A stretch of 45,617 nt of DNA from the IMG/VR virus record IMGVR_UViG_3300032163_000029, positions 1 through 45,617 of that record; one strand, given 5' to 3'. This document shows, one piece after another, positions 1-45,617 of this stretch; the first letter of the stretch is position 1, and every line of letters starts with the position of its first letter. Under the pieces are notes generated by a model. That model did no database searches. It was not told the origin of the DNA and saw only the letters and a list, made by a program, of their open reading frames with translations. A program made the translations under genes and the position numbers. The DNA comes from a virus.

Positions 1-743
1 ACGGTGGTAGCGGTGGGCGTAATAATTTCCTGGCGCTGGTAGGGGATAACGGACAGCACACCAATGTCCTGCTAGAAGGGAACATCGGATATTTCCTTCG
101 CGCTCATGGCGCGAACATCATGAGCAGCGACGGATTCAAGGCACGGGGGAATGTTTTTTACAAATACGGTCACAGCAATCTATCATCCTCTGGCGTCCTA
201 TTACAGAATCAGCTCGGCGGAACAAATGTCAATCCAACAGTCAAAAATAACATTCTAGTGTCGGAGTTCAGTCCTTCCACCAACAACAACGGCGCGCTGG
301 AAATGTACAACCCCGGCGCGGTGGATGCGTTTGGAACTGGCGGGATTGACAACAATCTGTATTGGACCATCGGTTTGGCCGGGGACGGTGCACCGTATTC
401 CACGACGACACTACGGTTGCTGACGTATCGAGCCACGAATTATTTTGCCGTGGATAAGACAACCTTCAATAACAACACCCACGCCTACAAGATCGCGGCG
501 GCTCTCGACGGGGCCGAGCAGAACTCCAAGAACTTCGACCCGCTGTTCGTTGATCCTGATAACGGCGATTTTCGTTTACAAGGCGGTTCCCCGGCACTCA
601 GCATGGGGGCGAATTATTGGGCCGGGGCAGCCGAAGGGAGACCTTCCTGTCTGCACAGTGCCGCCGCTGGTATGTACACGGCGGGAGCCGCACCGGATAC
701 CGCGATTGCCGCCGGAGCGGTACAGGCTAAGTTGATCGCATGA
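1..743 (+). CDS. Right-handed beta-helix tailspike-like protein, 3' part (5' end outside window)
   Basis: The reading frame is open from the first bases (codons begin at position 3) to a TGA at 741-743, so this is the C-terminal part of a longer gene; the ATG at 120 is internal. The product is Gly/Asn-rich with short repeated strand-turn units, and it ends with a PDNGDFRLQGGSPAL-type stretch. That stretch is a common closing motif of right-handed parallel beta-helix (pectate-lyase-like) proteins. In phages such folds are mostly tailspikes or surface-polysaccharide-binding or degrading proteins; no catalytic residues can be assigned here. The stop overlaps the next gene's start (ATGA at 740-743), so the two are probably translationally coupled. 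The fold is well supported; the tailspike role is inferred from phage context. Confidence 0.6.
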   Translation, partial: GGSGGRNNFLALVGDNGQHTNVLLEGNIGYFLRAHGANIMSSDGFKARGNVFYKYGHSNLSSSGVLLQNQLGGTNVNPTVKNNILVSEFSPSTNNNGALEMYNPGAVDAFGTGGIDNNLYWTIGLAGDGAPYSTTTLRLLTYRATNYFAVDKTTFNNNTHAYKIAAALDGAEQNSKNFDPLFVDPDNGDFRLQGGSPALSMGANYWAGAAEGRPSCLHSAAAGMYTAGAAPDTAIAAGAVQAKLIA

Positions 744-1783
744 ATTTCATAAACATTAAAGATTATGGAGCCTCTCCCGAAAAGCACGATAATTGGCAGC
801 CTATCACGGACGCCATCGCGGCTGCTCAGCAAACCAGTTGCCGTGTCTATGTTCCGGGAAAGAAATACGGTGCTCGGTATCACGTTTCAAAACCAATTAT
901 TGTCCCTCAATATACCCGGCTGATAGGGGATGGCCCAACCTTAAGCATCATTCGCGCCTTACCAGAGTTTCCTTTTGACGATACCGGGAACGTGGCGGTG
1001 CTTATTCAGGAGGCCGACTACAAAAGTGGGGAAGCCCTTGGCAGCATGGTGGTTTCGTACACTAAACCGAGCCGGATGGGGAGAATCTGGTTGGATGATC
1101 TTGCCGTGGATGGCGCTGATCTGCCCAACAGCAACGGGATACTAGCTTGTCTCCAACAGCCCGCCATTTGGCGGAGTCCTCGCGTGCAAGGATGCACTGG
1201 TAAATACGGGCTGTGTCTCATGGAAGGGCAGCAAGCAATCATCGAAAATGCAATGCTGGTGTATAACAGTTGCGAAGCTCCGCTGCGTATCCGTGGTCAC
1301 AGTTTTTTGACTTTCCGTGGATTCAACTCGGAGGGGAACAAGTCTCCGCGAGAAGTTCTGATTGAAAGAGGACCGGGCAATTATGTTGCGGGTTCCTTCA
1401 ACACCGCCTTTTACGATACCCATATCGAGATGCGCGGTACTACCAAGGCTTTTGAAATAACGGCGGGTAGACAATTTCTTTGGGTCAATACTTTTATTGG
1501 CGTTCCCGGCGTATCCAGTATTGCATGGGATTTCTCAGGTATGTTGGCGTATGACGAACCTGAAACACGCGCCGCCGTATATGAGATGCTTGGTATCCAG
1601 ATCGGCGGCAATCCCGAGTTGTGCACACTGATTAAAGACCCCATGCGCGGCGGGTACGCTCCCAATGCCTATACCGATCATAAGGGATTCCTGCCTTTCC
1701 TTTCGTCAGGAAACCATAACTGGACGTTGCCACCTAACGCGATCATCACTCCGCACCATGATGGCACCGTGGGCAGGTTGTAA
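740..1783 (+). CDS. Pectate-lyase-superfamily beta-helix protein (tailspike or depolymerase candidate)
   Basis: 347 residues. The N-terminus (NIKDYGASPEKHDNWQPITD, then VYVPGKKYGARYHVSKPI and LIGDGPT) matches the entry segment of the pectate_lyase_3 type beta-helix, common in phage tailspikes and capsular depolymerases. The family wraps a triangular helix that binds or cleaves surface glycans; no catalytic pair can be named from sequence alone. The gene starts inside the stop of the preceding beta-helix gene (ATGA), so the two are probably co-translated and may be two parts of one host-recognition apparatus. It ends about 60 bp before a small gene of the head module. Having host-recognition genes directly upstream of scaffold and capsid is an unusual order. 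The fold call is fairly firm; enzyme activity is inferred. Confidence 0.65.
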   Translation: MNFINIKDYGASPEKHDNWQPITDAIAAAQQTSCRVYVPGKKYGARYHVSKPIIVPQYTRLIGDGPTLSIIRALPEFPFDDTGNVAVLIQEADYKSGEALGSMVVSYTKPSRMGRIWLDDLAVDGADLPNSNGILACLQQPAIWRSPRVQGCTGKYGLCLMEGQQAIIENAMLVYNSCEAPLRIRGHSFLTFRGFNSEGNKSPREVLIERGPGNYVAGSFNTAFYDTHIEMRGTTKAFEITAGRQFLWVNTFIGVPGVSSIAWDFSGMLAYDEPETRAAVYEMLGIQIGGNPELCTLIKDPMRGGYAPNAYTDHKGFLPFLSSGNHNWTLPPNAIITPHHDGTVGRL

Positions 1784-1846
1784 TTAACAATGAACCAGCC
1801 TACCGGCCGGCGTGACCGGGGAAACATAACGGCCTGACGTGAGATT

Positions 1847-2065
1847 ATGATCGAAACTAAATTTTCCCTGACCCTCGCCGATCTACAAAGCGCGGTCTGG
1901 CTAAAACTGAAAGAACACTACACGCAGCGGTTGATTTTACTGCGTGCGCAGAACGATGGAAGCCTTGATGCCGAAGCGACCGCCAAGATCCGCGGACGCA
2001 TCGCCGAGGTCAAACAGTTTTTGGCGCTGGGAAAACCAGCCCCACAGGTAGCAGACGACTCCTAA
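1847..2065 (+). CDS. Small conserved head-module protein of unknown function
   Basis: 72 residues, charged, predicted mostly helical (LADLQSAVWLKLKEHYTQRL followed by a second helix, IRGRIAEVKQFLALGKP). I recall similar short two-helix proteins between portal and scaffold genes in several tailed phages, but no function is known to me. The start at 1847 has only a weak upstream Shine-Dalgarno-like GAG. A rho-independent terminator lies about 25 bp after its stop, so it closes a transcription unit before the scaffold-capsid genes. That it is a gene is supported by ordinary amino-acid composition and fit in the co-directional array; the function is unassigned. Confidence 0.6.
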   Translation: MIETKFSLTLADLQSAVWLKLKEHYTQRLILLRAQNDGSLDAEATAKIRGRIAEVKQFLALGKPAPQVADDS

Positions 2066-2090
2066 CGGATGCCCTCTGCTGTAACACAAC

Positions 2091-2113
2091 AACCCGCCTA
2101 GTGCGGGTTTTTT
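2091..2113 (+). terminator. Rho-independent terminator before the scaffold-capsid genes
   Basis: ACCCGC (2092-2097) pairs with GCGGGT (2103-2108) around a 5-nt loop, followed at once by a run of T. It separates the tailspike/small-protein unit from the scaffold and capsid genes and may set different expression levels. Confidence 0.8.
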
Positions 2114-2135
2114 ATTGACAGGAACAAAAGCGCAC

Positions 2136-3020
2136 ATGACAACTGAAAATGCTACCCCAGGTACAACGCCAGACGCAGAACCCGTAACACCGGAAGCCCA
2201 ACAGGCCGAAGCAAAGCAAGCACAGGAAGATTTTGCATCCGGCTTCACAGAAGCAAAAGGCGATCAACCGCCCGCTTCTGAGCCCGCTGCCGAACCGCCT
2301 GCCGCCGAACCTGCTGCCGATACCACCATCGTTGCGCCCGCCAAAGTATTGGCCGGAATGACGGAGGACGAGATCAAGCAGGTATTCGCCAAGGTGCCGG
2401 GACTGGAAAAGGCGTTGAATGATGAAATCCGCAAGGTCTACGGAAAGTTCGGCGATCTTAACGGTCAGCTCCAAAAACTTCAGCAGGGACAGCCCACCCG
2501 CACGTTCACTGCGGGCGCGCTGAAACGGCTGAATGAGGAGTTCCCCGAGATCGCCGCGATGCTGGCCGAAGATCTGACGGAAATCATGGGGGCGCCCGCG
2601 GCACCAGCCGCAGAAGCGCCCGCCGCTAAACCAGACGACGCGCCGTTTACGCCAGACGTGAAAACCCTCATTACCGAGGCGGTAACGCAGGTTAGGGAAG
2701 CGACGGAACAACGTCTGCTTACCGTCCTGCACCCGGACTGGAACACGGTGGTCAAGAGTCCTGAGTTTGCTGCCTGGATGGGAACGCTGCCTGCGGACAA
2801 AGCCAAGAAATACGGAGAAAGCGACGACGCCTTCGTGGCCGCCGAAGCCTTCACCGAGTTCAAGGCGGTCAAGCCGAAGGGTCAGAAGCCGAGTGCGCGT
2901 GGAAAAGAACGGTTGGAGCAGGCCATCACCCCGGATGGGGATGGGGCGCCTCCAACTCCCTCGCTCGATGACAACGCCGCTTTCGTACAAGGATTCAATT
3001 CTGTGCGCGGGAGGGCGTAA
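2136..3020 (+). CDS. Capsid scaffold / head assembly protein (inferred)
   Basis: 294 residues from the ATG at 2136; a TTG at 2115 is in frame but has no ribosome site, while AGGAA at 2119-2123 precedes the ATG. The N-terminal third is rich in Ala, Pro and Glu (low complexity). The middle has charged helices (ITEAVTQVREATEQRLLTVL), and a conserved-looking HPDWNTVVKSPEFAAWMGTL segment follows near the C-terminal part. This composition, length and place directly before the major capsid gene are typical of scaffolding proteins of short-tailed phages. No protease motif is visible, so removal of the scaffold, if any, is unexplained. The role is inferred from position and composition. Confidence 0.65.
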   Translation: MTTENATPGTTPDAEPVTPEAQQAEAKQAQEDFASGFTEAKGDQPPASEPAAEPPAAEPAADTTIVAPAKVLAGMTEDEIKQVFAKVPGLEKALNDEIRKVYGKFGDLNGQLQKLQQGQPTRTFTAGALKRLNEEFPEIAAMLAEDLTEIMGAPAAPAAEAPAAKPDDAPFTPDVKTLITEAVTQVREATEQRLLTVLHPDWNTVVKSPEFAAWMGTLPADKAKKYGESDDAFVAAEAFTEFKAVKPKGQKPSARGKERLEQAITPDGDGAPPTPSLDDNAAFVQGFNSVRGRA

Positions 3021-3038
3021 ACCAAGGAGTTTATTGTC

Positions 3039-4088
3039 ATGCAAAATTACAATACAGCAGCAGGCCGCATAAACAAGTTGAAAGGAGAAATCTTGGGCCA
3101 TGCGATCCCGGTGGAAGTAATCGGCACCGCCGGCGCCATGAACAAGGAAATGCCGAAGAACGTCGGTGATACCGTTGTCTATCGTCGCTGGCTCCCGTAT
3201 GGCGGCACGGACAACAAGTGGATCGTTCCGACCACGGGTGACGCTGCAGCCGCTTTCGCTGCCGCCCATCTGACCACGGAAGGCGTCACGCCGAACGCCG
3301 ATACCCTGGCGCCGGTGGACGTGACCGTGACGCTGAATGAGTACAGCGTTCTGTACAGCCTGTCGAACCGCACCGTGGATCTGCACGAAGATGATATCCC
3401 GGCGGAGATGAAGAAGCAGACGGGCCAGCGTGTCGGTCTGGTGCGCGAGATGGTGCGTTATGGCGCGCTCAAGGCTTGCACCAACAAGTTCTATGCGGGC
3501 GGTGGCTCAACCCGGGCCTCGGTGAATACCAAGATTACCCTGGGCTTGCTCCGCAAAGTCGCTCGCGCCTTGCAGTCGTCCCATGCGGAACGCATCACGT
3601 CGATCCTGTCGGCCTCGCCGAACTTCGCGACGACCCCGGTGGAAGCCGGGTACACCGTGTACGGCCATACCGACATCGCTCCCGACGTGCGCGACCTGCC
3701 GGGCTTCAAGCATGTGTCCGAGTACGGGCAGCGCAAGCCGCTGAACGAGTACGAGATCGGTTCCTGCGAGGAGTTCCGCTTCATGCTCTCGCCGGAGCTG
3801 GCCCCGATCCTCGACGGCGGTGTAGCGGTGGGTGCGACTGGCATGGTGGCCAACGCCACCAACGTGGACGTGTATCCGATCATCATGATGGCGGATAACG
3901 CTTACGGCCAGGTGGCTCTCCGCGGCATGAACGCGGTGAACCCGACGTACATCCCGCCTGGGCAGAAGGACAAGAACGACCCCCTCGGTCAGCGTGGTTA
4001 TATCGGCGCCCTCACCTACTTCAACGCCACTGTCCTGAACAACGGATGGATGGCGGTTGCCGAAGTGGGCACGAGCGTACTGGTCTAA
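3039..4088 (+). CDS. Major capsid protein, N4-gp56 family
   Basis: 349 residues. Recognisable family features in order are an N-terminal segment with MPKNVGDTVVYRRWLPYGGT, a P-domain-like region with YSLSNRTVDLHEDDIP, an internal HTDIAPDVRDLPGFKHVSEY block, and the C-terminal DKNDPLGQRGYIGALTYF block followed by VLNNGWMAVAEVG. These match N4-gp56-type major capsid proteins (HK97 fold), which assemble the icosahedral shell. The start is fixed by AAGGAG at 3024-3029, ten bases before the ATG. It follows the scaffold gene by 18 bp and precedes two small probable head proteins, as in other podovirus head modules. Family assignment is confident. Confidence 0.9.
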   Translation: MQNYNTAAGRINKLKGEILGHAIPVEVIGTAGAMNKEMPKNVGDTVVYRRWLPYGGTDNKWIVPTTGDAAAAFAAAHLTTEGVTPNADTLAPVDVTVTLNEYSVLYSLSNRTVDLHEDDIPAEMKKQTGQRVGLVREMVRYGALKACTNKFYAGGGSTRASVNTKITLGLLRKVARALQSSHAERITSILSASPNFATTPVEAGYTVYGHTDIAPDVRDLPGFKHVSEYGQRKPLNEYEIGSCEEFRFMLSPELAPILDGGVAVGATGMVANATNVDVYPIIMMADNAYGQVALRGMNAVNPTYIPPGQKDKNDPLGQRGYIGALTYFNATVLNNGWMAVAEVGTSVLV

Positions 4089-4163
4089 CCCGTAACGTCT
4101 GAGTAAACCGGGACTGGTGGCTGGCGCCTGCCGGCCATCCTCCCATAACTGGAGAAATTCAAG

Positions 4164-4673
4164 ATGGATACACTCTCGCGTTACTTGTCAAACCTGCCCG
4201 ATGGTCGTTCTGCCAAGGTGCTGCGTCCGCTTCTGGAAGGAATTTGCGACCGACTTTCGTCGCAGCTTCTCACCAGCGGCGCACTGGTCATTAAGGCGGG
4301 CGCCTCTGCCCTCGTGAAAGCCGGTTCTATCCTGTATGCCACGGCGAACGGGCAGATCGTCACCAAGGCGGCGAACACCGACATGGCCGCCCTGGCTGGA
4401 ACCGTGACTGCTGCCAAGTTCAACGTCTTTGCCTTCTTCATCGACGCAGCGGGAACGCTGACGACTTCGATGGGGACGGAAGGCGCGAGCTTGGCGGCGG
4501 TCAAGTTCCCGGCGATCCCGGCACGGAAAGCGATGGTCGGCTTCGTTATCATCAACCCGACGGGCACCGGCAACTTTGTCGGCGGCACGACGGCGCTGGA
4601 TGATGCGACGGTTGTTCCGGGCGCGCTTTACGTCAACACGGTGGGGGCGTTCGACCCGTCGGCTCTGGTCTAA
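4164..4673 (+). CDS. Putative capsid decoration / minor head protein
   Basis: 169 residues, small-residue rich (Ala, Gly, Thr, Val), predicted largely beta, with no transmembrane or signal segment. A good ribosome site (GGAG, 4151-4154) lies nine bases before the ATG. It sits between the major capsid gene and another small structural-looking gene, the usual place for decoration or head-completion proteins. The central part (LVKAGSILYATANGQIVTKA) resembles the beta-rich body of decoration-like proteins in general character only; I do not recognise a named family. The role is inferred from location and composition. Confidence 0.5.
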   Translation: MDTLSRYLSNLPDGRSAKVLRPLLEGICDRLSSQLLTSGALVIKAGASALVKAGSILYATANGQIVTKAANTDMAALAGTVTAAKFNVFAFFIDAAGTLTTSMGTEGASLAAVKFPAIPARKAMVGFVIINPTGTGNFVGGTTALDDATVVPGALYVNTVGAFDPSALV

Positions 4674-4711
4674 CCGGCCAAAACGATTCAATTTACCAAG
4701 GAGAAAATTAA

Positions 4712-5083
4712 ATGGCTGACAATATCGCAGGACAGACGCTTTCTGGTAACTCACCGTCCATCGACGCTCCGCAGGTCGCCTATGGCAGAGATGTTTTTGA
4801 CGCAACCGCTATTACCGCTGCGGATTCGGTCTTGGTCACTACAGGTTTCAAGCCGAGGTATGTGGCTTGGGAAAATGTAACGGATCGCATCAAAGTCGAA
4901 TGGTATGAGGGTATGGCAGATAATTCCTGTATCAAGACGGCTGCCAATGGAACCCGAACGCTAGAAGTTACTGGTGGAAATGGCGGAATTACCGTAACTG
5001 GTCGCGGATTCAGAGTCCTTCAGAACGCGACATTGGCGGCAATTCTGGCTTCCAAGGTATGCAATTGGGTTGCTAACGGTTAA
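4712..5083 (+). CDS. Small head-module protein, unknown function
   Basis: 123 residues preceded by AAGGAG at 4698-4703. It is beta-rich with Thr, Ala, Gly and Asn; the middle (VAWENVTDRIKVEWYEGM) and the C-terminal GGITVTGRGFRVLQNATL look like strands of a compact fold. No catalytic motif, signal or membrane segment is visible. It lies 38 bp after the putative decoration gene, and a strong terminator follows its stop, so it probably closes the capsid transcription unit. I recall similar proteins beside capsid genes in podoviruses, without known function. A minor head or decoration protein is the most likely role. Confidence 0.5.
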   Translation: MADNIAGQTLSGNSPSIDAPQVAYGRDVFDATAITAADSVLVTTGFKPRYVAWENVTDRIKVEWYEGMADNSCIKTAANGTRTLEVTGGNGGITVTGRGFRVLQNATLAAILASKVCNWVANG

Positions 5084-5106
5084 TCAAAGTCAGTAAAACC
5101 GCAACG

Positions 5107-5137
5107 AAAGGCCGCCATTTCTGGCGGCCTTTTCTTT
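5107..5137 (+). terminator. Strong rho-independent terminator after the capsid genes
   Basis: AAAGGCCGCCA (5107-5117) pairs perfectly with TGGCGGCCTTT (5122-5132) around a 4-nt loop, followed by TCTTTT. It would end or attenuate capsid transcripts and lower expression of the connector genes downstream. Confidence 0.9.
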
Positions 5138-5164
5138 TGAACACCGAAACAGGAGAACGCAACA

Positions 5165-5647
5165 ATGGCACGCAGGAAGGTAAAGACACTCGAAACAGGC
5201 GACCACAAGATTGGGCAAGACAAGTCAGTGGTTATTCCCGCGACCGGAAAGGTCAAGGACATCAAGCGCACGGATCAGATAATCGACGTGATCGAAGGCC
5301 CGGACATCAAGGCTCGAATCGAGCTGGAAGCCTTCATGAACGAAATCGTGGAGGTCACGGTAGCTGAATCCAACGACCAGAACGCCGATAACCCGGTGCT
5401 GGTTGCTTGCAACGGCGTACCGCAGTATTTCATTCGCGGGCGGCAACAGCCGGTCAAGCGCAAGTTCGTCGAGATCCTGGCGCGAGCAAAACAGACATCC
5501 GTGAGAACGGTTGAGTTTACGGATGCCACGGGAGCACGCGCGATTCGCATCGACAAGTCAACCGCGCTGCGCTACCCGTTCATGATAAATAACGATCCAA
5601 ACCCCAACGGCATGCCCTGGCTGCGGAAGATTCTCGCCGAAGCCTAG
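5165..5647 (+). CDS. Conserved phage structural-module protein, unknown function
   Basis: 160 residues, starting after AGGAG at 5151-5155; TTG at 5137 in another frame is a shadow. The N-terminus is basic, and a conserved-looking centre, VACNGVPQYFIRGRQQPVKR, leads into a mixed helix-strand C-terminus. No signal, membrane or enzyme motif is seen. It is the first gene after the capsid-unit terminator and precedes the adaptor gene by about 30 bp, so a role in head completion or head-tail joining is plausible. I recall relatives in phages with N4-gp56-type capsids but no assigned function. That it is a gene is well supported; the function is open. Confidence 0.55.
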   Translation: MARRKVKTLETGDHKIGQDKSVVIPATGKVKDIKRTDQIIDVIEGPDIKARIELEAFMNEIVEVTVAESNDQNADNPVLVACNGVPQYFIRGRQQPVKRKFVEILARAKQTSVRTVEFTDATGARAIRIDKSTALRYPFMINNDPNPNGMPWLRKILAEA

Positions 5648-5677
5648 CTCGGGATCCACGGCGCATAGAGGATACTC

Positions 5678-6388
5678 ATGAACTTCCTGCAACTCTGTCA
5701 AATGGCCTGTCAAGAGATGGGTATAGCCGGGACTGGCCCTACTGCTACGACCGGCCAGACTGGCGAGTTGAAGCGCGTGGTCGATTGGGTTGCGCGTGCT
5801 TACCGTGAAATCTGCGGTAAGCACGCAAACTGGAAGTTCCTGAGATCGTCGTTTTCGGTCAATACCATCATCGGCCAGGAAGCCTACTTACCGACTGCCT
5901 GTACCGATTCCGTACTGGCTCAATTAATCGGCCATGCCACGGTAGGAAAGTTCGGCAAGTGGATGCCGGATACCTTTCGCATCTACAAGCTCTCGGAAGG
6001 CGCCGGCACGCGGCAGTATATCTGGCCGGTCGATTACGAGTGGTTCCGGGATCGATATCAGTTGATTGTCCCCAGCAACAACAGACCGTTCCAGTGGAGC
6101 GTGCGCCCAAGAGATTACGCGCTTCTCATGGGGCCGAAACCCAACGACGTGTACGTTGTCGAGGGAGATTATTACCGGGTGGCTCCGGTGCTGGCGGCTG
6201 ATGCTGACGAGCCAATCTTCCAAGAGCAGTACCACATGTCGATCGTGTGGCGCGCGGTGCGCTACTACGCCTTGTACGAGGAAGATGGTGGCCTCTATGC
6301 CGGCGCCAATCAAGAGTACAAGTCGGAATACGGCCTGCTGATGACAGATCAGTTGCCGGCCATGGAGCTGGGCGCCCCGCTGGCATGA
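5678..6388 (+). CDS. Head-tail adaptor (connector) protein
   Basis: 236 residues. The start MNFLQLCQMACQEMGIAG, followed by TGPTATTGQTGELKRVVDWV and the aromatic NWKFLRSSFSV segment, is the typical opening of adaptor proteins that form a ring below the portal in short-tailed phages (SU10/T7 gp11-like). The C-terminal half holds helices with MSIVWRAVRYYALYEEDGG, also typical. The ribosome site GAGG (5668-5671) lies six bases before the ATG. Its TGA overlaps the next gene's ATG (6385-6388), coupling adaptor and nozzle-like protein synthesis. Family recognition is fairly confident; the exact ring position is inferred. Confidence 0.75.
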   Translation: MNFLQLCQMACQEMGIAGTGPTATTGQTGELKRVVDWVARAYREICGKHANWKFLRSSFSVNTIIGQEAYLPTACTDSVLAQLIGHATVGKFGKWMPDTFRIYKLSEGAGTRQYIWPVDYEWFRDRYQLIVPSNNRPFQWSVRPRDYALLMGPKPNDVYVVEGDYYRVAPVLAADADEPIFQEQYHMSIVWRAVRYYALYEEDGGLYAGANQEYKSEYGLLMTDQLPAMELGAPLA

Positions 6389-8439
6389 AAACACCGACGT
6401 TCGCGCCGGTAAAACTCAGTCCGGTTAAATTCGACGGTGGGCTCGACGTTGTTACCCCGCCGCTCGAGTTGCCGCCTGGATTTGTGCGCTCGGCGCTGAA
6501 TTACGAAGTCGGGATCAATGGCGGCTACTCGCCTATTGTTGGGTACGAACGCTCTGATGGGCGCCCCAAGCCGTCTGACGCCAGTTACGCCATTATCGGC
6601 GCCACGATCACCGGGGCTTATGCGGTCGGAAATATCGTCACCGGGCTGACCTCCGGCGCGACCGGGGTGATTGCGGCGGCCACGGCCACGTCGTTCATTC
6701 TGACCAAGCGAAACGCGACGGCGTTCCAGAATCCCGAAAGCCTCCAGATCGGAGGTATCACCATCGCCACGTCTACCAGCTTGGCGATTGTAGATGGCGC
6801 CACTACGGCAAAACTGCACGCTCAGTACAAGAACGCTGCGGCCGACATCTACCGTGCCGACATCGCCGCTGTACCGGGATCTGGTTCGGTTCTCGGAGTC
6901 GTTCTCTACAACGATGTGCAGTATGCCTTCCGCAACAATGCCGGCGGCACCGCCTCCGTGCTGTACAAGTCATCGGCGGCAGGCTGGGTTGCGGTCACGA
7001 TGTTCTACGAGGTTTCCTTTACTGCTGGAAATGGCGCGATCCCAGCCGAGGGTGCAGTTATTACCCAGGGAGCCAATTCGGCCACGGTCAAACGTGTTGT
7101 CACGCAGTCGGGCTCATGGAGCGGTGGCACGGCGGCAGGCCGGTTCATCGTCACCAATCCGGCGCCCGGGAATTTCGCCGCCGGCGCCTTTACCGCAGGC
7201 GTTACCGCCACCTGTTCAGGTGCCGCCACGGCTATCACGCTCGCCCCAGGCGGTCGTTACGAGTTCGTGATTGATAACTTAGGCGGCGCGCTTGGCACCA
7301 AGCGTGTGTACGGCTGCGACAGTGCCAATCGAGGCTTCGAGTTCGACGGCACGATCTACGTCCCCATCAGCACCGGCATGACCGTGGATACGCCTTCGCA
7401 TGTCCGTGTGCATAAGTACCAACTGTTCTTCTCCTTCGCCAGTTCGGCGCAGCACTCCGGGCCGGGAACACCGTATATATGGGTTCCAATTTTAGGTGCC
7501 GCAGAATTGGCCGTAGGTGACACGATCACTGGATTTGCCAAGCTGCCAGGCTCCGCAACCACGAGCGCCATGGCGATTTATTCGCGCAACCGTACCAGTG
7601 TTCTATACGGGAACAGCGCCTCCGACTGGAACCTGACGACCTACGCCGAAGAACAGGGGGGGCTGGCTTATTCTGCTCAGCGCGTTGTCGGTTATACGCT
7701 AGTCATGGACGACCGAGGGTTGACGGCGTTCGCTGCGTCTCAGATCTATGGAAACTTCGAGAGCGCCACGATCAGCCAGCGCGTCAATCCATGGATCAAG
7801 CCGAAGCTGAACAACGTCAAGGCGTCCTGTATCGCTCGCGACAAGAATCAGTACCGCGTTTTCTTCGGCGACAAGTCGGCGCTGTTCATTACCTTCAACG
7901 GCCTCAAGCTCAAAGGCATGATGCCGATCACGCTGCTGCATACCGTTGAATGTATCTGGTCGGGCGAAATGCTGGACGGAACCGAGTCGATCTATTTCGG
8001 TTCGAGCGACGGAATGGTGTACCAGATGGAAAAGGGCACGTCGTTCGACGGCGAGGATCTTGAGTCGTATATCTATCTCGCCTGGGATTCGTCCAAGAGC
8101 GCGCGCCAGAAAAAGCGTTACAAGCGCGCTTTCTTCGAGGCGTCTGGAGATGGGTATGCGGAGTTCCAGTTTCGTTATGAGCTTGGCTACGGCAGTACCG
8201 AAATAGCACAACCTGACGATCAATCAGCAGCCCTGGACTTCACGCCTTCTTATTGGGATAGCTTCGTGTGGGACGGGTTCATTTGGGATGGGGCGGCGAT
8301 ATCGCCTTCGTCTCTCAGTATGGAAGGATCGGCGGAGAACGTGTCGCTAATACTGCATAGCAAGTCTGATTATTTTTCTCCTATCAGATTTTCAGGGTCA
8401 ATCATTCACTACATACCACGCAGAGGGTTACGCTCATGA
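6385..8439 (+). CDS. Tail nozzle / stabilisation-like protein
   Basis: 684 residues from the ATG at 6385, which overlaps the adaptor stop (ATGA). An upstream in-frame GTG at 6247 would add 46 Arg/Trp-rich residues encoded antiparallel to no signal, and is rejected. The start motif (KLSPVKFDGGLDVVTPPLEL, then ALNYEVGINGGYSPIVGYER) and the repeated beta-rich body (VRVHKYQLFFSF, AIYSRNRTSVLYG, DRGLTAFAASQIYGNF, QRVNPWIKPKL) are typical of large beta-propeller-like proteins that sit at the distal end of the short tail. Its position between adaptor and fibre genes fits. The general class is fairly clear; nozzle (T7 gp12-like) versus P22 gp10-like plug cannot be separated by eye. Confidence 0.65.
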   Translation: MKTPTFAPVKLSPVKFDGGLDVVTPPLELPPGFVRSALNYEVGINGGYSPIVGYERSDGRPKPSDASYAIIGATITGAYAVGNIVTGLTSGATGVIAAATATSFILTKRNATAFQNPESLQIGGITIATSTSLAIVDGATTAKLHAQYKNAAADIYRADIAAVPGSGSVLGVVLYNDVQYAFRNNAGGTASVLYKSSAAGWVAVTMFYEVSFTAGNGAIPAEGAVITQGANSATVKRVVTQSGSWSGGTAAGRFIVTNPAPGNFAAGAFTAGVTATCSGAATAITLAPGGRYEFVIDNLGGALGTKRVYGCDSANRGFEFDGTIYVPISTGMTVDTPSHVRVHKYQLFFSFASSAQHSGPGTPYIWVPILGAAELAVGDTITGFAKLPGSATTSAMAIYSRNRTSVLYGNSASDWNLTTYAEEQGGLAYSAQRVVGYTLVMDDRGLTAFAASQIYGNFESATISQRVNPWIKPKLNNVKASCIARDKNQYRVFFGDKSALFITFNGLKLKGMMPITLLHTVECIWSGEMLDGTESIYFGSSDGMVYQMEKGTSFDGEDLESYIYLAWDSSKSARQKKRYKRAFFEASGDGYAEFQFRYELGYGSTEIAQPDDQSAALDFTPSYWDSFVWDGFIWDGAAISPSSLSMEGSAENVSLILHSKSDYFSPIRFSGSIIHYIPRRGLRS

Positions 8440-9599
8440 AATTCCGCAGAAGCCTTATCTTCATCGCCACGCTATTACTCGTTCTTTCCGTGGGAAATGC
8501 CGCGAATGATTTTTACTCGCACACTTCCGGGGTGCCGTCTACGGGCGCGCAAGGAAGTTCGTCCGTCATGCGCGCCGAGTTCGATTCCATTGTTGCAGGT
8601 TTCGACAAGCTGCCGACGATGACGGCCAATGGGAATTTGCCGATTTTCGTCAATTCAGGTGGAACAGCCTTATCGGCTACCTCTGCATCCAGCGCGCGCA
8701 CCTTGTTGGGCATGGCTATCGGAACCAACGTCCAAGCCTACGACGCTACGTTGCAAAGCATTTCCGCGCTTGGAACTGCGGCGAACAAGATGGCCTATAC
8801 CACTGGCGTCGATACCTGGGCGGAAACAAGCATAACTGCGGCTGGGCGTGCCCTCATTGATGACGCTGATAACACGGCGCAACGGGCAACCCTTGGCCTT
8901 GTTATTGGTACAGATGTCCCCGCATTTAGTTCGACGGTTATGGATGGAGACGCGGCTGGTGGCGATCTGACAGGAACGTACCCAAATCCGACCGTTGCCG
9001 CCGGAAAGATCACGCTCGCAAAAATGGCGAACATGAATACCGGCAAGTTGCTAGGCCGTTCTACGGCCGGTACAGGATCGACAGAAGAAATATCTATCGG
9101 AAGTGGATTAACGCTTTCTGCAGGAACATTGTCTGAATCATTGGCAGGAAGGACAATCCAGACACAATATGTCACAAAAACGGATTCATTCTCAACAGCA
9201 AATACGACCGCGACGGATGTAACGGGTCTTTCTAAGGCTATCACGACAAGTGGAACACACGCTGTTTTTATAACAGCCACAGTCAACATTAGCTCCGGAG
9301 CGGCCGGACAGAACGCATTTATCAGATTGATGCGCGATGCCACCCCCATCGCAATCGGTGACGCAGCGAGCACTCGCACACAAGCATCGGCGCATATTCG
9401 TCCTAATGATGGTGATGCGCAGCAAACTGTAACAATTTCATGGCCTGACTCTCCTGGAGGAGCTGGAACTTATACCTACAAGGTACAGGTATGGGGAGCA
9501 GCCGGAGCTACGGTTGGTGTTAATCGAACCTCGAACGATACTGATTCGCCTAGCATTGGGCGAACCGTCTCCTCTGTCAAACTTGAAGAACTGAATTGA
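8436..9599 (+). CDS. Tail fibre-like protein with an N-terminal signal peptide
   Basis: 387 residues. The start overlaps the preceding stop (ATGA, 8436-8439). Residues 1-23 form a clear Sec-type signal: basic MKFRR, hydrophobic LIFIATLLLVLSV, and a GNAAN cleavage region. The mature part carries tail-fibre repeats, SARTLLGMAIGTNVQAYDAT, SISALGTAANKMAYTTGVD and DNTAQRATLGLVIGTDVPAF, then a GDLTGTYPNPTVA motif seen in many phage fibres and a beta-rich C-terminus of about 150 residues. Such fibres bind host surfaces. A secretion signal on a virion fibre is unexpected; it may be a membrane-targeting or scaffold-docking segment, or a real export signal. The fibre class is confident; the signal's purpose is unknown. 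Confidence 0.7.
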   Translation: MKFRRSLIFIATLLLVLSVGNAANDFYSHTSGVPSTGAQGSSSVMRAEFDSIVAGFDKLPTMTANGNLPIFVNSGGTALSATSASSARTLLGMAIGTNVQAYDATLQSISALGTAANKMAYTTGVDTWAETSITAAGRALIDDADNTAQRATLGLVIGTDVPAFSSTVMDGDAAGGDLTGTYPNPTVAAGKITLAKMANMNTGKLLGRSTAGTGSTEEISIGSGLTLSAGTLSESLAGRTIQTQYVTKTDSFSTANTTATDVTGLSKAITTSGTHAVFITATVNISSGAAGQNAFIRLMRDATPIAIGDAASTRTQASAHIRPNDGDAQQTVTISWPDSPGGAGTYTYKVQVWGAAGATVGVNRTSNDTDSPSIGRTVSSVKLEELN

Positions 9600-9614
9600 T
9601 TTAAGGAGATCGTT

Positions 9615-10427
9615 ATGGCGCAAACCGGGCTAGTTCCCAATGATAAGACAACGGGGTTTGAAGCTGCCAAGACCGAGCTTAAGCCGGAGGATACAGTCGC
9701 CGGTCGCGTGACCGATCTGCTCAAGGCCGATTCGCCGCTGATCCAGCAGGCGCGCACCAACTCGCTCCAGCAGATGAACACGCGCGGGCTTATCAACAGC
9801 TCTATGGCTATCGGCGAGGGAGAGAAAGCCGCCGCCGCCGCCGCTTTGCCTATCGCTTCGCAGGACGCCACCGCTTCTGTCAATACGAAATTACAGAACA
9901 CCGCCGCTGAAAATGTATCGCGCCAGTCTGGCGCTACGGCTGAAAATCAGCGCGGGTTGCAAGAATTGCAGGGCACACAGTCGTTGGATCTAGCGACGTT
10001 GCAGGGGCAGAACCAGAAGGATATCGCCAACATCGAGGCGACGTACAAGACGACGATGCAGGCAAACGATTCGGCGGCGCGCTTCTTCTCGCAGACATCT
10101 TCCAGTATCAGCGATATCCTCAAGGAACCGAATATCAGTGTCGAGGCCAAACAACAGCTTGTGCAAAAGCAGGTCGATCTACTCAAAAACGGACTGGCGG
10201 TGATCGGTGGTATCTCGAATCTCGATTTAGGAAGTTTGCTGACGTTCGACACCACGACGCCCGGAGCTTTGCAGCCTACTCCGGCAGCAGGTTCTCCCGC
10301 AGCGATTGCGGAGGCGACAGCGGCAGAGAAAGCGGCGGCAGAGGCGGCTAATGCGAAATATCAAGAGGAACAACGCAGGAAAGAAGAACAGGCACGGATA
10401 GATGAAATCGGGAGAGCTAACGGTTAA
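9615..10427 (+). CDS. Coiled-coil virion protein, probable ejection (internal) protein
   Basis: 270 residues after a clear AAGGAG (9603-9608). The N-terminal part (VAGRVTDLLKADSPLIQQAR, then a NTRGLINSSMAIGEGEKAA segment) is one I recall in a family of podovirus internal virion proteins. The middle is Gln/Ala-rich helix, and the C-terminal 45 residues (AAEKAAAEAANAKYQEEQRR) form a strongly charged coiled coil. No membrane span is present. It opens a run of four proteins of similar soft, Ala-rich composition leading to the giant gene, as ejection-protein cassettes do. Its TAA overlaps the next ATG (TAATG at 10425-10429). The ejection role is inferred from composition, family memory and position. 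Confidence 0.55.
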   Translation: MAQTGLVPNDKTTGFEAAKTELKPEDTVAGRVTDLLKADSPLIQQARTNSLQQMNTRGLINSSMAIGEGEKAAAAAALPIASQDATASVNTKLQNTAAENVSRQSGATAENQRGLQELQGTQSLDLATLQGQNQKDIANIEATYKTTMQANDSAARFFSQTSSSISDILKEPNISVEAKQQLVQKQVDLLKNGLAVIGGISNLDLGSLLTFDTTTPGALQPTPAAGSPAAIAEATAAEKAAAEAANAKYQEEQRRKEEQARIDEIGRANG

Positions 10428-10861
10428 TGATCCGCAAGGCAACGCCGAACGACATAAACGCCATCGTTGAGTTAGGAATAGAGGCGCTGAACAAAGGCGC
10501 TTACAAGAACATGGTCGTCTCGATCGAGAAGGTGGAAGCGTTGGCGATACAGGGAGTTTCGTCTGCTCGGAATTTCGCTTGGGTAGCAGAGAAAGACGGG
10601 GCGATTGGCGGATCGCTGGTGGCGATAGTGCATGAGTGCATGTGCTACGAGCGCCAGCAGGCAAGCGTAGTCCAGTGGTACTGCAAGATTCCAGGGGACG
10701 GTATTAGCCTGATGCGCGAGTTTGTTCGCTGGGCCAATTCCCGACCCGCGATAAAAATGAAAGCGGTATCGCTTGAGCACGACGCCGATCCGCGCATAGG
10801 AAACATATTGACCCGGCTGGGAATGGAAATGACATTACCGGCATATATCGGAACGAAATAA
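10427..10861 (+). CDS. Phage-type GNAT N-acetyltransferase
   Basis: 144 residues. The opening IRKATPNDINAIVELGIEAL is the usual first strand and helix of the GNAT fold. AWVAEKDGAIGGSLVAIVHE gives strands 2-4, and GDGISLMREFVRWANSR sits where the acetyl-CoA-binding loop and helix belong, with a degenerate Q/R-x-x-G-x-G/A motif. The C-terminal LTRLGMEMTLPAYIGTK is the closing strand pair. GNAT proteins transfer an acetyl group from acetyl-CoA to amines of proteins or small molecules; the substrate is unknown. The gene is coupled to the preceding virion gene (TAATG) and lies among virion genes. I recall similar short GNATs in the structural modules of T7-like and related phages. Fold fairly confident, activity uncertain. 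Confidence 0.65.
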   Translation: MIRKATPNDINAIVELGIEALNKGAYKNMVVSIEKVEALAIQGVSSARNFAWVAEKDGAIGGSLVAIVHECMCYERQQASVVQWYCKIPGDGISLMREFVRWANSRPAIKMKAVSLEHDADPRIGNILTRLGMEMTLPAYIGTK

Positions 10862-10875
10862 TCAGGAGAATTACC

Positions 10876-11691
10876 ATGAAAGCAATTAAAGGTATTGTTG
10901 GCATCGGAAAGAAAATCATCAGCGGCGTGAAAAAGGCATGGAAGGCCGTCACCAGCTCCACGTTCGGAAAGATTTTGCTTATCGCGGCCACCATCTACCT
11001 CGGAGGCGCGGCCTTTGGCATGTGGAACAGTCCATTCCAGGCCGTCAACGGCGCTTTCTTAAGCCCTGCTGCCGAGGCCGCCGGGGCCACGACAGGGACG
11101 GCGGCAACAGAGGCCGGGACGACCATGGCGTCGGCAGAAGGAACTGGCGCTGGAACGTCCGCCGCCAATGAAGCGGCTGTCGCTGATACGACTGTCGGTT
11201 CTGGCGCCGCAGACACGACCGCCACGAGCTTGACCGCTGGTACTGAATCGGTAGGGACTATTCCTGCCTCCGGGAACCTTGCCGAATCCGCCACAACTTA
11301 CGGCGGAGCTTCTGGCGGTGCGGCAGCTCCGACGTATGGAGCAGTAGGAGGCGCGCCAAGTGGCGGGATCATCAACAGTTTTATGAACAACCCTCTGGCG
11401 CAGTACGGCATGGTTACAGCCGGTGCCGGCGCATTACAAGGCGCGTTCAGCCCGAACGCTATCGACGTTGAGAAAGAACGCGCCGATCAGGAGCGTCAGA
11501 ACCTTGAGTGGCGTAATAATTTTCTCGCGCCGAACTTTCAGGTAGGAAGTTTGAATCTCGGTATGACCCCCGGATCGCCGATATTGCGTGACGCCGCCGG
11601 GAATCCTATTTATCGGCCTGGACAGCCAGGCGTACCGATGGTGCCGCAGACTCAGGTGCCGCGAGGTTTAATCAACACAGCTATGAGGTAA
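10876..11691 (+). CDS. Membrane-active ejection-type virion protein (inferred)
   Basis: 271 residues after AGGAG at 10864-10868. The N-terminus is a Lys-rich amphipathic segment (KGIVGIGKKIISGVKKAWKA), followed by a hydrophobic stretch (KILLIAATIYLGGAAFGMW) that could enter a membrane. The central 120 residues are Ala, Gly, Thr and Ser low complexity. The C-terminus has a charged helix (DVEKERADQERQNLEWRNNF) and a Pro/Gly-rich tail. This layout fits internal virion proteins that leave the head and help build a channel across the host envelope. Neighbours on both sides have similar composition. The membrane-active nature is visible; the ejection role is inferred. Confidence 0.55.
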   Translation: MKAIKGIVGIGKKIISGVKKAWKAVTSSTFGKILLIAATIYLGGAAFGMWNSPFQAVNGAFLSPAAEAAGATTGTAATEAGTTMASAEGTGAGTSAANEAAVADTTVGSGAADTTATSLTAGTESVGTIPASGNLAESATTYGGASGGAAAPTYGAVGGAPSGGIINSFMNNPLAQYGMVTAGAGALQGAFSPNAIDVEKERADQERQNLEWRNNFLAPNFQVGSLNLGMTPGSPILRDAAGNPIYRPGQPGVPMVPQTQVPRGLINTAMR

Positions 11692-11698
11692 CTCCACC

Positions 11699-12352
11699 AT
11701 GGGAATGATCGACAAGGCGATGCCGAAAAAGGCGCCGAAGAATGCCCCCCCCGCGAAAGGCCCGAGTGGGCCTACCAGCCTGGTACAACCCGGGGCGGCC
11801 CCCAGCGCACCGGGGGCCGCAGGACAAGCCGGAGGAGATCAGCCGACTCCGCAGGAGCAGAACGCCTACGAGCGCGTCGTCATGGCCGGAATGAAGGTGC
11901 TGTACGACAACAGCACGCATCCCGGAATCATGAATATGCTCACCAAGTCGGCCAGCGATCCGGCGAAAGCCTTGGCAGATACCGTGTCGATGATAATGCT
12001 CCAGCTCGACAAAAAATCCGGCGGCAAGATCCCGGAGATCGTTATCCTCCCGGCGGCGGCTGAATTGCTTGGCGATGTCGCCGAACTGGCAAGCAAGGCC
12101 GGCGTATTCACGGTGGACGAAAACACCGCGACCAAGGCCATGCAGTTGATGGTCATGTCGCTGGCCGAGAATTACGGCGTGCAGCCGGAGGACGTGCAAG
12201 CCCTATTGCAATCGTTCCCGCCAGACGAGATCAAGGGAATGGTGGCGAAACAATCGCAAGCCGCCGGATCTGGCGCGGCGCCGGCACCGGCGGCGTCCCC
12301 TGCTTCGGCCACTCCGACGGCTCCCAGCGCACCAGCACAACCCGGAGGTTAA
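11699..12352 (+). CDS. Putative virion protein of the ejection cassette, unknown function
   Basis: 217 residues. GAGG at 11685-11688, inside the end of the previous gene, serves as ribosome site. Both ends are Pro/Ala-rich and probably disordered. The core of about 140 residues is helical (AYERVVMAGMKVLYDN through QLMVMSLAENYGVQPEDVQA), with a moderately hydrophobic stretch, EIVILPAAAELLGDVAELAS, that is too polar for a sure membrane span. No motif is recognised. Place and composition suggest an internal virion protein or a partner of the giant protein; this is inference only. Confidence 0.5.
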   Translation: MGMIDKAMPKKAPKNAPPAKGPSGPTSLVQPGAAPSAPGAAGQAGGDQPTPQEQNAYERVVMAGMKVLYDNSTHPGIMNMLTKSASDPAKALADTVSMIMLQLDKKSGGKIPEIVILPAAAELLGDVAELASKAGVFTVDENTATKAMQLMVMSLAENYGVQPEDVQALLQSFPPDEIKGMVAKQSQAAGSGAAPAPAASPASATPTAPSAPAQPGG

Positions 12353-12355
12353 TCC

Positions 12356-13240
12356 ATGGGTATCGGAATTATCGGAAAAGCTCTTGCGGGGGCCGGTGGC
12401 GCCGTCAAAGACGTTGGTATGGAAGCGGTGCGCGCCGAGATCATGAAGCAGCGCGACGAGCGCCTGAACGAATACGCGACGAGCATGGAAACCAACGTGC
12501 GTCAGCCGTTCCAGACCAGCGAGCGCGTGGCTACGGAGGCGAATGCGGCAACCGAAGCTCAGAAAGTGCGCACTTTTGCCGAGTCGCAGAACAAACCGAA
12601 GCTCGCCGGAGAACTTCTGGACAATACGATCAAGCAGATCACCATTTCCAACGCCAAAGAAGTCCAAGCACTCAGGACGCAATTTCAGAAAGAAACTGAC
12701 CCAACAAAGAGAGCGGCCATCAACGAGACTATTCAGGTGCTCACCGGAAAGGATAACGACAAGTTCCTTCCGGTTCCGCTCAAGGACGAGCTGGGGAACA
12801 TCACCGGCTATCAGGTGCTCAACACCAAGACCGGCGCATGGGTGGAGCCTGCTGGCGGGAAACCCCCGGCGGGCGCCAACGGGAAAGCCGACTACAGCGG
12901 CCTGTGGGGCGAAGGAAAGAAACCAGCGGCGCCTGGCGCACCGGCGGCAAAGTCTACCGCCACGCCATCCTCGCCGAGAGATCCGAATGCCTTTGTGCGC
13001 GCTCAGACTGGCGTAAGTAACGCCGAAGGAATAATCGAGATGCACACCGCTGAAAACATATTAACGAACATGAAGGCAACCAACAACTTCACCCAGCAAG
13101 ACCCCTATGGTGGCCGTCCCGTCAATAAGGCCGGCATTCTGGCGGATCTGCAAAAGGCCATGCCGTTCGCCAGGGGAGAGAAAAAGCAGGAGATCATGCA
13201 GGCCATTGAGACACTTTCGGGAACCAGTAGGGCCGACTAG
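12356..13240 (+). CDS. Putative internal virion protein upstream of the giant gene
   Basis: 294 residues, started by GGAGG (12344-12348) seven bases before the ATG. The first residues (MGIGIIGKALAGAGGAVKDV) form a small hydrophobic, Gly-rich helix. A long charged helical region of about 130 residues follows, then a GNITGYQVLNTKTGAWVEPA beta segment, a Pro/Ala linker and a helical C-terminus. No signal or enzyme motif is evident. It ends 2 bp before the giant gene, so both are surely on one transcript. Its structure suggests a rod-like internal or ejection protein; the function is inferred from context. Confidence 0.5.
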   Translation: MGIGIIGKALAGAGGAVKDVGMEAVRAEIMKQRDERLNEYATSMETNVRQPFQTSERVATEANAATEAQKVRTFAESQNKPKLAGELLDNTIKQITISNAKEVQALRTQFQKETDPTKRAAINETIQVLTGKDNDKFLPVPLKDELGNITGYQVLNTKTGAWVEPAGGKPPAGANGKADYSGLWGEGKKPAAPGAPAAKSTATPSSPRDPNAFVRAQTGVSNAEGIIEMHTAENILTNMKATNNFTQQDPYGGRPVNKAGILADLQKAMPFARGEKKQEIMQAIETLSGTSRAD

Positions 13241-13242
13241 CC

Positions 13243-16200
13243 ATGGCACTTCCTTGGAACGAGGTCGCCAATAACCCTGATTTTCAAAATCTACCGAGCG
13301 ACCAGCAGGAGTCCGCGCGCCTTCAATACTTCAGTGATGTTGTAGCTCCGCATGTTCCGCATACCGAACTTGACACAGTTCGCAAACAGTTCGATTCGGA
13401 AACTAAACCACGTTCCGCGCTGGGCGAAATCGGAACGGCATTAAAACGCGGAACCATCGGTCAACTTCCACAAATGGCGGGCCAGGCTGGAGAGTTTATT
13501 GCCGGAGAGTTTGGGGCCGGCCCCGGAAATGTCGCCTACGATATTTCAAAGAAGGTCGCTGATTACGGAACCGAACAATTAAATCGTCCGGATATGCAGT
13601 TGCATCCGGAATCGCATAATGCCGTAACAAACTTCTTTGCTTCTGGCGCCGAGATGATCCCGCAGTCCGTAGCCCCCATGGCAGCCATCGCCGGAGCAAT
13701 CGCATTGGCGCCCGTAGAATTGCCGGCGCTCGCCACGACCGCGCTTGCTTCGCTCGGCGGTGGTGTTTTGTTTGGCGCTTCGCAGGGACAGCAGACGTTG
13801 GAAAAGGCGCAGAAGGCCGGAGTAGCACCGGATCAGGCGCGCGAAGCTTCGCGGATAACATTCGCCGAAGAAAGTCTTGGAGAGACGGTCGGCAACCTTA
13901 TCTTGGGATGGGGCTTTGGCGCGCTCGAAAAAGCCGGCACTCAGGCCGCCATTAAGACCGCCGGACTCACCAAAGCGCAGGTGGTGTTCAACGCCTTCAA
14001 GAATCCTTCGTGGTTCCAGGACTTCGCCAAGAAGCTTCCGGGTGAGTTCGCTGGTGAGATCGGCACGGAAATGGCGCAGAACTACTCCGAAGCTGCGACC
14101 GAGAAAGCCTACGGCATCGACAATCAAGACCCGTGGGAAGCGGCGAAGCAGGCCATCAGTCCGACCGCGGCCATGACTACGATCCTGCTGCCGCTTGGCG
14201 CGATGGGTCACTACAAGGCCGCGCAGCAAAGCCGTGCCATCACGTCCACACTTGAGAGCCCGAACGCCGACCCGAAGCTGCGGACGATTGCCGCGAACAC
14301 CGTCTACCAATCCCTCAAGACCGCCGATCCCGCCGCCGCCGAGGCTTGGGGTAATAACGCCCAGGAAGCCATCAAGGCAAATCGCCCAATCCTGCTGGAT
14401 GAATCCTTCGCTGTCCCCCAAACCGATGCCGAGATAGGAGCCTCTATCGTATCGGCTGACAATGTAGATTCCGCCATTGACGCCGCCGTTCGGGCTACGT
14501 CAGGCGCCACGACACCCATTGCCGGGGTTGTCACGGTTCCGCCTTCCGCCCCCGTGACAGGAATCATCAATCAAGCCAGATCGTCGCGTAGCGGGGCTGA
14601 GATGCTGCCTGTCACGCCGGCTGACGTCGGCACCGTTCAGGGCACTCCGCTGCTGGGGAAAGGCGTCTCGGGCGCCGAACCTGTCCCGTTCTCCCGCGAG
14701 GAAGTGCGGGCCATGAACTTGGGAAAAACCCTTACCCATCAGTACGAGACGCCTCCCTCAGAGCTTAATCAGCCCGTTCCCCCATCATCTACTAATACTG
14801 TCCAGCCGGAAGCCGCCCCAGCCGCGCCCAAGCGCGTCCAGACACTTAAAGACGCCGTTGTGCGCCAGGGTGGCATCAATCCTGAGTACCGCATGGACAT
14901 CCTTGGCGACACCAAGGGGAACTACAACATTCCCGGCGTAGGACATCTGTTCACGAAAACCGGCGACTCGCTCGACGGCATGGCCGAGAAGTTGACCGAG
15001 GAAGGATGGTTTACCGAGGAACAGCGCAATAGCGGTGACGCGACGCGCCTCCTGTCCACAATGATTCGTGACGAATTGACCGGGATCAAGGAACACATCA
15101 ACCCCGGCAACGTCACAGCCTTCGACGCCAAGATGAAGGCCGAGATGGAGCATTACTACGGCGATCAGGGAAGGCAGGAAGATCCGTTCGTCAACGCCCC
15201 CCCTGCGGACTTGGAAGTGTCCGGGTACAATATGGCCGACGAGCCGACCAAAGACCTGACCGCGCTTTATGCTGTCGGTCGTCGCAAGATGGGCAGCGAT
15301 GCCTTTGACGACATGCTGGAACGCCTGGCCTCGCAGAACGAGAACATCGACGACAACGCCTTCGAGGCGCTGGTACGAAAGGAGGTGGATAACCATGGCA
15401 AAGATCAAGGCAAAGCTGCCGCCGCGAGCGCAAGCCGCGGCGGACATCTCCCGACGACTGGTGAAGTGGTCGGATCGGCGCAACAAGGAAAAGAAGGCGC
15501 AGCCGCCCCTCCAAGCGCCGAAGTAACCGCCCCGACACTCAAAGCGCCCCCGCAAGGGGGCGTTTCAGTTCCTGCCTCCGAAAAACTCACCCCCGTCTCA
15601 AAGCGCAAGCCCGCCGACTACGGCAGCACAAACAAGATTGTCTCGACCGAGCGCGCGAACGAACTGCGCGAGAAACTTCGGAAGAAACTTAATCAGGTCA
15701 GCGCCGGCATTGACCCTGAGTTATTTGCCATGGCCAGTGAACTGTCCGTGTATCACATCGAGGCTGGCGCGCGCAGCTTCGCCGCGTACTCGAAGGCCAT
15801 GCTTTCCGACTTGGGCGACAAGATCAAACCGTACCTCAAGGCGCTGTACCTGGGTGCGCGAAACTGGCCGGGCATCGACAAGGCTGGTATGGATACAGAA
15901 GCCCAGCTCGAGACGGCGGAGAAAACAGCGCCAGGGCAGACCGCTGACATGCTTGGTGGAAAGAACTCCAGCCAGCAGGCCATTCATGATGCTGAAATAG
16001 AGCGCCAGAAGAAGATGGCCGAAGCGCCGCCCGTAGAGGCCGGCGAAGGTGATCTGTTCAGCGGCAAGGCCAAGCAGACCGATATCGAGGATGTGACGAA
16101 AGCGAAACCGATAGACGAAAGGCTGGTCCCGAAGTCGGCAATTTCTACGCCCGCGCTGGACAAGATTAAGGCGCAGGGAAACCACGAGGAGCAGAAGTTC

Positions 16201-19200
16201 AAGGTCGGCGAGCGTGTTGTTATCAATAACAATCACAACGAGGAAATGACCGGGCGCCATGGAGTTGTCACCGAAGCCAAGCGTATCGGCTGGACGACAA
16301 CGGTTCTATTCGGTTCCGGCCCGACGGAAAGCAGCAGCAGCTACACCTATCACGTCAAGACGGATGCTGGCGTTGAAACAGACATGCGCGCTACCGATCT
16401 TGAGGTCGAGACGGGCATAGCTCCAAAAGTCAGTGACGACGTGAAGATGCCGGAAGGACTTTACACGCCTCGCCATGCGCTTCAACTGATCGAACACAGC
16501 AAGGGATATATCCGTAACGCCGAAGCCGCTGCTGAGCGCGCGCGCAATGCCGACAAGATCGAGGGCCACAAGAAAGCCGCCGAGCGTTACCGCAAGGAAC
16601 TGGATGCGCGCACCCGGGCCTTCGAAGCTTGGGCGGCGCTGAACCCCGAAGAAGCAGCCAAGGTGCGCGGCGAACTGAGTACCGCCAAGGCGGATGAAAA
16701 CTGGTGGAACCATGAGCTGACGCCAGTCGGGCGCGAGAACGCTGCGAATGAAGCTGGCATCAAGATCCAGACGAACACGACGCGCTGGAATTACATCGGC
16801 ATGTCCGAGCGCGAGAAGCTATCCGCCGTGCGCGCCTCCGGGAAGAACTTGGACTCGGGATCCGCGACGGAAACCGCCGTCCCGGTGGTGGCCGGCGATG
16901 CCGCCGCCACGCTCAAGGCCGCGGGCCTTACGGTTCGCAAGACAAAAACCAACAAGGGAAGTGACGTGTGGGAAGTCTCCGGCGATACCCGCGCGCACAA
17001 GGATACTATCAAGTCCATGGGCGGGCGCTGGTACGGCCCGAAGAAGGTTTGGAGCTTCTACAAGGGCGATCCGTCTGAACGGCTGGCAGAACGCCTCCCC
17101 AAGCCGAAAACGGTGGCTGCAGCCGCCATTACGGAAACCCCAGCTACCCCAATTCCTCCGCCGCGCGACAAGGAAAAGACGCCTTTCGAGGAAGGTCAGG
17201 CCGCATTCTCTGCCGGCAAGACGCGTATCGCCCCCATGGCGATGTCCAGCGAGGAAATGACAGAATGGTATCGCGGCTGGGATAAGGCTAATCTGGCTGC
17301 CCCGGTTCCTGGCGAGATTGACGAGCAGGCCAATGAGGGTAGAATTGTAAGTGAGGAAACGACCAATGCCCCTGCTCAACAACCAAATCTTGAAGCCGGA
17401 AACCGAGGCGGCAATATCGAAGCTCGGCCCGCTGGCCGAACAGATCGCCGACCGTTGGGTGTCGGGGTGGAAGAAGGAAACCTTGGCGCTGGAACGGAGC
17501 GGGGAACTGCTGGCGAGAATCAAGAGCCAGGCGGAACGGGAAGCACAAACGCGGGCGGACGCGAGGGTGGGCGGGCAGAACAGCCACCTGGCGCATCACG
17601 AACTGATGGAGCTGTACGGGATCAGTCCGAACGAAGGCCCGTAACAGGTCGTCAAGACTTCACCATCACCGACGCCGACGAGATCGGCGTCGGTGGCACC
17701 AAAACCAAATACCAGAATAACGTCGCGGCCATCCGTCTGCTCAAGCAGATCACGGAGCAAGACCGCCTTGCCACGCCCGAAGAACAAGCCATCCTCGCCA
17801 AGTACGTCGGCTGGGGCGGGATCAAGGGCGCGTTCGACCCGAACAACAAGGGGTGGACGAAAGAATACACCGAGCTTAAAGACCTACTCACGCAGGAAGA
17901 ATACGAGGCCGCACGGCGCTCGATTCTAGACGCGCACTACACCAGCGTACCGATCGTGCGCGGGATCTGGTCGGGACTGCGGCGTATGGGCTTCGACGGT
18001 GGCAGGGTGCTGGAACCATCCGTAGGTGTGGGTAATTTCTTCGGGCTCATGCCGAAGGGACTGCGTTCCGCGTCAACCCTGCTCGGCGTCGAGCTTGACC
18101 GCATCACCGGCGCCATCGCGCACCATCTCTACCAGACCGCTGACATCTCAAGCCCGATGGGCTTTCAGGCCATCAACCTTCCGAGCGGATCGTTCGATGC
18201 CGTTGTCGGCAACCCCCCGTTCGGCAGCCAAAAGTTATTCGACGCCAACCACAAAGAACTGAGCAAGTTTTCCATCCATAACTTCTTCATCGCCAAGGCG
18301 CTCGACAAGCTGCGCCCCGGCGGCGTCATGGGGATCGTGGTGTCGCGTTACTTCCTGGACGCGCAGGACAGCACCGCGCGCCAGTACATCGCCGAACGCG
18401 CCAACATCTTGGGCGCGGTGCGCTTGCCATATACGGCGTTCAAGGGCAACGCGAATACCGAGGTCGTGACCGATGTGATCTTCCTGCAAAAGCTGGAAGA
18501 AGGGGAATCCCCCGATTTGTCGTGGGTGGATACCGCCGACATCGACGTGGAAGGCACTCCGGCTCGAGTTAATCAGTATTACTCGGACAACCCGGACAAC
18601 GTGCTGGGAACCTTCGCGCGTACCGGCTCCATGTACGGAAAGGATGAACTGACCGTAGAACCGTCGGAAGTATCTATTGAGGACGGTATCGCGCGTTTTG
18701 TTCAGACGCTTCCGGAGAATATCTACGCCAAATCCGGCATGACCGAAGCGCAGGTCAACGACGCGATTGAGGGGGCCGTGCCGGAACACACCAAGGTCGG
18801 TGGATACTTTGTCGCCGAGGACGGAAAGCTGGCCCGGCGTGCCTCCGACTCCAATCGTACCGACGATAGCGGCCAGCCGGTTCGCCGTTATGAGGTTGCT
18901 CCCGAAATGCCGAAGGCCACGGAGCGCCGCGTTCGTGATCTGATTGGCGTGCGCGATGCGCTGCGCTCGCTGATGCGGGCGGAAATGACACAGGTAGAGG
19001 ACAGTGCCGACCTGTCCCATTTACGCGACGTGCTGAACCGGCGCTATAACGCTTTCATGCAAACGCACGGCTATATCAATGCCCAGGCTAATCGCCGCGC
19101 CTTCGCCGAAGATCCCGACCTTCCGTTGCTTGAATCGCTCGAACCGGAATACGATCCGGGGGTATCGCGCGACGCCGCGAAACGGAAAGGGACTGATTAC

Positions 19201-22200
19201 CGTCCGGCCAAGGCCGAGAAGGCGGCGATCTTTAGGCGCCGTGTTCTCGCGCCTTACACGCATGTAACCAACGTCGATAATCCGCAGGATTCCTTGGCCG
19301 CCTCGCTCAATGAGCGCGGAAAGGTGGACTTGGCGTACATGGAAGAAATCACCGGAACCGATCAAGAGACGCTTATCCGTGAACTGTCGGGCCTGATCTA
19401 CCGTAACCCGGAAACCGATCTGCATGAGATCGCTGACGAATACTTGACCGGCAACGTCAAGGCGAAGCTGGCGACGGCCAAGGAAGCGGTTAAGACGGAT
19501 AAACGCTTCGAGGAGAACGTCGTGGCGCTTGAGAAGGTGCAGCCCGCCGACGTGACCGCCTCTGATATATCCGTGAAGCTGGGCGCGACGTGGGTGCCGT
19601 CGGACATCGTGCGCGACTTCGTTATGGAACTGCTCGGTGTTGAGCCGAGTGTGGCCTATATACCATCCGCGGGTAAGTGGAGTTTCAACGTCAAAAGTCA
19701 ATCCGGGACTGCTGTGTCGGGCACCGCCTTTACGGCTACTTGGGGCACGCGGCGCATGCCAGCCGACGATATCATTGAAGCCATCCTCAACATGCGAGCC
19801 ATCGTGGTGAAGGACAACCACGGCACTTCCCGCGAACCGAATTGGGTAACGAACGCACCGGAGACGCAGGCCGCCCGCGCCAAATCGGAGGACGTGCATA
19901 TCAAGTTCAAGGATTGGATCTGGCTTGACCCGAAGCGCCGTGAGCGCCTTGAGTCGATCTGGAACAACACCATGAACACCAACCGTCGTCGCACTTACGA
20001 CGGCTCGCACATGCAGTTTCCCGGCATGAGTCCATTAGTGAAGATGCGGAAACACCAAACGTCTGCCGTCTGGCGCACGCTGCAAGATCGCCAGGTGTTG
20101 CTCGATCACACGGTAGGCGCCGGTAAGACTTACGTTATGGTGGCCGCGGCGATGGAAATGCGGCGCTTGGGACTGGCCCGCAAGCCAATCTTTACCGTGC
20201 CGAACCATCTGGTGCGCCAGTGGCGCGACGAGTTCTACCACCTGTATCCCTCGGCCAACATCCTCGCCGCCACGGAAAAGGACTTCGAGAAAGCCAATCG
20301 CCAGCGCCTATTCTCCCGTATCGCTACCGGCGATTGGGACGCGGTTATCGTCGCTCATTCGTCGTTCACGAAGATCGGGATGCCCGCGCAGCAGGAAACA
20401 GAAATCCTGAATGAAATGCTCCGGGAGCTGACCGACGCCGTGCGCCAGATGAAGGATGATCGTGGCGACCGGAATGTTATCCGCGATATGGAGCGCATCA
20501 AGGAAAATCTGGAAGCGAAATTAGCAAAAGCCAACGCCAAGGCTGGCGCCCGCGATAGGGTAGTGACGTTCGACGAGCTGGGCGCCGATGCCCTGTCGGT
20601 GGACGAGGCGCACATTTTCAAAAACCTGTTCTTTATCTCCTCCATGAAGGGGGTAGCCGGTTTAGGCAATCCGGCCGGCTCGGGCCGCGCCTTCGATCTG
20701 TTCGTCAAAACCCGATACCTACAGACCCGTTTCGGCGGCAAGGGCACCACGATCTTCGCCACCGGCACTCCAATCAGCAATTCGCTGGTCGAGATGTACA
20801 CGATGCAGCGGTATCTCATGTACGACGACCTGAAATCCCGCGACATGCACCTGCTTGATGCCTGGGCGCGCGCTTTCGGTGACGTGCAGCAAGTGTACGA
20901 AGTCCACCCGTCCGGCAATGGCTATCGTCTGGCAACCCGGTTTGCCAAGTTTGTCAACATGCCGGAGCTGATGACGCTGTACCGCAAGGTGGCCGACGTT
21001 GTGACTCTTGACGATTTGAAGGCCCAGGCCAAGGCCGAAGGCAAGGTATTCCCGGTTCCCAAGATGAAGGGGGGGAAGCCGCAGCTTATCGTCGCGGAAC
21101 GCTCGCCGGATCAGACCAAGTTCTTCGGTGTCCCGACCTTTGCCCGCGACCTGAATAACAAGATCAAGTTCAACCACGACAACCTGACGGTGGAGTTGAA
21201 TAGCGAGACGGAGAAATACCACGTCTTAGGCGAGCATGCTCAAAGCATTTCCGGCCCGTTCGACACCAAGGCCGAGGCGGATCACTCACGTCGTCAGCTC
21301 ATGAATGAACCCGTTATTAACTATAACGAAGGTTCGATTCTGTGGAAATTCGAGAACCTGCGGAGACTCACCAAGGACAGCAATGGCAAGATCAATGCTC
21401 TGTCGATCACCAATGAAGCCCGCAAGGCGGGGTTAGACTTCCGCCTGATTGACGCCAATGCCGCCGACTTCTCCGGCTCGAAGATCAATCAGGCGATAGA
21501 TAAGATCGTTGGGGTGCATGCGAAGTGGAAGGCCGACAAAGGGGCGCAGCTCGTATTCTGCGATCTGTCCGTGCCGAAATCCGCCAAGGCCACGGCGCAA
21601 TCGCAAGAACGGAAGGTTTGGGTGCGGGACAAGGACAACGCCGGCGCGCTCAAGGAAGTGAAGGCGGTAATGCACATTGTTGACGGTATCGAGGGCGCCG
21701 TATTCCTGATCCACAAGAACAACAAAAAGACCGATAAACGCGTCTACGTTTACGACGCCATAACGCGCGGCTTCACCGGGATCATGGCGGACAATGTTTC
21801 CGACGCCAGAACCAAGTTAAACGCGATTACGGAAGAAAAACTCATTGAGTCTCGCGTTGATTCCAGCCCGCTGACAGAAGAAGAAATACAGGACTGGAAG
21901 GACGCCAACGAAATCGTTGACGATAGTTCCGACAGCGACACCACCGACGCCGAGGATGACAGCGTAGACCTCGCCAGCTTGTTCGCCTTGTCGTCGAGAT
22001 CGACATTCTCCGTCTACGACGACGTAAAGGCCAAGTTGATCGCCAAGGGAATACCGGAAAGAGAGATCGCCTTTATCCACGACTACCATACGGCCAACCA
22101 GAAGAACAAACTTTTCCAAGCGGTGCGTGACGGCACGATTCGCGTGCTACTCGGTTCAACACAGAAGATGGGCGCCGGCATGAACGCGCAGGATCGTCTG

Positions 22201-25200
22201 GTGGCCGTGCATCATTTGGATGCACCGTGGCGCCCGTCGGATCTCGAACAGCGCAACGGTCGCATCATCCGCCAGGGCAACAAGCTCTATGAGCGCGATC
22301 CAGACGGATTTGAAATAGAGGAGTTCCGCTACGCCACGAAGCAAACCTACGACACGCGCATGTGGCAGATCATCGAGCATAAGGCCCGAGGCGTGGAGCA
22401 ACTGCGCCATGCTGACGAAACTTCGCGCACGATTGACGACATCTCCGGGGAGGCCGCCAGCGCCGCCGACATGAAGGCCGCCGCCTCTGGAAACCCGTTG
22501 ATTCTGGACGAAATAAAGCTCCGCAACGAGATCAGCAGCCTGGAGGCGCAGGAACAGAATTACATGCGTACCACGTTCGACCTGCAGCGGCGCATCCAGC
22601 AGCTCGAAAAGTCAGACGAACGCTACGCCGGACGTATTGAAGGTATCAACGCCTGGACATCCGTGCGCGACAAAAATCCCATCGACCCGTTCAAGGTTGA
22701 GATTGGTGGTAAGACGTTTACCGAGCGCAAGGAAATCGGCGGCCCCATGGTCACGAAGATTGGTGACGCCTACGCCAGCGCCTCGCAGGCTGTCGTCCCG
22801 GCCGGAACGTATAGAGGCGTCCAGTTCGGGTTCCAGCGCGGAACTGACAAGGGAATCTTGTACGGAAAGCTATCGCTCAACGGGAAGGACTGGCAGACGA
22901 ACGCCGTTTACGACGCCGATAAAAACAAGTTCAGCCCGTCCGGGTTCCTGATCCGCATCGACAACGAACTGACCGGACTGGACGGCGACAAGGCGCAGGC
23001 TCAGCGCGACCTGGCGCGCGAGAAGGAAGAACTTGCGAAGGCCCAAGTAGAAGTTAAAAAGCCGTTCTCGAGGAAGGACACACTGGCCGAGGCCCGGGTT
23101 AAGCACCGCGAGGTCGTCACGCGTCTGCAAGCCTCCGGCGGCGCCATTGAAATGACGCCAGCCATGAAGGAAGAACTGGCGCTCGCCAAAGAAGCGCGCG
23201 GCACTCATACCGCCGACTTCTCCATGGACGTAACGCCGGGGCCGACGTTCTACTCCGCCCTGACTACCAGCGTGGAGGCGCTCAGAACTAATACAGCGCC
23301 CCCTGGAATGTGGAAATCCGCCATCAATAATATGTGGAAGAAAGGCGTTAAGAAGGAAGAAATCGAATGGTCGGGCGTCAACGATTGGCTGGACGGCCAG
23401 ACCGGAAAGGTCACGAAACAGCAGATCGTTGACTTCCTGCGCGCCAATGAAATTAAAGTTACCGATGTCATGCGAGCCACCAAGGGCGGCACCGAAGCCG
23501 TTGCCGAAATCCGCGAACTGCTTGGCACTATCGAGATGCAGGGGTACAACGCCCAATGGGAGGCGAATGTCGTCACGGACGAGTACGACATTCTTACCGG
23601 CTTCGAGTATCCAGCGGAACGGCAGGAGGAAGATGCGAGATTCGCTAAGGTATATTCGGCAGAAGATAATTTCAAAGGGATGCCCGAAGCCCTGCGCCTG
23701 AAAGCCATCCGGGTCAAGGAGCTTTCCGAGATCGCCAGCGCCGCAGCGGAAACCACATTTGAGAACTACACGCTTCCCGGAGGAAAAAACTACCACGAGT
23801 TGCTGCTGACGTTGCCGCAGTCTGTTATTGCGCCGAGAGAAGGCGAGTCTATTACCGAGGCAATGGATCGTGGGCACACAGAAGGTAATCCGATGATTAC
23901 CAGTGAATTCAGATCCAATCACTTCGACGAGTCCAACATCGTCGCCCACATCCGCTTCAACGACCGTACCGACACCGATGGCAAGCGCGTGCTGTTCATC
24001 GAGGAAGTGCAGAGCGATTGGCACCAGAAGGGAAGGAAGGAAGGCTATTTGCCTGCTGGATGGAAAGAGACAGGACATGCAGTTCCTGACGCCCCCTTCA
24101 AGACCACATGGCCCATGCTCGCCATGCGCCGCATGATCCGCTACGCCGCCGATAATGGCTACGACCGCATCGCGTGGACAACCGGAGAGCAGCAGGCGGA
24201 TCGGTATGATCTGAGTAAACAAATTAGCCAAGTAACAGCTAAAAAAATATCAGACGGTAATTATCGTATTTCAGCACGTAACAACATCATGCGCGATGGT
24301 AGGGGGGCGGAAATACTCAATAATGTTTATGGGGAGCGTGATATACCGGATGTCGTAGGTAAGGACCTTGCGGAACGTATTATTAAAGAAACCACAGAAT
24401 CACCGGATAGAACAATGGTGTATAACGGACTCGACCTCAAAGTCGGCGGCGAAGGCATGAAAGGCTTCTACGACCAAATGCTCCCGAACGAGGTCAATAA
24501 GTACGTCAAGAAGTGGGGCGGGAAGGTTGGTGAAACTAACATCATTCAAGGCGAACAACCGTTAGACAAAAATCTACGAATTGAGCCAACACCTGTTCAT
24601 TCCATCGACATCACGCCAGCGATGCGCGATAGTGCCATGCAAGGCCAGCCGATGTTCGAGCAAACTGGCGCCACGGAGACGAAAGCCAAGTCCTATGTCA
24701 AAGAGAAAGAAACGCCCGCCATCAAAACGCTGCGTGAAGCCGTCCAGCGCGCGACCGGGAAAACGCTCGAAGAAGGCTCCTTTACCGATGCCGGATTGCC
24801 TGAGTCCTTTCGTGGAGTAGCCGAGGCGGTCAAGAAGATTTTTGGGAAGGATGTCGTCTTTTTCCGCAATAACATCCCCGACACGATCAAGTTCGGTGGC
24901 CTGGCTACCGGAGCGGATACCAAGAACATCTACGTTAACGTCGAGCATAAGCAGCCGTTCGTGTATGTCACCGGCCATGAGCTGCTACACCTGCTGCGGA
25001 AAGAACGCCCGGACATTTACTATCGCCTGTACCAGATCGCCAAGCAGGAGTTCGATCAGGAGGCCGTGCAGGAATTTGGTACGTTGCTGACGAAGTTTGC
25101 CGCCCGTAACAAACTGCTGAGAGCGCCGGAGCTGGATAAGGTACACGAAGAAATGCTTGCCAATTTCGTGGGCGACCAGTTCGCGCGCCCGGATTTCTGG

Positions 25201-28002
25201 TCGAAGCTGGCAAAAACCGAACCTGAAACATTCCTCGATCTGGCCCGGATGGTGTACGACTACCTGCGTCGCCTGCTCACGATGGCAAAAGGCCGCTTGG
25301 GCGTTGGCAGCTACAGGTCGTCCGAGTATTTCCGCGACGTGGAGCGTATGCGCGATGCCGCCGGCCAGGCGCTCAGCGACTACGCCGAGAATCACCGCAT
25401 CATGGAATATGGGTTTACGGCGGCCCAGCAAGACACCGGCACCATGTTCGCCATGACCACCGCAGATCGCGAGCGCGTGATTGGCGACTCGGGCCGGCAG
25501 TACACCCCGGAACAGCGCGATGCCATGCGCCGTACCGGCTCGATTGTCACGAAAAAAACCATTCAAGAATCCGCCCAGGCTATCCACAAGGACGCTTGGA
25601 AGCGCCTCGCGCAAGGGCTCGTTGACCAGTTTGCGCCGGTCAAAGACATCAGCAGTAGGGCTTACACCTTGCTCCGCTTATCCAAGGGAGCCACCGGCGC
25701 CTTCGAGGCGCTGATGAAGCATGGCAAGCTGTCGTTGCGCGATGGCGCCTACGATGCTGACATTAGTGGCGGTGTGCTGGATCGCGTGTTCATTCCGCTG
25801 GGCCGGGAAAGCACGGACTTCCTGCGCTGGATCGCCGGCAACCGTGCCGAGCAGCTTGCTGCAGAAGATCGGGAACACCTGTTTTCCCCGGAGGATATCG
25901 CCGCCTTCAAGTCGTTGGATCAGGGCACGACGGCCTTTGACTACACCCTTGAAAACGGCACTGTCACCCGCGACCGCACGCTGATCTATCGGGACAGCCA
26001 CAAAAAGTTCAACGAGTTCAACAAGAACGTGTTGGACATGGCCGAGCAATCTGGACTGATTGACGGAGAAAGCCGGAGCCTGTGGGAGCGCGAGTTCTAC
26101 GTTCCCTTCTACCGAGTCGAGGAGGAGAAGGACGGCGGCGTGCGTGGCATGAATATCAAATCCGGGGTTATCCGTCAGGAGGCGTTCAAGAAGCTCAAGG
26201 GCGGAGAACAGGCATTGAATGATCTGATGTCGAATACCCTGATGAATTGGGCGCACCTGATTGACGCTGCTGCCAAGAACCGCGCTGCCGAAGCCACCAT
26301 CGAGGCGGCGGCGCTGGCCGGGGTAGCTCGTGAAGCCACCTGGGGCGAGAAGGATACCGTCTGGTACATGAAAGACGGCAAGAAGGCCGTCTACAAGGTC
26401 AGTGATCCATACATTCTGACGGCTATTTCTGCGCTGGAATACGCCGGCCTGCGTGGGCCCGCCATGGATGCGCTGTCGTCGTTCAAGCACTGGTTGACCA
26501 TTGGCGTCACCGCTTCGCCGTTCTTCAAGATACGCAACCTGATTCGTGACTCAATGCAGGCGGTTGCCACGGCGGATCTGAGCTACAACGTGCTGGGCAA
26601 CGTGAGCAAGGGATACAAGCTGACGCACCGCGAGCGGCAGGAGTACGTCTCGGCCATGGCCGGCGGTGGCCTGATCCGCTTCGGCACCATGCTGGAAAGC
26701 AACGAGGCCGCCCGTACCCGCCAGCTCATTAAGCAGGGGGCCAAGGACGAGCACATCCTGGACAATGAATCGAAGGTTCGTGCGTTCTACGACAAGTATC
26801 TCGAACCGGCTGTTTCCGCCTACAACGAGCTGGGGAACCGCGGCGAAGAAATAAACCGCATGGCGCTCTATGACCGGATGATCCGCAAAGGCGTAGGCCA
26901 TGCCGAAGCCTCCTTGGCGGCCCGCGACCTGCTCGACTTCTCGATGCGTGGTTCTTGGACTGGCATACGCTTCTTGACGCAGGTTGTCCCGTTCATGAAC
27001 GCTCGCGCGCAGGGCTTGTATAAACTCGGTCGTTCGGCCAAGGAAGATCCAGCTCGGTTCGCCACTGTACTCGGCGCCACCGCTCTGTTCTCCGTCGCCC
27101 TGATGGCTGGATATGCCGATGACGACGATTGGAAGAAGCGTGAGGATTGGGATCGGGACAATTACTGGTGGTTCAAGCTCGGCGGCGTTGCCTTCCGTAT
27201 CCCGAAGCCGTTTGAAATAGGCGCGATTGCCACCCTGGCGGAGCGCGGGGCGGAACTCATGACCAGCGACGAAATGACCGGCAGGCGCTTTATGAATCGT
27301 CTTGGCGCGGTGTTGTCCGATAACTTGAGCATGAACCCCATCCCCCAGCTCGCCAAACCGCTGATCGACATCTACGCCAACGTGGACAGCTTCACCGGGC
27401 GCCCGATTGAGTCAATGGGCATGGAAAGGCTGGCGCCTGACTACCGCTTCCGTCAAAGCACCAGCATGCCGGCGCGTGCCGCCAGCACCGCGGGAAACGC
27501 CCTGACCGGCGGGCACTTCCTGTCCCCGGTTCAGGTTGACCATCTGGTGCGCGGCTACTTCTCATGGCTGGGTTCGTTTGTGGTCGGAAGCGCCGATATG
27601 TTGGCGAGATCCGCCAGTTCAGAACCATCCCGTCCGGCGTCCGATTACTGGAAAGTCGCTACCGGAGGGCTGGTATCTGAAACCGAGGGCGCCCCCAGCC
27701 GCTATGTCACGCAGATGTACGATCAGGCGAAGATCATCGAAGAAGCCTACGGCACATGGAAGGAAATGATTAAGGAAGGGAAGTCTGTCGAGGCCAAGGA
27801 CTACTTCACGGAAAACCGTGATGTTATCGGCAAGTACCGTGTTATCGAGAGGGTCAAGCGGGAGCAGACGAAACTAAACCAGATGCGCCGGCGCATTGAA
27901 AACAGCGACATTTCGCCTGACGAGAAGCGGGATAGGATCAACAAGATTCGGGAGAATCAGGACAAGTTAGCCCGGCAAGTGAGCCAAGCAGCAAGGTTCT
28001 GA
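13243..28002 (+). CDS. Giant polyvalent (DarB-like) protein: N6-adenine methylase, SF2/SNF2 helicase, zincin protease and LPD-type modules
   Basis: 4919 residues, about a third of the window. Visible parts: hydrophobic, Ala-rich membrane-active N-terminus (about 137-183); small helical modules (533-640, 805-880); SH3-like barrel (986-1060); a WEVSGDTRAHKD..GGRWYGPKK module (1242-1290); an RMF-like G-x2-AF-x2-GK..W-x2-GW motif (1316-1360); N6-adenine methylase (1472-1760) with LEPSVGVGNF at 1590-1599 and NPPF at 1657-1660; helicase (2265-3060) with HTVGAGKT at 2289, DEAH at 2454 and QRNGRIIRQG at 3003; coiled coils (3080-3330); polyvalent modules with IEEVQSDWH near 3587; a zincin with HELLH at 3912-3916 and likely third ligand Glu3969/3970; and a C-terminal module like LPD38 as I recall it (about 4390-4690). 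Related proteins (P1 DarB, Bcep22 giant) are virion-borne and shield entering DNA. Co-ejection here is inferred. Linkers at 712-800 and 1363-1471 overlap other-frame ORFs. Confidence 0.9.
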   Translation: MALPWNEVANNPDFQNLPSDQQESARLQYFSDVVAPHVPHTELDTVRKQFDSETKPRSALGEIGTALKRGTIGQLPQMAGQAGEFIAGEFGAGPGNVAYDISKKVADYGTEQLNRPDMQLHPESHNAVTNFFASGAEMIPQSVAPMAAIAGAIALAPVELPALATTALASLGGGVLFGASQGQQTLEKAQKAGVAPDQAREASRITFAEESLGETVGNLILGWGFGALEKAGTQAAIKTAGLTKAQVVFNAFKNPSWFQDFAKKLPGEFAGEIGTEMAQNYSEAATEKAYGIDNQDPWEAAKQAISPTAAMTTILLPLGAMGHYKAAQQSRAITSTLESPNADPKLRTIAANTVYQSLKTADPAAAEAWGNNAQEAIKANRPILLDESFAVPQTDAEIGASIVSADNVDSAIDAAVRATSGATTPIAGVVTVPPSAPVTGIINQARSSRSGAEMLPVTPADVGTVQGTPLLGKGVSGAEPVPFSREEVRAMNLGKTLTHQYETPPSELNQPVPPSSTNTVQPEAAPAAPKRVQTLKDAVVRQGGINPEYRMDILGDTKGNYNIPGVGHLFTKTGDSLDGMAEKLTEEGWFTEEQRNSGDATRLLSTMIRDELTGIKEHINPGNVTAFDAKMKAEMEHYYGDQGRQEDPFVNAPPADLEVSGYNMADEPTKDLTALYAVGRRKMGSDAFDDMLERLASQNENIDDNAFEALVRKEVDNHGKDQGKAAAASASRGGHLPTTGEVVGSAQQGKEGAAAPPSAEVTAPTLKAPPQGGVSVPASEKLTPVSKRKPADYGSTNKIVSTERANELREKLRKKLNQVSAGIDPELFAMASELSVYHIEAGARSFAAYSKAMLSDLGDKIKPYLKALYLGARNWPGIDKAGMDTEAQLETAEKTAPGQTADMLGGKNSSQQAIHDAEIERQKKMAEAPPVEAGEGDLFSGKAKQTDIEDVTKAKPIDERLVPKSAISTPALDKIKAQGNHEEQKFKVGERVVINNNHNEEMTGRHGVVTEAKRIGWTTTVLFGSGPTESSSSYTYHVKTDAGVETDMRATDLEVETGIAPKVSDDVKMPEGLYTPRHALQLIEHSKGYIRNAEAAAERARNADKIEGHKKAAERYRKELDARTRAFEAWAALNPEEAAKVRGELSTAKADENWWNHELTPVGRENAANEAGIKIQTNTTRWNYIGMSEREKLSAVRASGKNLDSGSATETAVPVVAGDAAATLKAAGLTVRKTKTNKGSDVWEVSGDTRAHKDTIKSMGGRWYGPKKVWSFYKGDPSERLAERLPKPKTVAAAAITETPATPIPPPRDKEKTPFEEGQAAFSAGKTRIAPMAMSSEEMTEWYRGWDKANLAAPVPGEIDEQANEGRIVSEETTNAPAQQPNLEAGNRGGNIEARPAGRTDRRPLGVGVEEGNLGAGTERGTAGENQEPGGTGSTNAGGREGGRAEQPPGASRTDGAVRDQSERRPVTGRQDFTITDADEIGVGGTKTKYQNNVAAIRLLKQITEQDRLATPEEQAILAKYVGWGGIKGAFDPNNKGWTKEYTELKDLLTQEEYEAARRSILDAHYTSVPIVRGIWSGLRRMGFDGGRVLEPSVGVGNFFGLMPKGLRSASTLLGVELDRITGAIAHHLYQTADISSPMGFQAINLPSGSFDAVVGNPPFGSQKLFDANHKELSKFSIHNFFIAKALDKLRPGGVMGIVVSRYFLDAQDSTARQYIAERANILGAVRLPYTAFKGNANTEVVTDVIFLQKLEEGESPDLSWVDTADIDVEGTPARVNQYYSDNPDNVLGTFARTGSMYGKDELTVEPSEVSIEDGIARFVQTLPENIYAKSGMTEAQVNDAIEGAVPEHTKVGGYFVAEDGKLARRASDSNRTDDSGQPVRRYEVAPEMPKATERRVRDLIGVRDALRSLMRAEMTQVEDSADLSHLRDVLNRRYNAFMQTHGYINAQANRRAFAEDPDLPLLESLEPEYDPGVSRDAAKRKGTDYRPAKAEKAAIFRRRVLAPYTHVTNVDNPQDSLAASLNERGKVDLAYMEEITGTDQETLIRELSGLIYRNPETDLHEIADEYLTGNVKAKLATAKEAVKTDKRFEENVVALEKVQPADVTASDISVKLGATWVPSDIVRDFVMELLGVEPSVAYIPSAGKWSFNVKSQSGTAVSGTAFTATWGTRRMPADDIIEAILNMRAIVVKDNHGTSREPNWVTNAPETQAARAKSEDVHIKFKDWIWLDPKRRERLESIWNNTMNTNRRRTYDGSHMQFPGMSPLVKMRKHQTSAVWRTLQDRQVLLDHTVGAGKTYVMVAAAMEMRRLGLARKPIFTVPNHLVRQWRDEFYHLYPSANILAATEKDFEKANRQRLFSRIATGDWDAVIVAHSSFTKIGMPAQQETEILNEMLRELTDAVRQMKDDRGDRNVIRDMERIKENLEAKLAKANAKAGARDRVVTFDELGADALSVDEAHIFKNLFFISSMKGVAGLGNPAGSGRAFDLFVKTRYLQTRFGGKGTTIFATGTPISNSLVEMYTMQRYLMYDDLKSRDMHLLDAWARAFGDVQQVYEVHPSGNGYRLATRFAKFVNMPELMTLYRKVADVVTLDDLKAQAKAEGKVFPVPKMKGGKPQLIVAERSPDQTKFFGVPTFARDLNNKIKFNHDNLTVELNSETEKYHVLGEHAQSISGPFDTKAEADHSRRQLMNEPVINYNEGSILWKFENLRRLTKDSNGKINALSITNEARKAGLDFRLIDANAADFSGSKINQAIDKIVGVHAKWKADKGAQLVFCDLSVPKSAKATAQSQERKVWVRDKDNAGALKEVKAVMHIVDGIEGAVFLIHKNNKKTDKRVYVYDAITRGFTGIMADNVSDARTKLNAITEEKLIESRVDSSPLTEEEIQDWKDANEIVDDSSDSDTTDAEDDSVDLASLFALSSRSTFSVYDDVKAKLIAKGIPEREIAFIHDYHTANQKNKLFQAVRDGTIRVLLGSTQKMGAGMNAQDRLVAVHHLDAPWRPSDLEQRNGRIIRQGNKLYERDPDGFEIEEFRYATKQTYDTRMWQIIEHKARGVEQLRHADETSRTIDDISGEAASAADMKAAASGNPLILDEIKLRNEISSLEAQEQNYMRTTFDLQRRIQQLEKSDERYAGRIEGINAWTSVRDKNPIDPFKVEIGGKTFTERKEIGGPMVTKIGDAYASASQAVVPAGTYRGVQFGFQRGTDKGILYGKLSLNGKDWQTNAVYDADKNKFSPSGFLIRIDNELTGLDGDKAQAQRDLAREKEELAKAQVEVKKPFSRKDTLAEARVKHREVVTRLQASGGAIEMTPAMKEELALAKEARGTHTADFSMDVTPGPTFYSALTTSVEALRTNTAPPGMWKSAINNMWKKGVKKEEIEWSGVNDWLDGQTGKVTKQQIVDFLRANEIKVTDVMRATKGGTEAVAEIRELLGTIEMQGYNAQWEANVVTDEYDILTGFEYPAERQEEDARFAKVYSAEDNFKGMPEALRLKAIRVKELSEIASAAAETTFENYTLPGGKNYHELLLTLPQSVIAPREGESITEAMDRGHTEGNPMITSEFRSNHFDESNIVAHIRFNDRTDTDGKRVLFIEEVQSDWHQKGRKEGYLPAGWKETGHAVPDAPFKTTWPMLAMRRMIRYAADNGYDRIAWTTGEQQADRYDLSKQISQVTAKKISDGNYRISARNNIMRDGRGAEILNNVYGERDIPDVVGKDLAERIIKETTESPDRTMVYNGLDLKVGGEGMKGFYDQMLPNEVNKYVKKWGGKVGETNIIQGEQPLDKNLRIEPTPVHSIDITPAMRDSAMQGQPMFEQTGATETKAKSYVKEKETPAIKTLREAVQRATGKTLEEGSFTDAGLPESFRGVAEAVKKIFGKDVVFFRNNIPDTIKFGGLATGADTKNIYVNVEHKQPFVYVTGHELLHLLRKERPDIYYRLYQIAKQEFDQEAVQEFGTLLTKFAARNKLLRAPELDKVHEEMLANFVGDQFARPDFWSKLAKTEPETFLDLARMVYDYLRRLLTMAKGRLGVGSYRSSEYFRDVERMRDAAGQALSDYAENHRIMEYGFTAAQQDTGTMFAMTTADRERVIGDSGRQYTPEQRDAMRRTGSIVTKKTIQESAQAIHKDAWKRLAQGLVDQFAPVKDISSRAYTLLRLSKGATGAFEALMKHGKLSLRDGAYDADISGGVLDRVFIPLGRESTDFLRWIAGNRAEQLAAEDREHLFSPEDIAAFKSLDQGTTAFDYTLENGTVTRDRTLIYRDSHKKFNEFNKNVLDMAEQSGLIDGESRSLWEREFYVPFYRVEEEKDGGVRGMNIKSGVIRQEAFKKLKGGEQALNDLMSNTLMNWAHLIDAAAKNRAAEATIEAAALAGVAREATWGEKDTVWYMKDGKKAVYKVSDPYILTAISALEYAGLRGPAMDALSSFKHWLTIGVTASPFFKIRNLIRDSMQAVATADLSYNVLGNVSKGYKLTHRERQEYVSAMAGGGLIRFGTMLESNEAARTRQLIKQGAKDEHILDNESKVRAFYDKYLEPAVSAYNELGNRGEEINRMALYDRMIRKGVGHAEASLAARDLLDFSMRGSWTGIRFLTQVVPFMNARAQGLYKLGRSAKEDPARFATVLGATALFSVALMAGYADDDDWKKREDWDRDNYWWFKLGGVAFRIPKPFEIGAIATLAERGAELMTSDEMTGRRFMNRLGAVLSDNLSMNPIPQLAKPLIDIYANVDSFTGRPIESMGMERLAPDYRFRQSTSMPARAASTAGNALTGGHFLSPVQVDHLVRGYFSWLGSFVVGSADMLARSASSEPSRPASDYWKVATGGLVSETEGAPSRYVTQMYDQAKIIEEAYGTWKEMIKEGKSVEAKDYFTENRDVIGKYRVIERVKREQTKLNQMRRRIENSDISPDEKRDRINKIRENQDKLARQVSQAARF
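15395..15526 (+). CDS. Nested small basic ORF inside the giant gene (frame +2), possible overlapping gene or gene fossil
   Basis: 43 residues, very basic (MAKIKAKLPPRAQAAADISR then RLVKWSDRRNKEKKAQ), with no known family. An almost ideal Shine-Dalgarno, AAAGGAGGTG at 15378-15387, lies nine bases before the ATG, better than that of most real genes here. A 7-bp GC hairpin with a GCAA loop follows the stop by 18 bp. The giant protein's frame through this stretch is low complexity (Gly, Ala, Pro, Ser), as expected if it overprints an older coding frame. Ribosome site and hairpin are directly seen; whether the peptide is made today is unknown. Conservation of the +2 frame in relatives would decide. 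Confidence 0.4.
   Translation: MAKIKAKLPPRAQAAADISRRLVKWSDRRNKEKKAQPPLQAPK
15545..15562 (+). terminator. Terminator-like hairpin within the giant gene
   Basis: CGCCCCC and GGGGGCG pair perfectly around GCAA, flanked by AAA (with one bulged G) and TTT, then CAG. The U-run is short, so termination would be weak. It sits 18 bp after the stop of the nested ORF at 15395-15526 and resembles the end of an independent gene rather than coding DNA. Confidence 0.45.
17366..17644 (+). CDS. Nested 92-residue ORF inside the giant gene's second linker, probable overlapping gene or overprinted ancestor
   Basis: Frame +2 within the giant gene. ATG at 17366 has GAGG (17353-17356) nine bases upstream; a GTG at 17351 is also possible. 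The product has a normal globular or helical composition: PETEAAISKLGPLAEQIADR, then WVSGWKKETLALERSGELL, and an end of SHLAHHELMELYGISP. It reads like a real small phage protein; I recall similar HLAHHE..YG endings in short phage proteins, without known function. By contrast the giant frame here is Gly/Arg/Glu/Thr low complexity. A perfect 11-bp inverted repeat (17668-17694) begins 23 bp after its stop. Either a translated nested gene or a former separate gene absorbed when the flanking genes fused. Expression unproven. Confidence 0.5.
   Translation: MPLLNNQILKPETEAAISKLGPLAEQIADRWVSGWKKETLALERSGELLARIKSQAEREAQTRADARVGGQNSHLAHHELMELYGISPNEGP
17668..17694. repeat. Perfect 11-bp inverted repeat downstream of the nested ORF
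   Basis: ACCGACGCCGA (17668-17678) and TCGGCGTCGGT (17684-17694) with a 5-nt loop. It lacks a U-run and encodes part of the DADEIGVGG segment that opens the methylase module, so codon choice alone could have made it. A fossil terminator or an RNA structure that pauses ribosomes between modules are alternatives. Confidence 0.4.
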
Positions 28003-28027
28003 AATTACTCCGGTAGAAAATATCTGG

Positions 28028-28105
28028 ATGGCCATGGACAGCATGGCCGCAACGATTGAAATGAACACGAGCCAGTGGACGATTCGCTCGAACATAGGCG
28101 GATGA
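28028..28105 (+). CDS. Possible 25-residue ORF after the giant gene (weak)
   Basis: MAMDSMAATIEMNTSQWTIR followed by five residues. It has no visible ribosome site, but its TGA forms an ATGA overlap with the next gene's likely start (28102-28105), a pattern used throughout this phage. The frame is open back to 27983 inside the giant gene's 3' end, so it could also be a frameshifted extension. Low confidence. Confidence 0.25.
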   Translation: MAMDSMAATIEMNTSQWTIRSNIGG

Positions 28106-28467
28106 TACCCATGACAACCGAAACCGGAAAGCCATTTTTAATCGAGGGAGAAGGCATGGACAGCGCAGAACTAAAAACGCTCATACATGAAACGGTCGGG
28201 GAAGTGCTTGACCAGCGGAACCGTGTCGAGGCCGAGAAGCATGCCGCCGACCACGTTTTCATAGATATCCTGCGTCAGAAGGAACAGCGCAAGCAGGAGA
28301 TATGGATATCGGTGAAGAAGAACGTGATCGGATTTTTAATCATTTCAGCATTGACCGGGATTGGTACGCTCACCTGGCAGGGATATCAAGCAACGAGCCA
28401 AGCCAAGCAAGTTCCGTCCAGCAAGGAATCTCCCGCGGAAAGCCAAGGTAAGGACGTCTTGCCATGA
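28102..28467 (+). CDS. Single-span membrane protein of the lysis cassette
   Basis: 121 residues from ATG 28102; ATG 28111 and ATG 28156 (preceded by GAGGGAGAAGG) are alternatives, the last having the best ribosome site. The N-terminal half is charged helix (AELKTLIHETVGEVLDQRNR), followed by one transmembrane segment (VIGFLIISALTGIGTLTWQG) and a short Ser/Lys-rich tail. It is the first of a chain of small membrane proteins around a cell-wall hydrolase, so a holin or holin-accessory role is plausible but unproven. The stop overlaps the next start (ATGA, 28464-28467). Confidence 0.55.
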   Translation: MIPMTTETGKPFLIEGEGMDSAELKTLIHETVGEVLDQRNRVEAEKHAADHVFIDILRQKEQRKQEIWISVKKNVIGFLIISALTGIGTLTWQGYQATSQAKQVPSSKESPAESQGKDVLP

Positions 28468-28883
28468 AAGATATATTGATTCGCATAACTCGAACGCTCG
28501 CCGTTGTCGCCGTCGTCGCCGGCCTGTGGTGGTTTGCGAAGTGGTACGTCTCTGTTTTCTTTGCCACCTATCTGTGCTACGTCGCCGTGTTTTCGATCAA
28601 GAAGAAGCGCGAGAAAACACAAAGCGAAACCCCGCTTTACATGCTGCTGACGGTGCTGGGGTATATCTTCCTGATCCCCGGCATGCCGCTCGACTGGCTT
28701 CTGAACATGCTGAGCACTATTCCGTTCAATGACAAGCCTTCCGATCTGAGTGAGCTATTTACCGGACGCATGAGGCGCTACATCAAACAAAAATTCGGGA
28801 AACGATATCTCGCAGCATACTTTATCTGTAAGTACCTGCTGACCCCTTGGGATAAAGGTCATTGTGGGGAGATGCTTGCATGA
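28464..28883 (+). CDS. Multi-span membrane protein, unknown function (lysis region)
   Basis: 139 residues with about three hydrophobic spans: TLAVVAVVAGLWWFAKWYV, SVFFATYLCYVAVFSI and MLLTVLGYIFLIPGMPLDWL. A soluble, basic C-terminal part follows, ending near ICKYLLTPWDKGHC. The motif PWDKGHC seems familiar from small phage membrane proteins, without known role. It is translationally coupled on both sides (ATGA at 28464 and 28880). Holin is possible from topology and context, but nothing is specific to it. Confidence 0.5.
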   Translation: MKDILIRITRTLAVVAVVAGLWWFAKWYVSVFFATYLCYVAVFSIKKKREKTQSETPLYMLLTVLGYIFLIPGMPLDWLLNMLSTIPFNDKPSDLSELFTGRMRRYIKQKFGKRYLAAYFICKYLLTPWDKGHCGEMLA

Positions 28884-29071
28884 TAAAGGCCATAAGGAAC
28901 TATATGCTCGGTTTTACCCGCTACACGCGCTCGGCAAAATTCCTCAGCATGGCCTCCGCGCACGTTCAGGATGCAGAATACCACCGCGCTATGATCTGCT
29001 TCCATGAAGCGGCGGAAGTGAATAGCAGGAACATGGCCCAGGCGGCGCGCATAGCGGCCAGGAAGGTATAG
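28880..29071 (+). CDS. Small basic protein of the lysis region, unknown function
   Basis: 63 residues from ATG 28880, which overlaps the previous stop (ATGA). The GTG at 28862 would overlap more and is less likely. The sequence is helical and basic (RNYMLGFTRYTRSAKFLSMA, then AEYHRAMICFHEAAEVNSRN). No signal, membrane span or known motif is visible. It precedes the hydrolase gene by 1 bp and carries that gene's ribosome site (AGGAAGG) in its last codons. Function unknown. Confidence 0.45.
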   Translation: MIKAIRNYMLGFTRYTRSAKFLSMASAHVQDAEYHRAMICFHEAAEVNSRNMAQAARIAARKV

Positions 29072-29072
29072 G

Positions 29073-29504
29073 GTGCTGACCTACCCCGAAATACGCGGGT
29101 TGTTCCAGCTTCATGTGGTGGCCGTCGTCGTGGCGACCGAAGTCCCGCCAGATTCCCCGGATCCCGAGTTTCGCGCCGTCATAGACGTGATGCGGAACCG
29201 GGCAAAACAGCGGGCGCTTTCCATCGTGGAAGTCGTCTTGCAGAAAAACCAGTTCTCCGCGGTGTGCCGCGAGGAGTATTGGCGTCGAGCCATGTCCGGC
29301 AAATGGATGCCGGCGCACGTCGAACGCTGTTTTAACTGGATACAACGCGATTGGACGGATACGACGGATGGCGCGGAATACTACTATTCTCCGATCACCA
29401 TGCAGCCGGCAGGAGCCGTACCTTCGTGGGCGGTAGCGCTGCAGGAGGTAGATGTGCCGGGTGTCCGGCAGGCTTATTTCCGTTTCTTCAAGGGGAAATC
29501 ATGA
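29073..29504 (+). CDS. SleB-like cell wall hydrolase (endolysin)
   Basis: 143 residues, GTG start at 29073 with AGGAAGG about seven bases upstream. The pattern VVVATEVPPDSPDPEFRAVI, DVMRNRAKQ, then SIVEVVLQKNQFSAVC matches the Hydrolase_2/SleB family. In it a Glu near the N-terminus (here in ATEV) acts in muralytic cleavage, and the VVLQ..QFS segment follows. There is no signal peptide, so release would need a holin. Neighbours are small membrane proteins, giving a normal lysis cassette. Family assignment is fairly confident; the exact bond cleaved is unknown. Confidence 0.75.
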   Translation: MLTYPEIRGLFQLHVVAVVVATEVPPDSPDPEFRAVIDVMRNRAKQRALSIVEVVLQKNQFSAVCREEYWRRAMSGKWMPAHVERCFNWIQRDWTDTTDGAEYYYSPITMQPAGAVPSWAVALQEVDVPGVRQAYFRFFKGKS

Positions 29505-29713
29505 AACTACCTACGATTAAAGACTCGCGCGATCGTGAATCGTCTACGCTGATGTTCGTCGGCGTGTCCTGGACGCTGGTAACTCTCCGTTTCGCCTTGG
29601 GCGGGTTCGTCGGGATGCCGGCTACTTCCGTTACTGAATATGCCGGCGGGGTGGCGATGATCTTGGCGATCTGGCTGGGCCGCGAATGGACTGAAAAGAG
29701 TAATGCGCCATGA
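29501..29713 (+). CDS. Two-span small membrane protein, holin candidate
   Basis: 70 residues from ATG 29501, which overlaps the hydrolase stop (ATGA); longer upstream frames are shadows of the hydrolase. Two transmembrane segments are visible, STLMFVGVSWTLVTLRFALG and YAGGVAMILAIWLGRE, with a charged N-terminus and a short Lys-containing tail. Size, two spans and direct coupling to the hydrolase gene fit a class II holin. A related function, such as an antiholin, cannot be excluded. Confidence 0.6.
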   Translation: MKLPTIKDSRDRESSTLMFVGVSWTLVTLRFALGGFVGMPATSVTEYAGGVAMILAIWLGREWTEKSNAP

Positions 29714-30246
29714 GCCAATTTAAACTGTTCGGTATCGGCGCCCTAACCGGCGCCTTGCTTGTTGTCGCCTGTTTCTTCGGATACCAGTGGTATCTGTCTC
29801 TGACGCCGGCGGTGCCTGGGGTGATTGCCAAGGAGATCGCGGGCGAGACAACGACCGCAGTTCCCTGCACGACGCTTCAAGTCTATCCCAGGGCGGCAAA
29901 ATCGAAACTGCACTTGCCTGCGCCGGTCGTGGAAGATCCCAACAAGCATATCGTGGCCGCCATCACTACGCCGCCCAGCCACCACGAGCAAACCGTGTCC
30001 GCGGTCACGGACACGTCAACCGGCGTTACCGAGTTATTCGTGCGCCCGGTTCCGTTGCCGTGGTTCGCTTCCCGCAGATCCGGAGAAATAGCGTTTTCCA
30101 GCGGTTTCAAGGACAGTAAGATCGTCGGGCAACTCGAGCTGGCCGAGGACTTCTATCAGGTCAAGGCGGTACGGTTGGGGGTGAAGGTTCAGGCTGATAC
30201 TCAGGGGCAAGTGTTTGTTGGGGTGCGGGCCGCCCTTGGGTGGTGA
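29710..30246 (+). CDS. Membrane-anchored periplasmic protein, last late gene
   Basis: 178 residues, starting in the stop of the previous gene (ATGA, 29710-29713). One N-terminal anchor (FGIGALTGALLVVACFFGYQ) is followed by a periplasmic part with a VPCTTLQVYPRAAKSKLHLP stretch and a beta-rich C-terminus. An inner-membrane spanin usually has a coiled-coil periplasmic domain, which I do not see, and no lipobox-bearing overlapping outer spanin ORF is evident. It may still serve envelope disruption, given its place. The gene ends 12 bp before the converging small gene. Confidence 0.5.
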   Translation: MSQFKLFGIGALTGALLVVACFFGYQWYLSLTPAVPGVIAKEIAGETTTAVPCTTLQVYPRAAKSKLHLPAPVVEDPNKHIVAAITTPPSHHEQTVSAVTDTSTGVTELFVRPVPLPWFASRRSGEIAFSSGFKDSKIVGQLELAEDFYQVKAVRLGVKVQADTQGQVFVGVRAALGW

Positions 30247-30258
30247 TTCGGAGAAGCG

Positions 30259-30471
30259 TTAGGCGCCATGTTTAGATATAACAGTTCCGTCTTGCAGGAC
30301 GCTGACGTCTCCTTTGTCAGTATGTATAGTTATATCAGGGTCACAATTACATTCCGCTCCTTTATAAATTCCACAATAATTATCATGTTCAACGATTGCT
30401 TGTGCGACAGAGCCTTTATCAATGATGGCATCACTAATGGCTTTGTTTAGCCTTCTCATGTATTCATGCAT
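30259..30471 (-). CDS. Small Cys-containing conserved phage protein
   Basis: 70 residues on the minus strand. The start at 30471 is chosen because GGAG lies eight bases before it; an ATG further upstream (30525) lacks a site. The centre holds HDNYCGIYKGAECNCDPDIT, a C-x8-C-x-C pattern I recall from short proteins of many phages; it might bind metal. The C-terminal DKGDVSVLQDGTVISKHGA looks beta. It stands alone, facing the late genes and just left of attP, with no operon partner visible. Function unknown. Confidence 0.55.
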   Translation of the reverse strand: MHEYMRRLNKAISDAIIDKGSVAQAIVEHDNYCGIYKGAECNCDPDITIHTDKGDVSVLQDGTVISKHGA

Positions 30472-30499
30472 TTTGATTCTCCAATTCTGCGTTATGAGA

Positions 30500-30575
30500 T
30501 GTACGATTGCATCTAACCACATCACGAAATATCAGGCACTTATATAATGATAAAATTGGAATTTATCGTACAACG
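30500..30575. repeat. Left arm-type integrase site candidates (attP region)
   Basis: ATCGTACAACG at 30565-30575 is the exact reverse complement of the core of the two repeats right of the tRNA half (CGTTGTACGAT). A shorter copy, TGTACGATT, lies at 30500-30508. The presence of copies on both sides of the crossover site fits arm-type binding sites for the integrase or an excisionase. Confidence 0.5.
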
Positions 30576-30620
30576 TCTGATCATAAGTTTCTGTTTCGTC
30601 ACATTAATACGCCTATAGAA

Positions 30621-30672
30621 TGACTGGCTACGAACCAGGTGGTCGGGAGTTCGAATCTCTCCGGGCGCACCA
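30621..30672 (+). other. attP core: 3' half of a tRNA-Arg(ACG) gene
   Basis: The sequence carries an anticodon stem-loop CTGG-CTACGAA-CCAG (anticodon ACG), a T-arm GGGAG-TTCGAAT-CTCTC and the acceptor end CGGGCGCACCA. No matching 5' acceptor or D-arm lies upstream, so this is not a complete tRNA. Tyrosine integrases often cross over in such anticodon or T-loop regions, the phage copy restoring the host tRNA gene on integration. The integrase gene lies 68 bp away. Confidence 0.85.
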
Positions 30673-30690
30673 TTTTTAAGATGTTTTCAG

Positions 30691-30737
30691 CGCCATGAAA
30701 AATGGCGTTGTACGATTCAACCGGCGTTGTACGATTC
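30691..30737. repeat. Right arm: hairpin and two 15-bp direct repeats
   Basis: GGCGTTGTACGATTC occurs at 30704-30718 and 30723-30737 (19-bp period). CGCCAT/ATGGCG (30691-30707) makes a hairpin next to the first copy. Together with the inverted copy at 30565-30575 this is a likely set of integrase arm sites. No other content is seen between the tRNA half and int. Confidence 0.55.
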
Positions 30738-30739
30738 GA

Positions 30740-31810
30740 TCATCGCGTCGGCTTCACCGTCTCCGGTTTCCTCCGGTAGATTCTGGTTGTGGTGCGCTTG
30801 TCGCTGTGCTGCAGAAGGTTCTGCGCACGCTCAATGCTTTCTGCGTCTGTCCCCGCTTTGGCCCTCAAGTCGTGTTCATGGAATACCTGTTTCAACACCT
30901 TCGCCTTCACCATCCCCCGCATAAACCGCTGCCATAGGCTGTCGAAGGCCCGTGTCTCGGCGTCTGCCGTGATGTAGGGCTTCCCTTTGCGGGTACAGAA
31001 TACCCATGGGGCAATATCCACCGGACGGGCCGCCAGGGCGTCGTTGACGGCCTCCCGCATGGCGTCGGTCCACGGCATGATGATCGTGCGCACGCCGGTC
31101 TTGCGTTTGGTTTTGGTAAGCGTGAAATGTACTCCATCGTCCTGCAAGTCCTCCTTCTCTCGCATGCGCAGGATCTCGCTGCGTCGCCTGCCGGTCAGCA
31201 GTTTCAAGCGCGTGTAGGCGTGCAGCATCCGCCCGATGCGCTTCTGGCGCATCTGTAGCGCGTAGGTCATGGCCGCCTGTACTTCCCAATCCTCGACATG
31301 CCGATCCCGCGGCACATAGGGCAACTTCTCGAACTTGCCGATACGAAAGGGGTGAACGGTGGTGTAACCCCACTTGATCGCCTTAGTGAATACATGGGAG
31401 AGGATTTCAAGCTCGCGGTTGGCAGCGGTGGGGGTTTTCTTGCCGCGCTTGTCCTGATACTGATAAGCATGAACCAATCCGAAACCAGTGATAGGCATGC
31501 GCCCAAACGCCGCCTTGAGTCTCGCTATCTGCTTCGGCTGTTCCCGCTGCGCCTTCGGCCCCTTCTTTGGCACTTCCTCCAGCGCGTAGCGATCGAGGAG
31601 TTCGCCCATGGTCTTGGCGTCTGCAAAGACATCCAGCCGCGCCGCCCACTCCCGATGCGCCTCTGGCAACGTCTTGCCAAGCCTGAACAGACGGCGCTTG
31701 CCGTCCCATGCCGCTTCCTGTCCTGGGGGAACTTCGTAGTAGTACGCGCCGTGCAGATAACGCCATCGCGCCGGCAGACCACGATTCTCAGCGCGGCGTG
31801 AGCGCGGCAT
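30740..31810 (-). CDS. int: Tyrosine-recombinase integrase
   Basis: 356 residues. The catalytic domain shows TGRRRSEIL (Arg209), the TKTKRKTG beta-hairpin Lys region near 232-239, HEHDLRAKAG (His313, Arg316), LLQHSD (His335) and nucleophile Tyr345 in RIYRR. The N-terminal 60 residues are an arm-binding-like domain and 60-160 a core-binding SAM-like domain. It recombines attP with a host tRNA-Arg gene for integration and, with an excisionase, excision. The attP core lies directly downstream of its stop. The start ATG at 31810 overlaps the preceding gene by 23 bp and has a GGAAAG site. All key residues are present. Confidence 0.93.
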   Translation of the reverse strand: MPRSRRAENRGLPARWRYLHGAYYYEVPPGQEAAWDGKRRLFRLGKTLPEAHREWAARLDVFADAKTMGELLDRYALEEVPKKGPKAQREQPKQIARLKAAFGRMPITGFGLVHAYQYQDKRGKKTPTAANRELEILSHVFTKAIKWGYTTVHPFRIGKFEKLPYVPRDRHVEDWEVQAAMTYALQMRQKRIGRMLHAYTRLKLLTGRRRSEILRMREKEDLQDDGVHFTLTKTKRKTGVRTIIMPWTDAMREAVNDALAARPVDIAPWVFCTRKGKPYITADAETRAFDSLWQRFMRGMVKAKVLKQVFHEHDLRAKAGTDAESIERAQNLLQHSDKRTTTRIYRRKPETVKPTR

Positions 31811-32018
31811 CGAGGGCTTTCCAGTCGGGGTTTATGGCGCGCATCTTTTTCTTGGATGTATCTCCGCCCATGCTAACCTCGACCGCCGTGCGAAGTACAG
31901 CCACAGAACCGTCAGGGCGCTGGCGCGCCTCAATCCCCATATAACGCAAAGCCCGGAGCTGCGCCGACGGGCGTACGCGATGGGTTAGGGATTGAAGTTC
32001 TTGGGTGGTCAGGAACAT
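31788..32018 (-). CDS. DUF4224-like small protein, possible excisionase or int regulator
   Basis: 76 residues. Start at 32018 because it overlaps the preceding stop (TGATG); an in-frame ATG 30 bp upstream is less likely. FLTTQELQSLTHRVRPSAQL followed by ALRYMGIEARQRPDGSVAVL is the DUF4224 pattern, short proteins typically found immediately upstream of phage integrases. The helical N-terminus could be a winged-helix DNA-binding unit. Excisionase or directionality-factor function is often supposed for such genes but not proven to my knowledge. It overlaps int by 23 bp, so the two are co-expressed. Confidence 0.65.
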   Translation of the reverse strand: MFLTTQELQSLTHRVRPSAQLRALRYMGIEARQRPDGSVAVLRTAVEVSMGGDTSKKKMRAINPDWKALDAALTPR

Positions 32019-32233
32019 CAGGCAGATTTTTTCCCACAGACAGCGCATCTAGTTATTTCTGGATTCGTCCATTTATGGACATACTCGCCGCCGAGCGAGC
32101 GCGCCTCGCCAAAGCCCCACGTTGTCACCATCCGGTGCGCGCCGAACAGACACAAGAACCGGCGCCATAGCCACCAGAGGTTGAACGACAACACATCGAC
32201 AAGTTCCTCTATCTTGTCCTTCATGCTGGTCAT
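32018..32233 (-). CDS. Small protein with a possible zinc-binding His/Cys motif
   Basis: 71 residues, start preceded by AAGGAA. The N-terminal helix (KIEELVDVLSFNLWWLWRRF) is amphipathic. The rest has CLFGAH and a closing RCAVCGKKSA, giving C..H and C-x2-C pairs that could bind one zinc, a pattern seen in short phage proteins of unknown role. Its stop overlaps the next start (TGATG at 32018). Function unknown; the metal site is inferred. Confidence 0.5.
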   Translation of the reverse strand: MTSMKDKIEELVDVLSFNLWWLWRRFLCLFGAHRMVTTWGFGEARSLGGEYVHKWTNPEITRCAVCGKKSA

Positions 32234-32242
32234 GCCACTTCC

Positions 32243-32425
32243 TTACGTTTTTTGTAGCAGATCAGGAACGATCTGCTCTGTGGACGTAAATCCTATTCTC
32301 GGATGGTAGTAAGTCGGTGCATGCGTATACCGTTTTCCTTTTTTACGGAGACTGCGCGTGATAGTTATGTAACCATCCGCATCTATGGCGCCAGCGAGAT
32401 AAGCCAGTGTAGTTGCCTTAATCAT
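32243..32425 (-). pseudogene. LAGLIDADG homing endonuclease remnant (N-terminal half only)
   Basis: 60 residues. LAYLAGAIDADGYITITRS is the LAGLIDADG helix, followed by the start of the usual beta-rich part (HPRIGFTSTEQIVPDLLQKT), where it stops. Members need two such motifs, in one chain or as a dimer of about 110-160 residues per chain, so this looks truncated. Its start overlaps the Gp37-like stop by 8 bp. The shortened protein could be a dimer subunit or inert; I see no rest of the domain downstream. Confidence 0.5.
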
Positions 32426-33398
32426 TAGGGTACTCCCTTACCCGAAGATCCTCTGGCCACTCGCTCATATCGCCGCCTTTGCGGTCATCCATGGCCTTGA
32501 TGTAAAGACCGGCTTCTTTATCGAAATGATGGAAGGACGGCATCGTATTTCCGCGCCGTTCTTCATCCTCTAACCTGAATCCGGGCCGCGCCCCAAGTTG
32601 TTTGACGAATACCGGCACGTCAGCGGCATGGCATTGCAGGATGATGTCGCGGACCCACTGGACATTCATCGGTCGTGCCTGCGGGCCGCTCTCGCCGCCA
32701 ACCACACACCAATCAATGACTGGCCTGTTATTTCCTATTCCGAAGTGATTTACAAAATCAATCGGCCCGAGCAGCGGCTCGGCGCTGACCCACCGCACCG
32801 CCGCCGGTGTCTGGAGCAGCAACGGGATACGTTCGTCGGCGGTGGCCTGGTCCTCGACCGATACGCCAATCCAGACGTTCTCATACGGATACAACGGCCC
32901 GCAGTTGTCGTAGCCGTGACCGGTTGAATTAATACCCTCCCACGGGATGTCCTTGGGGAAGTGATCGAAGATGCGCTCATCAGCGCAAAACTCGTGCGCC
33001 CCGGCTTCTTCATGTACCCACTTGAAGAATTCCAGCATCCGCTCGGGACGCTTCGTTAATATTTGATAGATGTGCCGTGTCGTCACGCCCATGATGGCGA
33101 ACACGCTGGCGATAAACTCGAAAGGTACAGACTCGTGGAACAGATCGCTCATGCTGTTGACAAAAATCCTGCGCGGCTTCCGCCAGCGTAATGGCCTGTC
33201 CAGCAGATCAGGGTGGCACGCAACATCCGTGAAAGCGCGTCCTGTATAGCGGTTAGGCTTGCACCTATCACGCGGCGCCGCAATGCGCGCCCACTCGCGT
33301 TCGGCGTAACAGTTCTTGCAGCCCTGGCTAACCTTGCTGCAGCCGGTAACCGGATTCCAGGTGGCGTCTGTCCACTCGATGCCTGATTTATCGCTCAT
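32418..33398 (-). CDS. Phage Gp37/Gp68-family (DUF5131) radical-SAM-like protein
   Basis: 326 residues. IEWTDATWNPVTGC, then C20-x6-C27-x2-C30 (GCSKVSQGCKNCYAE) and later RIFVNSMSDLFHESVP, QILTKRPERM, GVSVEDQATADERIP, LLQTPAAVRWVSAEPLLGPI and CVVGGESGPQARPM are the successive family motifs. The three Cys suggest an iron-sulfur cluster and a radical-SAM-like barrel, as in related spore-photoproduct-lyase-type enzymes; the substrate is unknown. Start ATG 33398 overlaps the ASCH-like gene's stop (ATGA), and phages often keep this pair together. Family firm; reaction unknown. Confidence 0.85.
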   Translation of the reverse strand: MSDKSGIEWTDATWNPVTGCSKVSQGCKNCYAEREWARIAAPRDRCKPNRYTGRAFTDVACHPDLLDRPLRWRKPRRIFVNSMSDLFHESVPFEFIASVFAIMGVTTRHIYQILTKRPERMLEFFKWVHEEAGAHEFCADERIFDHFPKDIPWEGINSTGHGYDNCGPLYPYENVWIGVSVEDQATADERIPLLLQTPAAVRWVSAEPLLGPIDFVNHFGIGNNRPVIDWCVVGGESGPQARPMNVQWVRDIILQCHAADVPVFVKQLGARPGFRLEDEERRGNTMPSFHHFDKEAGLYIKAMDDRKGGDMSEWPEDLRVREYPND

Positions 33399-34111
33399 GG
33401 CTTCACCCTCTTAAACTCCACCACCCACACCCAGGGGTTCGCTCCCCATGATCCGGGGCCGTTGATGGATTCCCATAGAGCTTCGTAGGCATCTACGGGA
33501 TTGATGCGCCATAGATGCCATGGCCAACCAATATCATCTTCGCCCGGTAATCCGTCTCGGTCGGGGATACCGTATTTGTACAGCTTGCCGTCTTTGCTGA
33601 TTTTCTTACACCCTTCCGCCTCCGCATCTTCCGGGGTTATCTCCTGCAACCGCTCCACCCTGACGTTCGTGATCTCCAAGAGGATGCGGGAGGCCCAACG
33701 GGGCATATGGATTGGGGATACAGTCGCGCCTCTCTTGCCCCTATAACAATTCAACTCCAACCATTGTTCACTTGCTTTGATTGAATTTTCGATTAGACGA
33801 AAGTAATCATCTGCTAGATAAAGAACACCATCAATTAACCCATATTCTGGATATTCTTCTTCGGTTATTTCCAGTTGTTTTTCGGCTTCCTTCTCGTTAA
33901 GTTCTTTTGCCCTGCATGTCTCCCTCACCCAAAGCTGGTCGCCGGGGATGCCGTATTTGCAGCCCGCGATTAAATCTTCCATGCTGCACCAAGGATGTCC
34001 GCGCCGCGTAGAAGGTGGCCGTGGCTTCACAATCCTCCGCGTCATGCTCTTGCGTCCTTCGAGGATGGCGCGGACCATGGGGGCGCTGAATAGGATGGGG
34101 CGTTCTTTCAT
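33395..34111 (-). CDS. ASCH-like phage protein, partner of Gp37/Gp68
   Basis: 238 residues. ERPILFSAPMVRAILEGRKS followed by MTRRIVKPRPP is the opening of the phage ASCH-like family. PGDQLWVRETCRA and the later HMPRWASRILLEITNVRVER and VDAYEALWESINGPGSWGAN blocks complete it. The ASCH fold is PUA-like and thought to bind RNA or nucleotides; no enzyme activity can be claimed. Start ATG 34111 overlaps the HerA-like stop and its TGA overlaps the next start, so the three genes are coupled. The pair with the radical-SAM-like protein hints at nucleic-acid or nucleotide modification (inference). Confidence 0.75.
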   Translation of the reverse strand: MKERPILFSAPMVRAILEGRKSMTRRIVKPRPPSTRRGHPWCSMEDLIAGCKYGIPGDQLWVRETCRAKELNEKEAEKQLEITEEEYPEYGLIDGVLYLADDYFRLIENSIKASEQWLELNCYRGKRGATVSPIHMPRWASRILLEITNVRVERLQEITPEDAEAEGCKKISKDGKLYKYGIPDRDGLPGEDDIGWPWHLWRINPVDAYEALWESINGPGSWGANPWVWVVEFKRVKP

Positions 34112-35898
34112 GACAGCGCCAGCAGTTCCGTAAGTCGAATCGTTTGGCCGCCGTCTAGGCGCTCAACCAGTCCAGCATCTATCAACTTTCTAACTCCAGT
34201 ATTCCAGTAGCCATTACCGGGTTTAACGCCAATGGCATCAGATAATTCTTTGATACCAACCGCGCGGCGCTCGAATATAACCTCCAACATCTGCGGTGAT
34301 GGCGCACTTAACTTCCCTTTCCAGAGTACGAATATGTCGCTAGGCCCGATCCGGTCGATTATTTCCGGGTGCGGCTTCACCGAAGCAACTCGACCACTTT
34401 CCACCACGACAAGGCCGGATTCGATCAGCGACTTTCTGGCCGCATTGAAATACCCGTTTCCGGTGACAAGCCCGGTCATGGTCGCTACGTCCGCCCAGGT
34501 GTAAAGCGTAGGGTGGTTTCGCATTAGGACTTCCAGCATCTTGGCCCCGGCTGGGTGCAACCCAGGCATTACACCGGGCCAGTTTTTATTCATATCTTTT
34601 GATGTAGGGAACTTACTTGCCGCGCTGTTCTTCATGTCCTCTTGCATTTGTCTGATTTCTTTTGCGTTACGGACAACGTGTGGAGCGGCCTCACGGATAG
34701 CCTTTATGGTTTCCGATACCGGTGGAGCGGGAGGCTCAACCAGTTTCCGCAGATCCCCTACAAGTGTCTGCGCGTTCTCTAACGCCGACTCCATGGTGTG
34801 CTTGGAGTCGTTGTAGTGTTTCGCGCTTGCCTCGATGATCCCGATAAACCGTTTGAGCAGATTGAGTTCACCTTTACGAAGCACCGGAACCTCGACGCGC
34901 TTGATCTCCGTCTTGCCGACCGCTGGCGCCGGCACACGCTTTAGCTGCGCCTGGAGCGCATTGATCTCCTTTCGCAGTTCCCGCGGATCGTCCGCCTTAG
35001 CCTTCTCGATGGTGGCCGCCATGGATTTGCGTAGGTTCTCGATATCAATCGGCGCCAGTTCTCGGGCCTCCTCGGCATTGGCGCCAAACTTAGGCGTGGA
35101 CGACGCATCGAACGTGTCCTTCTTGGATATGTGTATGACCTTGGACACTTTCAGAAGGGCAGGGCTCCAGACGTGCGGGTGGCCGCGCTCGAGCTTGGTC
35201 AGTTCGCTGGATATGTCCTCGTCGATATCATGCTCCGCGATCCACCATTCCACCGTCTTGCGCTCCTGCGGGCCGGTGAGCTGGAACACGAAAAGAATCT
35301 CAGCCAGATTCAGGACTTTCTTGTTTACCTCCTGGGGGCGCTGGGAAATGAGCGAACCGCCTACGCCAAAATTGCGCCCGATCTTGAACAACCGGGTATA
35401 GGCGTGCAGCATGCGGCCTTCTTCTTTCTGCGGGTTCTGCGGCACAAATTCCTGCGCTTCCTCAAGGAACAGGTGGCACGCCGATGGCTTTTGCTTCTTG
35501 CGGAAGAAGAACCGATTAGCGAAGTCGGTGGCAAATCGCGCCTTGTCGGTATCAGACTCGAATTGGCTCACGTCGATGATGGCCGAAATGTTACGGTCAA
35601 CCACCGTGTCCGCGATGATCTTGCCGGCGCCGGGCTCGATGGGAATGTCGCCATGCAGGCCACCGAACACGGGTATCTGGTAGCCGGGAGATTTCCCGTT
35701 CGCCTTGAGGCGCAGCCCCCACCAGATCCCGACCGGATCAAGCGCGATCACCTGGGCGCCGATGTCCAGCATCAGTTCGGCCTCCTTTTGCGCGGCGTAA
35801 GATTTACCCTGGCCGGTTCGCCCAAGAAAGGCTTGCTTCTCCGTGATGGCTTCCAATGGGAGCGCCAAGGTAGGCGATATTTGTAGAACTTTTGTCAT
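34108..35898 (-). CDS. HerA/FtsK-type ATPase with C-terminal winged-helix repeats
   Basis: 596 residues from ATG 35898, chosen for GGAG nine bases upstream and the ATGA overlap with the previous gene; an ATG at 35913 is possible. Residues 26-33 (GRTGQGKS) are Walker A, HLFLEEAQ at 142-149 Walker B, and SLISQRPQEV at 182-191 the sensor region, as in HerA/DUF87 ATPases. A coiled-coil middle and two repeated winged-helix units (NGYFNAARKSLIESGLV and NGYWNTGVRKLIDAGLV) follow. HerA ATPases pump or unwind DNA in hexamers with NurA in archaeal end processing. Here the same operon has Mre11/Rad50-like genes and SSB, but no NurA-like gene is recognised. DNA-end processing is inferred. Confidence 0.75.
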   Translation of the reverse strand: MTKVLQISPTLALPLEAITEKQAFLGRTGQGKSYAAQKEAELMLDIGAQVIALDPVGIWWGLRLKANGKSPGYQIPVFGGLHGDIPIEPGAGKIIADTVVDRNISAIIDVSQFESDTDKARFATDFANRFFFRKKQKPSACHLFLEEAQEFVPQNPQKEEGRMLHAYTRLFKIGRNFGVGGSLISQRPQEVNKKVLNLAEILFVFQLTGPQERKTVEWWIAEHDIDEDISSELTKLERGHPHVWSPALLKVSKVIHISKKDTFDASSTPKFGANAEEARELAPIDIENLRKSMAATIEKAKADDPRELRKEINALQAQLKRVPAPAVGKTEIKRVEVPVLRKGELNLLKRFIGIIEASAKHYNDSKHTMESALENAQTLVGDLRKLVEPPAPPVSETIKAIREAAPHVVRNAKEIRQMQEDMKNSAASKFPTSKDMNKNWPGVMPGLHPAGAKMLEVLMRNHPTLYTWADVATMTGLVTGNGYFNAARKSLIESGLVVVESGRVASVKPHPEIIDRIGPSDIFVLWKGKLSAPSPQMLEVIFERRAVGIKELSDAIGVKPGNGYWNTGVRKLIDAGLVERLDGGQTIRLTELLALS

Positions 35899-36065
35899 GT
35901 CGTTAGTCTCCATGGCTTGCGGAGGATTCCTTCAAATCGTTTCGTGTTTAATTCACACCATACGTCTCTTGCTTTTTTCTCCATGCCGTAGTGATTCACG
36001 GCAGCGTCACGTTTCTGGTGACGCCGATCCATGGCTTCCCGTACCGCACTGGCCGAACGTGTCAT
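35895..36065 (-). CDS. Small protein before the HerA-like gene, unknown function
   Basis: 56 residues from ATG 36065 (a TTG at 36089 in frame would overlap the small membrane ORF). Basic, helical, no membrane span: AVREAMDRRHQKRDAAVNHY, ending in ILRKPWRLTT. Its TGA overlaps the HerA-like ATG (ATGA, 35895-35898). It has no recognisable family. The coupling suggests dependent expression or a small partner, but that is inference. Confidence 0.45.
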   Translation of the reverse strand: MTRSASAVREAMDRRHQKRDAAVNHYGMEKKARDVWCELNTKRFEGILRKPWRLTT

Positions 36066-36067
36066 TG

Positions 36068-36187
36068 TTACCAATCGTTCCAAGTCCAATTTTTGAAAAC
36101 TCTGTTAAGCCACCAAACCAATCCAGCAAAGATAATCCCCGCCATCCCCAACAGTACGCAAACGCTGATAATGATGGTCTTGACCAT
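36068..36187 (-). CDS. 39-residue single-span membrane protein
   Basis: MVKTIIISVCVLLGMAGIIF starts a clear transmembrane helix continuing through AGLVWWLNRVF, with a polar KNWTWNDW tail. It begins just after the SSB stop and ends with TAA two bases before the next ATG, filling the gap exactly. No ribosome site is obvious, so it may depend on coupling to ssb. Small phage membrane peptides in early operons can modulate host envelope functions; nothing specific is seen. Confidence 0.5.
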   Translation of the reverse strand: MVKTIIISVCVLLGMAGIIFAGLVWWLNRVFKNWTWNDW

Positions 36188-36190
36188 GGA

Positions 36191-36652
36191 TCAAAAAGGA
36201 ATATCGTCGTCGAAGTCTGGCGTCTGAGCGGATGCCGCCGTTGATTTCGGCCTCGCGGTAGTAGCTGGCGCCGCCTGTTCCGGCTCGCTATCCGGCCCCG
36301 CCGCCGCACTGCCGCCACGTCCGCCCAGCAGAAGCATCTGGTCGCAGGTGATCTTGGTGGTGTAGCGGTCTTTCCCTTCCTTGTCCTGCCACTTCTCGGT
36401 GTGGAGTTTGCCTTCGACATATATCTGGCCGCCCTTCTTGACGTACTCGCCGACGATCTCCGCGAGCTTTCCCCAAAACACCAGATTATGCCACTCGGTT
36501 TTCTCGACCTTCTCGCCGCTGTTCTTGTCCTTCCAGGACTCAGACGTTGCCAGCGATACGTTCGCCACCGCTTTTCCGTCAGGGGTGTAGCGAATTTCAG
36601 GATCTCGCCCACAATTTCCGATCAGTATTACTTTGTTTATTCCTCTGCTCAT
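36191..36652 (-). CDS. ssb: Single-stranded DNA-binding protein
   Basis: 153 residues from the ATG at 36652, which has AGGAG just upstream; further upstream frames belong to the HNH gene. [20 protein letters not shown], then [20 protein letters not shown] and [20 protein letters not shown] form the OB fold. A Gly/Ala/Pro linker leads to the acidic tip DFDDDIPF, which recruits replication and repair partners in bacterial SSBs. It coats single-stranded DNA during phage replication or recombination. It overlaps the HNH gene's stop by 4 bp (ATGA). Confidence 0.95.
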
Positions 36653-37062
36653 GTTTTTCTCCTGTTTTGAAGTCTGTGCGTAGCAGCTCGGCGACAGATA
36701 CGACATTCACGTCTGCCGCGCGGGCATACATAAAGATTTTTACCGGAAAGCGGATGGCCGCGCTTGCAATGTGTTTTGTCGCGCATCCAGTTATGTCCTC
36801 GTCGTACATTCTCACCATTAGTCACCGGCTCAAGATGATCTGGATTGACGCAACTGCGTGTACCACACAGATGATCCAGCGTAAGACCATTCGGTATTGG
36901 CCCATGTTTTAATTCATATGAATAGCGATGCGCTTTCTGTAATTTGCGACTACCGATACCAAATACGCCATAACCCTTTCGATCAATATATCCAGTCCAT
37001 AGCCAGCACTTGCCGCGTTTGTTTACTTTGGCCCAAAAAAGCGCCTCGCGGTTTCTAGCCAT
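36649..37062 (-). CDS. Free-standing HNH homing endonuclease
   Basis: 137 residues, ATG 37062 after [26 protein letters not shown] is the usual entry, [20 protein letters not shown] carries the first His of the HNH core (Asp63, His64), and [18 protein letters not shown] supplies Asn73, Asp75 and His76. C-terminal Cys99, His103, Cys113, Cys120 and Cys123 may bind zinc. Such genes are selfish intergenic nucleases that nick or cut phage DNA near their own insertion site. It is wedged between csrA (8-bp overlap) and ssb (4-bp overlap), so it probably invaded the operon. Family confident. Confidence 0.9.
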
Positions 37063-37240
37063 TGCCTTGCTCCTTCGTGTTGTGGATTTTCTCGTAGACT
37101 TCGGTACGGTGAACCTTGACCTCGCTGGGCGCGTCGATGCCAATGCGGACTTCGCCCTTGTTGTCGAAGCCCAACACGGTGACTTTGATATCGTCCCCGA
37201 TGCGGAATGATTCGGCTGGTTTTCTGGTGAATATCAGCAT
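37055..37240 (-). CDS. csrA: CsrA/RsmA-family RNA-binding regulator
   Basis: 61 residues, close to the usual length. [20 protein letters not shown] and [20 protein letters not shown] then [12 protein letters not shown] reproduce the family line by line. Arg6 and Arg45 stand where the RNA-contacting Arg6 and Arg44 of E. coli CsrA are found; Leu4 is replaced by Phe. CsrA dimers bind GGA motifs in mRNA leaders and block or change translation. GGAG lies just upstream of its start. A phage copy could redirect host carbon storage, motility or biofilm genes, or control phage mRNAs; either is inference. Confidence 0.93.
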
Positions 37241-37244
37241 TGTG

Positions 37245-37397
37245 TTACCTCTCCGTCTGACTAAGATTATTGGCGAACGTGAAAAGGAAAATGGCGATAG
37301 CCCACTTCCAGTCCAGATACAGCATCCAGATATAGACAGGGATTCCGATTGCGATGGCCGTCGCCTGTGTTATCCACCATGCTTTGTTTTGTGTCAT
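37245..37397 (-). CDS. Two-span small membrane protein
   Basis: 50 residues from ATG 37397, which overlaps the previous stop (ATGA). Two hydrophobic spans, [20 protein letters not shown] and [15 protein letters not shown], form a hairpin with little else. An in-frame upstream extension is a shadow. It lies just before csrA. No family is recognised; an envelope or host-interaction role is possible but not shown. Confidence 0.5.
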
Positions 37398-37675
37398 TTT
37401 TTCTGTGTACCCTTCGATCGCTTGCCGAGTTCCGATTGAGATAAATCCGCCCAATGCGCGCATAGGCCGGCGAATCGGAGCAGTTTTGTTGTCGATAAGC
37501 TCCGCATGTCGTCAATAGACAACACATCGAGGCAGACGTATGCGTCGAGAACTTTTTTCGTCATCATCGAAAATCCTCCTGGATCAGTGTTGATTAAATT
37601 GCCGCAACCGTCCTGAGCGGGAACGTCTTTATAAAGACGCCAGTATTTCAATAGAACTTTTATTATTGGTTTCAT
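37394..37675 (-). CDS. Small phage early protein, two possible starts
   Basis: 93 residues if it starts at 37675, where ATG overlaps the SbcC-like stop (ATGA). An internal ATG at 37567 has a near-perfect ribosome site (GGAGG) and would give 57 residues. The C-terminal part (LSIDDMRSLSTTKLLRFAGL then CAHWADLSQSELGKR) is helical and resembles short phage proteins of unknown role. Both products could be made. Its TGA overlaps the following start. Confidence 0.45.
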   Translation of the reverse strand: MKPIIKVLLKYWRLYKDVPAQDGCGNLINTDPGGFSMMTKKVLDAYVCLDVLSIDDMRSLSTTKLLRFAGLCAHWADLSQSELGKRSKGTQKK

Positions 37676-40119
37676 TGCCGCATCCCCTCCAAGTCGATCT
37701 TCGCATCCGCCAACTCCTGCACTTCCGGAGTGTGCGATATGAAAATTTCCTTCTTGTAGCCGCCGATCTCGAGGACGCGGCGCTTCATGGCGGTAAATTG
37801 CAGCTTCTTTTCCGGGTCAAGCGCGCCGTCGGATTCATCCGAGAACAGGCAACTGTATTGCCGCCCACTGAGCTGCGCCTGATATAAGGCAATCGCACGC
37901 GTCAGTACGTCGTTGATGTAGATGCGCTCGCCGCCGGACATCTGGCTGACGCTCTTTTCGTCGTCGCGCTCGGCGTCAAATACGATGATGTCGAAGGATT
38001 CCTTCATCGAGCCCTTCTGTGTTTCCTCCTGTGTCGATATCCGCACCGAGAAGCGCGGGCCGTAGCAGGATGCCAGCAGGTCGTTTGCCAGCGATGCCAG
38101 GGTAGGCCCAGCGTCGTCGATGGATAGGGCGATGATGCCGTCGTTGCCAAGCGCCTTGGATAGCGTCGTCCATTGGGCGATCTCGTATTCGAGAGCGGTG
38201 GCCTTGGAGCGCACCGCGCCGGCTTTCTCGATCTGCTCAAGCAGCGAACGTATCCGCTCCTTGCCGGCGGCGATCTTGGCGTTGAGCGAGTCGGCCTGTT
38301 CGTCAATCTCCGCCTGAGTGGCCTCGGCGTTCGCCAGTTCTGTTTCCGTTCTGGCTAATACAGTGTGATCGGCTGGCGGTGGCAGGGCGTCAAGCTCCAT
38401 CTGCACCGCGTCACGATCTTTCTTCGCCTGCATCTCGATTCCGGCGCGACGGTTGCCAAGCTCGTTCAGCCGTTCTGTGGCTTCCCGCTCGGCTTCCTCG
38501 TTTCGGTTGCGGCTGGACAATAGAGTCTGAGAAATCCCGTCCTTCTGGCCCTTGGCGACATCTATCGTCTTTTGCGCTTGGGATAGTCCAGACGCCAACC
38601 CGGCGACCTGGGTGACGGCTTTGATACGGGTGGTGATCTGCTGCTTCTTGTCCTCGGCGGTCTTGACGGCGGCGCCGGTGCCCACCATCTGCTTGAGCAA
38701 CCCTTCTACTTCCGCGCCACGCTCAGCGATTTTGTTGTATTCGTCGCGCTTGGTTTTGGCTGTTGTTTCCGCCTCCGGGATCTTGCCGCGCGCGGTGATG
38801 GCCTCGGCCAGTAGCGGGCACTTCGGCTGTAATTCAGTCCCTTGGCACGGCACCTGCTCGATCAGGATGGCGCGGTTTTTCAGGCTGTCGCATGTGGCGA
38901 CCAGCGTTCTACCTTCATTGGCGATGGCGTTCAGGCGGCTTTTAAGGCTTGTCTGCTCGGATACCAGCGCCCGGGCCTCCATGTCTTTGGCGCGGGCAGC
39001 GTCCAGGGCTGCTGTGGCGTCAGCGTCCTCCTGTTCGAGTATCGGCAAGGAGCTTTGTGCTGCCTCAATCTCGGCCTTGCGCGCCATCAGCTTTTCGTTG
39101 TCGGCGATTTGCGCTTCCAGTGCCGCTATCTGGCGCTTCAAGTTGTCCTGCTCGGTGACGGCCGCGGCCTTGGCGACGGTCAGGCGCCTACGCTCGTCCT
39201 GAATGTCGGTATCCAGTTGCCGTAGGGTTCCTACAGCGGTTTGCTGGATTCCGTTATACCTGGCTTGCAGGCTCGCCCGGTGGGCCTCTACCTCAACGCT
39301 GGAACCCAAGTCGGCCTTCACGTCGGCCAGACGCTTTAACGCGGCTGTGACGGCTATGCGGGCCTGTGCCTTGGCTTGGGCGGTCATGGACATACTGGCC
39401 TTGTCACCATCCAGTCCAGCCTCGGCGCTGGCGCGCTCGGCCTCTAATTGTTCCACGCGTAACAATTCCTCGCGCAGCCCATCTAGGCGCGCACGGAGCG
39501 CCTTGGACACGTCGTTCGCCTTGGTGCCCAGCTCGCGGATATGCTCAAGGCCCAGCAGTTCGGACAACAGCCCCTTGATCTCGCCATTGGTGTAGCTCGA
39601 CAGCGGGCGCCGGTTCTGGCTGGCGAACACGGCGGAGAAGAACATCTCCGGGGTGCCAAGGATATGCTCGATGCAACGGTCATAGGTTTCGGCCTTGCCG
39701 TCGCTGCGCGTGCCGTCAGGGAGGACTACCGGCGCGTCATTCACCCCTGCGGCGCCCGCGTCCATTTCCTCGAACAAATAGGCTTCGGTTTTCTTCGTCT
39801 TGCCGCCCAGCTTAAAGATCAGTTCCGAGCGGTAGCGGTGGCCGTCATGTTCCCATTCCAGCACCTTGCTGGCGTCCGCCCCGTAGACGTTCTCGTAGAA
39901 CGAGAACGACTGAGGCGAATACCCGCCCGCGCGGCTTGGCATTAAGCGAAATGGATGGAGGTTGTCCAAGATCGTTGACTTGCCGGCGCCGTTCGGGCCG
40001 ACCAGGGCGACCAGTTCCGCGCCTCCGGTTAAGTCAGCCAAGTTCAGCGTCAGCTCGTCGCGGCCAAGGCCGGACTTGATTCCGATGAAATTCTTTAACG
40101 TCAGTTTGAGCGGGATCAT
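37672..40119 (-). CDS. sbcC: SbcC/Rad50-like SMC ATPase
   Basis: 815 residues, shorter than cellular SbcC but typical for phage. Residues 41-49 (GPNGAGKST) are Walker A. ASQNRRPLSSYTNGEIKGLL is the Q-loop region, long coiled coils follow, Cys425 and Cys434 (C-x8-C) replace the usual C-x2-C zinc hook, SGGER at 728-732 is the ABC signature, and FSDESDGALD near 759 is Walker B with its Glu. With SbcD/Mre11 it forms a complex that tethers and trims DNA ends or hairpins. It follows the SbcD-like gene with a 4-bp overlap, so the subunits are made together. Family confident; hook spacing differs from the canonical one. Confidence 0.88.
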   Translation of the reverse strand: MIPLKLTLKNFIGIKSGLGRDELTLNLADLTGGAELVALVGPNGAGKSTILDNLHPFRLMPSRAGGYSPQSFSFYENVYGADASKVLEWEHDGHRYRSELIFKLGGKTKKTEAYLFEEMDAGAAGVNDAPVVLPDGTRSDGKAETYDRCIEHILGTPEMFFSAVFASQNRRPLSSYTNGEIKGLLSELLGLEHIRELGTKANDVSKALRARLDGLREELLRVEQLEAERASAEAGLDGDKASMSMTAQAKAQARIAVTAALKRLADVKADLGSSVEVEAHRASLQARYNGIQQTAVGTLRQLDTDIQDERRRLTVAKAAAVTEQDNLKRQIAALEAQIADNEKLMARKAEIEAAQSSLPILEQEDADATAALDAARAKDMEARALVSEQTSLKSRLNAIANEGRTLVATCDSLKNRAILIEQVPCQGTELQPKCPLLAEAITARGKIPEAETTAKTKRDEYNKIAERGAEVEGLLKQMVGTGAAVKTAEDKKQQITTRIKAVTQVAGLASGLSQAQKTIDVAKGQKDGISQTLLSSRNRNEEAEREATERLNELGNRRAGIEMQAKKDRDAVQMELDALPPPADHTVLARTETELANAEATQAEIDEQADSLNAKIAAGKERIRSLLEQIEKAGAVRSKATALEYEIAQWTTLSKALGNDGIIALSIDDAGPTLASLANDLLASCYGPRFSVRISTQEETQKGSMKESFDIIVFDAERDDEKSVSQMSGGERIYINDVLTRAIALYQAQLSGRQYSCLFSDESDGALDPEKKLQFTAMKRRVLEIGGYKKEIFISHTPEVQELADAKIDLEGMRQ

Positions 40120-41345
40120 GCTGCTTTCTCCTTTTCTTTCTCGTCCTTGAACACTTCGGCCACGATCTCGTCGGTGTCGTAGGCTTCCAGATCGGCAAGG
40201 CGCGATACCAACGGCGGCTTATCTGACTGTGTGACGTCGCACCACTTCTCCAGCTTCTCAGTCAGCGACGTGGCGCGGTTCATGCCCTCGCTGCGGCTGC
40301 GCTGGATGGGGTTGACGCGGCCTTCGATGCTGAGTTCTGCGGCCTCCTCGAACAGCTTGGCGATGGCGGCTTTGTCTACGGCGTGGCGGTGTTCTTCGTC
40401 CACGGAAAATTTAATTTTCACGAAAGCCCCATCAGATTCGGCAGCGATTCGAGCCAATTCATCCATATCAGGAGTTCCGGGAAATTCGACAACAATCATT
40501 GTCTTGGATGGAGTTTTGATAAAATCGAAGGCGGCGCGATCCGCTTCTACGTTCCATGACAGATAGCCGGTGTCGGCCATGTGGCCGTAGATCAGGTGCG
40601 TGATGCTGCCGGGGTAGGCGATACGGCGACCGTCTTTCTCGAAGTCCTGGTGCGCGTGGATGTGTCCGATGCAAACGGCGCTCGCCTCGGCGGCGAACAA
40701 CGTGCCAGCGGTAAATTCATGGTCAGGAGAAACGAGAGCGTGCGCGCACTCGGTCATAGCCCCGTTCACCGTTCCATGAGTCACAAGCACGGTCGGAACA
40801 TTTCGGCCACGGGCTTTCAGGTTGGCGACCGACCACCCCCTACATAAAGCGTAGATTTGTTCGCCAATCTGTTCCCCGGCGTTTTCCGCGCCAACACTGG
40901 CGGCAATCACCGCCTTGTTGATAGATGGAAGGAGGCTTAGGACAACGCGAGCGTTGACAGGTATTTCGTTGAACGTCCAGCCTTCCGACTCAATCCAATT
41001 ATTACCGTCCCAAGCGGCTTGCCCGATGCGGTCTGCGACCAGCACCGGATATTTTCCGCCGATGCTGCGAAGCGGCGTGAGTGAGCCAGGGCGATCATGG
41101 CTAAATGTCCCTTGGAGGACACAAACCGGCATCTTATCGGCCAAGTCTCGGATGCGCCGAAAGTAGGCATCCACGGCAGGTTCGTGCAGTTGCACGGCGG
41201 CGTCAAAACTGTCGCCAGAGATAATGGCGACTTCGGATTTTTTGGCGACGGCATCCTCACAGGCAAACGCGAATGCCTTATCTACCCATTCCAGATGCTT
41301 CTGGCAGTAGTGCAAATCGCTGGCGTGCATCAGGCGGATTGACAT
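40116..41345 (-). CDS. sbcD: SbcD/Mre11-like metallophosphoesterase nuclease
   Basis: 409 residues from ATG 41345, which has AAAGGAGG just upstream; the longer frame overlaps other genes. Metal ligands are Asp10 and His12 (HASDLH), Asp45 and Asp48 (SGDSFD), the GTFSHD block at 79-84 where cellular enzymes have GNHD/E, His190 (VTHG), and His228 and His230 (GHIH). The C-terminal part would bind the SbcC base. Mre11-type enzymes cut DNA ends and hairpins with Mn. Overlap with sbcC indicates a complex. The GTFSHD variant I recall from other phage members too. Confidence 0.88.
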   Translation of the reverse strand: MSIRLMHASDLHYCQKHLEWVDKAFAFACEDAVAKKSEVAIISGDSFDAAVQLHEPAVDAYFRRIRDLADKMPVCVLQGTFSHDRPGSLTPLRSIGGKYPVLVADRIGQAAWDGNNWIESEGWTFNEIPVNARVVLSLLPSINKAVIAASVGAENAGEQIGEQIYALCRGWSVANLKARGRNVPTVLVTHGTVNGAMTECAHALVSPDHEFTAGTLFAAEASAVCIGHIHAHQDFEKDGRRIAYPGSITHLIYGHMADTGYLSWNVEADRAAFDFIKTPSKTMIVVEFPGTPDMDELARIAAESDGAFVKIKFSVDEEHRHAVDKAAIAKLFEEAAELSIEGRVNPIQRSRSEGMNRATSLTEKLEKWCDVTQSDKPPLVSRLADLEAYDTDEIVAEVFKDEKEKEKAA

Positions 41346-41476
41346 GAGCGACCTCCTTTGGGTGAAGTAGTGAGCGCCTGCGCCACGGTCCAGCCGCGCG
41401 CGAGTCTGTTGCAGATAGTGGATTCGTTCAGGCCGAGTTCTTCGGCCCATCGGTAAAGTGAAAGTGGCCGTCCCAT
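41330..41476 (-). CDS. 48-residue helix-turn-helix protein
   Basis: PLSLYRWAEELGLNESTICN followed by RLARGWTVAQAL has the spacing of a helix-turn-helix of the small phage type I remember from many early operons. AAGGAG stands close before the ATG at 41476, which overlaps the previous TAA (TAATG). Its last 15 bp overlap the sbcD-like gene and contain that gene's ribosome site. A DNA-binding regulator or accessory factor is likely; the target is unknown. Confidence 0.6.
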   Translation of the reverse strand: MGRPLSLYRWAEELGLNESTICNRLARGWTVAQALTTSPKGGRSCQSA

Positions 41477-41652
41477 TATTTGTTCTCCTTGGTTGCAGCG
41501 GCGATACCGAACGCCGCCGCAAGCATCAGCGCATTGCTGTGGCGCGGGCGTTTCTTTTTTAAAACAGTCTCAAGCGGCGTTAGGTTTTGTTCCTTGGAAA
41601 GCGCCTGCGCTTTTCTTTCCTCGAACGTGCCGCGATTTTTTGCCTGTCCCAC
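41476..41652 (-). CDS. 58-residue conserved small phage protein (GTG start)
   Basis: Begins GQAKNRGTFEERKAQALSKE, a start pattern I recall in short proteins of many phages, then a basic LKKKRPRHSN and a small hydrophobic ALMLAAAFGIAAA end. GGAGG is only four bases before the GTG at 41652, a short spacing. TAA overlaps the next ATG (TAATG). Function unknown. Confidence 0.5.
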   Translation of the reverse strand: MGQAKNRGTFEERKAQALSKEQNLTPLETVLKKKRPRHSNALMLAAAFGIAAATKENK

Positions 41653-41661
41653 GTTTCCTCC

Positions 41662-42924
41662 CTACTTATGATTCAGTATCTCGTCCATGGTCTGCGGATC
41701 GTCAGCCGCCTGCTGGAGCATAGCCTTCGCCTTCACCAGCCCTTCGAGCGTGCGCGACCAGTCCCCCCCCCACTTGGAAACAGCGTAGAGCGAGAATTTC
41801 TCGATAGGGATGCCCAGCGCCTTTAGATCCTCGCTCACATACCGGCGCTCGGTCATGATCTGCGCCTTGGCGTTGTCGATGGGAGGGAGCTGCGCTTGAG
41901 CGTTTGGCGGCGTTTCATCGTCCTCTGTCTCGTCGTCGTCAACGGCGTTTTCGGCTGGGGCTTCGAGCGCGGCCACGGCTTGAGCGCCGGCTGCTTGCAG
42001 CGCCGGCAGTTCGTTTGCCTTGAACACGCTCGTCATGTCGATGTCGGCTTCCAGCACGATAAGCCACTGTTTGACGCGCTTGGGTTTTCCTTCCGGATCG
42101 AGCATCACCACTTCGTCGAGCTTCTTGGTGATGAAAAAAATGGGTTTTCCGTCCACGGTTCCGGAGATTTTCCCGCCGCGCAGGTGCGCCACCATTTCTA
42201 GCTTCTTGCGCGCCGCGTCGAGGGAGTAAAAGGATTTCGTCGGCAACTCCACGACCGACATGCCGGGGATGCCGGGGATGTAGAACAGGAATGATCCGTC
42301 GAGGTTGCACTTGCGCGCCTGATACTCAGGGCACTTCTCCGGGAGGCACAATCCTTCGTGCTCGGCGCGCAACACCACCTGGCGCCCGCCAAACTGGCGC
42401 AAGGCGCGTTTCGATCTTGGATCAACGGCGACTGGCGCGCGCATGTAGCAGTAGCGTTTACCGTCCGGGCCATACTCCGACCAGTACACCAGTTCTGAGC
42501 GGGTGTAACAGTGGAGGCCGTGCGGCATGACCGCGGGCCATGCATCGACCGGGAACACGACCGGAAAGCGATACAAGTGAAACCCCTCCGCGCCCTCTGA
42601 ACCGTACAGTTTCATGATGTGGTCGGCAGAATCAGGGACAACGAAATCCTGACGGCGCACCGTGAAGTAGGGGACGTTCTTCGGCGCGAGCGGCGACTTC
42701 TCGAACCCGCACGCCTGTATCAGTTCCTTCTCGATAACGCCCCACGGCTTTCCGGCCTTCACCCCAGCGTCGTATATCGGTTGCGCCTTGGCGTTGGCCT
42801 TGGCGGTGGATGTAAGCACCTTGATGCCGGAACGGACTTTGCCGCCGACCGGGATGCGGATGGGGCGCTCTGCCAATACCGACATGCCGGTGCCGAGGGT
42901 TTCAATTCCTGATTGTGCTGTCAT
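41662..42924 (-). CDS. Conserved phage early protein with Cys cluster (possible metal-binding or recombination accessory)
   Basis: 420 residues from ATG 42924 (AGGAG upstream; the longer frame upstream overlaps three small genes). Motifs include GFHLYRFPVVFPVDAWPAVM, PHGLHCYTRSELVYWSEYGP, the Cys-rich LCLPEKCPEYQARKC, FLFYIPGIPGMSVVELPTKS and KQWLIVLEADIDMTSVFKAN, then an acidic linker and a short helical C-terminus. I recall the family in phage early regions under labels such as hydrolase or metal-binding protein, with some recombination-directionality proposals; none is proven. The Cys could bind zinc. It lies upstream of the sbcDC pair, so a DNA-metabolism role is plausible. Confidence 0.6.
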   Translation of the reverse strand: MTAQSGIETLGTGMSVLAERPIRIPVGGKVRSGIKVLTSTAKANAKAQPIYDAGVKAGKPWGVIEKELIQACGFEKSPLAPKNVPYFTVRRQDFVVPDSADHIMKLYGSEGAEGFHLYRFPVVFPVDAWPAVMPHGLHCYTRSELVYWSEYGPDGKRYCYMRAPVAVDPRSKRALRQFGGRQVVLRAEHEGLCLPEKCPEYQARKCNLDGSFLFYIPGIPGMSVVELPTKSFYSLDAARKKLEMVAHLRGGKISGTVDGKPIFFITKKLDEVVMLDPEGKPKRVKQWLIVLEADIDMTSVFKANELPALQAAGAQAVAALEAPAENAVDDDETEDDETPPNAQAQLPPIDNAKAQIMTERRYVSEDLKALGIPIEKFSLYAVSKWGGDWSRTLEGLVKAKAMLQQAADDPQTMDEILNHK

Positions 42925-43106
42925 GTGTGCTGCTCCTGTTCGTGGTGGGGTTGTTCCAGCGTCCACCATACTTTCCCGTCGGTGGCCGCTTGCGCGGTGC
43001 CGTTCATGGCCGCGACATCCTTCTTGGGAACCTTGGCGTAGATCATCAGCGTCTCGATGATCCGGCCGGTCTTGTCGGTGAGATAGGCGGGGGTGGGCGG
43101 TTTCAT
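42921..43106 (-). CDS. Small early protein, unknown function
   Basis: 61 residues. ATG 43106 overlaps the previous stop and its TGA overlaps the next start (both ATGA). KPPTPAYLTDKTGRIIETLM then a MIYAKVPKKDVAAMNGTAQA segment and a His-rich end. No known motif. It is kept tightly coupled in the early operon. Confidence 0.5.
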   Translation of the reverse strand: MKPPTPAYLTDKTGRIIETLMIYAKVPKKDVAAMNGTAQAATDGKVWWTLEQPHHEQEQHT

Positions 43107-43321
43107 GCTCCACCATCGCACACTTGATAAGTTCCAACAGGCCGCATGCCAGCGTAGATACGGCCTGAGTTGGTTTCGTTGTCGTGGATTGCCTGAATGT
43201 CGCGCGACATAAGGGCGCGCTTGGCTTCCACTTCTCGGCAAATTGTTATTTCAGCCGCGTTCGGTAGTTCCGTTTCCCATGAAAGTTTGTTACGCCCAAT
43301 TCCGATGAATTTAATTTTCAT
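43103..43321 (-). CDS. Small early protein, unknown function
   Basis: 72 residues, mixed strand and helix (KIKFIGIGRNKLSWETELPN, then REVEAKRALMSRDIQAIHDN). Starts in the stop of the previous gene and ends in the start of the next (ATGA both times). No signal, membrane span or known motif. Confidence 0.5.
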   Translation of the reverse strand: MKIKFIGIGRNKLSWETELPNAAEITICREVEAKRALMSRDIQAIHDNETNSGRIYAGMRPVGTYQVCDGGA

Positions 43322-43512
43322 GAATCACCAAGCGGAACAAAGTCGGTAAAACGCTCGCATAACATGTCTGCTTCTTTTTCGGCGCTGTATCCGGGAGCGG
43401 CTACATCGCGGAACTCAGCGATGATTTCGAGCGAGTCGTTTTTGCTGCGTCGAGCGCCAACTGCGTAGATTTGGCGATAGCCGTTTGAATAAGACGTGGT
43501 TTCGTAGAGCAT
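43318..43512 (-). CDS. First gene of the leftward early operon, unknown function
   Basis: 64 residues after a clear AAGGAG nine bases upstream (43522-43527). YETTSYSNGYRQIYAVGARR then a EIIAEFRDVAAPGYSAEKEA part, predicted beta then helix. No motif recognised. It lies about 25 bp from the predicted leftward start site, so it heads the whole operon of some 12.8 kb. Confidence 0.55.
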   Translation of the reverse strand: MLYETTSYSNGYRQIYAVGARRSKNDSLEIIAEFRDVAAPGYSAEKEADMLCERFTDFVPLGDS

Positions 43513-43543
43513 GATCCATTTCTCCTTTCCTGACTGTAAAAAC

Positions 43544-43589
43544 AGCCTAGCAAAAGATTGCTATCCATGCAAGCAAAAGATTGCTATCC
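43544..43589 (-). promoter_or_regulatory. Leftward early promoter (PL-like) with two operators
   Basis: TTGCAT (43567-43572) and TAGGCT (43544-43549), on the minus strand with a 17-bp spacer, form a plausible promoter. Two direct 18-bp repeats, AGCAAAAGATTGCTATCC at 43549-43566 and 43572-43589, each hold the palindrome AGCAA-N4-TTGCT. One overlaps the -35 box, the other the spacer, so binding would block transcription of the early operon. Confidence 0.75.
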
Positions 43590-43658
43590 GAAACGGGCCG
43601 AATAACAGAGGGTTTTTAGGGCAGAAGAACTAGATGGATGAAATCAGAGGGACAACAG

Positions 43659-44168
43659 TTAATAGCACGTCGTGCTGACAGAGCCTCCAAGTACCGACGG
43701 TCTTGAGACGCAGTTTGTCGTGGCTGGCTTTCGAGGCTGTCCTAATCCACCAAACAACTGAACAGCGGCCTGGGCTTCTTGTGCCTCACTCTGGCGCCGC
43801 ATGGCGTTTAATTTTTCAATCTCTAACGCGAATCGTTCATCCGTTTCGCGCCCCGGGTATCCGGAAGGACGAATAAAGGTAAATTGCTGGGTAAGACCGT
43901 TGCTCAGGATAACGTCGAACGTGGAGAAGCTGGTTGTTGCGCCACTGGCCCACTGAGCTGAAATTCCTTTTATCGTTGTGCGACCGCGTTTCTTTTGTTC
44001 ATCGGCGACTTGGCCATATAACAAAGTTATCGGTGAGTATCCGAGGCGTTGATTCCCTTGATACAAAGTCGCGCCAGGCGGATCTGAGAAGTAAGTCACG
44101 CTGAGAGTGTTTGTGGCGCAGCCATAAGCTGATAGTAGCGCCAAGATTGCCAAGATATATTTTTTCAT
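43659..44168 (-). CDS. Lipoprotein with a PEGA-like domain, possible lysogenic-conversion gene
   Basis: 169 residues. KKYILAILALLSAYGC is a signal with a lipobox-like SAYGC (Cys17). A PEGA-like segment follows, TYFSDPPGATLYQGNQRLGY then SPITLLY. A charged helix and a Cys-containing Ser/Thr-rich end close it. It would be an envelope lipoprotein. It lies 44 bp downstream of the repressor on the same strand, the usual place for genes expressed from the prophage. Superinfection exclusion or altered host surface are possible roles. The site before its start is weak, so read-through from the repressor promoter is likely. Confidence 0.65.
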   Translation of the reverse strand: MKKYILAILALLSAYGCATNTLSVTYFSDPPGATLYQGNQRLGYSPITLLYGQVADEQKKRGRTTIKGISAQWASGATTSFSTFDVILSNGLTQQFTFIRPSGYPGRETDERFALEIEKLNAMRRQSEAQEAQAAVQLFGGLGQPRKPATTNCVSRPSVLGGSVSTTCY

Positions 44169-44212
44169 TTGTTATATCGCTTCATCATCATCTGTTTTTT
44201 TTGGAAACGGAA

Positions 44213-44542
44213 TTATCTTGCACCTCTCGTCAGCCCCTTTGCAAGGGCGCCATCCTTGGCTTGGGAAAAACGATGAACAGTACCAATCTTCAAATTAGGG
44301 CACAGAAGTTCCCACGCTTGTAGTTTGAATACTGCTGCAACCGCCTCTATGGTTTCAAGAGTCGGAGATACCTCATGATCCGGCCTCAACATAATACTGA
44401 TCGTTGTTTGACCAACATTTGCGCCACCTGGGCGGCTGGCTAATTTTGCGAGTTTCATCTGGCTACCGAATTTAGTATCGGTTCCCATAAGCCTACCCAG
44501 ATTATCAGCTAACGTTTTTCTTGCTTCATTATTCATACACAT
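44213..44542 (-). CDS. Phage repressor, XRE-type helix-turn-helix protein
   Basis: 109 residues (ATG 44542; ATG 44536 possible). GSQMKLAKLASRPGGANVGQ then TTISIMLRPDHEVSPTLETI is an XRE/Cro-CI-type helix-turn-helix, followed by AVAAVFKLQAWELLCPN. There is no LexA/S24 protease part, so SOS-type self-cleavage is not expected. It is transcribed away from the Cro-like gene across the shared operators, in the lambda arrangement. A role as the main lysogeny repressor is inferred from position; it could be exchanged with the Cro-like gene. Confidence 0.75.
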   Translation of the reverse strand: MCMNNEARKTLADNLGRLMGTDTKFGSQMKLAKLASRPGGANVGQTTISIMLRPDHEVSPTLETIEAVAAVFKLQAWELLCPNLKIGTVHRFSQAKDGALAKGLTRGAR

Positions 44543-44560
44543 AGCCTAATCTCAGTCACT

Positions 44561-44603
44561 AGCAAAAGGTTGCTTGACAGGCTCAGCAAAATATTGCTAG
44601 AGT
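44561..44603 (+). promoter_or_regulatory. Rightward promoter (PR-like) with two operators
   Basis: TTGACA (44574-44579) and TAGAGT (44598-44603) with an 18-bp spacer. Operators AGCAAAAGGTTGCT (44561-44574) and AGCAAAATATTGCT (44585-44598) have the same AGCAA-N4-TTGCT form as the pair at the leftward promoter; one touches -35, the other fills the spacer. The expected start of transcription is close to the ATG at 44610. Confidence 0.8.
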
Positions 44604-44609
44604 CTGTTT

Positions 44610-44795
44610 ATGTCAGAAAAACTGCTGGATTACGTGCTTAAACAGTTACAGACGAGCAAGGGTTCGTGGCCCTCTGTCGCCAAAAATACTGACCTTGACT
44701 ACTCCTGGCTGACCAAACTGGCACAGGGAAAAATCGACGATCCCAGTGTCCGCAAGATCCAGCGCCTTGCTGATTACTTCAGGAAGGCGGCGTGA
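44610..44795 (+). CDS. Cro-like helix-turn-helix regulator, possibly leaderless mRNA
   Basis: 61 residues. EKLLDYVLKQLQTSKGSWPS, VAKNTDLDYSWLTKLAQGKI and SVRKIQRLADYF give a compact helix-turn-helix protein of Cro size. The ATG lies 7 bp after the -10 box and there is no ribosome site, so the mRNA may begin at or next to the start codon. It is divergent from the repressor and probably binds the same AGCAA-N4-TTGCT sites with other preference, opening lytic growth. The role is inferred from family and position. Confidence 0.75.
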   Translation: MSEKLLDYVLKQLQTSKGSWPSVAKNTDLDYSWLTKLAQGKIDDPSVRKIQRLADYFRKAA

Positions 44796-44818
44796 CTGTT
44801 TTCCTCCCTACAGAGCCA

Positions 44819-44848
44819 AACCCCATCCTCCCGGGTGGGGTTTTTTTT
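44819..44848 (+). terminator. tR1-like terminator between cro and cII genes
   Basis: AACCCCA (44819-44825) pairs with TGGGGTT (44836-44842), with an inner CCCGGG, followed by eight or more T. It lies between the Cro-like and CII-like genes, as tR1 does in lambda, and would limit CII and replication-gene expression unless passed by antitermination. Confidence 0.9.
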
Positions 44849-44911
44849 ATCTCAAATTCGACACGCAAGTAGGGGGGACAGATGGGGACTCCAACGCAAG
44901 GAGACGCACAC

Positions 44912-45175
44912 ATGCACAACGAGGCGAAATTCAAGATCACCACCGCGCTGTTGAAGCATGGCCAAGTAAAGCTCGCGGAACACTTGGACATCTCGGCCTC
45001 AGAAGTCTCTCGCAAAATCAACGGCGAAGCTGGCTGGACTCTTGACCAGCTCGCCAAGGCGCTTACTTACGTTGGCGCTCAGATCGTTCCAGACAACGAA
45101 AAGGTGGTCATGGTTCCCAAAGCCGAATGGGAAGCCATGCGCACGCTGGCGAAGAAATCATTAGAAAGCGAGTAA
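44912..45175 (+). CDS. CII-like transcription activator
   Basis: 87 residues from ATG 44912 after AAGGAG. KITTALLKHGQVKLAEHLDI, SASEVSRKINGEAGWTLDQL and AKALTYVGAQIV form the lambda-CII-type helix-turn-helix; the C-terminus is a charged helix that could form the tetramer or be the degradation tag. CII proteins activate repressor and integrase promoters by binding near -35. It lies between the tR1-like terminator and the replication gene, as in lambda. Family match is good from memory; regulation by host proteases is inferred. Confidence 0.8.
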   Translation: MHNEAKFKITTALLKHGQVKLAEHLDISASEVSRKINGEAGWTLDQLAKALTYVGAQIVPDNEKVVMVPKAEWEAMRTLAKKSLESE

Positions 45176-45191
45176 CAACAAGGAACAGGCA

Positions 45192-45617
45192 ATGGCGAGG
45201 ATACGCTCAGTGAAACCAGAATTTTGGACAGATGAAAAAGTGGTGGAGCTGTCGGCTTGGGCGCGACTGCTATTTATCGGCCTATGGAACTTTTCCGACG
45301 ACGAAGGTCGGTCGGTCTACAGCCCCAAGCGAATCAAGATGCAAATTTTCCCCGCCGATAATCTAGACATTTCGGAGTTATTCGGGGAACTTCGGCGGGC
45401 CTCATTGGTTACTGTTTATAAGGCTGATTCTGTTGAATATCTACAGGTCAGTGGCTTCACAAAACATCAGAAGATCGACAAACGCACCGCCTCAAAACAT
45501 CCGTGTCCACCGAACCCCACTGAATCACCCGGAGTCGTAACGATTCCCCTCCTAGGAAAGGAAGGGATCAAGGAAGGGATCAAGGAAGGGATCAAGGAAG
45601 GGATCAAGGAAGGGATA
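45192..45617 (+). CDS. Phage replication protein, N-terminal part (cut by window end)
   Basis: 142 codons to the window edge, ATG 45192. ARIRSVKPEFWTDEKVVELS, WARLLFIGLWNFSDDEGRSV and YSPKRIKMQIFPADNLDISE form the winged-helix start of a phage replication-initiator (O/replisome-organiser-like) family. LEYLQVSGF and KHQKIDKRTASKHP follow. The frame then enters a linker of KEGI units encoded by 12-bp repeats. In lambda the corresponding linker of O contains the origin. The C-terminal domain and stop are outside the window. Function by family memory; partial gene. Confidence 0.8.
   Translation, partial: MARIRSVKPEFWTDEKVVELSAWARLLFIGLWNFSDDEGRSVYSPKRIKMQIFPADNLDISELFGELRRASLVTVYKADSVEYLQVSGFTKHQKIDKRTASKHPCPPNPTESPGVVTIPLLGKEGIKEGIKEGIKEGIKEGI
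45558..45617 (+). repeat. 12-bp tandem repeat in the replication gene (5 copies to window end)
   Basis: AAGGAAGGGATC is repeated head to tail, exact in four copies and with a final A in the fifth. Each unit encodes Lys-Glu-Gly-Ile. It reaches the edge, so the true length is unknown. It may be an iteron-type replication origin inside the initiator gene, as in lambda, or a plain slippage-prone linker. Its place at the contig edge could also mark an assembly break. Confidence 0.8.

Follow-up and report, generated by a model that had tools for sequence, protein, structure and literature searches.

The window, i.e. the whole 45,617-nucleotide stretch of viral DNA that was analysed, which is an IMG/VR virus record, carries on its plus strand a giant polyvalent gene (13243–28002) encoding 4919 amino acids. 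Pfam matches to N6_Mtase, Eco57I, ResIII and Helicase_C all fall within this one open reading frame, which assigns it to the DarB-like class, and LPD38 is matched as well; the protein is an adenine methylase fused with SNF2-type helicase domains. This methylase–helicase pair is common to the window giant and to the DarB-like polyvalent proteins described previously (Iyer et al, 2017; PMC5512222), and both have a conserved GxGG stretch 5′ of the methylase. Here, the GxGG motif, which recalls LPD36 (PMC5512222), lies near the start of a conserved module (17653–18532, plus strand, ending where the Pfam match to N6-methylase ends) that tblastn alignments identify as homologous to the methylase module of relatives. 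The published description of the class makes no mention of nested or overlapping genes, whereas the window giant contains a conserved small gene in the linker before the GxGG stretch.

Two small open reading frames on the plus strand lie within the giant gene, both open in the frame that begins one base after the giant frame: ORF1 (15395–15526; 43 aa) and ORF2 (17366–17644; 92 aa). A first-pass annotation had noted two nested ORFs led by Shine–Dalgarno sites, and both were recovered at these positions in the other frame, with start signals to match. The site of ORF1 (AAAGGAGGTG, 15378–15387, plus strand; site and start together AAAGGAGGTGGATAACC-ATG) has an anti-Shine–Dalgarno duplex energy of −12.9 kcal/mol, matched or beaten by 0.02% of out-of-frame control ATGs (about 1/4956), and that of ORF2 (GAGGAA, 17353–17358, plus strand; GTGAGGAAACGACCA-ATG) reaches −8.3 kcal/mol, matched or beaten by 1.7%. 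They rank 1 and 3, respectively, among the 46 out-of-frame starts in the giant gene that open at least 40 codons; with 93 out-of-frame ATGs in the giant gene, about 0.02 sites as good as that of ORF1 would be expected. Because the nested frames survive 73% (ORF1) and 47% (ORF2) of synonymous shuffles that preserve the giant protein, their openness alone is unsurprising, and the evidence beyond chance for nested genes comes from relatives. A promoter-like site before ORF2 (17318–17345; 10 of 12 positions) was rejected as being at chance level, with 5 such sites found in the scan against 5.8 expected.

Searches with tblastn located a product 41% identical to that of ORF2 inside the giant gene of Pseudomonas phage 8P, where its position and frame correspond to those of ORF2. 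In Itty13, PEp14 and SopranoGao this place and frame are occupied by a second family (MNLNxW...HWKEH...YLFPPEE), which was found in 21 phage records; what the records annotate over the match is the giant gene, or an upstream giant ORF in the case of PBC5, and none of the phage records inspected annotates the nested gene. A search of viral contigs with the ORF2 protein alone gave no matches, whereas an alignment-based search did, and in total the viral contigs provided 26 loci with ORF2's own family and 62 with the second, to which bacterial genomes added 25 further loci of ORF2's family; the second family was searched for on plasmids and not found there. More divergent nested ORFs occur at the equivalent place and frame in BcepIL02, USP_25 and Pseudoalteromonas Y7, and the products of USP_25 and BcepIL02 match the second-family profile, but that of Y7 does not. 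The nested gene and its linker are both absent from gut-type and streptococcal members of the methylase–helicase family.

Wherever an uninterrupted methylase frame adjoins the small gene (106 loci, mostly phages; 67 non-redundant after clustering), the small gene sits in the identical relative frame (106/106). In these loci no stop interrupts the methylase frame across the small gene, behind which the methylase module begins, usually within a few hundred bases and at most about 2 kb away. One further locus, from Azoarcus (L109), differs in that its methylase domain lies in a shifted frame. In Itty13 (L001, 4740–17076) the giant frame is open on this strand; the three large hypothetical proteins that the record gives there lie on the opposite strand and are probably antisense miscalls.

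The two nested families are likely to share common descent, short of proof. Profile comparison gave an E-value of 5e-4 but a probability of 31%, pairing W..GWP..V..L...G of the ORF2 family with HWKE..P..Y..L...G of the second. AlphaFold, run on alignments that left out rows from annotated records, produced confident, all-helical models of both (pLDDT 82 for ORF2 and 81 for the second family). Their top hit in a viral structure library is one and the same entry, Q8W6J4_2, at E 9e-7 in the case of the second family and at E 0.9 with a probability of 0.66 in that of ORF2. Judged by length and identity, Q8W6J4_2 is probably a PBC5 protein with the domain at its C-terminus. The long PBC5 protein that ends in this domain probably also explains a match of the second family to a PHROG labelled ‘endolysin’, which sits at the end of a 2185-position profile and was rejected as an identification. 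No relative in the PDB was found by sequence, a designed helical protein (E 5e-4) being the one exception, nor by fold for ORF2. Pfam TnpV (PF14198) is matched at E 0.01 or better by 19/44 second-family members (best 5.9e-6), but the likeness is weak and the PEp14 member scores 20.7 bits against a curated cut-off of 27; ORF2 has no match, and no ORF2-family member is among the matches listed.

Start signals were compared between the 67 nested starts, picked by homology and codon type independently of any Shine–Dalgarno site, and 4956 out-of-frame control ATGs. The mean anti-Shine–Dalgarno energy was −7.0 kcal/mol for nested starts versus −2.6 kcal/mol for controls (P about 1e-33), and −5 kcal/mol was reached by 94% of the former versus 17% of the latter.

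Selection on the two frames was analysed with an overlap-aware dN/dS, in which single changes are counted by their effect in both frames; the test is a family-level one, none of the relatives available being close to the window's own copy of ORF2. This per-frame comparison, suggested in the first-pass annotation, returned 0.117 (0.10–0.13) for the nested frame and 1.18 (0.98–1.42) for the giant frame over the same bases, the purifying selection expected of a functional nested gene, with intervals narrower than they should be, as the pairs are related by descent and every difference enters twice, once in each direction. ORF2's own family alone gave 0.127 and 1.49, and the methylase domain, used as a control, was reversed (giant 0.059, +1 frame 1.26); the reversal between frames is large despite the too-tight intervals. 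Over the overlap no stop gain was seen in the giant frame where about 345 were expected, while 118 stops arise in the unused +1 frame of the methylase domain, and giant frames are open in 67/67 loci against 4.9/67 predicted by synonymous shuffles of the nested genes. The nested product was more conserved than the giant product of the same bases in 992/993 pairs chosen by nested identity, and in 399/419 pairs chosen instead by methylase identity with the giant linker aligned separately. The low nested and high giant dN/dS, together with the lack of giant-frame stops, therefore indicate that the nested protein is strongly selected and that the giant linker is merely kept open. The homology, position, frame and ribosome sites of ORF2 can, like this two-frame selection, be read directly from the sequences.

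Homologues standing alone, which the first reading of the locus had proposed looking for, were found in bacterial contigs and plasmids. In about 19 bacterial loci the small gene stands without the methylase–helicase gene, and contigs of Nitrosospira, Gallionellaceae, Sterolibacterium, Sapientia, Methylophilaceae and Lysobacter have no recognizable methylase domain beside it. Plasmids of Acidovorax and Cupriavidus have it as an annotated gene directly before an N-6 methylase gene, and the frame of the latter opens about 430–450 nt upstream of the small gene; in Azoarcus (L115) the methylase frame opens just 76 nt before the small-gene match. In the plasmids and Azoarcus the overlap is thus confined to the beginning of the methylase frame. 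The loci can be arranged as a series, with separate genes at one end, deeply nested ones at the other and those that overlap the start of the methylase frame in between, although this need not be the ancestral order. The separate copies, mostly 25–40% identical to the ORF2 product, could in part be secondary escapes from giants. In 19 separate genes the giant-equivalent frame contains 23 stops, whereas the other forward frame has 3–10 per gene, and this difference accounts for the uniformity of the nested frame.

Taken as a whole, the comparison is best explained if ORF2 is a real, translated small gene older than the giant frame around it, which on sequence evidence we consider very probable; we infer both its translation and the order of events. 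The small gene would have come first, its relatives standing alone in bacteria or overlapping only the first part of the methylase–helicase frame. In the phage lineage, upstream polyvalent modules would then have been joined to the methylase–helicase module by an open frame running through the small gene, that frame being the only forward one, apart from its own, in which such a gene readily avoids stops. The Gly/Arg/Pro-rich linker of the giant (17365–17652, plus strand), which by translation is ORF2 read out of frame, would be the out-of-frame product of the small gene, with selection maintaining only its openness, and the small protein would be made by internal initiation at its own Shine–Dalgarno site on the giant mRNA. 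That the giant overprints older frames had been proposed for both ORFs: for ORF2 an older gene that is still used is strongly supported by homologues, start site and selection, while ORF1 has its ribosome site and no homologue. Fusion of separate genes and continued use of the nested ones had been offered as alternatives, and for ORF2 the homologues, Shine–Dalgarno enrichment and frame-specific selection support both.

A rival reading takes the nested frame for an untranslated by-product of a low-complexity linker and of high-GC codons. In its favour, the frame is open in 56% of synonymous shuffles that preserve the giant proteins, on average, making openness alone weak evidence. Such a by-product does not account for a nested dN/dS of 0.12 beside a giant value of 1.2, for the ribosome sites or for separate homologues annotated as genes. 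We give this reading almost no credence overall; for ORF2's family it is already refuted by frame-specific selection, whereas it may still hold for ORF1. It is also very unlikely that the nested sequence is reached by ribosomal frameshifting and forms the alternative C-terminus of a shorter giant, with no free protein. Strong ribosome sites before nearly every nested start and the existence of separate short genes both point to internal starts, and the one arrangement that resembles a frameshift product, the PBC5 domain fused in frame to the end of the upstream giant ORF with the methylase frame overlapping, is the sole such case among the loci and may reflect an indel or error in a sequence from 2001. 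In PBC5 (L013) the second family forms the C-terminus of the upstream giant ORF (1–6309) and is overlapped by the methylase frame (5733 onward); if not an indel or error in this old sequence, the fusion may be a natural alternative way of joining.

A more serious competitor, though still an unlikely one, holds that the nested gene was born de novo within a linker that the giant already had, the separate bacterial copies being later escapes. Separate copies have somewhat fewer stops in the giant-like frame than codon permutation predicts (23 seen versus 38 expected), and deep nesting is the rule among known copies that lie beside a methylase gene, as this order of events would have it. Against it, a dN/dS of about 1.2 and low complexity mark the giant linker as the younger frame, the site is occupied by two families with related patterns, and gut-type and streptococcal members of the methylase–helicase family exist without nested gene or linker.

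Our leading guess at the role of the ORF2 product, made by analogy, is that of a small helical protein acting as partner of the DarB-like one, either in its loading or in its action, a suggestion we make tentatively and regard as possible rather than probable. In phage P1, the virion head contains DarB, which relies on partner proteins, and Ulx assists the localization of DarB in the head (PMC9024508; PMC12810830); a nested partner translated from the giant's own mRNA would fit this need. In the Bcep22-like phage JC1 the giant is carried in the virion and a Ulx homologue is not known in its genus, and the Bcep22 group has no known homologues of P1's accessory Dar proteins (PMC9144972). Ulx is likewise a small protein encoded beside darB (PMC9024508), a likeness that serves as analogy only; at 146 aa it is a separate gene downstream of darB, whereas ORF2 is nested, and reading the two sequences by eye revealed no likeness. 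The embedded Rz1 gene in Rz, noted for JC1 (PMC9144972), is similarly a functional same-strand gene that is wholly contained in another and read in a different frame; unlike Rz/Rz1, ORF2 lies in the middle of the giant, and it is the outer frame, not the inner one, that is unconstrained as protein over the overlap.

No earlier report of an ORF2-type nested gene was found in a search of chiefly open-access literature. Because gene callers discard nested frames, about a hundred phage and prophage loci hold a conserved gene family that annotation has overlooked. It provides a clear example of a multi-domain protein whose linker came from wrong-frame reading of an existing gene, with selection measurable on both frames, and its product is a concrete candidate for a partner of DarB-like anti-restriction proteins, for example in phages of the Bcep22 group. 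In a broader reading, to which we give slightly less than even credence, giants would grow by fusing neighbours through intervening small genes that live on as nested genes, linkers being their out-of-frame translations and several per giant being possible, and the conserved nested protein would be a dedicated DarB-like anti-restriction partner missed in phage annotation.

Each nested ORF of the window is followed by a hairpin, beginning 15–22 nt past the stop codon. That behind ORF1 (15541–15565, plus strand; −20.4 kcal/mol) is among the best 0.2% of 36-nt windows, and that behind ORF2 (17666–17696, plus strand; −24.5 kcal/mol), lying in codons of the conserved module start, is among the best 0.03% and the strongest in the giant gene. 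The first-pass annotation was right that strong hairpins lie within 25 bp; as evidence they carry little weight, since no consistent hairpin was found behind the nested gene in 67 relatives (mean percentile 0.37) and neither has a T tract or is listed as terminator-like, and for these reasons we rejected them as relict terminators.

ORF1 has the best Shine–Dalgarno site in the giant gene but no convincing homologue in phage records or fetched loci, and it therefore stays a candidate; it may be a second, unproven, case of overprinting. The only match to the 192 aa of the giant upstream of it is a weak one, to Pseudomonas phage Rollin, and scanning viral sequences with this region gave no matches. 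Window positions 14803–15378 show 32% identity to part of a large Rollin protein labelled OppA, a label that looks doubtful.

Nesting may also extend to other polyvalent genes, as at a locus on a MAG contig (L112, 5220–6359) where an ORF2-family gene lies inside a KfrB-domain ORF, upstream of a KfrB-bearing cytosine methylase gene. A scan of other giants revealed three more sets of nested ORFs in the +1 frame, with strong sites and greater conservation than the giant frame but few loci each, which makes multiple nesting plausible without demonstrating it. The Erwinia phages PEp14, Pavtok and Stean have a second nested ORF of 76 aa further upstream (L003 5401–5631; L007 3529–3759; L008 from 3748), 64–68% identical among them and preceded by strong Shine–Dalgarno sites in L003 and L007, those that were checked; between PEp14 and Pavtok its dN/dS is 0.58 versus 1.30 for the giant frame. 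Another set (L016 4849–5016; L088 5524–5694), also with strong sites, encodes a small basic protein (MPKQYEAIRDRL...) that is 49% identical between unrelated giants and weakly like Pfam DUF7218. The third, of about 60 aa (L031 4720–4902; L032 4000–4176; L036 about 3931–4032), has strong Shine–Dalgarno sites where checked and is conserved among three or four viral contigs.
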